Positions 1 through 64,000 of a stretch of DNA of 64,000 nucleotides are shown piece by piece. The DNA is from Physcia stellaris (lineage: Eukaryota > Ascomycota > Lecanoromycetes > Caliciales > Physciaceae). The notes below the pieces were generated by a model. It was not told where the DNA came from, searched no databases, and was given only the letters and a program-made list of their open reading frames with translations. The stretch spans positions 1,178,001 through 1,242,000 of the forward strand of contig JABSSW010000001.1 of NCBI GenBank assembly GCA_018902385.1, read 5' to 3'. How positions within the stretch are numbered: position 1 is the first letter of the stretch; each line of letters starts with the position of its first letter. A program made the position numbers and the translations under genes.

Positions 1-164
1 GGTTTGTGAGGGGCACTGCTGTGTAGATGGGTATATTTTTGGGGGGAGTAGAGCGAGGGGATGGAGTGGGAGGACTCACTGTAGCTAACGAGTCCTAGGG
101 TGATTACAGCGAAGATAAATTGGGTGATGCGGCAGCCGAGAGCTACCAGGTCCATGACGCCCAT
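1..164 (-). CDS. MARVEL-like membrane protein, first exon only (partial)
   Basis: The minus strand carries an ATG at 164 and an 85-nt first exon (164 to 80), followed by a GTGAGT donor at 79; the rest of the intron and gene lie beyond the left edge. The exon reads MGVMDLVALGCRITQF and continues into a hydrophobic helix (IFAVITLGLVSY). This start, a short amphipathic lead followed at once by a first transmembrane helix, is typical of fungal four-helix MARVEL / NCE102-type proteins of the plasma membrane. Only one helix is visible, so the family call rests on style and not on a full domain. It is divergently oriented with nothing close by; about 1.4 kb of non-coding DNA separates it from the sulfhydrylase gene. 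Confidence 0.55.
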   Translation of the reverse strand, partial: MGVMDLVALGCRITQFIFAVITLGLVSYSESSHSIPSLYSPQKYTHLHSSAPHK

Positions 165-1576
165 GCTGTTGATCTGAGGTTGCAAGTGAGGGATCCTGGG
201 CGATCTTGGTTACAGCTTCTGTAAGAGTTCGAAGGATGGAATCTCTGGGCAGATAACAATAATGCGCGGTCTGATATTGAGAGGATGGTTGAGGAATGTG
301 GATGGTGGTCGAGTGTTTACTTTTGGAGAAGACCAGCTCTCAGTTTGATCGTGGAAAGTCGTTATTTATTAAAGTGATAATTCAGACCGAGTCATAAGTC
401 ATGTGCATCATCCAATCTCAAGAAGATGAGCAAGAAAGGAAAGGGCCCAGCCCGGTTTTTGAAGTGAATCACACAACAAGGAAGTGACGAGTCGACGAGC
501 TGGCAAGCTTGATGGAGAGGCCTTGGCAATATCATGCTCACGCGACAAATGGTTGATTGGCTGACACGTGAGAGAAATGTGGGGGACGCGCCGAGGCGCC
601 GAGAGAGGGGTAAAGGCGTTTCAGCCTTGATTTCTCGGACAGTCACTGCTGGTCTTCAACCTCTCTTTCAATCCGCTTGGGTTAGATGCGCGTTAGATGT
701 AAAGATCTCATCAAATTGATGACCCCCCAGATACTACTGTTATAGATGACGTTGAACCACGTTTCATCAGGTTGATTGTTTGACACGATGACGTTTCAGG
801 GCCGCGGTGGCGGCCACGACGACTGCCAGCGAGCCATTGCGCACCTGACTACTAGCCAAGTACCGTATGAAACCTTCGGTGGCACCACGTCAACCCGTGG
901 GCGTCAATGACGTCAGTAAATACTCCCACGACGATGAGCGACATCGAGCCAATCGAGTTCATGGGGTGCTACGTTTCGAAAAGTGCTGAAGGGGTGCAGC
1001 TAAGAGTTTGAGATGTACAGCTTCTCTCGTCCTCTTTGTAGGCATTCGCTAGGCACCTCTAGCCTATGAATCTTCAACTGAGGACAGAACAGAGAAACGC
1101 GAGAATGTTCTCTTCAGCCGTCCGTGAGCTAGGAGATGGCTGTCAATCATTAGAGACGCCCGAATATGCATTTCAAGCGGATCCCGTCTCCAGCGCAAAG
1201 AAAGTGATCTATGGAAAGATAGTAGTGGTAGAGATGACGAACAGTGATATGGCGATTACTAGGGGTGGCACTGGGATTACATCGGATGGCAAATGGTGGA
1301 GGGAAAGAGGATGGATGATTGAAAGGAAGAAAGATGAAATCTAGAACTCCAGGGCAGACAAAGATGAGAGAAAGATAAGAGAACGAAGTGAGGCTACAGT
1401 AGACTTGGTTGTATATAATTCGTCCGTTGGCCGCATAGATGGAAGTAGCTAACATTTCTTTCGTGGGATCTTAGCCCCTGATTCTACCTATATATTTTCC
1501 CTCTTTTTGCTTCTCCTCTTTTCGAGATCTTCTTTCCCCTTCTCACCTGCTTCTAGAAGCCATTTCCCAGCCTCCC
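165..1576. other. Intergenic region
   Basis: No convincing gene is seen. The left part should hold the promoter of the MARVEL-like gene, and the right part (about 1450-1576, pyrimidine-rich) the 3' untranslated region of the sulfhydrylase gene. Short open frames here overlap each other on both strands and have no recognisable protein character. Confidence 0.5.
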
Positions 1577-3301
<1,725 letters not shown>

Positions 3302-4272
3302 GGTGGATGAGGCAGAAACTATGAGCTGTATATAGAATGTAAATCCAAGTGATTGGCTTCTAAGATATTGTACAATTGGTAAAAAGACCAAAAGTCGGCA
3401 GGAAATTGTAGTCTCGTGTGGTTGAAGCGAATTCGGCAAAAGAATTTTCTCCTTGTCGACCCCACGTTATGTCCCCGCATTCGTCATCGCAACCAGGATG
3501 GTGTCATTGCTCGTTGCCCCTGCTTGGCGCTACCAGAGAGCCTCAAAGCTTGGCTTTCGCCCCATGTTCTAGACCTCGACGCATGATAGTAGGTACTCAT
3601 AAGATCGTATTGGTGTCTCACGTAAAAGAAATTTCCTGAACGCTAGTGAATGCTGAATGAGATTACACAACCAACCACGCTAAAAGAGAAGAAAACCGGT
3701 CACATGCTCCGATTGTTTCACACTCATCTGACAGGGTCTCTGCGGATCATCCCCGGTACGGGATCCATTACAAAATCAATGAGGCGAGTTAGTATTAAGG
3801 AATCAAGGAGAAATTGGTACTCATCTGCACTCAAGAGACAATTCACGTGATCCAATAGGAGGCGGCAGTAGAAGGAGTATTACATTGCCTGTCTTGAAAG
3901 ATCCGACTTGCTTGTGAGACTGGCTGGCTGGAGCCATCATGGACTTCGAATGTACCCCGGAAGCTGCAGGCCTTCAAGTCCAGAATTTGAGACAGAGTGC
4001 CTAAAGTAGAAAGTGCAAGTGTGACACGCAGGGGCATTGACAATATGATAATACCAGTGCATTGAATGTTACAGCTTCGACTTAGCTTTGCTGCGAGTGG
4101 TGGAGCATTTAGTGTATGAGCTCTGTGTATGCGCATAATGTACTTGCTATTACTGATCGCTAATCTGTCGGAGGTTAGTTACGGCTAAGAGTTTGGAGAA
4201 AGCCAATGTGCTGGCTTAGCAACACACAATGTACACCCATATGCCCCCAAGCACGTTGCAACCAGCTCCTTC
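3302..4272. other. Intergenic region with the sulfhydrylase promoter
   Basis: The first 200-300 bases are the promoter of the minus-strand sulfhydrylase gene and hold the sulfur-control site. The rest shows only short, overlapping open frames on both strands with no family resemblance. I see no further gene. Confidence 0.5.
3498..3507. promoter_or_regulatory. CYS3/MetR-type sulfur control site
   Basis: The sequence ATGGTGTCAT matches the palindromic consensus ATGRYRYCAT bound by the bZIP sulfur regulators CYS3 (Neurospora) and MetR (Aspergillus) at every position. It lies about 197 bp upstream of the start codon of the O-acetylhomoserine sulfhydrylase gene, a standard target of this regulon. 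This suggests induction under sulfur limitation. The match is seen in the sequence; binding is inferred. Confidence 0.6.
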
Positions 4273-4737
4273 CTATATAACCGGGCCCTCAACTTTTGCT
4301 GGGTCGACTTTTGCGTTCTTTATGCCACTCAAGGCCTTCTGCAGTTTGGGGTAGAAATCCCTGTTGACCCCAACGTCGACATACTCTTTCTGATCGTCTA
4401 TCCGGCCTTCTTTATCGAAGTGCAAGGTCCAAACGTATTCGTTCAGGTACTCGCCTGCTGCAGTGTCTGCTCGAGCTTTGAGGTGCATCACAATCTTGCG
4501 TGCCGGTAGATCCTCGACGATTTCGTAGACCGTTAGCGAGAAGTTTCGGAAGGCCGGTATGAGGCTTTGCAGATGTTTTCGGTATGTGTCGTTGCTTTGT
4601 GCTTTGATGTTCAAGGAATAGGGTAGAATCTGTCGCATGCAATCAGGCGCTCGTAGAGAGATAATCGTAGGAATTGACATCGAGTTGAAGGCTTCAACAA
4701 GCTTGTCGGCTGTCGCGCGTTGGGATGTTGGACCCAT
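4273..4737 (-). CDS. NTF2/SnoaL-like small protein
   Basis: Single-exon frame of 154 aa. It starts ADKLVEAFNSMSIPTIISLRAPDC, with the pattern of one long helix followed by the first beta strand of the cone-shaped alpha+beta barrel, continues through RNFSLTVYEIVEDLPARKIVMHLKA and ends in EYVWTLHFDKEGRI, which are alternating strands typical of the SnoaL-like / NTF2-like superfamily. Fungal proteins of this size include isomerases and hydratases such as the Trt14/AusH group of meroterpenoid pathways, but many homologues have no known role, and no biosynthetic genes are next to this one. The start at 4737 follows a CT-rich leader and a good context (CAAATCATGG). Function is not assigned beyond the fold. 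Confidence 0.7.
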   Translation of the reverse strand: MGPTSQRATADKLVEAFNSMSIPTIISLRAPDCMRQILPYSLNIKAQSNDTYRKHLQSLIPAFRNFSLTVYEIVEDLPARKIVMHLKARADTAAGEYLNEYVWTLHFDKEGRIDDQKEYVDVGVNRDFYPKLQKALSGIKNAKVDPAKVEGPVI

Positions 4738-6787
4738 GATTTGGGAGGGAATGGGTGTTGAAGTCTTGGATGTGGAGATTCTGACGAAGAGGAGGCGAAG
4801 TAACGAGTCTCAGGATTGTCCGTCATGAGGGACATCTTATAATCCGCACTCCCGAACACGAGTCTTTTCATAGCTTTGTTTGGTTTGACTGGAACAGGAA
4901 AATTTGGCGAGGTCTGTAGGTGCCTCGGTGTGGCATCTCGTGGGTCTGGACTCTCTTGCTGTGCCACACTTGTGCAGATGCGACGTAGATCGCCACTAGG
5001 GGAGGGCCCAGATCTGCCACCTTTGGTCGAGTTGATCTACGACACATCGATCGTTTCAAGCAGCTGCGACATGATGAAATCTCGATAGTATGGCTAGAGT
5101 GGTGTCTATTATTGATTCCCATGATATGTCGTATACTGTTTTAGGAAACCACTGCTTGCCCGTTTCGGTCGATCATCATGGAAAAGGGCTTCTTTAGGAC
5201 ATCCACTCTTCTCAATGCGGCCTTGAGCTCTCGTGGCATGACGTTCAAGAAGTTCCGATGCAGTCTCGCAACATTGTTAGCGTGGCACTTGACCGGAATT
5301 GGGACTGTGATACCTGAGATGCTGGATGATGGCTTCACGGTCGTGCTCTCGACCTCGATAACGTTCGATAAGCCATGGGCAGGCAAGCTCAGAGCACGGC
5401 GACAGGTCATGGAAGCTAAGTTACAGTGTGGATAAGGGCTTGCCAACAGCACTGGTGACATCGGACCACAGAATCTGGACCGCAGAGTCAGATATGATTA
5501 AAAATTTGATACGACTCAAGATTCCAAATATTCCTTCATTCAGAAAAACTGTTAGATTGAACATCTATGGATTTACTAACTTACAGACTACCGATTACGC
5601 TCTACTCGTACTTCCTCTCTAGTAGCTGGGATGTTATTGCAGATGTTCAGTTTCACTCTGAACAGTAGTGAAGCTATCAACAACCATAAAGATTAAAGAA
5701 TCTGATGATAAGGTAATAAAATACTGAATGGGATCCTTTCCGGCTACTTGCATTAGATCAAGACCCATTATCGCCTCCAATGATAAGCCACATATGGTTC
5801 TAGACCCGGATCTCATCCACACCCTACCTTCGTTGCTTACTCGTCGGCATTCACGGCCTCGCGAGCGGTTGCGTCACATTTCTCGATGCCGCAACGATTT
5901 CCAGAACACTTTCGCCATGTCCTGTCCTTGCTCGATATCGTCGAAGGCCTCTTACCTAGTTTCACTCTCGTGCGATCGACCCATATCGCCCGCTAGGCTA
6001 CTCTCCCTCTCCTAGTGGAACAGTTCCTGTTGCCAAAAGGGGCTGGTCACTCACAGCTTTCAATTGTCCCTACAAGCGAGCCAATGACCAAGGTAGTGTG
6101 CTACGAAGATGTACCCAAATGGAGATACGACGGCTCCCCAAGGGATATAGTATCCTCTGACTTCTTAATATAGTATTTCAGATATATACGACAAGAAGGA
6201 GCATCCATCGCTAGGCTGCCTAACTGGAGTAAGCGCCAGTTTGGTTCCAACATGGAAGTATGTCCGTGTGCTTGCGGAATGGAATGTTTCGGACGCATGC
6301 AACATTTCATCTACTATCAGTATGCTTACACTGCCATTGACGACAAGTGTCCAGAAGAAGCCATCAACCTCTGATGGTGAAAGCTGTTCTCCTATGATGG
6401 CCATGTATGCCTTCGGGCTTTGCTGGAGGTGAAGTCACTCGCATGCCTCTGAATAAAAACTGCTAACGATGTATTCCCTCGCCACTCGCTGCTAAGAATT
6501 CGCTGATCATGTGCCGCTAGAATAGAGAACACTGGTCTGAGTGACTGGATATCTCGAGACGTGATTTCTTCCAGGTCGTCGTCGCCCAATTGTGGACTTA
6601 ATGGAAGCATCTCATGGAGAAACCTTTTAGGGAGATTCTGAGCGAACATCGGACTCTACAGTCAATAGCTCCCGTGTCCAAGGACCAAAATAGAATGGGG
6701 TTCATAGTATTATTTCTATGATGCCGATCTACCATATACTGGGAGGCAGTGCCCAATCTTCAGCAGCTGATACTATTTGATACCTAG
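4738..6787. other. Gene-poor stretch, possibly decayed coding DNA
   Basis: Only fragments are visible. Minus-strand pieces at 6392-6649 (85 aa) and 6165-6404 (79 aa) have some protein-like composition but lie in different frames with no clean splice between them. Pieces at 5141-5461 and 5178-5435 are antisense to each other. None shows a domain I recognise. The 4738-5000 part includes the promoter of the NTF2-like gene. Confidence 0.35.
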
Positions 6788-7573
6788 TCAACGAACATTG
6801 AGACACAAAATGGCCCGTTGACCATCATTCTTACGATTTCCCGCCTCGCCACTCCTTCGTCTTCCATAAATCCAATTCATGATTGTCCACACATTCCATT
6901 TCACGGCCTTCTGCATAATCCTGAAAGCATCTTGGACACGTTGTCGACGATCTGAGCGTGTGCTATGTCCCCGTTCAGACCCTGGTCCTAAACCTAAGAC
7001 GTTGTCTCGACAAAGAGGGCATGTATCCTGCACATCACCCCGAGGCCAACCAGAGAACCTATTGGACAGTAATGAGCAGTGGTCCTCGAGGAGATGGAAG
7101 AAGACAAACCAAATCCGGAGACATTTCCGTCCAAATATATGACCACATCGCTGTTGAACGGGTTCCTCAGCGAGGTTCAGAGTATTCATCTCATCGTCGT
7201 CCATGGATGAGGAAACTTGGTCTCGATCACATATCCGAGAACGTGTGTAAGTACTGGAATGTGTGAAGGTCTCGGCAAGCACCTCGTGTTCAACCCAAAT
7301 GTCTGTCTTGACTATTATGTCGCTCCTCGAGAAGCTCTCATTCTCAGCGGAGGGGCAAGTCTCTACCAAAGTAACGCGAGAGGTTGAGGCGGACGATCTG
7401 ATTCTACCTGGATTGAGAGCGCTTGAGGAAGCAGACGCATCTGAAGCATACGGCTCCCAGCAAATACTACAAACACGATCCTCCCCCCGGAGTAGGTCAT
7501 TTGGTATGGACGAAAGATGGTTCAAGAATGTTGTCAGAGCCCTCCTCCTATTCATAAGAGTTGAAATTATCAT
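6788..7573 (-). CDS. RING-type zinc-finger protein, probable E3 ubiquitin ligase
   Basis: Single-exon frame of 261 aa. Cys35 and Cys38 (DRVCSICWE) form the first zinc pair. A loop of about 105 residues, acidic near its end, follows. The remaining ligands are Cys143 and His145 (QRCGHIFGRKCL, with Cys151) and Cys185 and Cys188 (TCPLCRD). The order fits a C3HC4 RING with an unusually long insertion after the first pair, a layout common in fungal RING proteins with the CGH-F-G signature. A basic C-terminal region follows. RING proteins bring E2 enzymes to substrates; the substrate here is unknown. A small unrecognised intron inside the CLRIW to TCPLC segment is possible, because that spacing is long. 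Confidence 0.65.
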   Translation of the reverse strand: MIISTLMNRRRALTTFLNHLSSIPNDLLRGEDRVCSICWEPYASDASASSSALNPGRIRSSASTSRVTLVETCPSAENESFSRSDIIVKTDIWVEHEVLAETFTHSSTYTRSRICDRDQVSSSMDDDEMNTLNLAEEPVQQRCGHIFGRKCLRIWFVFFHLLEDHCSLLSNRFSGWPRGDVQDTCPLCRDNVLGLGPGSERGHSTRSDRRQRVQDAFRIMQKAVKWNVWTIMNWIYGRRRSGEAGNRKNDGQRAILCLNVR

Positions 7574-9708
7574 TCCGACGAATGAGATGACAGCGCCACG
7601 TCACAGCGTAGATGAAGAAGCCGGGCAACTCTCGTGGAATCCTGAGAAATCTACACCGTACACATAGCGAGAATGTATGATGCGAAAGTTGTGCTTCGAC
7701 TGTAAGCAGGCATATGAGAGCTGAGGGGAAATCACAATAGCGTGAGTTTGCTGCAACTTACAGGCCCCTGTTCACTGGTGGTTGCACAGACAGAGTGCCA
7801 CCGGCCGGCGCCCAAGCGTGCCACCCTACGGTGCACTGGTCCCTGGACATGGCCAAGAGGTACGAGTTAGTTTGCACCTATGATATATCAGACGGCCTGC
7901 AACCGGATTGCGGCTGCCCTCTTCACAGTGACCGCCGCCTGACAATCAATCTTACGCTAATGTTCGGAAGACTTCGGTCTACGAGTCAGTCATCTGTCTT
8001 GGTATGGCGAGGAGGAGTCGCTACTGTCTTCTTACGCCAGTGGTGACCCATCGCAAGACGTAGTCACCATACAGTAGCATGACCGCCAGAGGCCTGACGA
8101 CAATGAGCTGTCTGTTGTCTCCTTCAGGGACCGTTTTGTCCAACACATTAAAGTGTAAATAGCTCGCTGTCCCACGCACAGACGTCATCAAGCTTCTTCT
8201 CCAAAGTGAAAATGCCTTGACCTTTGCTACTTTTTTAAACCCATCGTTACCATCGAAAGCCTCGATGTCTGCCGACCCACAGGTAGTACGGTCCCAGCCA
8301 CAAAGCCGAGCGCAAAATGCCGACTGGCAAATTTCCATTTGGCTAAGGTCGACTTGGATTGTAATGAGCCGTTCCATCTCCCTGAGATAGACGAATTAGC
8401 TCCCTCTACGTGCTGCTTTTTGGCAGCATTTTCTAGCATGAAGCTCTGTGCAACGTTTTCTTAGTTTCTAGCCCATAGTCAGGTCTCGTGTATGACAGGG
8501 TGGCCGTTCAGACGTATAGCACACTTCTTCACAATCTCGGCACTACGTACCTTGATACATGCTTTTCTGTGGATCCCGCATGAAGTACTATCTTGGTTAG
8601 GAAGGAGCAAGACTCCCATCAGTGGGGGCATCTTACGAGGGCATTGCCTTACCTCTAATTGGTGGAGATGGAGTCATATCGCGCATCTAGGTAAGTCCCC
8701 AGCGACCAACAGTTGGACGGAAATTATCGGTCTGTGCCTCGCTGCAGAACTTCCCGACACGAAGCCGTCACTGGTGTCTCTAATCATGATGGACGTCTCG
8801 TAGCTGCGGATCCCTGCTTCCATCAAAAGACTGTCGATGTGACTGCAATCGAGTATCCCAAAGGTACGAGAAAAAACAAGTCACTCTCTGGGTGTTCCAA
8901 GCCTTCATCAAAAACGCAATGGGTATCGATTTCTCCTTCGACTTTTCATCAGATATGGGAGAGTGTCGATTGGAAGTTACAGCTATTATACTCTTACACA
9001 ATAACAAGTACTGGGGAAAAGAGAACGCAGTCCCAAAGAGAGAATGTACCGAGTCGCGCAAGGCAAATATGGCGATTATCACCAGCCTGAACCTCCTCCT
9101 CCCCTCACAAAAGCCCCTTTGGAATAGTTTGAGAATACCAGCAGCGTGCAACAGTAGCTGAGCACAATCTTTACCGCTGGGCTTACGAGAATGTGTAACT
9201 CTTCGAGGTGGCGTGCGACACCATGAATACACCCAGCCTTGCCACCAACGTCATCGAAGCTGGAGATAGGCTTGAAGCTTCCTGCAAGGGTTCCTGCTTG
9301 TAGCAGTCATTTGGTACTACTCAGGTTGTACGGAAGACCCGGTCTCGGAAAAGATTAGCTGGCAACTTGTCATACGAGACGACCAAACGCTACATACTAC
9401 ACAACAGCCGGCTTGTGATGCATGAGCTGCACTTCGTCGGAGCATGTGATTTAGCAGGCGGTGATCGAGATTTGAGGATCTTGTGATCTGAATTTCATGG
9501 CGAACCAGTTACCTACCTACAGATCATGACATCGTCTTCCGGGAAACTCATCCTCCGTTCTCCTCCGTCATACATAAAGTCACGAACAATTCAACCTAGA
9601 GCCTGCATAAGATATTCCGATAGGCTATAGAATCCTTTGACGATAAACCCAGTCCAGCAACTTGACTGAGCGTACTTTGCGAGAACAGCTTTTGCAAGGG
9701 TCAGAGAG
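7574..9708. other. Gene-poor stretch
   Basis: Several open frames of 70-150 codons exist on both strands (for example 8780-9232 minus, 8713-9090 plus), but they overlap each other and show neither domains nor flanking splice signals that would join them. I see no supportable gene, RNA gene or repeat. Confidence 0.4.
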
Positions 9709-10097
9709 ATGCCACTTTCTCCACCAATTGTGGAAGGAGCGTAAGTTTTCTCCCAACCCCTCATCTTAGACGAATGTGCTCATTATGCTCCACTACAAGT
9801 ATTGTAGCAACTGATAGCGATCACATGAAACTATGCATCATCTTGATCCTAGCTCGCCGATTCGTGTACACTGCTACTGGCGATGAGGATGACAGCGCAT
9901 GGCAGTCCATTGCGACAATGATCAACGACAAATTTCAACCTGAGAGATATGCAAAGGGACGCCTTTGGGGTATTTACAGGACTAAGAAGATGTACGGAGA
10001 GATAGAAAAGGACGAACACCCTGAGATCGTGCACTTGATGACTAAGGGAGCGCACGACGCCATTGTGAAGAGGAAAATGCAGCAACATGGCCTATGA
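9709..10097 (+). CDS. Family A small helical protein, member 1
   Basis: Two-exon gene. Exon 1 (9709-9740) encodes MPLSPPIVEG and ends in phase 2 at a GTAAGT donor. Several acceptors keep the frame (after 9799 or after 9817), giving a protein of about 103-109 aa. Exon 2 carries the family domain: a first helix around DHMKLCIILILARR, then AWQSIATMINDKF, then a third helix region ending in YRTKKMYGEI. The W..IA..IN..F signature and the phase-2 intron are shared with the genes at 11.2, 21.6, 23.0 and 24.5 kb. No signal peptide or membrane segment is evident. The fold resembles a Myb/SANT-like three-helix unit, but this is an inference and the function is unknown. Confidence 0.6.
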
Positions 10098-11161
10098 CTG
10101 GCTGATAATACCATTCGGACGGTTTCTAGATGGCTTTTGTACGAAAAATTTGGAACCAGAACAAATAGCAGAAAGCCAGCCTTTGCTGCGGAGGATATTG
10201 CAGGATGCTCACAGATAGCGATGGGCTGCCTGCTAAGTAGGAGATCTAGGCTGACTGACTCTGTGACCGTTAATTAGACTTTGGGAAACGAACTGTATCT
10301 GGCCAATGGTTGGCATCCTATTATAACTTTTCTTCAGCCGAATAAAGGTGTCTTTCCGTCTGGAAAGTTACGGTAAGACAGATAGCTTGGCGGTGAAGAA
10401 GTGCGGTTACGTCCAAAGTCTAGGCTACTTCCATCAGGACACAGATACCCGAGAGCCCTCAGTATCAGCTGCAACCTGGTACTCGGCAGCTCGTCTCCGC
10501 TAACACGATTTAAAAAATCGCTCATACGGACTGCGTGTCCCGCTACACGGTATGAGGCTTTAAATTGGGACAGCTGCATCCTATCATCCTGGGTATACTG
10601 GAAAGCTTGCAGAGAGTAGTACAAGACTGGGATCTATCGCTGAGGAAGATTCGAAGGCGGCCTGCAAGACGAAGCCTTGTAAGTCTGGTTGCACCTAATT
10701 ACTGATGTTATAGAGACAGTATCTTACCACTAATGCATGTGTCTACCTGTACCGGAACGGCTATCTACAGGTATATCGCTTATGGAGGACATGGAAAACA
10801 GAGGCACATGTGAAGGCCGGTTGACAGGCCGGACCGGACTTCGTTGAAGCACAAGTCCCAGGATAAATTGTTAGCCTGAAGGTTGCCTCTCTTCGAGGCG
10901 AGTCTCGGTGTCGGGATCCCTAGCATCAGACATGGTGTCGTTCGATATGAAATGATGACTTGCATGGCTGCACAAAGTGGAGAGCAAGGATGCATGGCTG
11001 TGATAGACCAATGGCGATGACCTTGGATCCCTTTCATCAAAGGCCTATAAGTAGTGTCTTCCACAGAAAAGCATCGGTCAAGACTCCAAGGGTGATTAGA
11101 GTTTCCTCATTTCGACAGCTATCTATCCTATATATAACATTCACTGCACATACTAGTCAGC
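10098..11161. other. Intergenic region between family A members 1 and 2
   Basis: No gene is supported. Frames at 10334-10624 (minus) and 10401-10619 (plus) are antisense to one another and have no family character. The last 100-200 bases should hold the promoter of member 2. Confidence 0.45.
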
Positions 11162-11593
11162 ATGGCCACGCACACAATTAGCAGAGATGGGCACCAACCC
11201 ACAATGCCCCCAGCCTAGTGAGTTTCTCAATGGATTAGATAGCTGAGGATTTCTATCTGACAAGTCCTTATCTCTCTCAGTCCAAAAATGGACAACGATA
11301 CCAAAGACAAGATCGATATGATGCTCCTTCTGGCGTACAAGATTGTAATTAAGAGTACGGGAAACCCCCCTCTACAAGGCCACTGGCAGAAAATCGCCGA
11401 TATAATCAATGCGAGATTCAGCTATCCTCTTCCACACCTTCCAGGGCTTGCGCTTCAATACGATTCTATGACAGCCAACCGCCATTTCCATCGTCTCTTA
11501 TTCGAAGATACAAACGCTAAATGGGGCAATCTACCCTTCGAAAACGACCAGGTGCAGAATGCCATTCAAAGTTACAACTTGGGTTCATTTTGA
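11162..11593 (+). CDS. Family A small helical protein, member 2
   Basis: Two exons, 11162-11217 and 11281-11593, splice in phase 2 to 122 aa. The 63-nt intron has a GTGAGT donor, a CTGAC branch site and a CAG acceptor. Exon 1 is short and ends in a proline-rich tail (PTMPPAY). Exon 2 holds the domain: helix 1 TKDKIDMMLLLAYKIV, helix 2 HWQKIADIINARF, then a longer linker and a third helical part (MTANRHFHRLLFED). It aligns with members 1 and 3 over these three segments. The start at 11162 is preferred over the internal ATG at 11188 because only the former brings exon 2 into the right frame. The function is unknown. A diverged repeat and a foldback transposon lie just downstream. Confidence 0.65.
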
Positions 11594-11825
11594 GTCAGAC
11601 CATCGGCATTGTAGACGACGCTAGCTGCATGATTTCTGTTGCGGTCCAGATAGTCAGTGGGTCTGCAACATATCGACAAGAGTCTTACTTTGGGCTACCT
11701 TGGATTACTTCACCAGATATGACAAGTCGTTATGCCTTATTTCTTCCGTATGAGATACTTGGACTTGAGACTTTTGAAGTGGAGAGAAGGAATGAGCTCT
11801 ACCGCAGGACGGAATTCAACATTTC

Positions 11826-12087
11826 TCTGCTGCACTTGATGCGAAGCGGTCCTCATCATGTCTTAGTACTTTTCAAGAGATATTTTGGTGAACCTGGAAT
11901 TAGGTGTTGCCCTGGTGCGCTTTCATTCACAGTGATTGGTTGTCACACCTTTTCATTCGAGGTCTATCCTGATATGGCACTGGCAGCTGATTCCATTCCA
12001 AAGGAGGCTCCTTTGCAGTACTTCCCTGGGATGTATCACCGCGAAAGCTTGGTAACGGTGATCGTGTATCAGTCGCGATGGCATACC
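11826..12087 (+). repeat. Segment B, left copy (coding-like duplicated segment)
   Basis: A stretch of about 260 bp that matches 21051-21287 at both nucleotide and translated level. Shared pieces include a leucine-rich start (LLHLMRSGP against LLRLMSSGP), a Cys-Cys-x-Gly-Ala-Leu motif, a VYPD motif and ADS-(I/V)-P-x-EA. Both copies end at an identically placed GTGAGT, as expected of an exon ending at a splice donor. The left copy lies in a 202-codon open frame (11521-12129). This is probably an exon, or the relic of one, from an unrecognised gene. Confidence 0.5.
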
Positions 12088-12139
12088 GTGAGTTTCTTGC
12101 CCCTTGCTGTTGTTATCGATCCATTGTAAGATTTCGATA

Positions 12140-12243
12140 CAGTCGTTTTAAAAAAGGTTGGCGGTCGGGAAACCCGAACTTCAGGTCCCCCCACCACACA
12201 TCGAAATCTGATGCACTTCGGAGCCAATCATAGAACATGCCAT
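12140..12243 (+). repeat. Left terminal inverted repeat of the MITE
   Basis: This arm begins CAGTCGTTTTAAAAAAGG and pairs with 12565-12667. Differences between the arms are mainly C/T and A/G transitions plus one extra C in the C run. Confidence 0.8.
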
Positions 12244-12564
12244 AAGCAGTACACAACGTTATTTAATTGATTGAATTTGACGTATAATTACAAAACATCA
12301 CAATTGTCATTGATAGTATGAATTTCAATAATTGTTTCGTTGTATTGTTGTGATGTGCATGTTGTTGACATATTGTTGAAATTTTTGCGTTAACAAAATT
12401 TTCAAACGGAGCACTTCTACGAAATAAACAGCAATATTTGCGACATTGTGTTTTCACAACAATACATCGAATTACATTATACAAATTCGTGTATTGATTG
12501 TATGTGCTATATGTATGACATTTTGATAGATATTTTCGATACATTGACGTTGCGTCGTGGTGAT

Positions 12565-12667
12565 ATGACATGTTCTATGATGAGCTCCGAAGTGCACCAA
12601 ATTTCGGTGTGTGGTGGGGGACCTGAAGTTCGGGTTTCCCGACCGCCAACCTTTTTTAAAACGACTG
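12565..12667 (-). repeat. Right terminal inverted repeat of the MITE
   Basis: Reverse complement of the left arm, ending CCTTTTTTAAAACGACTG, followed directly by the TA target duplication. Confidence 0.8.
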
Positions 12668-13513
12668 TAAGGGCTTGCCGCTGCAGAAGCACGTGACGGC
12701 GAGCAGAAGCGCGTCTTGGCGCCAGTGCGCCAAGAGAAACCACTCGATTTTCCAACGACCGGAGGCCTCCAACTTCAGCTTTCTCATTGTTCCAGACGTT
12801 GGAAACCCCATTCATCATGGATGGATGCTTCATGAAACCTATCATACCCTTCATCATTTTCGATTGACCCGTTCCGACGAGTCTTTTTCCACGGAGTCTT
12901 CAGCCAAGTGAGCCCGGCGTTCTTAAATCTCTTCCACCTGTTAATACTTACCACGGTGGGTATTCAGGTCTATTACGTCAGCTCATGCAAGCGTTCCTAG
13001 AGCCTTCAAACATTCTCCTTAGAGTGCTGTCAATCTTGATTCTTCGAATAGCCATGCTTCTCCAACTTGTGACGCGAAACATTGGAGCTTCGGAATGGCT
13101 ATCTTGTGCTTACAACTATCCAGGCTTTATTTCACGCCACTAAGAGAACAGATGATCCAATGCTCGACTGTAGATCAAACATATCAGAAAAATAGTCATG
13201 AATTCATTGAAAGAATTCTAGCTAACAAAGAGTGAATATATTCCCCGTTCTTGAGCAATTTAAAGCCACCATACCCCCCTGACAATCAGCAAAGCATGGG
13301 CGAAATCAAAGAGCCCATTTACATGCGCTGATTTTGCGCATAAGGATTTGTCCATAAGTCAAAAATACAGTTGCTAGAAGTTTGCTCGAGGTGAGATCAT
13401 TCTCATGTAGAGATGTGGTCTCGGTTAGTCACACCGTGCGTGTTCCTTCTGTGCCTTGATGATCAGTACTTTGCTACGACAGCTTATGCACTCAATACTT
13501 ACTTGGAATCAAG
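12668..13513. other. Intergenic region
   Basis: No gene is supported. The sequence directly right of the transposon may once have belonged with segment B on its left, but I see no open frame that clearly continues it. The far end is the 3' side of the SDR gene. Confidence 0.4.
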
Positions 13514-14542
13514 CTAATTATCCAACTCAAGGAAATTCCGAGCAACGCTCTTGACCTGTTCTTCAAAACTCGCAAAATCAATCCCAAGGACGCTCTTCGT
13601 GTATTCATTGTCGAAAAGTAGTTTCTTCGTAGAATTCGTCCCATTCAGAGGAAAGGTGCCATCCTTCACTGCCTCGGGAAAGTGTTGCTTGACAATCTCA
13701 AGGCCGTCCTCCCATCTGGTGTTTGAGCGATCTCCGACTCCCAAAAAGAATTGCCCGCCTGAAACTTTCTGGTCCAGAGCAAGCACATGCATCACAGCCA
13801 CATCTTTGACGTGGACGCTTGTGGATGGCGTTGGCCCAGCAGCAGCGCCGAGGAGTGCTCCAAGGGCTGCCCCATTCGTACCAGCTAGTATATCCCCTCG
13901 GGTAGCCGCCAACTCATGCTTTCCAATCACAAATGCAGGTCCAATGTTGTTGATGTCGAAACTCGGCTTCTGTGTGCGGACATACTCCTCGGTGGCATTC
14001 AGAGCGGCGACTTTGCCAGCCCCATACGCTGCAAATACACTGCCATATGGGCCTCCCACGGAGGTAGTGCGCGATTTCTCATTGAATACGGTGCCGGTCT
14101 CCCCAAACATCTCCGACCATGGGATGATAGCGACAATAGAAGAGGTGATGACTATTCGTTTGATGGACGTCGAATGCTCAGTCGCAGCTACGAGCATGTT
14201 CATCGTTCCTTGAACTGCTGGCTGGATAAGGACCTCGTCGTATGTCTCCTCCGAGGGGACCTCCTCTAGGTTCGTCGTTGGAGACGCAAGATGAATGACA
14301 TAATCCATGTCTTTAACTGCTTCAGAGTATGCATCTTTCTTTAGGATGTCGGGCACAAGGACAAACTCCAGCTGGCTGAGATACGGTTGGGTAGATCCGG
14401 CAGCTTTGATTTTCTGGATCCCACGGTCGTTGCGTATGGCAGCTCGGACTTTGTAACCTGCTTTCAGCGTTTCAACCAGGGTACGAAACCCGATGAAGCC
14501 AGTCGCGCCAGTGACGAGGACTCTTTCGGGAGTGTTTGTCAT
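13514..14542 (-). CDS. Extended SDR: NAD(P)-dependent epimerase / dihydroflavonol reductase-like protein
   Basis: Single-exon gene of 342 aa from the ATG at 14542. An upstream in-frame ATG at 14626 would give 370 aa, but the conserved fold starts at the second one (TPERVLVTGATGFIG). The Rossmann motif TGATGFIG occupies residues 11-18. The segment MDYVIHLASPTTN is the usual fourth strand. Ser134/135 (ITSSIVA) together with Tyr173 and Lys177 (AAYGAGK) give the SDR catalytic set. The YxxxK spacing and length fit the extended SDRs that include dihydroflavonol 4-reductase, ketoreductases and methylglyoxal reductase (Gre2). It probably reduces a carbonyl with NADPH in the cytosol; the substrate cannot be told. 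No metabolic cluster surrounds it. Confidence 0.85.
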   Translation of the reverse strand: MTNTPERVLVTGATGFIGFRTLVETLKAGYKVRAAIRNDRGIQKIKAAGSTQPYLSQLEFVLVPDILKKDAYSEAVKDMDYVIHLASPTTNLEEVPSEETYDEVLIQPAVQGTMNMLVAATEHSTSIKRIVITSSIVAIIPWSEMFGETGTVFNEKSRTTSVGGPYGSVFAAYGAGKVAALNATEEYVRTQKPSFDINNIGPAFVIGKHELAATRGDILAGTNGAALGALLGAAAGPTPSTSVHVKDVAVMHVLALDQKVSGGQFFLGVGDRSNTRWEDGLEIVKQHFPEAVKDGTFPLNGTNSTKKLLFDNEYTKSVLGIDFASFEEQVKSVARNFLELDN

Positions 14543-15370
14543 TGTGTCTTTGGTTGATATCGGTTGGTAAGTTTGAGCGGGAAGCTGACGATAGATACGA
14601 CTGAATATGTTTGTAAAGGTGGTCAAGGGAGCAGAGTACGTGCTTTGATATCCTATCCAGCAACAGGAGGTTTCGGTCGATCTCTTTGCCCTTATATAGA
14701 CTTCTGCGACTACACAGCCTGGCCCTTCTCTTAGCCTGCTTTCTAAGCTTTTCTATGACAACCAAACTACTACTACTGCTTACCGTTATCGACTCCTAGG
14801 GCTCCTTCATCAGCTCCTCGATTCGCGCATCAATAATTGGCTCAGCTCATGCATGTTGGCAGTCAGAGTCAATAACGATCCATGCCAGCGTGAGCATTTG
14901 GGCGATCGCTTAGATGGCCAGAGCTTTGATAGGCTATACATTATTTCCGCTTCTGGGATAGTATTAAGCCACACCCTTTAGTCGGCTGTGGGCAGGCTGT
15001 AGATGCAGGCTAAGCTTAGTAAGAAGGATTCAAAACTTCATTCCTGAGTCTAAGAGAAGTGAGACTACTGTGAGGTGTACACAGAATTTCAGCCTCCAGA
15101 GAACCGAGAGAACCAATCATTTGATCTATAGGATAGTTCCCGAACAGGTAATTTTCGTTCTCCAATCAGCGCTCGACAAGTATAAGCGCTACCGACTGCC
15201 AAGATTACAAGAGCACGTGCTCGTTTACACATCAAAGCAGCCTTCCAGAAACTTCACACGTCGATACTGCTGGGACTGTGTATGTCGACGTGGGAGAGCT
15301 AGTGTTAGCTGACAGATGTTTGAATATTTTGGAGTAGATACAAGCAAGAGTCCAGAGCCATCTTCACACG
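14543..15370. other. Divergent promoter region
   Basis: This stretch separates the minus-strand SDR gene from the plus-strand transcription-factor-like gene. Open frames here (15070-15312, for example) are short and encode no zinc cluster that could serve as a missing first exon of the downstream gene. Confidence 0.45.
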
Positions 15371-17015
15371 ATGTCCAACACGAAGCACAGGACGTCCGAC
15401 ACTCTGCAAAGTCTGACAACGATCGGAGAGGGTATCACCGAAGACGAAAGAGTTACCAGGACCCATGTCACGCGAAGCAACGTGCGGCATAGTAGCAATG
15501 CCGGAAACCCCCGTGCCACGGCACCCTCTCCAGCGAAATTCTCAGACCATCTGAATCGCTTTCGTCTAGTTGCACGAAAGGGTCCGAAACGCGTACGTCG
15601 GAGCGAGAGGGTTAGCTCCGATAGGCTTGATTCGACAACTGGGACGCCACAGAGACGACCCATTCTCCCGAAAGACCCCCAGATCCTACGCCAAATTACC
15701 TTAGCGAAGTCTTTGGCGGACCACAGGTTAAATAGTCACTCGTTACCTATCGATATCTCCACACCGGGCACATTGTCCTTGCTAGAGTACTACCATACCT
15801 CTTTTTGGGACAACTCGATAGCAAACAATCCTGAGGGTAAGTGGATGACAGTCGCTACTTGCCATCCGGCATTATTGCATGCTACCCTATGTGTGGTCGC
15901 TCTCCACAAGGTTCAGATCCATGGAAGGGTCCACGCACCGTTGTATTTATGGCACCGTGGTGAAGCGATACGGTTGATCTCGCAGAAGCTGGCCAGGCAC
16001 GAACATGCGACTTCTGATGCCACCCTTGCGGCGGTCGCAACCCTTTCAAGTGCCGATAATAGTGTAAGTTAGATCCAGATTCAATGAGCACTGGAATCGA
16101 AATATGAGCCATCTCTGGGGACGGGCGGATTGCTTATCGTCAGTGAGCAATAAATCATACGAAGGTGTCGTGAGAAGACAGCATCTTTCCTCTAGTCACC
16201 AGTTCAAAGATCTTTATTGTTGACTATTGACGATTTCATAGACGAGCTTGCCTTCGAACATCCAGTCATCCCATCTGGAAGGGATGATGACCATTGCCAG
16301 ACTTCGAAGGGAAGCAGACGGGGTAACATCATACGGAAACTTCGATGGAGTTATTGGATGGGCTGATGTACTCCATGCTGCTGTCCATAACTCCTTACCG
16401 CAACTAAAAGTTACTCCGCCAGACGGACGCCATAAGGGGATGCACTTAAGAGATATCCTAAAGCAGCCTGACTGTTTAGAAGTAGTCGCACTGAAAATGT
16501 TGCCAGCGCCGTTTCGAAAAGTATTCCGAAACTTGCAGACCCTCGCATGCGCAAAATCGCTGCTTATGAAGAGCGGGATGTCAGATCGTCATGAAACGCG
16601 GAAGATATTCAGCAACCATCTCCTCGAGACAGAGCATCAAATCTTAGAATTAGGACAGACAAGTTTGACTTCTCCTTCCAACACAATCTACCTTGCGATG
16701 GTTGAAGGAGTGAAAGCTGCAGCCCTCATATTCACCTTTCACCGTCTTCGAGACATATCTCTTACCGCCTCGTTCTTCGATAAACTTGTGTGGCGATTAC
16801 ATGACGCACTCTCCAATATTCTCGATGACCCATGTCATACCGCAGTTGAGGCATGTATGCTAGACGAAGCTCTCGTCAGGCCTTTCCTCCTCTGGCTCTG
16901 TTATAGCGGATGGAAAGGCAGCACTGTCAAGAGTCGAAACTTCGATCGAGATTTTTTCTTAGAAAAGATTGTTGGTTTATGCGAAAAAGGGGGATTGAAG
17001 CAATGGATGGTCTAA
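15371..17015 (+). CDS. Fungal-specific transcription-factor domain protein lacking a Zn2Cys6 cluster
   Basis: Two exons, 15371-16063 and 16242-17015, joined in phase 0 by a 178-nt intron, giving 488 aa. The N-terminal 80 residues are basic and Ser/Thr-rich (KGPKRVRRSERV). From about residue 110 the protein follows the fungal_trans_2-type helical domain: LSLLEYYHTSFWDN, CHPALLHATLCVVALHKVQ, LYLWHRGEAIRLISQKL and DATLAAVATLSS, and ends in the usual helical C-terminus (LWLCYSGWKGS). Such domains normally follow a Cys6 DNA-binding cluster, which is absent here and not found in the 800 bp upstream. It may act without one, as several fungal relatives do, or an exon may be lost. Neighbours give no clue to its targets. 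Confidence 0.75.
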
Positions 17016-18641
17016 GAGCTCAAGTAAGCAAAATAGCCTTCTTGCCCGAGCATGACATTCAGGCTTGCAGCGAGCTCTGGGCCAACATGAAAACGTGGAT
17101 GGCTTCACATGACGTTTGATGACCGCGACAATCCCGAGAACTCGCGAGCCGAGAAGGAAGCTTTAGACTGAGCATCCGGTCCCGGGAATAAGATTGTTTT
17201 CGGTAATCCAAAAGTACAGTATCCTCCCTACAAACAGAATCCTTGTTGCTTCCTAGACCAAGTCTCCCGAAGCAACGACGAACGGAGAAACACCATAGTT
17301 GGACCCCTCCACGAAGACGGAAATTCTTTGCGAGTCATCCAAGGATGACATTTGGTTACTGCATCACATGGGTTCTATTCACAAGCAAGCACTCGAGTGA
17401 GTCTGCCATTGTGCGACTTCGTTCCTCATTGACAACGCTTTGGAGGGTGAGCTCTTGATCTCCAATTCCGTGGCTCGCTAAGTCCGAGGCGTTCAGACGT
17501 ATAACCTCTGTATGACATGCCCGGAGGTGACCTTTGAAAGCATTCTCAAGAGGTCCCGCCAGTCGGCTGATGTAGCTCATGGTACGGAGTCAAACTAAAT
17601 GTATTGTACTAGGGCGGGACCAGAAAGATTGACGGGATAGTGTCCCTTGTGCCGTTACAGCACCATAGACTTAGTTGTGCCTCGGAGATGAGCTAAAATG
17701 AGTCGTAGCACAAGCCGCCCTGTATTGGGAAGCTTTAAGCGTCCCAGGCTGTCATGCTTGTGTATGAATGATATCGTCGGTACCACCCATCAGCTAGGCC
17801 TTAAATAATACGACCAATGTGTCATGAGTCATTTTATTGCGTCGTCCCACATGACTACTTTGGAAGACCAATGATTTGTGAAGCGACACGAAGTAACAGC
17901 AGATGAGAAAGCTATCTTCAATGACAGCTACCCTCTTTCTTCTCATTCGTTAGTTTCTCATGCACCTGGCTGTTCTCTTTCCAACGCTATTCGTAACGAG
18001 GACACCCATCGCAAAACCCTCTCGATAGCTATACGAGAATAGTCCGAGTCAGTCTTGTACCAACTTTTCTTTTCTCTTCGCATGAACGCAAACATTCACT
18101 CAGCGTATACATTTGCTGACCAGTTCTTGCTCTCCAGGCCAATCTGAACTTTTAATAGTGGATCACCTGTTTGGATTAGATGTAAAAGGCTAATTTCCCT
18201 GAAATCTTCTAAGAACCGCCGATGGTTGTCAGAGCCGCCTGGCCTGTCTTCCGCAGGACTTTACAGGGTGTCTATCCACCGTCTGACTCCAGGACCTCAA
18301 CTAAAGCCCGCACTTTTTTCCTCAGACCAAATGACCATTGGTGTAACAGTCATCATGTGCTCGCTACCTATCAATCGATTGGTAGAGTAATATGAAGCTA
18401 GTGTTGGCCTCAATCCTGTACGGCGTAAGCCTGCTCTCTCATGTATAATTATGTAGTCTTTCCCCCAGATATTCAATGCATCAGGAACTCGGTTTAAGCT
18501 TACTTGATACGTTCTTTTCCATCCTACCCATCAATCGACAATACCAGGCTTCTTGAAGAACTACTAGCATATCGTGACCGCACTTACACCGAAAACGTCC
18601 TACTGCTAATAGATTGTCTCGTTTGTAGACATACTGTATCA
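17016..18641. other. Gene-free stretch upstream of the SRR1-like gene
   Basis: No supported gene. The distal part, from about 18200, is pyrimidine-rich in places and should hold the promoter and leader of the SRR1-like gene. Frames at 17243-17458 and 17356-17580 are antisense to each other. Confidence 0.45.
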
Positions 18642-19498
18642 ATGGCTGAACAACAATCGGACCCACGTGATCTATCAAAAGTTTATCCACTCCGCGACTT
18701 GCCCGTCAGCGAATCTCCAGGCGAGGTTATGGAGAAGATGACCATCGAAGTCATAGAGAAGAAGCACAAGGACTATCTCGACGCCTGGAAAGATTCTCCC
18801 ACCTATAAAAAATACTCTGAGATAATTGGAAGTAAGGCTCTCAAGCAAGGCAATCTTAAGGTCACCCAATGTATGTGCTTGGGAACTGGAAGCTTTACGA
18901 CTGGAGAGAGTGGAAAGGCGCAGCTGCTTTGGAGGGTTCGCGATATGGCCATGTCGCAGCTTGTTGTTTTTGAAAGCTTCATGGAGTTGTTGAGTAAGCC
19001 ACGTGTCCCTAGCTCTTCACAAAAGCACACACTGTCTAACAATGCCAAGAGGAGAAATATACCTTCGATCACGTCTATCTCCAGGACCCTGTCTATAATG
19101 CTCTGGATGAGCACTTTCTCAAAAAGCTCGGCTACACTATCCTTCAAACCCCAGAGTCTGACAAGTACATGAGCAATACAACCTTCCTCTTCATCCCATC
19201 TGCTACCTGGGAGGTCGAAGAAGCTTCCCTCAACGCAGCATTCCCAGCGATCTACATTGGGCCTAAGTTGGTAGATAGGGCTCAAAACCAAATGGGTAAT
19301 GAGCGGGGTCAGCTGTACGAGGATTTCTTGAACAAACGCGCTATCAAAAAATTTCCCCATCCCGCCGAGCTACAGAAGGATTTACATATTAACCATGTAC
19401 CACCGGGCCTAGAAGTGTTTTGGTACTTTGGTCTTGGGGAGGGGTTATACCTCTACTATGAACCAGACAATGAGAGGGACAAGACTAAGTGGAAATAG
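18642..19498 (+). CDS. SRR1-like domain protein
   Basis: Two exons, 18642-18993 and 19050-19498, splice in phase 1 to 266 aa. The 56-nt intron has a CTAAC branch site. The core of the SRR1-like domain is present: CMCLGTGSFT (the CLG-GS motif), then LLWRVRDMAMSQLVVFESF, then the hallmark HVYLQDPVYN and HFLKKLGYTIL, and the strand SNTTFLFIPSATWEVEEASL. The family is named for Arabidopsis SRR1 (phytochrome B signalling and clock) and yeast Ber1 (microtubule-related); fungal copies are often multigene and unstudied. The start at 18642 gives MAEQQSDPRDLSKVYPL; an upstream in-frame ATG at 18504 would add 46 residues unlike the family. The gene looks intact. Confidence 0.8.
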
Positions 19499-21050
19499 AA
19501 GGTTGGAGAAAGACTGTACTGGGCGTGCACAAGCGGAGACATTGGCAAGAGGACAACAAGTTGCTTATCTATTCTTTCGAGATAAGAGTTTGCACTGACA
19601 GGTTACCCGTGATAGCGAAGGTTGACGATTATCCATCGTGATAGGATGAGCGATCTAGGACATCGCGTTAGGTAGACGAAGCAGGCCTTTGTCTATGGGC
19701 AAACTGGCTGCAAATGTTGGATGGACTTGCATCTTCTCGAGAAGCACTTGCTATATTCTTCTAACTGTGTTGGAGATTGTTGACATGTATGACACTTGAT
19801 GGAGCTTTCTTGCAGTATCTATCGGTAATGTTTTAGCACTGGATCAAAGCTTTCACGCAATCCAAGCATGGGGTAGCAACTTTTGATCTGTGTTCATTGC
19901 TTTGGCTCCATACAATCGATGATTCTACTAAAGGACTACAGATCAATACCTTGTTCCCGTCATCTCAATGGATCGATAAACATTCGCGCCATGACCGGCT
20001 AACGAGCCCGACATGTGGGAAGACTGTAAAGGTTCGGGAGAAGATAAATTAGAGACGGATAGAGTAATTTTACTTCCATACCTCCATAATCCTCGTGTCT
20101 CTTGCTTCTCTCAAATATGCGTCTGTTGGTATACTCGTCCCTTGAATCATTGAGATAATTGAGAACTCTTCCAGGCCTACATTATCACGCATTGAAATTC
20201 GATATACTAAAAAAACATGAAGTATGAAGCAGCAACCCCCCTACTTTGCGGGTACGGTTAAGGTATGTTTAACGAGACATTGGGGTGTGCCGCTTAATTG
20301 ACGAACTAAGGGATACGTCGTCCAATAAACAATGAATCGACAGTCAATCCTCACATGCACACCCCTTCCAACGGAGAAGACCTCTGTTATAACATTTCAT
20401 CCTGTCGAATTATTGAGATGGTATTGGCTAGCCAAGGATAAGTCCTGAACGTTGCCATCTCTTGTTTTTACCACTTAGTCTTAAGCTACACGGTATAGCA
20501 TATCCAGGTCTGCATCCCTCTACAACTTCTACACCACTCATGATACATATCGACAGCAAAGATCGTGCAAGACACATCATAAACGGAGAAAACTATCCCT
20601 ACGTAACCATACTAACGATGGCGTTGACGCAAGGTCAGCGCTAGCTCTGTCCTAGCCTTTTGGCCACAAATTGCAAACAGCCATTCAACAACGACGTCGC
20701 CCGAAAAGTCGCACGACAGGGATTTTCTCCGAAGAACGATGGCTAATATAGGTCGTGTCACTGTGTTTGCCCTCGGCTTCACAGCCATGGGTAACAGCAT
20801 TGATATGCACGTTCCCGACGACCTGTGTCGTTTCATCTGAATATGATTCACAACTGCAGTCCCTCGGTAGCTCTAGTCTGCGTCGTAGGCAACTAGAAAC
20901 CTGGGCGCCGCTCTTGTTGTTCATGTCAAGTCCGTCACGCTGGGTGGCGCCGAGTCAGGCGATTAGATAGAGAACATACTAATCGAGCCTGGAAACAAAA
21001 AAGAGCTGGAAAGGGGAAGGGGCACAGCTCGAAGCCTTGAGTCTATGGAA
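19499..21050. other. AT-rich gene-free stretch
   Basis: No gene is supported over about 1.5 kb. Frames at 20612-20924 and 20755-20970 are antisense shadows of one another. The right end runs into the right copy of segment B. Confidence 0.45.
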
Positions 21051-21287
21051 CATGCTGCTACGCTTGATGTCAAGTGGTCCTTCTCCTTTTTCACTTGCTT
21101 TCCTCGTAAGGTTCGGATTTCAACAACGCTCGACAAAAGTAACGTGTTGCCGCGGAGCTCTTCCATCTGCGGTCTATCCTGATGTAACAGCTGATTCCGT
21201 TCCAGACGAGGCTCTGAACAGTAATCTGCTGGGCGATGGCACCACAAAAGACATGTTGGTGGTCGTACGCAGTCGTGTTGGCATGCA
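21051..21287 (+). repeat. Segment B, right copy
   Basis: Diverged duplicate of 11826-12087. The best block is TCTATCCTGAT...AGCTGATTCC...GAGGCTC, and the encoded VYPD...ADS-V-P-x-EA is kept. It ends at a GTGAGT at 21288 that aligns exactly with that of the left copy. The open frame is shorter than on the left. It stands about 350 bp upstream of family A member 3, whereas the left copy stands downstream of member 2. Confidence 0.5.
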
Positions 21288-21634
21288 GTGAGTCTCTACC
21301 ACTTGCTCACTCCACATCATCTGTCACTATCGCTGTTGACTACCAAGCATCGGTCGTATATGATCTGCAGCCATCCATCTCTGCTGACACACTCTTGCTG
21401 CGAAGCATCTTTAATCCAATTCTCCTGCTACACGTAGCCAACCCAGCTCAGGACCTTGGGATATGCGACACGAACATGTGGTACTGGACAGACTTCGATC
21501 CTGTCAACTAGCAGCCATCGCTCCCCAAATGTATATATAAGTATAGTCCTGCTCTTCCTCGAGATGTAGCTTTTATGTTAGAAAGCGTTATCCTGTATAT
21601 GAACATATCGATACCTGGTTGATACAAAGGGGCA

Positions 21635-22093
21635 ATGCAGAACCCAAATATTCCACCAGCCCAAGCACCACCAGGACAGGCCGGCCCGGCTCGTCCACCC
21701 CGGCCGTAAGTTATCAATTTACTAGGAATCCCTTGAACCATCGTTGCTGACCCTAATATCCACTACACTAGGGGACGACTGACTCCTGAATCCAAGGATA
21801 TCATCCAGAAGATCATTCTTGTTGCCCGCCGGACTACACACAAGCCTCGCCCAGGCTTCACTGACTATCAACTTTGGAAAGACCTAACAGATTTTATAAA
21901 TCGCCACTACCAAAGCAGGACAATCTACGATTGGACTTACGTAAGAGACTATTACAACCATATGTATGGAGTGCGACGCGAATATCCTGAGACGGTTGAA
22001 AAATTCATAGAAATGGGGGACGAAGAGCTTCAGACTCTGGCAGAGAGTCTAAATTTGCAACCACCGCGACCGCCACCGCCACCGACGTCCTGA
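21635..22093 (+). CDS. Family A small helical protein, member 3
   Basis: Two exons, 21635-21705 and 21772-22093, join in phase 2 to 130 aa; the 66-nt intron has a GTAAGT donor and a CTGAC branch site. Exon 1 is proline-rich (NIPPAQAPPGQ, ARPPRP). Exon 2 has the domain in its clearest form: helix 1 SKDIIQKIILVARR, helix 2 QLWKDLTDFINRHY and helix 3 WTYVRDYYNHMYGV, followed by an acidic helix (EKFIEMGDEELQTLAESL) and a polyproline tail (PPRPPPPPTS). Helix 3 is rich in Arg and Tyr, as in recognition helices of Myb/trihelix domains, though this is inference. The function is unknown. Confidence 0.7.
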
Positions 22094-23045
22094 TGTTGGA
22101 TTGAAGGTTGAAGCAAGAACATGTGTTGTTTCCGGGCTTCATTCCACTATAGGCACAGAATGTTGGGACAATGAGATCGAAGAGAGATAACGGAGAAGGG
22201 AGATAGGCCCTGATGTTTACCTGGCTGCTGCGTGAGATGGCATAATCCAACATTATAACATCTTTTCACTCGTTACAACCTTTTCCTACCGCAAAAGTAC
22301 ACCCACCACATGTTTCTTTGGAACTCTCGTTTAGTGGTTGCTAGCTAAGTAGCAGCTTGTCGTCGGATACTATATGCAATCATCAAATGGCTCTTGATTC
22401 TTGAACGGGCTCTAGCTCGTGTAAGACCTTCGCTTCAAAGATTCTCGTGGAAATTTCATCCATGCTGATTGCGGCGGATACAAGAGCCTGAAGGCTGAGT
22501 CTTACTTGCAGAAACAGACATCACAGCTGTATCTACCCGAATCTCTTCGAAATTTTATCTACTGCGATTTGACTGGGTGAATGCATTACCAGACATGGTG
22601 ACTGGGTGCGGGCCTGAGAAAATAATCGGCAGCCAATCTGGAAGAGTCTAACTATGAGAAGGATTCCTCAAAAGGTTACAATTTTGAGGTAATAATGATT
22701 TGAATTGTTTCATATTTTTCTAAGTTGTGAACGGGTCTCAGACATCGGTATTCATGCTACTTCAATTTTCAATGAACCGATTGAGCTCTCTCTAGTACAT
22801 GGATTCTTTATGAACATTGTAGGACAGTGAAAGCTCAGGGGTTGTGGCTGTGTTCTGTGCCAGTGGGCTCTATTCATACTTAATGATGAATGCTGCGTGC
22901 CTAATTCTCACATGAACGGCTAAGGTCTTTTTACATATAAAGCGCCAGCCGCTCCCGTTTCCTCTGCTCGAATACGCACCCATCCCCGGCGTCTCGGCAC
23001 CGAAAACTCATAGACCTAAATCAAAGACTTCTGGTTGTTACCACA
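22094..23045. other. Intergenic region between family A members 3 and 4
   Basis: Nothing supportable. The last 120 bases include a TATA-like stretch (acatataaagc near 22933) about 110 bp before the start of member 4. Confidence 0.4.
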
Positions 23046-23530
23046 ATGGAGAACCTGAGATCCGAACTAGGCTGGTAAAGTTTTCACTTCTGATTACGTG
23101 ATAGGATACTGATTCGTGTATATCGCAATCTAGCTCTCACCGCCAGCACTCAAAGATCAAATGGCTCATTGTCATATCTCGACTATATATTTTTGATGGC
23201 GAGCTGGCAGATGAAGATCTGGAGCAGGAGACCACGGCTCTGTCAGAAGACCATCTAGCCGCGTGGCAGGATATTGCAGACAAAGCCAACGCGCAGCTGC
23301 GCTTATGGGGGTACAGCCACGACCCATGCAACATAGGATATGTCAGGCGCAAGTATAAACACGAAGAACGTTTCAGTGGATATGGAATGGGTTATCACAA
23401 TCTATTGAGAGAGCGAGCTTCGAATTATCCAGGCCTGGCAGAACAGATACGACACATCCAGCAGTTGAGACTTCCACGCTTGAGGATCGAGGGACCGGGC
23501 TCAGGTCAGAGGTTGTTAGAATGGAGATAG
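23046..23530 (+). CDS. Family A small helical protein, member 4
   Basis: Two exons, 23046-23074 and 23134-23530, join in phase 2 to 141 aa. Exon 1 encodes only MENLRSELG plus a split Cys codon. Exon 2 contains helix 1 (IKWLIVISRLYIF), an acidic linker, helix 2 AAWQDIADKANAQL and helix 3 NIGYVRRKYKHEERF, then a basic tail (QQLRLPRLRIEG). The helix 1 to helix 2 gap is longer than in members 1-3. Intron place and phase, and the AW-x-x-IA motif, identify it as a relative of the other four. The function is unknown. Confidence 0.65.
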
Positions 23531-24508
23531 AGTCACATAAGGAGCTGATTGGATCACGATACATGGGCCTGTCAAGCGATACACGACAGTTTCTAATGGC
23601 TGGAAGATAGAATATTGGGGGCAATGGAGCAGTACGAGTAATGTAAAAGTTTAATAGCCCACTGGCAATTTACAAAAATCACGGGGGTGCCTTTTGCTCT
23701 GTCAGTTTAAATCTTTATGTTTGTCATATGAAAGAGGAACTCTGGGGCTACATGTAATCGGAATACATGTAAGCGCTTTATTCAAATTTGACTTCCCAAT
23801 ATCCCTGTGCTGTGCCGAAAGCGAGTCTCATGGATTGATAGGCCGCCATGTATCGGTTTAGCGCTGATAATTGCCACTATAGAGTCCCGATAAGCACCAT
23901 TTTCTGAAAGTCACGCTGCTTATATATTTACACATACCTTATGTTGGTAGCGAGCTTGGTGGTAGAGACCGAGATGAGATGTGTACAGAAGGTTCGACGG
24001 GGATAACATACTCCTCTTAAACATCTCACACCATCCTTCCATCACCTGAGATCCCCATTCTGATGGTTCCGTACAATCAAGACCATAGAATCATTCACCA
24101 TGGTCAAAGACAGAATGCCCACCACCTTGACAGAATACGAATCGAAATGGTGCTTGCATCAAGAAGACATGTGTAGTCTGACATCGATTGGCTGGTGTCC
24201 ACGGACATCTAGCAGCACTTACTGAATGTGGAACATCCCGCATCCTGACGCCCCGCAGCCCGACACGAAGTGCTCTTGGAATTTTGTCCCACTTGGCGTC
24301 GCCAGATGACGCAGATCAGAGTGTCGGTTAGTCTGAATATCACTATCGACCTTCATTGCCGCCAGTCACCAGACGCCGTCACTTCACGAGTGGCTTGATT
24401 TGGTTGCCTGGCTGTGCTTTGGGCGTCAAGTCTCGCATCACAGCTGTCTGGCACGTGATCGCGATGACGAGCCTTCCCCCCTCGACTTTGTAACCATGAT
24501 CTTCGTTT
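23531..24508. other. Intergenic region between family A members 4 and 5
   Basis: No supported gene. Short frames at 24353-24541 and 24400-24642 overlap the start of member 5 in other frames. Confidence 0.4.
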
Positions 24509-25240
24509 TTGGCAGAAAAGAAAGATTACTGCTTGCATCAAAATTCATTAACGACAGCCTCAAGCCGCACGCCAGTAACTTTCCCTTATCCCGGAAGAGC
24601 AGAGCCGATCTGGGCAAGAATGCAACGCTCTACCGAGCCTGATAGCTACCTTCAAGATACCCGACTTTGGGAGGAGTGGACTACGGAGAGACCCCAGATA
24701 AAGACTCGATTCGACCTTCAAGATACGCGGATATTGGGGGAGAGGACCACCGAAAGGCCTAAGAGAGAATCCGTCACCGAAACTAAACGATACTCGCTCT
24801 CGGATTCCCTAAAGATGGTAAATGGCGCTGACTCAGACGAGGCCTCCCTTCGAAAGTAAATTGATGCATCCTTACATGTCTTCATAACCATCATTACTGA
24901 TCGAGGACATAGGAACCGGACGAAGCTTTTGATCCCTTTTCCCTTCACAGATTCCCAGGAGCACCAGTCTGTAGTCAACAGCATAATCACTATAGCCTTC
25001 GTTCACGTCTTCCCGGAGAACCAATATACTTTAGACGATGCAGCCTTGAAGATAGCAACCAAGCTCCAGTCGCAAACGGCGTTCCCAGATATTACCGGAA
25101 AGGGAACATATACGGCTCAATGGGTTGAGGAACGCTATCGCCAGCTTACGGCAAGTCAGAACGAGGATTATGTGAAGTGGTGTAGCAAGGCATCGGACGA
25201 TAAAGAGCTTTCGGATTTTCGGGCTCGCATGAATCTTTAG
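24509..25240 (+). CDS. Family A small helical protein, member 5, with enlarged first exon
   Basis: Two exons, 24509-24855 and 24913-25240, join in phase 2 to 224 aa; the 57-nt intron has a GTAAAT donor and a CTGAT-type branch site. Exon 1 encodes 115 residues, against 9-24 in the other members. It is hydrophilic and holds an imperfect internal duplication: LQDTR followed about 13 residues later by TTERP, occurring twice between residues about 48 and 92. Exon 2 has helix 1 QSVVNSIITIAFVHVF, helix 2 DAALKIATKLQSQ (the usual Trp replaced) and helix 3 TAQWVEERYRQLTAS. It is the most diverged member and links to the family by intron phase and helix order. The function is unknown. Confidence 0.6.
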
Positions 25241-27954
25241 AATTATGTTGGAAGTGAGTGGGGTGGTAGAGAATAATTGGTCAAGAAGTCGCTGGCTTCT
25301 CAATAGACATACGTTGGAATTGTCTTTGTACTCCTTCCTGTAAGCGGTATTTTAGCTGTTTCGTAAAAGGCTTCGATCAAGAGATACACGGACTTGCCGC
25401 CTTTCTGCTATCTTCATGCGATACTGGTGGGCTTTTTTTCATCAGTCTCCATGTCATCATGCTACAAGCTCTGTGGCGTTGTAGTTTGTGGTAGGCCTGC
25501 GAATATCTGGATTGCTGTCATCTAGCTGCAGCTCAGTTGCCTATCAGTATACCCTGAAGTTACTCGCCAATGCAACGCAACATCAGGCTGCTTCCAGGCG
25601 ACTAGGAGCAGCACTTGAGAGTAGACTCGGCGCCAACACTGTGGCCGTGCCTATCCCAATCAAAAGTATGCTTCACGAAAGCGACGGCAAATTCGAAAAC
25701 GAGACAGCTCGTGCATGTCGCACAGCTTGCGCCACCCACGTAGCTAGCAAGGCTCTATCAGTCATTTGGAACCTATTATTTCGTCGGACACTTCCAGGTC
25801 TGCGACCTGACGGGAGAGTCAGCTCCAGATGATTTGCGTAAGCATGACACATAGCAGGCCAGTCTCTCGGTCTCAGACAGGCTGGGTTTTCGAAGATTTC
25901 CGGACCCCGTCGCCTTCCAAATCTTAACTCTGCAAAAAGACGAATCCACAATTTCCGATTGGTTTTTTTTTTCTTTTTTCGATAATTCCAAGATGGATCT
26001 CCAAGCTTCGCAGAGTCTGATCTACTTCATGGCAGAATCAAACAGTTATATAGAATCCAACCATAGTGTCACGTCGCTACGAAACAAAAACTTACCATGG
26101 GATAAATCCATAACGATAGTAAATTTGTCTCGGTCTTTCGGATATCAATAATCCCAAAGCCTGCCGCCTTCCGACATCTCGAACATGAGCGAGTCATCAG
26201 AATCATCGTGACATACTATCACTGTGTCCTAAAACCAGGCGTTGGCTCGAGCGACACCACATACTCGAAGATCGCATCAGCGCTCTCGACCCATATTCGA
26301 GAAAACGCAGGGATCAAAGGCTTCAAACCCACACCTGGATTCGTAGGCGAAGGTCCTCAAATGCCGATTAAGATCAGCTCAAAACATATGTAGCGCTGAC
26401 GCGAATAAACGAGGACGACATCTAAGTTTAGTCATCAGAGCCCGACAAATCATAATCAATGATTAGGCTGAGGGTCCACGGATGGGGTGACTCTCCGTCA
26501 TTTTTAAGGTACCTGGACCTTCGCTAAGAAATTTTCAAACATACATTCCTGGGCACTCTAGCAACACAAAGACACAAGTCATTGGCTTTTTCCATGGTCT
26601 CAGTAGTAAGAGACGTCTCCCATGTTCTCTGAGAGGGATGATCGATGCGAGGGAAATTGCAGAAGTCAATCGGGACTAGGTTGACCAATAAGAATGCTTT
26701 CACCTGTCAATGAGGCAATTAACTGGCGTTAATTGCGTGGTACTCGACAGCGAGCCAGCGAGACAGCCGATCAGCAATAGTGACTCATGGATTTTGAGAC
26801 CACTCAACCCGCTGATGTCAGTGATCAGACTCTACTGGCTGACAAGTGTCGAACGAGATAAGCCTAGCGTCTCAGGGCTTTTACTGTGAGACAGTCTACA
26901 CAGGATCAACCCGAAGATGTTGTGTCAATGGTAGCCAAGTAGATCCCAGACTGCTCCTAAGACATGTGCAAGCGCCGATGCCCAGCAACATGTAGCACAA
27001 AAACAGTCCAGTGACACATTACTTTGCATTGTCCCCCAATGTCCGAGCACGAGCGTATCACCCCATCGCCGATCTGCAGGAAGGAAGTCATGATCACCTG
27101 GCCAGGCAACCTTTGGAATGATTGAACGATGCAATACTACCCACCAGTGGTTCTTTTCCGTTGTGAGAATACTTGCGTTTGATTTTGGCGACGGCTTGCC
27201 GAAAGCAATCCGAACATAGGCTCCGTACCGAAGTGGAAGACACCATTGTATACTGTGCATACTTTTATTAATTCTACTGCGAATGTCAAATTTTACGGTA
27301 ACGCCGTCACGATTTTCCATCATGCCCTGGTAAGAACGGCTGTAATGTGGAATGCCCAATCTCGTTACTCGCTCGCAGACCTGGTACTAGAATTGGCCCA
27401 GATCGATCACTCGAGTGGCAGCCGTCGAATTCTGATAGCCTTAGATGAGATCAGCAGAGTTTCTACCATGATCTAGCACCACAGCCCCGCTAGACAAATG
27501 GTAAAGAGTTTGATAGCTTCGTAGCTATGCCCGGCTGGAATGCACACCGTGCTCCTCAGCTGAAAACCTGTATGGTAGCCAGTGTATGGGATGTGAGAAT
27601 TTGCGCCCCGCCTGCGTACAGACCCTCTAAGGTATACCAATAAATGTCAAGTTTGGTGGTGAGCTACTAGCGCCGAATGCCTGACGCCAGGGCGAAGCAT
27701 TGGTCGTCTGTGCTTGGTCAGTCATGGAGATGTAGTGTACCAGTCGGCAGTCGCGCGCTTTGTGCAAGTTTGGAGTTGACAACGCGGCTGTGTTTTGTTC
27801 GCTCTCGCTTTCCGAATTACCCTTTCAGATCAGTCCCTCTACTTGCGCAGCGTCAAGGCCCCGACAATTATAGACACACGTACCAAGGCCATATATATAT
27901 TATGGATCAGTTACCTGCAGTTGAGCAGCATCTAGAAAGACGAAGCAAAACGCC
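25241..27954. other. Gene-poor stretch
   Basis: No firm gene in 2.7 kb. A 61-codon plus frame at 26208-26393 has a segment (TTYSKIASALSTHI) a little like helix 2 of family A, preceded by MSESSESS in phase 2, but the implied intron would be only about 32 nt. A 144-codon minus frame at 26925-27359 and a pair of antisense frames at 25488-25951 lack recognisable domains. The last 50 bases before the MADS gene include a TATA-like run (catatatatatta). Confidence 0.4.
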
Positions 27955-28923
27955 ATGCCAAGAAAAATTGTCAAGAGAACTCCAAAGTGCTTGCAGAAAA
28001 TCGCGCAGGAGAAATTTCAGGGTAGGTTGACGTGTCTAATGAAAAAGGCCCACGAGATTGGTGTTCTGTGCGAGTCAGACGTCTATGTTGTCTTGTATCG
28101 ACACGGTCGCTACCATACCTACAAGTCCAAAGACAGTCCAAATTGGCCGCCTACAGATCAGCAGATGGTATGCTTTGGTGCCGCCTTTTACTTGAGATGC
28201 TAATAGCCACAGAGCAAGAATAGCACAAACAACGATGACCGCACTCCTCAGAGCTATCAAAAGTTACCTTCAAGCATCGAATCGCAAGCGGATAATCAGT
28301 CAAGAGAGGCGGCGTTGCCAGATGGACTCCTAATTTCGGCCACGGAACCTTTCAACAGCGGCGACCAACTTTTCAATGATCAGCTGAGCTCTACCGATGC
28401 CCTCCACCAGTCCTATGACCCTTTATGGATGGATACCTCATGCACGCCGAAAGCACCGCTCCTTGAAGACCTCTTTTCTTTTCTCCAGCCAACGCCACAA
28501 AATAAGTTGATGAGCCAAGACTTCTGGGCCGAGATAGACTTGTTCGGGCATGAAGACAAGCAGAGTGCTGGAATCAACGAGCTATCCTTCCAGGACAGGC
28601 CTAATGGCCCACCTTTGGGGGGAGAAAGCTCGACCACGAGCGGGCTGCCTGTATCTGGAGTTGAGACAAATACAGATGGAGATAGAGACGGTTGTCGGGG
28701 TCGTCATAGGCATGATATACCGCAGAACGCCAATCAAAGGCACGACGATCACACTGAGTTGAAGAGCCTCTGGCCACAAAGCGTCCCCGGTCGCCAGGAC
28801 AGCCTTTTGGACACCGAAGACTCCAAACACTTTACATTGGACCCTGATCCAATCGACGAAGAACTACCTAGTCTTGCAAATATTTTTGGAGATAGTCCGC
28901 GGTCGAGAAGATCACCGATATAA
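27955..28923 (+). CDS. MADS-box (SRF-type) domain protein
   Basis: Two exons, 27955-28167 and 28213-28923, joined in phase 0 by a 45-nt intron with a CTAAT branch site, give 307 aa. Residues 1-66 form a short MADS-type region: a basic start (MPRKIVKRTPKCLQKIAQ), then GRLTCLMKKAHEIGVLCESD, then the strands VYVVLYRHGRYHTYKS and the trailing NWPP that is common in lineage-expanded fungal MADS-like proteins. After the intron comes about 235 residues of low-complexity, acidic, Ser/Asp/Gln-rich sequence without a domain, which could act as an activation region. The upstream ATG at 27902 is out of frame. It is probably a DNA-binding regulator; it differs from the core fungal Mcm1 and Rlm1 types. Confidence 0.75.
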
Positions 28924-30420
28924 GTCGGCCCACCGGGACATGCATTGGCAAGGTCAATAGCCGCTCTTTGATGTATATTGTGCCAGCCGATCATCTGCTT
29001 CTCCGACATGGGCTGCCTTTCAGGGTGCGAAAGTCTTTGGTGGCCAGCAACGACAGCTGGACGGGAACTGATTTTGTTTTTATTGTTTTGTTGCAAAGTG
29101 TCTCTGTAGATGAGGCCTGACCTCCGCTATGAAACTTCTTTCTCATGAACTGTAATCTGGTCAACTCAATGGTCTGCGAATCAACATCTTGTGGAGAACA
29201 TAAGCCGAGTTGGTGGAAAAGTAATTCGATCCTAGCCTTGAAGGCCCGAGGTCCTCGTCACAGATCAGTCGTATCGCTTCTAAACAAACCGGAAGTTACA
29301 GCGCTATACATTTCGGATACGAGCTATCGAGTCTAAGATATGTATAACTCTGAGTAGTGATCTTGCTGTCACTCCACGGCTAATCGAGGGTCTCGATATT
29401 ATTGGAGATGCTGATTGAATTGTATGCTTCTTCAAAGATTGTAGGTCTCTCGCTGCTGTAGAATAGCCCACTACGACTATTGCACCCAAGCTATTACATC
29501 TCTATGGCGCGTAGAGCAAAAATTCGTTAGTTGGTTCATCGTTGTCTTCTCTTCAGATCACCGTTATTCGTGTTTCATTGGGACAGAACACATATTTTTA
29601 GGGTCCTTTCCCCTGAAAGCCGAGGCTAACTGTAACGGGCGCTAGTATGTAATCTTAAAACGCCACAATGCAGGGTCCTTGAACTCTAATTCCACAGCCG
29701 TTTCGAGGTAGCCTCCAGGTAGAGAGTAGGTACGATAGAACTTCGCCCCTGCTCCATACCTAAGGAAATGTAGAACGCAGGTGGTGATCCTTAAGGTAGC
29801 CATGCTCCGGGTCCTGCTCCTCCTCCTTCATGGGCTTGTCTGGGAGGCCTATCGATAGGTCTGCTACCCTAAATATTATGGCTGCTATCATGCTGTTGGC
29901 CTCTATATACGTCTCAACGCAGGTCGCGCTTTCTCCATCGGGTCCCACGTTTTGTTCTTCTATGATTGAAAGTCTAATCCCAGCGACCTCACATCGTTTT
30001 AGAAGCTGTCTTGTACGAATCGGCCGATATCGTCCCCATGCGTGGGCCCGTGCGGATTACTAGAGCTAAGGTCAACATCGGTTAAAGGGCAGAGATTCCT
30101 TACCTTAACCTGCAACGCGCATTTTCCCTCATTTGTGCGAATGCCTTCTGAGAAGATCTACGAAGTCTACATCTTGTTGTAAAGGCGATCTGCTGATTGG
30201 GCGGTCTCTTCCAAGCCTACCGATCGGCGGTTATGGCTTGATTTTCAACTTGTCTTGGATTACGGACTTTGAAAGAAAATTATATCACTGGATGGTAACA
30301 ATTTTTTTGCACTTCAAATGGGCCACAAGCTTCCTCATATCAAGACGAGTTCATGATATTAGCCGGATCTCATCTACTCTCACCCAGCACTAATGAGTTA
30401 TAGAATTAATGATATGTGCT
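28924..30420. other. Gene-free stretch
   Basis: No supported gene; only short antisense-overlapping frames (for example 29760-29948 against 29830-30063). Confidence 0.45.
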
Positions 30421-30999
30421 TCAACCTTGTCGGGGTCTCTTCCTGAATGTGTCAGGCTGGGGATTTACAACAGCATTTGTGGCGCTCCCACCAAAGCCCG
30501 TCCAGTCTCTTGCAGTCGGTATCACGGACAAATGCGGCCGTAAATTACTGGCCTCCAGCAGCTGGCCACGTAGGTATGAGATCTCCTGGGAAAGACCTTC
30601 GATCTCCATGTTCTGCTCCTGCAAACGGGTCTGGCGCTCCTCAACCGTCGACCTTAATCTCGCCAGCTCTCTCCTGAGGTCAGTGATAATGATTTTCCTA
30701 TCTGCGTTCTCTCTATTGATTTACAGCCAAATGGCTTTGGGGGTCGACCCGCCTCCCAAACTCGACAGCAACTCTCCAAAGTTGTTTTCACGTTGCTCGA
30801 GAGAACGGAACAGCCATATCTGATACTGCTTATCTGCCGCAGTTGACAGTTGATCCGCTTGTCCAGCAATCCACCTCTTTTCGAGCTCAAGCCTTTCAAC
30901 CTCTTTCGCGTTGAGTTGGGTCCTCAAATCCTTGATTTCTGCCTCGTAATGACGGAAAATCTGTTGATACCGATGCACAGTTTCTAGGGTGAGGCTCAT
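30421..30999 (-). CDS. Small coiled-coil protein
   Basis: Two exons, 30999-30725 and 30673-30421, joined in phase 2 by a 51-nt intron (GTAAAT donor, CTGAC branch site, CAG acceptor), give 175 aa. The sequence is mostly long charged helix with heptad-like spacing, such as HYEAEIKDLRTQLNAKEVER and, after the intron, RELARLRSTVEERQTRLQEQ. It ends in a Pro/Arg-rich, probably unstructured tail (NPQPDTFRKRPRQG). No DNA-binding or membrane segment is visible. Likely a dimeric coiled-coil protein; the partner and role are unknown. The splice is supported because both exons carry the same coiled-coil character in one frame. Confidence 0.6.
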
Positions 31000-33274
31000 A
31001 GGTAGTGTCGCTAGTGTTGCCTATCACTCATCAGCTGGAGAGAATAGGATAAAGCCGGATTCTCAATACTATAGGCAGTTTGCAGTTGGGGTTGGTTAAT
31101 TTCGCTGCCACCTGTCTGCTTGACGTAGCCATTTCCATGCGCTGACTGGTCATGACGATGGATTTAAGACCACCAAACGAATAGAGATTTGCGCCGCCAG
31201 TTTACCCCAGTATTCCGTTTGTTCATAGGTCATGATGACTTGGGCCCTTATAAATAGCAGAACAATATTGAGGGATACTAAGCTACTAAACAATTTGAAT
31301 TATTCGAAGCATATCAGATGATCACGTAGGGGATTCTTGGTGCGACCTGCAAGCAGGTGTGTTACCCTGCAAGCCACAGCTTCAAAGTCGTCATATTGTG
31401 CTACCCCGTAAGTTTGAAGTTCACCTCTGTATACGACGGGCACCAAGGATATCTGGGATCGTTCCATGAGATTTGACTGCTTTTTGCAACGGTCATCGAA
31501 ATATTACGAGAAGAATTATTGGAGCAATTTCAATAATTTTAGTGTACAATGACTCCTCCACTGGAGGCTGTCTTCACTGACCAAAAGCTGACATCAAGTG
31601 ACAATTTACAAAATCGTCTTCTCTGCAGGGTTAAGGAGCCCTCACCCATTCGTAGACCCAGCTACTGCTCTGGGTCAATAAGGAGTGCTATTTTATGTCA
31701 TCCTTTAGACGTCGTATAACTTCCGAGAAATACTGGCTAAATCGATGAGGTAGTCGAGTCGTCCTCTTTCTTCAGTTCATGGCATTTCTAAAAATCAACC
31801 TCGCAGATGAATGGGATAGATTACTTTCAGAGCGCAAAAATTTCTTGTACGGATGCAATAAATTTGCCCCCTCCATTATTGAATCACCACCGGGCGGGCA
31901 TCAGGGCGAAGGTATCTTCATTCATACCAGAGGCCCACCACAGCCACCAGGGTCCGGCCAATTCATGTGATTTACGGGAAGCAAAGGAGGATGATTGATA
32001 GGTAGCATAGTCTTGATCCGAGGGCATTCAACATGCTCGTCGAACGAGGAGAATAACCACTCTAGCACGAAATAGTTGTTTCCTTCCCTACTTATGTCAA
32101 AGACCCTGCAGATTTCTCATCTAATTACGAGGCTCATCTCTGTAGAGACAAGGAAATGTATCTCGCCAGCAGTCCCGTTTGTTGATATCAACTTTACTGT
32201 CAATGTAGGTCCAATAAACCTCTTCATACGGCAACTTTTCGAAAACTATATTGACTGAATCTCACAGGGCTGAAGAAGGGCCGACATACAACCAAGCATG
32301 AACACAGGAGTTGTAGCACTCGTGAGACCTTTTGCTAATTTTCTAAGCCAATAATCTTCGTAGGAATGAAAAGGAAAAAAGCTCTCCAGCGGGCCGGTTG
32401 AGCGTGACCTCGAGCGGTTGCCATGACAGACTGTCGCCAAGTCGATCTTTTTCCGCTGAGCTGAAATCTCTCACCCCTGTCTAAAGCTTATCAGTTGTCA
32501 AGTTGTCGAACCGGCTTGTCACAGCTTTAGCATAGAATATGAGCCAATGATTGCCACTATTTATACTTTTACTTGAGGAAGACCTGTAACGTCTGACATC
32601 AGGAGTCACACAGACTTTTCGTACACTCACACAACTCCCATCCAATTCTGTTGATACTCGGCAAATCCCCTCGCTCTTGGCAATTGGGGTTGTTGCACAA
32701 TTCAGGCTTACTTGATAGCCGGTGGCCTGCCATGAAGGAATCGAATGGTGGATGCTTTCCCATGCGCTTTCAGCGACGAGATAATCATTACTTTACGATG
32801 TTACCTGGTATCTCGGAGATACATTTCATTTTATAAGTCTTTGCCTTTAAGATGTCAATCAATCGTAAATGTAAGCATGGCATCAGAATAGGAGCAACGT
32901 GTGCAACGCGGACAGGTCGACGGGGAACATCTAAAGCAGAAGATTGTAAGCTCGATGTTTAGCGTGTAGTACAGCCGACCAGAAGCAGCGGTAAGTCTGT
33001 CCTGGATGAAGGGTCCCTATTGAGGCAACGTACACCCTAGCAAGCGGGTGTGATCTTGCAGGAGCCAGGGCCAGCGTCCGTCGTCAGAAGGTAAAGCATT
33101 GCGTCAACCATGTTACAATACAAGGATCTCCTCGGTCTATACGAGAAATCCCGACGTATGTCAGGTGGTGGAATCTTGTCCTTGTTGCTATGCAGTAGAC
33201 ACTAAAATCAAAGATAAGAAGGCGTGTTCTGCATTTGTGCAGATAGCAGTATTTCTCTTTACTTGTTGTCTAAA
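31000..33274. other. AT-rich gene-poor stretch
   Basis: No firm gene. A 63-codon frame at 31779-31970 (starting MAFLKINLADEWDRLLSE) ends in RGPPQPPGSGQFM, which resembles the C-terminus of the gene at 33.3 kb (RGGPPVPPPSSQMM) and may be a relic of a related gene. The remainder shows only short frames. Confidence 0.4.
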
Positions 33275-34043
33275 ATGTCTCATTTTAAGACATTCCGGAG
33301 GGTATGGATCCAGATCTCGCCGGACTACTTTGCAGGATCATATCCAGCGTTTGCACTACTGCCACCGAAGGAGTACTGCACTGATCCATTGAAACATATC
33401 CTGGTATCGCAAGGGGAGTGGCGTAGTATCAAGATGGATGACACAGATGTGCAAAATGAGCTTATCAGTAAAATTAAGCAATCCAATGGTACGACCGACC
33501 CGACATTTTTGCAAAAAGTACAGGTAAGACGTGCTCTAATTCTTGTGTTATCAGAACTTACATTTGCACGATTTTTAGTTCTTGATGCTCGGAGCTATAA
33601 CCGTTTATAATTCTGAAATGGCCTTTAAGGCTAGTTCTAGTCATGAGCCTGCTGCTTTATGGCTTAGATACGAGGGGCCGGCAAGTGCACAGACCACTGC
33701 GGTCAACGACAAATTTCGAACGCAGTGCAAATCTTCAGACGAAACTTCTCACCTTGCAGATACCCTAGATGAAGAGGTCTGCGAACTCCTCCAGTATTTT
33801 GTGTTCAAGAGAATGCACTCGGTGAAACCTATATTTGCTTTAGGCCCTACTCCAAGTCAGACAATCGTCTCTGAGAGAGAGATTGAGAGACTAATCATGT
33901 ATACAGACGAAGTGTTGTACGAGGACGGCGGCGCTTCGAAGCTGGCCAAGCTGGACGGTCACTTCCACGATCAGAGAGACAAATCGATATGGGAGCTTCG
34001 TGGAGGTCCACCAGTACCACCGCCATCCTCTCAAATGATGTGA
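33275..34043 (+). CDS. Unknown protein, two exons
   Basis: Exon 1 runs from the ATG at 33275 (MSHFKTFRRVWIQISPDY) to a GTAAGA donor near 33522; exon 2 resumes near 33580 after a TTTTTAG acceptor (FLMLGAITVYNSEMAF) and ends at 34043, in phase 0. The product is about 236 aa, with mixed helical content, an acidic helical segment (LDEEVCELLQYFVFKRM) and a proline-rich end (GGPPVPPPSSQMM). I recognise no domain, signal peptide or membrane span. Composition and splice signals favour a real gene over chance frames. An in-frame ATG at 33224 would add 17 residues. Confidence 0.5.
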
Positions 34044-36284
34044 TTGGTCGAGACTTTGAAATTGGAGCGGACAGTATCTGTGCTTTTTTAGGGCATTCAA
34101 CATGCCTTTTCTGTTTTTGGAAGTATTCAGCGGCAATCTATAGTAGTCCGTCGTTACCTATCAGTCACTATTAGTTCCAATACACTATTACTGCCCTGCT
34201 CAGCATACCATCGCCTCCAAACCGTATAACAATGATTCTGCGGTGCAATACACATAGGATCTACGTTAGTGATGAAAAGCTCTTGCGTCATACTTGAGCA
34301 CTTGGCCTGAGGACAGCAATAATTCAATATTAACGTAAGATTTACCGTCACTCTTTGACGGTTGACTGGCAATCATGGTCTGTCCGTTGTTCGCGAAGAA
34401 CCTCTGCATGCTAAGGCTTCAACTTACGCCCGCTACTGGCTATTCACTACGATAAGCGTCTAATATTTTTTATCAAAGAGGCTTTTCAAGGGCCTATCTT
34501 GCTGAAAACAACCCAAGACCCAGTCGCTCCAAGCCAGCTTATCTCCCACTATTGTACAGCAGTAGTTTCCATGAGTGATGACTAGTTAGCGCTGCTATAC
34601 CACGTCAAGAAACGGCTGTCGGGCCCCTCGGCTACGACTACTGGCTCTGGGTCAATCCTCGTCCGAGCAAGATATGAAGGTATCACAATGCAAAGCCCAT
34701 GATGTCTAGATTTGCCATTTGTGCTACTCTGGGCTCTAGTAGCCTCCCAAGATTCTGGCTGTGTCCCATGGAGCTTGTCGGCTTATTGAAGAGAGGTAAC
34801 GTGAAAATGCCTCATAGCATCGTATCGTAGCATCGCCAAGTCCGCCCTGAAACGTTCGGCGCATAAGCTAAAACCAGGATTACTTGGTGAGGCACGCCAT
34901 ATTGCAGGTAATACAATCAAAATTACAATCTGATTAAAACCCTCGTGCGATCATTGACTGTATTACAAGGCTCAGAAAGTACTGCCAGCGATATCTTGTA
35001 GCTCTTGTGACCTGTATGATGACTTGATTGGCCACCGAAACCCAGTGGCGATACTGACAAGCCTACCGACAGCCGCCAGGTTGTACTAATTAACCATTTT
35101 ATTGACCAATTTGTTGCAGGGTATCAACTCGCAATCAAGGATACTTCTGACAAGGTAATAGCCAGATTGAGGCAGCATCCATCAAACAGACTTCGACTGT
35201 GGGCTGGTGATTGATGGTGGTTTACTTTAGGTGAGGACAAGTCCCCTGAGTCCGAGCAATTCACGTGATACTCCAGAACTTTTATGAGGTATGTGACACG
35301 AATACCGGGCGCAGCTTCGGGTGATAGCCGGCTGACCAGTCATACACTGGTGGAGACTGGCAGTTCGTATTTTGCGCCTAGAGGCTCTTGGCCGCGGAGG
35401 GCTCTAGGGGCGATTCTTAGTGCTGACCTAGCTAGACCTCAGCTAAGTGTCACCTAGAATTAAAGTGGCACAGCGGGTATCTCTTGGCTTCTTCGTCCGG
35501 CAGCACCCCGGGAATGCATCAAAAGTTCGCTTATACAACAGGTAGATATAACCGGCACCTTGGTGCAATTCCAGAATGCTATCAAACGGATCAGCAAAGG
35601 GAGACTTGCAAGTGCCCGCGATATCGGGGTTCAAGCCGTCGGCAACTGTAGGCTGATTTTTGGTCGCGAGCACTTCGGTTTCCCAGTCGCTGGACATCCT
35701 ACAAATCTTCTGGCTTTGCAGACAGCCGGTCATCTCGCAAAACTATCTGCCAGGTCACTCGCCCAAGTACAAGGTCATACAGACCAACAATAACTATGTA
35801 AAAGCCTATCAGTATCAATACACTTAGTGTTCTTGTTCTAATAGAAGGTCATTCATGGCAAGAGTCGATAGCACAATACAGGATGTCTTTGAATTAGGAT
35901 TGATCCAGCTAGGTGGTATTACCACCAAGGCTGTATTTTAGCTATGTACCTCATTCATCGCTTGATATATCAATTAGCGTCCAGACTTTGGTCGGCTGTC
36001 AGTGTGAGACTAATCGGAAGCATGAGCATTCATGCATCAATGAATATTGAGACTTTAGACCTGATGAAGAGACAGTCTTTATTTCCACAGCCACCATGAC
36101 AAGCCATATCGCAAATTATCCAGTCTTGTGGATAGCTTTGCAAGTGTGCACATTAGAATGTACGTGGTACTCATCGACGATGAACGATCAAGACGCTCAC
36201 TACCTGATCCAAAGATGACGGTCTATCGATATCTGTAATAAGCAAGTGGACAAGTCCACTTTCCATTGGCGCCCAATCCAGTTC
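34044..36284. other. AT-rich gene-free stretch
   Basis: Only two frames near 100 codons (35443-35733 minus, 35560-35793 plus), which are antisense to each other. I see no gene, RNA gene or repeat here. Confidence 0.45.
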
Positions 36285-37196
36285 CTAGTCATCACTGGTG
36301 CTGCGGTCTAAGGATGTTTCGTCTTCCTCTCCTTTTTCTTCATCTGTGACCGAACTGCTCTCACTTGATATAGCAAAGTTGCCGATCCTATCTCCTATGC
36401 CGAAAGTCTCACTGCTAGTACTAGCAGGACTATCAACGGCCTCCAAGAATATCTCAGGGGACAGACATTTTTCGATTCTCCATATGGACATCCCACCACT
36501 GCTCTTGAGCTCGTTGTAAAGTCGACGAGTCTCATCCTCGATGGACATAAGCTCCTGAGGATCTGTACTCCTTTCAGCATTCACAATGGATTGATGCCAT
36601 TCCATGAAAGTATAATGCCGTGCTTCACACTTTGTTCTTAGCTCTTGCCGGAGTGTATCTGGCAGGTCAGGCTGAGAGGTGGTGGTCCTTGGTAGACTTT
36701 CTCTGGAGAGAAAGTTTTGGATGTTGATCCATGGATTCACCTCCAGTATTAGGACTTTACTACGACCACAGCATCCCGTACGCATCTGTCCATACATCTC
36801 GGCCTTCTCTCCTAGATAGGTCTTAATATCGACGTAGACGTTGTGTCTAATCAAGCACTTCTCGCATATGATATCAAAGCTAGCTTCTTCGTTCCGCTCG
36901 ATTTGAATATAATCATCATTCAGGACCCGTTTCTTAGCTTGAGGGTATGTTACTCCAAGGATGTGTTCGACTCTGGTGATGATGAAGTCAAGGTCAAAAT
37001 CGTACCTTTCCTTCTCTTCAAAATTTGGCAATGTTTCCTGCCACTTCTCCTTCAGGGCCGCCTTGAACATGATTGTACGGAAGGTGCTTTGTTCTCTTAA
37101 CTTATGTTTCAGAAAAGTATCATGTTCTTCGTCCCACCAGCACGGTTTATAGTAGCCAGGCTCGGGCGCCATAATTATATCTCGTTTTTCAGGCAT
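36285..37196 (-). CDS. Family B Cys-pair protein, member 1
   Basis: Single exon, 303 aa (295 aa from the second Met at 37172). N-terminal CWWDEEHDTFLKHK; a block YDFDLDFIITRVEHILG (residues about 65-81); a first Cys pair ICEKC (111/114); a second pair TGCCGRSKVLIL (142/143) followed by VNPWINIQNFL; a helical region; and a conserved segment ELKSSGGMSIWRIEKCLSPE. A Ser/Glu/Asp-rich acidic tail closes the protein. The two Cys pairs could bind one zinc ion, but this is inference. The same blocks occur in the genes at 38.2 and 46.0 kb. Not related to any family I can name. Confidence 0.65.
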   Translation of the reverse strand: MPEKRDIIMAPEPGYYKPCWWDEEHDTFLKHKLREQSTFRTIMFKAALKEKWQETLPNFEEKERYDFDLDFIITRVEHILGVTYPQAKKRVLNDDYIQIERNEEASFDIICEKCLIRHNVYVDIKTYLGEKAEMYGQMRTGCCGRSKVLILEVNPWINIQNFLSRESLPRTTTSQPDLPDTLRQELRTKCEARHYTFMEWHQSIVNAERSTDPQELMSIEDETRRLYNELKSSGGMSIWRIEKCLSPEIFLEAVDSPASTSSETFGIGDRIGNFAISSESSSVTDEEKGEEDETSLDRSTSDD

Positions 37197-38207
37197 ATCT
37201 CGTAGACTGGGATTGCAAGGTAACGTTGTTTGAGTTCGATGGTGATCAGGGCTCTTGGATGCAGGTAAGTTGTGCTCGTATCTTGCTTCCTACGATAGAA
37301 GGTTCAGAATAGGTGCTTAATACCTTGAAGGATTGGCTACCTAAGGAAACAGGAATGCGAAGGATCTGAACGATCCCAGGCAAAGCTAGTGACTCCTACG
37401 GCCACTGTAGGCACACCAAAAGTTTGTTTTTAACGTAACATGACCACGTAGTACATGGGTACGAGCCTAACCGAGGCATCCTACAGAAGTATAATCCTCA
37501 TGAATAGCTAGATACTATTTAGTCTTTCTTACCACCAAGTAGTCTTACCTTGCAGTGTTACCTAGTCAGCTTCCAGTAGCAAGAGATATGAGTGGAATAT
37601 TTAGCGTCCAGCGCTCCACTGTCGGCTAGCGTCTCAACACACTATCATACTAGCGTTAGCGATTGTCCAGTTTAGGTTGAATTTAGCGTCGACCGTGCAC
37701 ATACTCTTGAATCCCATTTTGCGGTACATAGCATCAACTCGAAAGCCTTAGTGATCTGGAACCCCCTGAAAGATCAACAGTCATGCACTCGCCCACGGCT
37801 GTAACAGACAAGTCAGTCTACAGGGTATCCAAAGTGGCCTGCATCCGGTCGACTAGGAATTGTGCTACCCAGATGTGATGGTCATATGATATCCCCAGCA
37901 CTACGTGCGAGAACTGGCTGCTAAGGATACATTTCCACCCTTAGAGCTGGGATGGCCATTATCTCAACGTATATAATGATTCTTCTTGATCACAAAGAAT
38001 CGTATAGTAGTCTTTTTTCACAACCTGCTAACTAAAGAGTACTTATATGGCAGCCATGAGGTCGTGCAGCAGCGCAAGATTATCTTAGACTCCAGGCAGA
38101 AGTTCTGGATAGCTGATACCTAGGAGAGCAATTGCATTCTATGAAGTAAAGGTGTGGAAAGATACCCAGAGTACAACTGTTTAGTAGCTCTCTATCCTTG
38201 TCTTGAT
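37197..38207. other. Intergenic region between family B members 1 and 2
   Basis: No supported gene. It holds the promoter of member 1 on its left and the 3' side of member 2 on its right. Confidence 0.45.
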
Positions 38208-38939
38208 TTAGTTCGCTTCTCCAGGCAATCCATTAGGCCAATCATTGAGAAATAAAATTCCTGCATCATGCATCTGCTTTTTCAAGACTGTATAACTCGT
38301 CTCCTGCTCACCTCTCGGTAGCGCTACCAATGCAGCAATCTTGTCCTCACAATATCGACGAGCTCCAGCATAGCCACCCATGGATTCTATGAGGCTGTGT
38401 GGCGGGTCCCCGAGATTAACGAGTAATTCGGTCTCTCCACAAGTTATGCAGCGAAACCTGGCTCTAGAAAAGAACCGTTGTTCGAGCTCTAGGACATAAT
38501 GCCAACCTTGTTCTCCTGGCTTGGTGACTCGAATGGCCATACTATGCGCGCAGATAAACTTCGAGTAATTATTTCTGCTGTCCCAAGTGAATCTTTCCAG
38601 AAGCCCCGTGTTAGAGCTGATCCCTGGGTCGAGACCAAACTTTTTCAGAAGAAAGTGGAAGAAGTGAGCGTCGAAATCCCTCCCGTAGACGTCCTCTGAT
38701 TCGAGTAGCTTTTTCCCACTGTGCTCAGGAACCTTTGGGTCCTTTTCGATCATCTTATCCACGATGACGCTCTTCACCTTCTCGATACTGACATCATCGT
38801 TCAAGCCGTCCTTCCCTTTGAACATTCTCAAGACAATGTCGGTGTATTCCTTGCTCCAGCCACGAGGGGTTTCGAGAGGAAGATCATGGATTTTATCAAC
38901 ATTGATTGACGATCCATGACTCATTGAAGAGGTTGACAT
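38208..38939 (-). CDS. Family B Cys-pair protein, member 2
   Basis: Single exon, 243 aa from the ATG at 38939 (MSTSSMSHGSSINVDK); an upstream in-frame ATG at 39011 adds 24 hydrophobic residues and is less likely. It shares the family blocks in weaker form: RDFDAHFFHFLLKKFGLDPG (residues about 88-106), ICAHS (Cys130, His132), FRCITCGETELLVNL (Cys164, Cys167) and the end segment KKQMHDAGILFLNDWPNGLP. The metal-ligand pattern here is C-x-H plus C-x2-C, against C-x2-C or C-x-C plus CC in the other two. Encoded on the same strand as member 1, about 1 kb upstream of it. The function is unknown. Confidence 0.6.
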   Translation of the reverse strand: MSTSSMSHGSSINVDKIHDLPLETPRGWSKEYTDIVLRMFKGKDGLNDDVSIEKVKSVIVDKMIEKDPKVPEHSGKKLLESEDVYGRDFDAHFFHFLLKKFGLDPGISSNTGLLERFTWDSRNNYSKFICAHSMAIRVTKPGEQGWHYVLELEQRFFSRARFRCITCGETELLVNLGDPPHSLIESMGGYAGARRYCEDKIAALVALPRGEQETSYTVLKKQMHDAGILFLNDWPNGLPGEAN

Positions 38940-41349
38940 TGTGATAATTGGTATAAATAGACTGTAATTAAGCCAGGACATACAAAGCACACCAGTTTCT
39001 AGATTTTGCAAATGATAGGAATAGCTAGGGGGCGATGGGCAAGGCTCGATGATAGACTATATACTGAGAAATCTGTGTGCAACAACCTGAGTCGGATTAC
39101 CTACGGCTTGCTCCATGTCCAGGATCATCTTCGGCGAGAGATGACAGCAGCTTATGCGTTTCACAGCCAGGTCATTCGGCGTGGAGTTCTGATGGCACTA
39201 CTATACCGATACGTACAGCTGCACTAGCTACAGTCTTCGGACTTCTGCAGCTATTCATTTTTGAAGCCTCGGGTCCAATCTTATTGCTTCTGAGCCAAAG
39301 ATGCCGGGCTGTATACGCCGTGTAACACTCAGTCTTCAGAGAGCGTAGCTGAAGTGTAGGATGCCGGTTCTGAGGATCCTGACACCGCTAGTAAGCAGGT
39401 GCAAGCATGCACACTACAGGTAACACTTAATTAGACTACGCCCAGGAGATTCTCGAGTTGTCTACTTATGGTAGCGAGTAATTTTGGCACCTAAGGTGCC
39501 ATGCCAAGTGCTGCAGGCCGGTCGGTGATCAGGCGCTGTCGCTGTCCATGATCTAAAATCTTTAAGGAAGCCAGGACCAACGTTGACCGTCTTCTCGAGG
39601 CATTAGCACAAAGAGCAGTCCTGCTCCCACTTCTGCATACGTGTCCTTACAGCGTCTGTAATATTTCTTCGAAAATGATTAGGAATGACAATAACGCGTG
39701 ACATGCTGTACCGCCCTTAATTGCGAGTGCCAGAACACTCTCTAATTAGGACACCTAGAACAATAAGACTTTACGGCAGTCGGCGTCTCTTTCCACTGCT
39801 CTTACAAGTCAAATACCCCATTGGTTTGTACATTGGAAAATATTACTCCCTGCTCTTTCTCTACTCGATCCGTCGTTGCACAGTCACCATGATGCGTCGA
39901 ATGGCAGTGCAACCACGACATCTCAAATCGCTCTATCGAATCAAAGCCCTAAGAACCCACTCAATATGGGCGCTAAAAGACTCACATCCTTGTATTGACC
40001 ATTCGAGGTTGTATATCTAATCTATGAAGAGTACGTGGGTTTGGCAATGGGTACTGATTGGTCCCAGGAAAGATTCAGCGTCTCGTCTCGGAGTTCGTGG
40101 CCGTATTGCAGCCCTTCGCTCAATCTTTGATATCATTGGCACCTGTGATTAGTGTCCGGTAGCAAAGGCAGTGGCCACAGTCCTTTTATCAGTGCGGCCA
40201 GCGTTTGACATTAACGCGGCGCGTTTTGGAGTGGAGAATACAGTCCGATAAGGAACATGACTAGCTAGAGATACTACCCTGCCGTAGGACGATACCTTCT
40301 GGTGAACGTTGTACCTTGTCCGAAACTACGTAGCGTACTTTATAGCAATGCTTTTGCGTACATGCTGTCTAAGCATGTGACAGCAGATTTACATTTGCGG
40401 AATGCATGACTCGAGGAAGGAGCGTCCCATTGCCATTGGATAAAAGAGCCCACGAGTAAGCTACTGAGACGGCCAAAGCAGAGCAGCGAAGGTTACAGGC
40501 TTCGCGATGGATGACAATGTGGGCTGTCGTTGGAAAGTGGGGCGTCGCTTGTTTCTACGCTTGCTACTTCGAGCTAGCATCACACGCTTGTTACGGATAT
40601 CTACCTTAGTGCCCGCTTTAGTTTCAAAGTTAAACGCCACTTCCGTTAGATCAGACATACTCTGTCAAGCTGAACATGGAATCCCTGGTGATCGAAGTCA
40701 TCTTGGCCGGCGGTCAAAGCCGATGAGTCAGCCTTGCGGAGAAGAGAGCCGTCAGTGAAGTCGTAGCGGCACTCTGTCAAGGCGGCTACATTGTGCTCAA
40801 GGGCGCTGGTGATCTGGGACTCACGTCTGACTACGTTGAGAGGGCCATCATCGGCAACAAGGCAAGTGTCAGTCACAACGTGCACACTAATAGCTCATAT
40901 GTTCGCATGTCAATGAGATACTGGCCGCCGTTTAAGATGGGAGATCCGCTGTCACTGGATGCTTCCACAACGTTCATACCACTGATGGTCGAAATTTGGG
41001 TCGTGCATCAGACCGATCTATTGGCGACCCGAGGCTGATGGGCGTAGGCTGTAATTATCTGGCTGGGACAGCTGAGGACACGTGGATCGCCGACGCGGAC
41101 AAGGGTCTCAGGGGGCGATTGAAAGTAGACACACATGAGATCAGGATGAGGAGTCTGGACAGGTACGGCTAATATTCCAGATGCTATGGGCTGACTGACA
41201 GTGACATCTACCCTGCTTTCTTTGCAATGTTTGGCTTTTCCGGACTGTCCTTCGCCACAATCTCCCACATGGACAGCGACTCAACATGATCCAGGTCGCC
41301 TACTGGTAGACAGGCGTCCCCAGGCCTTGATAAGTCGTCCTTGATTACT
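38940..41349. other. Gene-poor stretch
   Basis: No firm gene. Frames near 40.5-41.3 kb on both strands (40793-41038 plus, 40646-40885 minus) are short and overlapping. A 15-bp near-palindrome (GGCACCTAAGGTGCC) lies at about 39486. The rest is unremarkable AT-rich DNA. Confidence 0.4.
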
Positions 41350-42830
41350 TCACGGCAGGTTTTGTTGGGCTATTCTGTTAGCTACAATCATTTCTTCGTC
41401 TTGTGTCCGACTTACTATGGCGGTTTCTTCTAAGCCTAACTGTGCATACGAATCATGTCCCACGGAAGAGCTCTGCTTCATGTATACCTCCGGAGAGGTT
41501 GAACTCTGGTCGAAGGCGTTGCTATGTCGCCCGAAGTAACCAGAATAGTTGCCCATTCCTTCCATGAAAGTGTTCCGCGTCAAATCCTCGGATGAGGTAC
41601 AAGGGCTAGAATCATAGTATTCTAGTCCTGGAATTGTTGGTGGTTGATCTAGATAATGTGAGGTCTGAAAGTCACCTTTAGAATGTCCCATATTGACACC
41701 ACCATATTTGAATGCGAGCGGAGGGATTGCGCTTGAACGCTGGCTGCTTGCGTTCCAGTTTGCATGCGGGTCGCTAGATTCAAAAGAGAGGTGTGGCATG
41801 GAATGCCAGTCGTGACACCCGGAATGAGCAAGATTACCTCTAGTCGTTCCGTCTCTTGTGTAGTCTCGGGTATGATATGGAGATACTTGTCTATCCTCTG
41901 GCTTTGTCGTGTCAATACTGCTGTCCTCTCCCAGGTAAGTCTTTGCCAGTGTTCTGCTGCCCACTGTAGGCGCGGCAACGTTGGTAGTCCCTCCATTCTT
42001 AGCGCGAAAATTCTCTTGGGGCTCCTGTCGAGCCTTTGGCGTGATCATTGAACTATCCTCCGCCCCGGATGAAGATGATCTTGATGCAGAAAGAGGTTCC
42101 ACGATCCTCGAAATTTGTGCGTCTTGGCGACACAACCGTGCTGTGGATAGCTTCTCGTCAGGTGCAGCATTAGGAATAGGTGTCTGAATGTCATTATTCC
42201 CTTGGATGAAACGACTGTCCGTCTGCTCAGGCCCGCATGACAGTTGTATAATCATCTGATCACGAGCAAAGTCGCCACAATAGTAGCAGATGATCTCGCG
42301 GAAGATAGACTTGGGTATTTTGTGCTTATGGTCGACTGATTTCGTGACATGGTCTTTCATATGAGACTTCCTCGTGTACCTCTGATTGCAGTCGAAAGTA
42401 GGACAAGGCCAGCGGTCCACAGCTTTTTGACGTAGCCAAGCTCGTAGCTCAATGGCGTACACCTCGCGTAGGAGGTCTTTGCCGCGGATATCAAGCAAGA
42501 CGTATTCTTCCACGGCGTATTTACCCTCTGCCAGTTTTCTCTGCTTTTCCTTGAGAATGTTGGTATTCTCACCCTGCGTGCGAGCTTCTTCCACGTCTTT
42601 ATCGTCATCACTAGCCTGAATTTCATTCTCGGCCCGTTTCGCTTTCTGTTTAGATGAGCCACAAATATCGTCATCCGCTTTCCGCTTGATGGGAGCTAAT
42701 ACGGCGTCAGTTGATGAAGATAAGAAAGGAACTATGAAGATCACTGCTTGCCTTGAATCGTCGTTTTTAGCACATGGCTGTTCTTCAATGCTGTGCCCAA
42801 AGAATTGCAGTTTCTGAGGCCAGGTTCCAT
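41350..42830 (-). CDS. C2H2-type zinc-finger protein
   Basis: A 1346-nt exon (42695-41350) encodes most of the protein. A likely short first exon (42830-42752, from MEPGLRNCN) joins it through a GC-AG intron of 56 nt with a CTGAC branch site; the splice is in frame and gives 474 aa. Without it, the frame opens at an unlikely MIFIVPFLSS at 42744. The N-terminal third is basic and acidic in turns (nuclear-type APIKRKADDD, KQKAKRAENE). One finger is visible, C-x4-C-x12-H-x6-H (CPTFDCNQRYTRKSHMKDH), followed by CYYC about 20 residues later. The C-terminal 300 residues are Ser/Thr/Gln-rich and disordered. Probably a nuclear regulator; the target is unknown. Confidence 0.65.
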
Positions 42831-45039
42831 GTTGAGAGCAGAGGGAGCTCGTGAAGCTGCTTTCTCGAAACCGTTATGGGACGGGCGAGGGCCTTAATGT
42901 AGGCGAGCGACGGTAAAGTTCCGGCCCATCTCTACTAGCATGATCATAAAGTTCAAAGGTGTGGTTGCACGATCCGTCCCGCAACAGCAAATTAGCATCT
43001 TTCGTGCATATCTGTCACATAGTGCAACATTGGGTGATCATGGACATAGACAATGAGGTGTTCTTAAGCGAGAAGTCACCGGCTGGTCGATGGGTCAAAC
43101 CGGGACGCCCCGGCTAACGAACGCAACTCCTGCAACTAGTCTTATGCAGCGGACTGCTCTGAGATGGACTAATAATCGTTGATGAATGGCGAGATACTAC
43201 ATCCACCGCTGTGCTCATATCAGTGTAACAGCTCGCAATTGACATCCTTACAAACATCAGGGTGCTACCACAAGTGAGAGGATGTCCGTCAAGGATGTCA
43301 CGTCCATATCTTCCCACAGCATCGAGAGTCTGAATCAGAATTCCGCCGAGGTCCGCTCCAAGTCCATCGTGCTTCATGTCAAGCCTCAATGAATAGCGGA
43401 GCTACACCGTCATCTCGTCCACTACAAAGGATATCAAGTCCTCATCGAGGCATATAGGCTTCTGGGATGTTGCACCTGAAACATGCTCGTGCGTAGTGCC
43501 ATTAACATTCGAACTGGTGTTCGCACTTGGCACAGCATGCGCAAAGTCGATTCTCTCGGAATCCGAGGATATTGATTGGTCAATTAATGACTCCTTTGTG
43601 TTACGACGAGCTTGCTGATTTCTGGCCGTCCTTATCGTAATCTTACTCGTCTGTTTCGGGTCCGAAGGTACTGTCAAAATTGCCGATGAGAGCAAGACTT
43701 GATTCCGCCATCGATCGCTCCAGGTCAGAACCCGCATTGCACCAGGATTGGCATGTATTACGCTCCATAGCTGTCTGTGGCCCAGAAGTGTTTGATTCCG
43801 CTGTAGGGCGCCGTCGGTTCTGGAGATGTCGCCAACAGAACTTTCGATTCTGACGATGATATGGCTGGATCGGAAAGCGTGAGCGCCATCGCTTCCATAA
43901 GAAAATATTTTCCTGCGCTAAGCTAAGCGTCCTGAGTTGGCTATTCAGCCCTGAATTTATCGTGAGACGAAAACGCTGCATATTTAGAAGCATGTGAATT
44001 ACGAGATTTGGCCGTTCCCACAGAGTTTGACTTTAAATCTTCATTTCTCTTGCTGATATTGGAGCTCCTTACCCTTTGTTGGGTCAAGTTTTCTTTTGGC
44101 CGAGTGATCTTCAGGGTCACCCTGGCTCTATTCCAACGAAAAAAAAAAAGAAAAATTGCTAAGGCTGTGATTGCCTGGCTCTTTCGGGAAAGATGTAAAG
44201 TTGAGATATCAGAGCTCCGTCAAGATGGAAAAACGGTATGACTATGCACGGAGCTCAATAGACCGTCAAAGTTGTACTGCCCAACAACATACGCACACAA
44301 GACTTGGTCATCAGCATATGACCAGCTTGGTATAACCATAGCCCTCGCCTACAAGTGCAGCGTTACACGCCCTAATCGCGAGGCAATGTATCTTCTGACT
44401 GACGGCAGCTTGCAGGTAATTGTCGCTTGTCAGCCAGTTCTGATTCGGGCATTAATACCGCAGCAGTCTTACTAGTAAACCCACTTACGACAGGGATCTG
44501 CCGGGGCATGGCTCGAGTTTCCACGCAGACCGCTTCCTGAATATGCTGTGAGACTTACAAGCGAAGACGCTCACTAAGGTACTGTAGCTTTCGACCGGCG
44601 CTTGCCGTCCCTACTGGTAGCAGACGCAGGTGAGCATATTCCAAGAACGCTAGCTTCTGCATTGTCTCCGTATCACCACGAAATTAGGGAATGCACTGGC
44701 CCAACCAATAGTATTGCGATGTCGATCTGCAAAGCATGTGTCCATAGGCTACGATGCTTGTTCTCAAGCCGATGGCCTCCTGACTCTCACAGGCGCTAGG
44801 CCGCTGTGTGCAACAGTAGCTCGTCGACACTTGGAAGTACAACGGCCGCGTAGCCTTCTCAGAACAGAGTCTGCTCGGTTGCTGTCTTCTGCCATATAGA
44901 ATTAGTCTAAGCTTGCGGCTTGCAAGTTACGTGCTCCCTACTGCATGTTGCCCCATCCTCGACTTCAATGCGGATATCAGCTGTCCTGCCTCGAGCCTAA
45001 GTAGAAGAGACAAATTTTTGGAGGACAACTCCCAAAACC
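42831..45039. other. Gene-poor stretch with a possible short gene
   Basis: Apart from the weak minus-strand frame at 43402-43737 listed separately, there are only short frames, including 43114-43389 (minus, 91 codons, no domain). An A-rich run lies near 44141-44157. The last part upstream of 45040 contains no recognisable signal. Confidence 0.4.
43402..43737 (-). CDS. Possible small unknown protein or exon
   Basis: Minus-strand frame of 111 codons from an ATG at 43737 (MRVLTWSDRWRNQVLL), hydrophilic, with Ser/Asn/Asp-rich stretches and ending DEDLISFVVDEMTV. The frame stays open for about 180 more bases upstream, to a GCGCAG that could be a splice acceptor near 43915, so this may be the last exon of a longer gene. 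No domain is recognised. Confidence 0.3.
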   Translation of the reverse strand: MRVLTWSDRWRNQVLLSSAILTVPSDPKQTSKITIRTARNQQARRNTKESLIDQSISSDSERIDFAHAVPSANTSSNVNGTTHEHVSGATSQKPICLDEDLISFVVDEMTV

Positions 45040-45675
45040 ATGCAGCTCCTCTATCTGACAGTACTCCTCTGGCTCCTTTGCGGGTGCGCCGCAGTCCTCT
45101 CCTACAGTGTCTACAATTGGCTCAAGAACGATGACACCAGTACCCTAGCGAAGCTGGTTTGCAAGCCCGGAACTCTGGACTCTCCGTCCTTTCGATCCTA
45201 CATGACGGAGGGAACAAAAGCTTACTTGAGACATACGGCGGACGTTATTCTCTTTTTCTACGTATTGGGGGAGGCAGCGATCGGATGCGTATACAGATAC
45301 TTGGAAATTCATCTACGTAACCTATCGGACCTCCTGCACTATGATTTTGGGGGTCCTTTTCGAGATCTCCCACCAGCATATCCTGAGATTCTTCCGCTTT
45401 TAGGGGATAGGACGAAACACACAGCGAACCAGCCTGTCCATGTCCATGATAAAGTCTACTCCACGCGTAGTCCTTACGGCGACTCATCGTCTACGTCAAT
45501 GACGTATTGCGATACCTCACCGCCAGCAGTACGTGCGACTACTGGAGCGGACGGCGTCGGAAGAGAAGAGAATGGTCCCAATTTCTTACGGTGGCCTCTC
45601 GATGACAAGCAATACCAAGAGCGGAAGGAGAGGCAGGACGCCATGGATCGAGAAGAGAGGAGGAAAACATACTAG
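45040..45675 (+). CDS. Small membrane protein of unknown function
   Basis: Single-exon frame of 211 aa. Residues 2-24 are strongly hydrophobic (LLYLTVLLWLLCGCAAVLSY) and could be a signal anchor or a transmembrane helix. A second hydrophobic helix lies at about 67-86 (ADVILFFYVLGEAAIGCVYR). The region between is short and polar. The C-terminal half is hydrophilic and Ser/Thr/Pro-rich, ending in a charged helix (QYQERKERQDAMDREERR). This gives a likely two-helix protein with a long soluble tail. No family is recognised. The stop is followed directly by an ATG in the same frame, which I take as chance. Confidence 0.5.
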   Translation: MQLLYLTVLLWLLCGCAAVLSYSVYNWLKNDDTSTLAKLVCKPGTLDSPSFRSYMTEGTKAYLRHTADVILFFYVLGEAAIGCVYRYLEIHLRNLSDLLHYDFGGPFRDLPPAYPEILPLLGDRTKHTANQPVHVHDKVYSTRSPYGDSSSTSMTYCDTSPPAVRATTGADGVGREENGPNFLRWPLDDKQYQERKERQDAMDREERRKTY

Positions 45676-46024
45676 ATGAGGAGGATTTTGGTGGCGAGTT
45701 ACAATGGTAACAACTTAGTCCGGTTCTTGGAAGCGATTTGTGGGGACGCTGGGAACTGTGTACTCGATGAAGATCATAGTGATAATGGATACTGCCGTGA
45801 CGTTTCTGAGAGCGGAAGAGCTATAGAAAGTCAAATGGTCCGGGCGTACAGAGATTAGAGCAGACTTCTAGACGCTGCAGAATAGAAGACGGAGAGGGAT
45901 GGTCGCAGAAGGTTGAGATTCGGAGTCATACAAATTATCAACATGCCATCCATGTAAAGATACAATTATGCGTACAACAAGCCATTCCTAGCCTCCCTCT
46001 CTCTTCTCAACCCATGAATAAAGC
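45676..46024. other. Convergent intergenic region
   Basis: A 60-codon frame follows in phase after the stop of the membrane protein, but it has no independent support. The rest is the shared 3' region of two convergent genes. Confidence 0.4.
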
Positions 46025-46792
46025 TCATGCAAAGTTGTCTTTCTGCAGCTTGGGCATATCCTCATAAGCTTTGTCCCATAGAAAGACACCCCCAGCATCA
46101 TCCAACTCCTTCTTCGCAGCCATCAGTTCGTCTTTGCACTTCTGCAGCTCATTCGGATCGTCTTCCTTCCCAACACCTGTCTCCGCCTGCTTCACCGCTC
46201 TCTGGCACGAAAGCCACTGCCTCACCAGAGCCTTCCGGTTACTCATCACTTCTGCCAAAATCTCCTCTTTCCGATCCGAGTAGAGATCCATGAACATTTT
46301 TCCATAGAGCCGAACAGCGTGTTGATATAAATTCTTTATAACATAGGCTTTGGGCATCGGATTGAGGACCCATACTTTCTCGCTGCCGCAGCATCCTGCT
46401 CGTGGGAACCCTATGCCCGACTTGTCGCTCTTATTCAAATTCTCAACCCTCATGTAGATCCTGCCATCTTCTTCCCGTCCGCAGGGGCACACCATGCCAA
46501 GATCTCGGTATCGTTTCGGTTCCTTTTCGGTCCATTGGTGGCTTAGAACCCAGCTTCTGGCTTCAGAAATGCTACCAGTGGTAGTACCAAGTATCGAGAT
46601 GACGAGATCGATGTCGAAAAGACTCGGGTCCCATGGTTTGCCGTTTTTGGAGCGGTATGTGGTGGTGTACTCGGCGATCTCGGTTTTAAAGCCTTTGATG
46701 TCGAAGGGAGCGTTGTCGTATTCGTAATGAGAGTCCAAGATGTTGTCAATATTGGGTGTCCACCAGTCTGGTTTTTGAATGAATAGTGCCAT
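46025..46792 (-). CDS. Family B Cys-pair protein, member 3
   Basis: Single exon, 255 aa. Blocks shared with the 36.3-kb gene: PDWWTPNIDN at the start, FDIDLVISILG (about 59-69), CPCGREEDG (Cys102/104), RAGCCGSEKVWVLNP (Cys134/135) and the end segment KKELDDAGGVFLWDKAYEDM. It lacks the acidic tail of member 1. A CT-rich leader precedes the start (46.79-46.86 kb). The body is helical and highly charged, with no signal peptide. It keeps the clearest match to member 1, so the two probably split later than member 2. The function is unknown; a small zinc-binding protein is a guess. Confidence 0.65.
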   Translation of the reverse strand: MALFIQKPDWWTPNIDNILDSHYEYDNAPFDIKGFKTEIAEYTTTYRSKNGKPWDPSLFDIDLVISILGTTTGSISEARSWVLSHQWTEKEPKRYRDLGMVCPCGREEDGRIYMRVENLNKSDKSGIGFPRAGCCGSEKVWVLNPMPKAYVIKNLYQHAVRLYGKMFMDLYSDRKEEILAEVMSNRKALVRQWLSCQRAVKQAETGVGKEDDPNELQKCKDELMAAKKELDDAGGVFLWDKAYEDMPKLQKDNFA

Positions 46793-48156
46793 TTTCTGTC
46801 TGTGGTGTTGATGTGGATGTTGAGTAGGTTTTGGGTTGAAGAGAATCTAGAGGACGGAGCAAGTGGATACAGTGGGCTTAAATAGTTCTTGCATTCAACA
46901 AATGAAGTGAACAAAGTACAACGATGCCCGTGAACAAGCGAGATACATGCTGTCACTGCCTTGTCGATCCAGATGTGACAGCTTGGTAACCCCAAACTTC
47001 AAGCTCGCTGCACATATTTCACCACCTTGTCGAACTTGACGTGACTGCTCATTTGCCGTAATTGTCAAGGTAATCAGGGACATGAAGATGTCGTCAGCGC
47101 TGCATAGATCGGTTGTAAGTGAATCAAAGTTACGATGGGTAGTGAAGATTCATAGTCGAGAATGCTTTATAAGCTTCACCACAAGTAGTGATGATGGCGG
47201 TCCTTAACAGCTCAACGAGAGGTTACAATTTCTCGTGAACCCCTCGCTGAAGACTGTCCACGCTAAAATGAATTTATATATCGCTGAAGGATCACATCAG
47301 AGTTGATGTTAAGGTTAATTGACAGCTTTCAAAAGTCGGAGGCTCGGACCGGGCTAGGCAGTACAGGACTCGCTAACTCTATGATTGCCCAAACTGACAA
47401 GCAAATTCCACAGCTACGGGTCTTTTTATCGAGACTGGAGACGAAGTGTCTCAGAGCAAAGGCTATATCCTCATATTTGCGTTCTTTTTTGTGCTGTACA
47501 CAGGAGCTTTTCGCCAATGAAATGGTCCAATAAGTCTGCAGCCTCCCCAGCTGGGCTGTACCGTGATTACCTTATGCCAATTAACTTTCGAGACATCAGA
47601 AGTCTTCCTGTCACCAGATCTTAGTCTAGAGTTTCTATTATGAAGGACGTGTACCAACCGACGAGCCTCATGTGGAGGGTTCCAGCGTGTATCATGAATG
47701 CAAGGATGTAAGTCATTTTTCAAGATTGTCGACAAAAGGTGTCTTCAGTCAGCGACTGCTGCCACCGGTTGCTTTTTTCACCAGTTTCTGTGTAACAGTC
47801 CTCTTACGAAAATTAATCAATGAAGCGTCAAACCTTCTCTTCCAAAACATAGTATGCTGGGTATGCACTTCTCATCCTCGACAATAGGGCAGCGACGAGA
47901 ATCATACCCAAAAATCAGCCTTGCATACCAGCATCGTCGATCCAGCTAACAGCGTTCGGTGAAGCTCAATTTCCAAGTCTCCAGGTTTGTGGAGCTGCAT
48001 CCTCTCCGTGTGTCAAAAGCATCTTCCAGGAAGCCTTGGCTTCTGACATCGTAGTTGTTTCCGCCCATTGTATGCTTTCTCTACGACTTTCTGAACAATA
48101 ATACTGACTCTACCCATCAAGACAGAAGCCACCAGCTAAAACACAGCTCTCCCAAC
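46793..48156. other. Intergenic region
   Basis: No supported gene; frames at 47303-47735 on the two strands overlap. The right end is the promoter and leader of the 48.2-kb gene. Confidence 0.45.
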
Positions 48157-48663
48157 ATGCCCTCCAACGACAGAGACAAAAATTCCCTCGCTCCAAACCT
48201 CCCTCCATTCCTCCGCCGCCGTTCAACAACTTCTTTATTCCAACCAGAAGCCAACAACCAAGATCTTCCAGCAATCGAACTCGACCCCTCCGAAGAAATC
48301 GGTGCAAAGCTCGCTTCCCTTCGCCTCCAGCCAAGTGAAAGCGGTCAACTACCACCACAATCATTCAAAGGGCCATGCTTCCACAGAAAATGTCCATACA
48401 AGCACGCCTCGGCGACGAATCCGAAGCTGGCGGTAGATAAAGCTAGGGAAGTCTTGGAAGGGCTCGAGGAAGGAGCTCCACGGTCCGGGGAGTTGGTCGC
48501 GTATCTGAAAGCGCCTCAGGGGAGTATGCCTGAGGAGGATAGACATAGTCCCGTGTGTCCGGTGACGAAATTGGTATTCAAGGATGCTTTGAGGTTCAGA
48601 GAGGGGACGGGGAAGGATCAGCTGGCGCCGCCGCCGCGTGATGTTGCTTGTAGATGGGATTAG
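48157..48663 (+). CDS. Small unknown protein with a Cys/His motif
   Basis: Frame of 168 aa from MPSNDRDKNSLAPNLPPFLRR; an in-frame ATG at 48055 would add 34 residues that look like leader sequence (it overlaps an A/C-rich stretch ending CCCAACATGCC). A motif CFHRKCPYKH (Cys74, Cys79, His83) could hold part of a zinc site, and a later CPVTK adds another Cys. A predicted helix, DKAREVLEGLEEG, lies between them. The N-terminal 60 residues are polar and disordered. I do not recognise the family; the base composition (GC-richer than the flanks) and the coherent frame favour a real gene. Confidence 0.5.
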   Translation: MPSNDRDKNSLAPNLPPFLRRRSTTSLFQPEANNQDLPAIELDPSEEIGAKLASLRLQPSESGQLPPQSFKGPCFHRKCPYKHASATNPKLAVDKAREVLEGLEEGAPRSGELVAYLKAPQGSMPEEDRHSPVCPVTKLVFKDALRFREGTGKDQLAPPPRDVACRWD

Positions 48664-49642
48664 GTGGTTGAGGGTGAGACTTAGCCTTACTCAGGATACT
48701 GTATCCACAGTTATGACAAAAATTGTGTTTCCCAAGCCTTGCGACTTGCACAAATGGGAGACAGCACGAGGAGGGAAGCCTGGCTAGATTATATCGCAGA
48801 CTCAGATTCCATGATCGTCTATAAAAGGAGTTTGCGAGCTCCAGCGAAATCCTATTTATCGCCCAGCATGATGTAGCTATTTTGACAAAGTACGAAAATC
48901 GCTCGAAAATCGTAGATGTCCTAAAAATCTCATCTCTTGGGGCGATAGCAATGGCTGAATCGCCACCGCTCTGTTCGCATGCTCCGATAAGGATTTCGGG
49001 TTCGTGCATGTTATGTATTCATCGGCTGTTTCAGAAAATTCAGATGGCGTGCGAATCGAGCTGGCAGCAGGTAAGTAGTTCCGAGAGATGAAGCTGTTCT
49101 GCATGGAAAACACACCTTGTCTTTGCTACTTCAAAAACTCCCTTTATGTCGCAATAGGAACAGAAATTTTCCTTTAAGAAAAAGCGCATGACGTCTGTGG
49201 GAACGTTCAATTTCTTAGTACGACAGAAAAGGGGTAACTTTACGCTACAGTGAATCTCGCATAGAAAGGGTTGCTTAGCTTGTCTGATATGAACATTACA
49301 GGCCAGCTGCAGCGGCTTTGGCGTGTGGTGAGTGACTATCTGGTGGTCGAATCACGGACTTCCTTCTCAGCGCCTCTTTCATCACTGAGTTTCTATCTTC
49401 GTGACAGGTGCTGGACGGACGGATTGACGTGTAACCGTCTGAGTTCTTATCTGTTTGTGCGCCCAAGTGCAAGAAGTGCGAAGAGCCTCATGTGTTTGAG
49501 CTCCGATGTATAGGTTCCTCAAGAGCCTTTATTCGAGCCGAAAGAGACAATTGCTACCTCTCCCTGTCGTGCGAGGGTTCTGTTTTAGTGGCGTTCTAAA
49601 AGTCCAGGTGTTTTACTCGACCGTAGCTGGAAAAAGGCGGCG
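48664..49642. other. Intergenic region
   Basis: No supported gene. Frames at 48596-49009 (minus) and 48882-49091 (plus) overlap in antisense. Confidence 0.45.
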
Positions 49643-51580
49643 CTATATCGTGTAGCCACCACCCGAGGCAAGACTTGGGTCTGATGCTGCCTCATATGTA
49701 CCATTCGAAAGCTTCCTGATTGCTTCCACTAGAGCGAATGCAGGCTTGACCCAAGTCACATTGTGACCGCGGCTTTCAATGAAATCTACCGTTTGCTTGT
49801 TGAACGATCAGCCGAACGCCACTTAATTGGGCACCAATTGATCATGAAACCTGTGTTTAGCAAGAGCGTCAGTTGCTGAAAGACCCTGATCCGAGACTGA
49901 CACGAGGCTCTCCACCGTGGCTGTGATGATCCTCGAATCGCCGGCTGCCCCAATTGCGAGGTAGAGCGACGAGCCACCAGGGATCCAACAACCACAAGTG
50001 TGCCCGATGAAAGCAATTTTATCCTGGAGATATGTAGTTAGCAGTGGTGGGGATAATCCAAAATGGTTGGTGCTATTCAGTATCGGAAGTCGTTCATCTC
50101 ATTGTTCATGATCACACCAGTGTCGGGCAGCATAAGCTGTGTACCGAAAAGGATATTGGCCGTTGTTGTCAGGTTAATAGCCATGCCTTCTCCATCCGTG
50201 GTATCAATCTGGGCAGTTCCTGGGCTAGAAAGACGGACCATCTTCAGCATCCAACCTGTTCATTGCATTTTAGCGAAGAGAAGATGGACTGTGACTTACG
50301 TCGAAATAATCTCAAATCCTATTGAATTATGGGCTGATACCTTCAGAATGTCAAGGTCTCAAATTTGGGATCGCGCTCGCACCGCGGTGTTCTCGCTCAT
50401 CGCAATGAGCTCGTCGTCTTTCATGCTTGGGACAAGAGACGAGTCTCCCTCTCCCAGCTGTACACGCTAGATTCTTCTATTAGTGTTCTTCAATCGATTA
50501 AAAGGCTAGGTCTGGCTTACTTCTGAGATGCAAATCTAAAGGCTTCATCTAAACGATGCGTGCTCAAGTTTTCTGTTGCTTGCTGCCCAAAGTCGAAATA
50601 TCCTTCCACGGTCTTCCACTGAAGGCCACTGCACCCCCAGATGGCACACTGCTAGCAATGAGTCTGTAACCTCGATAATTGATCTGTACAGGATCCCGAA
50701 TCACAATTGAGTATTTGCTTAGATCCTCGATGGTCATGATCCTCTTCCGAGAACGAAGGGCTAAAATTGTAGATTGTGCTATGTACCCTTCAAATAAGTT
50801 TCCGGGACCCTCTCTTGCCAATGACTCGAGGTTGTCCGCGTAGAGATTCCGCGTCATTGTTTCACCTACTTAAATTAAGATACCATTTGGCGCAAGGTAT
50901 ATAGTTCACGTTGGATCTTCAATCAAAAAGCTGCGTCTTCACATAGCATGAAGAAGATCTTCACTGACCTCGCATCCCTCACTTACGATCTCGACTGCGG
51001 GACGCAGTGGTGTTGCCCAACCCAAACACCCATAGCTTTTGTGCACGTATTCGAGCCCCCTTACTTCACCAGGCACTCCACTTGCCAAGGTCAGCGGGTT
51101 GTATTCTGTAGAATAGTTGTAGATTAAGTACCTTGCAAGCCCGCCCACCAAGGAAGCATTCTCATTGCCCTTGTCCTTGGTCTCGTTGGCGGCGTCGGGC
51201 GCGGTCTCACGGTAATCGACGGATTCGAAAATACCGTTAGGGGTTCTGAAGAGTATAAAACCACCTCCGCCGATACCACCGTGGTACATCGCTGTGCTGG
51301 TCAGTAGGATAAACAGCAAACGAGAAGTTCACCTACCGGCGACTCCGACGCAGAAGGTTGTGCCGACAAGCTGTAGCAGCATAAGCCGTCACGTAAATCA
51401 AAGCAACAGCTACCAAGGAATGATCGTACCGCGTCCACGGCATTACCGCCAATTTTGAGCAGATCTATATCGATGTAAATACAGAGGGAGCTTTCCGATG
51501 GAACTCCTCCATGAATGGCGTGGCGATGATGGTAGATGTGGTCATTTCTGAAGATTCCATGGAGAGCCCGAGTGGATGCC
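49643..51580 (-). pseudogene. Decayed gamma-glutamyltranspeptidase
   Basis: Relic of a glutathione hydrolase / gamma-glutamyltransferase on the minus strand. Still readable are DLLKIGGNAVDA, VGTTFCVGVAG, MYHGGIGGGGFILFRTPNG, SVDYRETAP, LASGVPGEVRGLEYVHKSYG, TRNLYADNLESLAREGP, STHRLDEAF, GMAINLTTTANILFGTQLM, GVIMNNEMNDF and the C-terminal RGHNVTWV...KLSNGTYEA. Catalytic-subunit motifs (SPGTAQIDTTDGEG, VPSGGAV) are partly kept. The gene is broken: three in-frame stops lie within about 75 bp at 50870-50941, the frame shifts near 50620, and further stops occur near 50360 and beyond 50090. At least three introns of the old gene can still be seen. Some stops are TGA and TAA changes fitting transitions. 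The 5' end is approximate. Confidence 0.8.
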
Positions 51581-51971
51581 TAAAGGGCAGTGAGTTGTAA
51601 ATAACCAGAGAGGGAGAAGATCGAGTCTTCGTTCTTCAACTGGATTTTGATGGCGACTCGTCATATAGAAACCAGCTGTTCCGAGCCGTTTCGATATCTT
51701 CATACTCCCCAACCCTAGGCAAGCCGCAGAAATATGTACAAGTCAGTTGAAGCCTGATCATTTCAATCCCAACTCCATACACTGCCATGGCCTATTGTGT
51801 GCCTTTCCAATTACCCTTATTTTACTCTCAGGATAGGTCATGGATATTGTAAAGACCAACTTCGTTATCAAATTTCATTTTGAATGTTCGTACCCCGAAA
51901 AAGCCCACTAAACGCCATCATCCCTTGTTCAGCCACTCACAACCGAGATTCGTACAACATTTTCAGATCAA

Positions 51972-53156
51972 TCATAAAGGGATTTTCGCCGGAATTTTCT
52001 TCCTGGCTTTGACGCTCATATCGTAAAGAACGTCCTTGAAAGCAAAGAGAAATGCGGCAGTGATGACACTCTGCGTTACCTTCGGTGCAATCCCTAATCA
52101 GGACACAATAGTCAGCAACTTCTTCCTTCAGAATGAAAAACCCTTGACATCACGTCACCATCGCCACGTACCCTTGTAAAGCCCACTGTACCCCTCGTCC
52201 CTGACAATCCTCTTCAGACTACCACCCATACCCTCTGTCTCGCCCTCACTGCTGTTGGCAACATGCATCCTGCTCTTAACCGTTATATAAGGATACGTGA
52301 TGCTCGTCGCAAGTAGCTTCCCAATTGCACCCAGGAAGAAGGCATCTTGCGGTTTGACTTTTCTCCTCTTCTCCAAGATATCCTTCAACTGCTCAAAAAT
52401 GGTATACTGTAAAATTGGGTTGATGACCAGCACCAAAGCTGGAAGTACCCCAGCGAAGAGTGCTTGAGGCCCCTCCGTCCGTAATAGAGAGAGAAATGTA
52501 CCAAGCGTGGAGAGCCTCTTAGGTGTAGGGGGTTTTTCGACGGTAGGTAGGTCTGACTTTTCAGAGGGCGATTGACGCGCGGTCATACGCGTGTTGATAA
52601 CCCAGATTGGGTTTGTAATAAGGACTGTGGCTGAACCTGCGATGGCGCCTGCAATCATAGATTCGATTGTTGTAAGCTTCTTCGATGCGCGACCGGCTTT
52701 GACGGCAGCGCGCTCGAAGCCTGCGCGCGTCCATTCGTACCCTGCAGGGAGCCGAAGCGTTAGTGAGACGTGTTTTATCCAGGCTTTTTAACTCACAGTA
52801 GTAGTAGACGAAGTTCGTGACCGTTATGCCAAAGAGTGCGGAGTCAAGTCCCGAATACAGGCCAGTGATCCCTTCTCTTTGGACTATTCGCCGAACAGCA
52901 TCATATGTGGAGGACTGGGCTCTCTTGGACTCGACCTGTGCGCGTGTTGAGAGCGTGATGAGAGGGTATCTGTGTTCTTGATTAGTAACAGATTTGCATA
53001 AGGGAGCATGTGAAGACGTGGGACTGACGTGAGGGTCATGGACAGTAGTCCTCCACCTGCGCCGGCTAATGCATGGGCGATGTTGTCGCCCTGTTGGGCT
53101 GTGGAAGACGCAGGCATTGAAGCTTCAGAAGTGGTTGCTGATTTTGTTGCAGGCAT
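51972..53156 (-). CDS. PMP47: PMP47/ANT1-type peroxisomal adenine-nucleotide carrier
   Basis: Four exons, 53156-53029, 52969-52797, 52741-52172 and 52093-51972, splice in frame to 330 aa (336 if the upstream ATG at 53174 is used). Mitochondrial carrier family with three repeats. The first repeat has YPLITLSTRAQVE, the second NPIWVINTRMTAR and the third YPYITVKSRMHV; these loop signatures are those of the peroxisomal subgroup (Candida PMP47, yeast Ant1, human SLC25A17), which exchanges ATP/AMP to support fatty-acid beta-oxidation. A hydrophilic insert (about 28 residues, with KPPTPKRLSTLG) in repeat 2 is usual for fungal members. The ALAGAGGGLLSMTLT start matches. It sits between a dead GGT gene and the UIM protein and looks intact. 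Confidence 0.9.
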
Positions 53157-53829
53157 GCTGAGTGACGAGAGCAATTGCTTGTAGGAATTGGGAATGTTTC
53201 GGAGAGCTTAATACTAGGGAATGGCATGCTGCATGTGGGGTGTCATTCATCCATAACCCCGAATTGCCGAGGTTCAGCCCTACGATCAATTCTTACTAAG
53301 CGAGATTCATCATGTTGTCACGCTCCATCCTCCATCTGTATCTGCCATATGAGTTCAAAGACTAAGAAAATTCTACAGTTCTCGCTAAGCCAGATTCCAA
53401 AGGTTCAGTGGCGCATAACGACTTCATTCAACGAGCAACACCAAGGCACCAGTCTCTACAAAGACCGTGAGACTCTAGCGACACTCTCCTTGAGTCCTTG
53501 ACAGTATCCATACTACTTTATCTAGATGGGGCTTTGACACATAACAATGCCATGAAGTATCAGCGTTCGGCATACCTGCATATTGTGTAGATCCGGACAA
53601 TGCATGCTCTCGGAGACCTCAAATTCACGGAAATACGGCACGCAGATCCATGCAAAAGATCCTACCATAGCCAACACTAACGGTCATGGTCACCTTCTTC
53701 CGAAATTTGCCACCACGTTAACCAAATATGACACGACTGACTCTTGCAGCCGACTTGATACTCAGTAGGACACAGTCGATACTTGTACGAGTTTCTCACG
53801 AGCCATCCACACTGAACAGCCCAAGTACT
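53157..53829. other. Intergenic region
   Basis: Holds the promoter of the carrier gene and the 3' side of the next minus-strand gene. Two weak plus-strand frames (53175-53501, 53583-53768) lack support. Confidence 0.45.
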
Positions 53830-56018
53830 CTAGAACAACCTAGAAATCGGATTGTTCCTGAATGCGTTTCGGTTTCCCCGGATTTGGGCTTCTCGTGTCT
53901 GCCTTCGGGTTTCGTCGTCCATCCTAGCGAGCGGCACTTCATCATAAAACTGTGGTGCCATCCTATGTCCAAAGTCACGCTCGAGATTTCCGCGGACGTG
54001 ATCGTCTACAATGTCGGTCGTCCTGGATTTCTGTGTCTGTTTAGAGGGTTTAATCATCGCTGCTAAGGCTTTCTTTTCTTCCGATTTCCCCGTCCGCTTG
54101 TACTTTGGAGGTTTGGGTGCGTCCGGAGATTCATTTTTTTCTCCGTATTGTACGTTTATGCGAGCACCATGTTGGATCATCTCGTTTTTCACCTCCGGCG
54201 TCATAGGGATCTTTTTCCCCGGTAGGGCGATATCTCGAGTCGAAGTTGTCCACAATTCGGGATCAAGGATCTTTCTGTTTTCACGACGGTTGATCTCAGG
54301 ATAGGACGGAGGGGTGTTCTCTTCGCCCCAACCCACCTCGGTGACGGTTGGTGTTGAACCTGGCCCTTGATCGCCCAGGCTGAGAGCTTCAGCTTGTCGT
54401 ATCTGTTCTGCTTCCTCAGGAGTCATGTCCTCCAACACTGGTTGAAGGCCACCTGGACGTCCTCCATACCGTCCGCCAGACCGCTGTCCGGAGGCCCTCA
54501 TCGCAGTCGCGTCTTGGTTGTTGGCCCGGGCTAGCTGCTCACGCTCCAACCTTATTCTCTCACGTTCCTCTTCGGCTATCTCTATCTCCCTTTTCTTTCT
54601 ATAGGCTAAGGCATTTTTCCTGTTGACCTTTTTGGCCTTGTATTCCGCTATGTTTTCCCACATTGCTTCTTTTCTTTGTTTCTGATAATCCTCGTCAGCC
54701 ACTTTTGCTGCCTCTAAACGCTTCTTCTTGTCATCCTGCACGGTTCGTTTACTTTCTTCGACAATCTCTTTCTCCCGCTTCTTTCCTTCCCGTGCTTCTT
54801 TCAGTCTCTGTTCATGATCAGCGGCTTCCTTCATGCTCGCTTCTAGAATTCTCTTGAAGTCCTCGTCATCACTTGCATCCGGGAGCGCTGGGGGATGGCT
54901 CTCTAGCTTACTAAGTTCCATGGCGCGCTGCATTTCCTCTTCGTTGTCTTGTGAAGACCGGGGGCTATCATGGACTAGATTTTTGCTGGCCTTCATTGCT
55001 TTGCGTAACTCTTTCTCTTCAGCCGTTTCGGTGTCGGCGGAGGCTTTCGTAGCTGCGTATCGACTAGCTGCCATTGCCTTGCGTATTTCTTCTTTATCTG
55101 CTTTATTCCGTTGATCAAGGGTATCCTGGATTTTCTGATTTTCTAACTCGTTGGCTGCCATTGCCTTGCGTATCTCTTCTCTATCTGCTTTGATTCGTTG
55201 ATCACGGGCATCCCGAATTTTCTGATTTTCTAGCTCGTTGGCTGCCATTGCCTTGCGTACCTCTTCCTTATCTGCCTTTGTTCGTTTATCAAGGGCAGCG
55301 CGGGTTTTCTGGGTTTCTAGCTCATTGGCTGCAAGCGCTTGCGCCAGGTCATCACCGCCATCGTCTTCATCTCCAGGCGGCGGTGACGACGATTTGTCTC
55401 TACCACCTGGTATAGAGACGCGAGGCTTCGATAATCCGCCTGCCCCACGTACTCGAGGCCTGGAAGGGCCTTGCTCTGCTTCATCATCTTCCGACGGTAT
55501 GCTCGTTACAGGCGACCGTAAGGTTCTGTTCTTTCTTGGCCGAACTGAATCGACATCACTCGAGGCTGGCGATATAGTATCTCGGCGTCTCCGAGCATTT
55601 GGACCTGCTTCTCTATGAACTCGCTCAGGGCGGCGACGTGGGGATGCCGGTCTTCGACGCTGGGGTTTCTCCTCTGCAGAGCTAGCCTCACCGTCTGACT
55701 CTCCGCTCGAATCAACTTTCTTGGGGTGATTGCGGGAGGCCTTGCGACGGGGCGGCGGTGTTTCTTCGTTACTCGAACTGTATGGACTCTTTGATCTGCC
55801 CGCAGGGGAACTTTTTCCACTATCATCAGATTCCTCATCAGAACTATCATCCTTCCGCTTCTTCTTCCTACTATCATCAGACTCTTCTTCAGAACTAACA
55901 TCATCCCGCTTCTTGTTCCGGCGAGGTGGGGGCTTTTGCGGCGGCCACGGCTGGCAGACTCCGACGAGAAATCATCATCGCGCGGCTTCTTCGAGCGCGA
56001 GGGAGCAGCTCGAGCCAT
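53830..56018 (-). CDS. Long charged protein with UIM-like repeats (frame broken once)
   Basis: One uninterrupted gene of about 729 aa if a one-base shortfall is allowed for. The ATG at 56018 begins MARAAPSRSKKPRDDDFSSE; after residue about 30 the frame must shift by one at a run of five C (55928-55932 on the plus strand as G), after which it stays open to 53830. The N-terminal 230 residues are Arg/Ser/Asp-rich and disordered. A thrice-repeated unit of about 31 residues (AANELE...K..R...D-R-KAD-EE-RKAM) follows, then a series of ubiquitin-interacting-motif-like helices (EEEMQRAMELSKLE, DEDFKRILEASMKEA, EEKELRKAMKASK). A charged coiled coil and a C-terminal tail ending NNPISRLF complete it. A role in ubiquitin binding is inferred. 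Confidence 0.65.
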
Positions 56019-57795
56019 CCTTCTAAAATGGTCCTTCTGTCGTTTACAGGTGAACTCTGAACAGGCCAAGTGTAAAAGTTGATGAGGCTTTGCATCAAGG
56101 GGGTTCTATTGAGGGGAACGGCGATGATTTGCGCATGGGGCTGACGTAGAAATAGGGTATATAACGAGAACTATGGATCATAATTGTGCACTGACTAAGG
56201 CGCATGTAACACCTCATATGGTGCTCATGAGCCATCATTAGGTCCCTTAGCAGACCCTCCTCACATAGAGTCATCTTTAGTGATCAGTGAAGGAGAATTT
56301 ATGAGCCAACACATTTTTTACCACCGTAAGCACAAGATCTGTCAATCGGTATGACGTTAGATGTGCACACCCAATAAGATAAGGGTGTCGAAGACTTCTG
56401 ACACTTGAAAAGAACTCCTTATGCAATGAACCTCTACATTGAAGAACTGCTACAGAAAAAAAGCAGGCAAACGAAAGATGTATATTTGACATCGATTCGG
56501 TATCAATTTAGCGGCTTCAAGAATATATTTTGGAGAGTTTGGTATCGATCATATAAACATACTGGGATTTTGATGCATTCATGCAACGGCAAATCCATTG
56601 TTTAGCTAAGTGTAAACGGTGTTTCTGTGGTTTAAGATATTGTGAATGGTCTAAAGTAGGTTTAATCCGGAACTTGCCGTTCAAAGCGCCACGCAAGGCT
56701 CTACTATGTATGATGGAGAAGCCGGTGAAAACCAACAATATGACGATAAGCTGCGACTGATCAACCTCGGCCACTGCGTAAGCTTGATCCCATAAACTGT
56801 ATAATAGATAAGTTTGCTATCATAAAATAGCTTTATGAATCTTTCACGACCGTCAAAGTGAGCAACAAAAGTCTCTCCGAGTCACGATAGCCCCTCGACG
56901 ACATCAGGAGTTTTTGGCTGAAACCTCGCTACAACTACTAGAAATAAGGCAGCAGAGTCAATACTATGGCAATATTGGAACAACACTGCCTTGTTCTTAC
57001 AAAAACGGGGTCCAAACAGAGAGCATCCAACGCCTTCCCTACCCCCAACCAAGACCCCTTCCCAGAAAACCCTCAACCGAAATTCCTGCGAACAGCAGCA
57101 AGCTACGTGAAGGTAACTGATGACGCCTTGGCAAACGATACACCAACCCACCAAACTGCATCAACCCCCATCTCCCAATCTTGAATCTTCTTCCCACAAA
57201 ATATCCGGCGTCGAGCACCAGGACAACTCGATCACGGCCTCGATAGACAGTCAGATAAGGGCTGCTCATGTTCTCCATGATTTATGGGTTTCTAGAGATC
57301 AATTTCTGGATCTAGAGTGCAGGGAAGTGTTGTATTCGTATCGTGGTTTATGGGCAATCTTGAAAGCTAGCCGTACAAGTTGTGTGAGAGTCGTAGACTG
57401 AAGCATCCCGCCTCAAGTGCAGCTAATTGCTTGCGGAGTATCGGTGTTGGTGGTTTGAGGGGGAAGAAGCATTGCCAGCGCCAGGCCGTCGTGAATTTAG
57501 TGGACATATGTTGGGTTTTCGCACGGTGGAAAGTGCTCCGAACCTCTGTATGATGTGTGGGTTAACTAGTCCGCCTCTGAGGCCGTCTGTCTCAGTGCTT
57601 CTGATATAAGACGTAAACACGGGGGACAAAAACACTTTTGACATCTGGTTCTTATATCATCTCAATATATACACGAATGATGACCCCGGTTCCTTGGCGA
57701 CTATGGTCCGAGTTCTCTCAACAGACCTAAAAGACCTGATCAGCTGCCATCGCCGGGGTTAGGTCTCCATGAGATAAAGCATAGCACTTACACGT
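56019..57795. other. Gene-poor stretch
   Basis: No supported gene; overlapping short frames around 56.9-57.6 kb on both strands (57039-57278 minus against 57120-57401 plus). The first 200 bases are the promoter of the UIM gene. Confidence 0.45.
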
Positions 57796-59609
57796 CTATT
57801 CCAACCACACCAACCCATCCCTCGACCCGCAACATTCGCTCCCAGTATACGTGACATTGCATCTGCACTGATACGGTACAGCTCCTTCATTCACAGACTC
57901 AGAGCTCAATTCGTCCCGCCCATGCAGCCCGGACACGCCGTGTCCAAAGGCCTTGAAATCCAAAGACAAGCAAATCGAAGGCGGCGCCACCGGATCCAAT
58001 CCCAACACCCGCGCATCCTCCTCATTCGGTAAAGCGCAATCACATGCGTAGCCATCTCTGGTGGGCGAGCAGTCACGCTGCCCGCTACACCTATTGCCAC
58101 AAACCGTGAGATTCTTCTTGCCGCCCGCATCAGGACTGGGAGGGAGCTCGATCTCAGTCGAAAAGGGGGGCGCGCGGGGAATAGGTCCCAGCTGGGCTTC
58201 CGGCCAGGGGGCAGGACAGAACTGCCTGCCATCTGCGCCGCAAGTCCCGGATGAGTACGGCGCAGCCCCTGCTCGTTGAGGGAGTACCTGCGCGATCCGC
58301 TTGTACACCCCAGTATCCAGCGGACCGCGCTTTCCGTAGTCGATGGAGCCGTCGCCGTGTGCGATCATTTGGTGACTGCGGAGGAATTGCCACATCGTGT
58401 ACGTTTTGACTTTGGTGCGAGCTTTGCCGACGGAGGTGCAGTAGCAGTGCGCGTAGCAGTAGGTTCGCAGGGAGGCGGCAAGGAAGAAATTGCCTCCGCC
58501 CCAGGTGTATTCGTAGCGGGGCGTCATCTCGTCGGAGAACCAGACTTGGTTGTCGAAGTAGGAGGAGCCAGGGGTCGTGCGAGCATTGCCACGATGGCAG
58601 TAGCCGCCTACGTTTGCTCCTCTAGATAGGAGGTAAGTAGAAAACGGAGGATATTTCCATTGTTTTGATGTACTTACGAAAGCCCGCCAGACCACTGTAC
58701 CGCGCATAGTTCCTGGGGCGTTCTGAAATCGGCATTTGTGTATGGCGGAGGTATAATAAAGCTCGGTAAATTGCCTTCGCAGGTGATTTCGTTGCCAGGA
58801 TCGAGACTGAGATCCACCACGGCCTGCTCTCGAATGCGATGCGTTTCGGCATACCCTCCCTCTTCATTGGGCTCACCCAAATCTGGAATGATCTGCAGGA
58901 CAGAAATATCGGTACCATCATTTACTCGATTAAAGAAGCCCGGGTGAGGCCCTGAACCATCCATTTCCACAATTTCTATTTTGATCTCGATGAAATTGCT
59001 CTCGTCTGTCTTTTTAGTGATCAAATCTGCATTGCTTGGTACTTCACGTTTAGGCTGTATAGTCAAATCATCCACTTCCCAACTGCAGAAACAGCGGTTG
59101 AGGCAACCAGCGTAAAGCCGATCTTTAAACCAACGTCGGTCTGGCGGGAACCCGGGGGGGTGGATCATTGGGGTCTGGATCCATGAGGTCACAGTATCAT
59201 CGAAGCTGACGCCAGTGAGCGTAGGGAACATTTCAGCGTCTTGGCTCCACGCAACGTCAACGTCATCGTCATCGTCACCGTGATCGCTCGATCCATCGTC
59301 GTCATCATCGTCTCCGTCCCATCGCGGGTCATATGCCGGCTCAAGACCTTTAGAGCACCAACCGCCGGGAATAACAGGGATGTCGGCTCCGCCATAAACA
59401 GGTTTTGCGCAAAGCTGCTGCATGGTTAACTGGTTAAGATCGAACCCATCTGGGCGTATTGGCAGCCGTAAATCGTAGCTGGATCCTAAACAAGTGATAT
59501 TGCGTCTAGGATCTCCGATGAACGTCCTCTTTCTGACATAATTATCACGTTTGGCAAGCGTTAAAAGGCTGATAACACTGTGTATGACGAAAACTTGAAG
59601 GATCATCAT
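57796..59609 (-). CDS. Secreted Cys-rich protein of unknown function
   Basis: Two exons, 59609-58678 and 58621-57796, join in phase 2 across a 56-nt intron to 585 aa. Residues 1-20 (MMILQVFVIHSVISLLTLAKR) form a signal peptide ending at a Kex2-like KR site, with a second RKR close behind. An acidic tract of Asp (WDGDDDDDDGSSDHGDDDDD) lies near residues 100-120. Two patches of paired cysteines follow: CLNRCFCSW in the middle, and in the last 120 residues an EGF-like run (CGNRCSGQRDCSPTRDGYACDC, YQCRCNVTYTGSECC). It is likely extracellular or at the wall. I do not recognise the family; the split codon and the conserved style of both exons support the splice. Confidence 0.75.
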
Positions 59610-60708
59610 TGTAGGGGCTGTAAGAAGAATTGTTCTGCCTAGTCATCGATATATCGATGACAGTCGTCTGTATAGGTGGTCTTTCTGGACAAAACTCCCT
59701 TTAAGTTGAAGATTCTGCGAAAATATGTTCAAGACGCGACAAGCACTTGCGACCCGTAACCATTTGGGCCTGGGCCTGGCCTTTGAAAAATGGGGAGATA
59801 AGCGACAAGCGATCAATTGAAACTCTACAGAACAAAGAGGAAATGAATAGTTCTCATACATAGAAGCATATATTAGCGAGTGTGAGAGTCGAAGAGCGCC
59901 ATGTTTAGTAGTCAGTCGTGCTTATTTGTTTGATGTTACTCCAGTCAAAGTCAGCAGAAATCGTATGGTTCGAGTCTTAGTTTGGAGATGCACAGAGATG
60001 TACGACCCAGAGCCCAGTCCTATCATTGGATGGTAGTAGAACGTGCGGTATGATTCTCATAGCCACAACAAACGAATGCGTGAGATTTACTCTCATTGCA
60101 ACACCAGGAGCGTGATTTACCAATGAGAGTTCTCGTGAGCGTGAATCGTACACGTCAGAGGTTTTATGCAAAGAGCGGTTCCCACCGAAATTTTGGGTAT
60201 CTACCATGCTTTCAAGCTCGGGTCTTCTGTCGGGTCTGGCGGGATAGAAAGCATAGCATGAAAGTATCGATGTACCAGTCTAGATTGGTGGCATCGTATT
60301 CAGCTTGACCATGTCATGAGACTATAGAGGTTTCAGCTCCGGACATTTACGTATGAGATGACATTTAGGTAGACAAGATAGATGACGCATCATGCTTGGG
60401 ATGGTGAGGTTGTCAGCCCGTAAGTCTTATATCAACGAAGTAGCTTACCTTACTCCGTACCGTAAGTACTCGTAAATGTTAGTGGCATCGGGGTCTTTCC
60501 GGCCCGAGAGAAGTTCGGCATCCTCGGCAAAGTTTCCGAGAGAGCTCCAACAGATCCGGCTGTGATCGAACCCAGATGATGCTGTCAAAACCTCCATGTA
60601 CGACATCGTAAGCGCTACAACACAGGATTTCTTTTTTTCCTGTCGCGTTCCCTCCCAAGGCTTTCTCCCCGATGACGTTGGATCGTAAATGGTGAATTAC
60701 TATTCCAG
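59610..60708. other. Divergent promoter region
   Basis: Lies between the minus-strand secreted-protein gene and the plus-strand MFS gene. No gene is supported; a minus frame at 60479-60715 overlaps the MFS start and is a shadow. Confidence 0.5.
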
Positions 60709-62187
60709 ATGTCATCCACAGCTCTGCCGCCAGACCGGCGAAGGCAAATCCTGAAGGTCATCTTCATTTCACTGCTGCTTGACTTAGTACGCATACCTCC
60801 TCATCTTCTCTGCAGGTGCTAATCAAATCCAAGATCTCCTTCACATTCATCCTCCCACTCTTTCCCAAACTTCTCGAGTTCTACCGCGGACTGGACTCAT
60901 CTTCATCCTCCCCAAACTCCCTTCTGAACCGGATCCTTACTGGCCTCAACACCTACAAACAATCCTTTTCGAGGCCCATCAGCGATCGTTATGACATTGT
61001 CCTCCTGGGTGGCGCTCTCGGCAGCCTATTCTCCTTCCTCCAAGCGATCGCTTCCCCCTTCATCGGTACGCTTTCAGACCGATATGGCCGACGCACTGCG
61101 TTGTTATGGTCAATGATTGGAAACATCGCATCAGTGGCATTATGGGTAGCCGCGACCGACTTTCGAACATTCCTCGCCAGCAGGGTGGTGGGAGGCTTGA
61201 GTGAAGGAAACGTCCAGCTAGCTACAGCCATGGCGGCGGATATCAGCGATGACAAACAACGAGGGGCGACCATGGCGCTTGTAGGAGTTTGTTTCTCAAT
61301 CGCATTCACGTTCGGACCAGCACTCGGCGCAGCTTTGGCAAATGTCTCCACTGTGGCTGCTAATCCTTTTGCGACCGCTGCCGGCTTTTCGCTTTTCCTG
61401 ATCCTGGTCGAGACTTTGTACCTGTATCTATATCTTCCGGAGACACTACCATCTTCCCGCAGCAATGGGTCACCTAATGGTAGCGCTGAGAGGAAGGAGC
61501 CTACCAAGCCAGCCGCTCACCTCCGTACGAACTCCCATTTCATCCTCAACCTGACTCATTTCTCATTCATCCTCTTCTTCAGCGGCATGGAATTCTCCTT
61601 TCCCTTCTTGACCTACGATCTCTTCGCCTACTCCTCATCTCAAACCGGCAAGTTGCTCGGCTTTATTGGCCTCGTTGCGTCGATACTCCAAGGCTCCGTC
61701 ACTCGCCGACTACATCCATTAAGTGTCGTGAAGCTCGGTGTAGTCGCTTGCGCAGCAAGTTTCTTCTTGTTGGGGAGATTGACGACTGAAAGAGGACTAT
61801 ACGCGGCGGCTAGTCTGCTGGCTGTTGCCACAGCGACTGTGGTGACAGGTCTCAACAGCCTGAGTAGTTTTGAGGCTGCTGAGGATGAGAGGGGAGGCAA
61901 GTTGGGTAATCATCGAAGCTGGGGTATGTTCCCGAATATGTTCCGCTCTGATATCCTCCATATCCCGATCCGGTGCATAAGTGGAGAAGGGCTTGTTTAG
62001 CTGCTTCAGAGACTAATTTCGTGCAGGACAACTTGGGAGATCACTCGGGCCCTTACTATTCTGCACACTATACTGGTGGGCTGGGCGAGACGTCGCCTAT
62101 GCTATCGGGGGAGCTGGTATGCTGGGTGTGTGTGCATTGGTCTTCAGCGGGCTGAAAGCTCCTCCGAACTCGATACAAACGAAATGA
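60709..62187 (+). CDS. MFS transporter, MFSD10-like (DHA1 type)
   Basis: Three exons, 60709-60786, 60834-61923 and 62027-62187, splice in frame to 442 aa. The first transmembrane helix spans the first junction (SLLLDL then ISFTFILPLFPKLLEF), which supports the 47-nt intron. The MFS motif A, GTLSDRYGRRTAL, lies at residues 104-116 between helices 2 and 3. Around twelve hydrophobic helices are present, with a central hydrophilic loop (NGSPNGSAERKEP) between the halves. The last exon supplies helices 11-12 (CTLYWWAGRDVAYAIGG, MLGVCALVFSGLK). The LLLDL-x-F-x-ILPLFP opening is that of the MFSD10 / tetracycline-transporter-like group, proton-driven organic-ion carriers; the substrate is unknown. 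Confidence 0.9.
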
Positions 62188-63792
62188 TTCCCCAGCCTAC
62201 AACGTCGCAATTGAATAGAAAATATATAGACATTTCGCGCCTCAAATCATTGCATGGGAGCAGCTGCAAGGGCTGCAATAATGAGCGACTTTGGAAACCG
62301 ATACCCCCTTTTGGAACGAAACCCCCAGGACCGATTGTGCCGGCTATCCCGGCCCATGGTTGATGATTCTGCATCAAGGCACTCTCGATATATCAACTAC
62401 GATCGTACCCGCTGTACTTCTGCGTCAGCCTAGCATGCCATGCGTCCACTTCTCCGGCAGCTCACGATCTCCTTCGCGTGCGGTACGACGAAATCGCATT
62501 GCACGATGTAGCTTCTCAGTCCTCTATTGACACAGTCCAAAAAGTACTCTCTCCTCTCCTCTCTTCTCAAAAACCCTCCCAAGACCACGAGGTAAGATGA
62601 TTGCAAGAATCTACCTTATGTCCCAATTACATTACCTAAACAATCCTCCGCAATTCCGACACTTCAGATCCACATGCTTCTACCAGATAAGGTAAAGGCA
62701 GCAGCTGGTGCATTTTGGGGGCGCCGGAGGAGGGGTTTCTAACAGTGCCAATAAGCGCAGAAAGATCGATACAGCTGAACGGTATCGTGCATTGCTGTCA
62801 TGGACCGGTAAGGTCACAATCCTTACATGCCAGAAATGGAAGTGGACGAGATTTCGAAAACGGATCCGCCAGCTTCTTTTGCAAAGCAAGCCTCACTTTC
62901 TCTTTTTGAGAGGCTGGTTAAGGTATCAGGACAGGGTAACCATCTTTGAATAATAGTGGGAGCTGTCGTATACATCTCTACATTCTTCTGGGAAGCCACA
63001 ATTGCGGCAGAGTGAAGAGATTGGAAAAATCGAAGCACTCTAGCTTTCAGCACAATGGAGCCCGAATACTGATGAGCCTTTCACAGTAGGACTATTTACT
63101 AACAGCAAAATCAGATGGCAAAGGAGGTATTGCGTTCCCAGCGCGATGAGCGGAAAGATATCACACAAGGGGAACAAGCCGACGAGGTCAAGATCAATTT
63201 ACCCACTGCAGGGTAACAATAATTGATAGTCAGAGACAGCGGAGAGAGAGATAGAGAGAACGCTGAATCCGACGATCCAAAACATTAATGTGGTGGCTTG
63301 CTCAACAAGGTACGCCTCAGAGCCTAAACAACCAGCAGCAACATCCGTAAAACCCTACCTAACCTACTAAATGATAAATAGCAAAACCCCCCCATCACAG
63401 TAAATGCCCTTGGCTCAACGAGCCCTACCTCGAAAATGGGGAGCGAGTCAGAGGTCGAAATAAAGTCCCAACGCTGCGATGTGACGGAATAACTTGCTCA
63501 AACTAGCGCCAATCAACGCTGGGGGAGGTGCCACGAATGGACCATTTTCTTGCCGACAAAGCTGCAAGTTGCCGAGATCCTAACTACATGTATGAGGAGT
63601 CCAAACCTCAAAGGTAGATGTAGTTTCTCGGATTGTTGCATATCCAGGACATCTGCTACTCAACCATCATTCCCAACCACCAAAAGGCAAGGAAGAAATC
63701 GCAAACGCTCGTTCGTACTCACTGAGTAGCCAGCATCGCCAGCCCAGTCCAGTCTGACCGACCAGTCTTCGTGATACGTAGCGCAGACAATT
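62188..63792. other. Intergenic region
   Basis: No supported gene. The last few hundred bases are the promoter of the CTR gene; I looked for exact Mac1-type (TTTGCTC) copper boxes and found only imperfect CTTGCTC-like words near 63298 and 63491. Confidence 0.45.
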
Positions 63793-64000
63793 ATGGATAT
63801 GCAATCGAGCATGGTGATGAGTTCCACCGTAGCTGGTATGGGCTCCATGGCGATGGGCACGCCAACAGCGATGAGCAGCGCGATGCCAACCGCAACCGCA
63901 GCGATGAGCAGCTCCATGGACATGGACATGGACATGGGCTCCTGCAAAATCTCCGTAAGGCCCCATTCAACCCATCCACCTCCACCTCCGCCTCCAGACC
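63793..64000 (+). CDS. CTR-type copper transporter, first exon (partial)
   Basis: Exon 1 runs from the ATG at 63793 to 63954 (54 codons), followed by a GTAAGG donor at 63955; the remainder lies beyond the right edge. The exon is a Met/Ser/Ala-rich extracellular tail: MDMQSSMVMSSTVAGMG, further Met-x-Met pairs, and SSSMDMDMDMGSCKIS, directly before the splice. The MDM repeats and the CKIS end, which in fungal Ctr proteins is followed at once by an MLWN...TID segment, mark a plasma-membrane or vacuolar copper importer whose Met clusters bind Cu(I). The two halves of this motif are split by the intron at that exact point, a usual site. The downstream helices are not visible. Confidence 0.7.
   Translation, partial: MDMQSSMVMSSTVAGMGSMAMGTPTAMSSAMPTATAAMSSSMDMDMDMGSCKISVRPHSTHPPPPPPPD

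Follow-up and report, generated by a model that had tools for sequence, protein, structure and literature searches.

Five neighbouring genes of Physcia stellaris and their relatives in other sequences form a real, local, fast-diverging family of small proteins with no Pfam entry. The genes lie in the window, a 64,000-nucleotide stretch of contig 1 (positions 1,178,001 to 1,242,000) in a genome of 44 Mb and 147 contigs. In our reading of the five loci, the exon 2 domains of these neighbouring genes are all on the plus strand; they share a hydrophobic helix 1, a helix 2 resembling (W)..IA..IN..F and a helix 3 with aromatic residues. Identity to gene 1 is 22% for gene 2, 22% for gene 3, 25% for gene 4 and 16% for gene 5. 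Because members are short and intron-split and share with gene 1 no more than about 16-25% of their residues, the family shows how routine annotation may overlook small proteins, yet profiles and structure recover them. As to what they do, our confidence is evenly poised over whether this is a lineage-restricted fungal family, derived by local duplication, of Myb/SANT-like modules whose nuclear role would be to bind DNA or partners in chromatin. Were the Myb-like reading true, fungi would gain a set of minimal proteins, restricted to one lineage, that bind DNA or chromatin, and the tandem array would be a member-by-member record of how such a domain diverges after duplication.

Homology of the five domains

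To assess the relationship among the domains, we assembled 5,210 open reading frames (ORFs) from 256 kb, comprising the window and its flanks, about 100 kb on the upstream side and 88 kb on the downstream side (these stretches overlap slightly). We then performed leave-one-out profile searches for genes 1-4. In all four cases the held-out member came first among the ORFs not used in training, with E values against the 5,210 ORFs of 7.8e-7 for gene 1, 5e-4 for gene 2, 0.015 for gene 3 and 0.1 for gene 4. Using phmmer, the gene 1 domain alone ranked genes 2, 3 and 4 second to fourth, after gene 1 itself, among 1,359 window ORFs of at least 30 amino acids (E = 0.0082, 0.26 and 0.63). Gene 4 as a single query matched other ORFs and no family member (5,210 ORFs, E up to 3). 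Profile-profile comparison of groups 1 and 2, each a gene with any relatives, gave a probability of 82.5 (E = 1e-5), with weaker values for groups 2 and 4 (41.0, E = 2.8e-4), 1 and 4 (20.9, E = 1.1e-3) and 2 and 3 (17.0, E = 1.5e-3); groups 1 and 3 (E = 0.065) and 3 and 4 (E = 0.043) were unsupported as lone pairs. Judged by the leave-one-out searches, the homology of genes 1-4 is beyond chance.

Gene 5 is the weakest member by sequence. Single-sequence searches with it found none of genes 1-4 among either the window ORFs or the 5,210 ORFs, a profile of its group found none of them in the ORF set at E up to 3, and profile-profile comparison of its group with the other four gave E values of 0.09-0.49. 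A profile of genes 1-4 and their relatives did place gene 5 first among the non-training ORFs (E = 0.29), and few shuffled sequences matched or beat the real score: 1 of 3000 for gene 5, 1 for P0005, 34 for P0010 and 0 for P0012, the last three being relatives of gene 5. The first-pass annotation had offered mutual retrieval of the five domains as a refuting test; genes 1-4 withstood it, and gene 5 came through by rank and shuffles only.

No further member stood out among the 5,210 ORFs of the 256 kb, where the next matches to the multi-group profiles had E values of at least 0.6. Single-sequence searches of the species' own genome had five queries, namely P0007, a relative of gene 2, and the gene 1, gene 3, gene 4 and gene 5 domains; they found the expected window site alone plus two weak matches, one for gene 3 (E = 6.4) and one for gene 5 (E = 7.7). 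These searches leave room for more members elsewhere, because they miss the known paralogues too.

Gene models and introns

Splice models were enumerated by script. Donors had to score at least 0, acceptors to consist of a pyrimidine followed by AG and introns to span about 45-150 bases, and an in-frame ATG had to lie upstream; donor weights were generic rather than trained on this genome, and the limits applied to the five family genes were chosen by hand. Genes 1, 2 and 3 each yielded exactly one model, always in phase 2 and with at least one branch-site motif, so that as sequence models these three genes have one gene structure in common. Gene 1 (9709-10097) has exon 1 at 9709-9740, an intron at 9741-9817 (donor GTAAGT, score 5.9) and exon 2, with the domain, at 9818-10097, encoding 103 or 109 amino acids. 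Gene 2 (11162-11593) has exon 1 at 11162-11217, an intron at 11218-11280 (GTGAGT, 4.8) and exon 2 at 11281-11593 (122 amino acids). Gene 3 (21635-22093) has a proline-rich exon 1 at 21635-21705, an intron at 21706-21771 (GTAAGT, 5.9) and exon 2 at 21772-22093 (130 amino acids). The acceptor of gene 1 may be 9799 or 9817, because a second in-frame AG occurs at 9799, outside the pyrimidine rule of the enumeration, and in the gene 1 relative P0006 the protein extends further upstream, with closely matching residues ahead of the domain (IVATDTDHMKL versus IVATDSDHMKL).

Genes 4 and 5 have weak donors. For gene 4 (23046-23530; 141 amino acids) the donor scored below 0, and loosening the score gave a single phase-2 model with donor GTAAAG: exon 1 at 23046-23074, intron at 23075-23133 and exon 2 at 23134-23530. 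In the alignment, the gene 4 domain carries a 13-column insertion at the junction of helices 1 and 2. Gene 5 (24620-25240; 187 amino acids) had three models, all with the weak donor GTAAAT and in phases 2, 1 and 0; a branch-site motif occurred in the phase-2 model only, which has exon 1 to 24855, an intron at 24856-24912 and exon 2 at 24913-25240.

As a control, we applied the enumeration to 93 ORFs of at least 100 amino acids elsewhere in the window, a rough comparison given an anchor fixed 54 bases into each ORF, the hand-chosen limits for the family genes and the generic donor weights. Some splice model was found for 32/93 ORFs at a donor score of 0, for 6/93 at a score of 4 and for 2/93 at a score of 4 with a branch-site motif; the control models at score 4 fell in phase 0 (three), phase 1 (two) and phase 2 (three). 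A strong donor with a branch-site motif was thus present in 3/5 family genes versus 2/93 control ORFs. The first-pass annotation had described one phase-2 intron before the domain in every gene, which agrees with the unique strong models of genes 1-3; for gene 4 it corresponds to a weak-donor model, and for gene 5 to the best of three such models. It had also started gene 5 at 24509, where the codon is TTG, and the in-frame ATG lies at 24620. First exons said to be short and often proline-rich in all genes except the fifth have a second exception in gene 4, whose exon 1 (MENLRSELG) has no proline.

Relatives in other sequences

Searching 505 candidates with an alignment of the five, we retrieved 11 proteins, including gene 1 of the window itself. 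Another round, with 397 candidates, returned 9 proteins; P0012 was new, and P0007, P0009 and P0011 were not relisted. By sequence, gene 1 has relatives P0002, P0003, P0004 and P0006 (81-86% identity), gene 2 has P0007 (64% identity to gene 2), P0008, P0009 and P0011, and gene 5 has P0005 (90%), P0010 (76%) and P0012 (61%); the relatives of all three genes have open frames. Neither profile round (505 and 397 candidates) contained relatives of genes 3 and 4, and whole spliced gene 3 as a single query against a large protein collection matched 0/97 candidates at E up to 1. In both genes exon 2 has no ATG ahead of the domain, so relatives of the two could escape a gene caller that ignores introns.

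The longest contig listed has 110,637 bases for each of P0004, P0007 and P0010, which come from groups 1, 2 and 5, and 4,785 bases for both P0006 and P0009, which come from groups 1 and 2. Groups 1, 2 and 5 are therefore probably linked in a relative as they are in the window. A tblastn search of P0007 against plasmids gave no match.

Local duplication

Sequence adjacent to the genes bears on how the array arose. A segment downstream of gene 2 (11961-12108, plus strand), which we call X, is repeated upstream of gene 3 (21171-21307, plus strand) as a decayed second copy with several gaps that are not multiples of three. Pairwise blastn of these two stretches, chosen by eye, gave 69% identity over 149 alignment columns (E = 6e-9); the pair was absent among the matches listed from a self-search of the whole window at E 1e-6. 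The protein read from the first copy found itself only in the species' own genome, not retrieving the second copy, and Pfam gave nothing for it at E up to 0.01. The repeat fits a segmental duplication of a gene together with its neighbour, after which the second copy would have decayed. An origin by local duplication followed by strong divergence, as first proposed from the orientation and clustering, is supported by the leave-one-out homology, by the absence of any further ORF that stood out in the 256 kb searched and by the repeat of X.

Between genes 2 and 3 we observed an SRR1 domain, a protein resembling NAD-dependent epimerases and a domain of fungal transcription factors (E = 3.9e-5), which suggest no pathway in common. 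The transcription-factor domain, like the short GT-AG introns, points to a fungal origin of the DNA. The SRR1 domain (E = 2.9e-14) is in ORF 19040-19498, which overlaps ORF 18498-19172 in a different frame; the two may be pieces of a single gene, with either an intron or a frameshift between them.

Comparison with known families

We performed Pfam-A and NCBIfam scans on 16 members at E up to 1. Pfam-A gave matches to 8 families (best E = 0.029), none of them a Myb family, and NCBIfam gave 3 (best E = 0.08). We regard all the Pfam matches, among them DUF2398, TilS, DUF3788, OGFr_N, Dak1 and AntA, as chance (E of 0.029 or worse, below cut-offs where shown); AntA, the most recurrent, appeared in 3/16 members. 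The NCBIfam matches, including one helix-turn-helix regulator (E of at least 0.08), are likewise attributed to chance, as are the matches to PDB sequences (1 for a 5-sequence profile, E = 2.9; 6 for a 15-sequence profile, best E = 0.28). Neither PDB profile matched a Sap1 chain at E up to 10. The Pfam Myb families matched 0/5 spliced proteins at E up to 10. Over the species' own genome, Myb_DNA-bind_4 and Myb_DNA-bind_5 gave 0 and 1 matches below the cut-off, respectively, and none of 14 control genomes gave a signal, which makes this search uninformative. Among the article titles listed by literature searches, none points to such a family. The initial statement that no named family has this layout therefore holds at the sensitivity of Pfam-A, NCBIfam and PDB sequences.

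Myb/SANT domains have three regularly spaced core tryptophans, or aromatic equivalents, a spacing that we did not find in the alignment. Helix 2 repeatedly begins with a tryptophan, which is missing there in gene 5 and its relatives; several members have another close to where helix 3 begins, in columns that differ from member to member, and it is missing in genes 2 and 4; a tryptophan in helix 1 occurs in gene 4 only.

Predicted fold and nearest structures

The predicted models have five main helices. The first-pass pattern of helices 1 and 2 and an aromatic helix 3 is borne out, and its total of three helices is not. The predictions suggest, with moderate strength, that the first three main helices form a Myb/Sap1-like helix-turn-helix, with the last two following; the first-pass annotation had proposed no fold. 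The best structural neighbours of the models are DNA binders, and one and the same DNA-binding domain ranks first in VIA for either model, though fold families outside these lists may match as well. A search of a viral fold library with the gene 1 model gave 85 matches at E up to 10, none below E 0.34 among the best 50 of the 85; the first was an uncharacterised Marseillevirus protein (probability 0.93).

The closest known systems include the Sap1 DNA-binding domain of Schizosaccharomyces pombe, 11% identical to the models in structural alignments, and the Zeste DNA-binding domain of Drosophila, which we take to be of Myb/SANT type. Unlike the five-helix family domain, that of Sap1 has four main helices, and it showed no sequence match to the family in PDB searches; the family members, moreover, are small proteins in which Pfam scans found no second domain. 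In its sequence pattern, with W..IA in helix 2 and aromatic residues in the next helix, the family resembles Myb. Plant RADIALIS-type proteins are small and have one Myb-like domain, and the family may resemble them in this layout only, as an analogy. Such a protein is termed a small interfering peptide in the abstract of a published article (PMC6838138).

Possible function

The five proteins had net charges between -2, the value for exon 2 of gene 5 taken alone, and +2; those of helix 3, in segments cut by hand, ranged from -1 (gene 2) to +4. The Arg/Tyr-rich third helix of the first-pass annotation was upheld in its aromatics, and as basic in genes 1 and 4; that of gene 2 is not basic. These charges are compatible with DNA binding but do not favour it.

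Under the reading we prefer, an ancestral two-exon gene with a phase-2 intron just before helix 1 would have given rise to the array by local segmental duplication, followed by rapid divergence. Each product, of about 100-190 amino acids, would consist of a short first exon and a single compact five-helix domain. The proteins would probably be intracellular, and such free-standing Myb/SANT-like modules would most likely act in the nucleus, binding DNA or chromatin partners on their own or in competition or partnership with larger regulators. A more specific form, which we advance tentatively and with less confidence, is a hitherto undescribed fungal family whose Myb/Sap1-like domains stand alone, diverge fast and have stayed together in a linked array in related genomes, the proteins acting as small nuclear DNA or chromatin binders with no other domain.

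Because the near-neutral charges do not favour DNA binding, the main rival is a SANT-like protein-interaction module, in which the helical bundle would dock the small protein on a partner. The slightly acidic helix 3 of gene 2 fits this role, as might the strong divergence of the paralogues, expected if no common DNA site is kept; the nearest structures nevertheless bind DNA, and helix 3 is basic in genes 1 and 4, and we think this alternative somewhat unlikely. Less probable still is a small helical fold unrelated to Myb with another, cytoplasmic role, the Sap1 match reflecting a common helical arrangement; against it, one DNA-binding domain heads the VIA list for both models, and helices 2 and 3 resemble Myb. 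That the five are chance resemblances or decayed remains rather than real genes is very improbable: the weak donors of genes 4 and 5, the splice models in a third or so of control ORFs at score 0, the missing ATG at the first proposed start of gene 5 and the lack of relatives found for genes 3 and 4 are set against retrieval in four of four leave-one-out tests, open-frame relatives of genes 1, 2 and 5, and the excess of strong donors with branch-site motifs over controls.

Other features of the window

A palindromic repeat at 12138-12669 has 54-base perfect terminal inverted repeats and TA at both ends, and at least 10 near-full-length copies of it (itself counted; 84-100% identity) occur in the genome, together with fragments. 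It is a candidate miniature inverted-repeat element, probably belonging to a transposon that targets TA (Tc1/mariner-like). Two minus-strand ORFs, 36288-37289 and 46028-46846, matched nothing in Pfam at E up to 0.01 and share 23% identity over 240 residues (E = 4e-8); perhaps they represent a second divergent local family. Finally, a tandem repeat at 55067-55332, with a period of 87 bases (29 codons) and 82-86% identity, sits in a minus-strand ORF of 713 amino acids (53830-55971).
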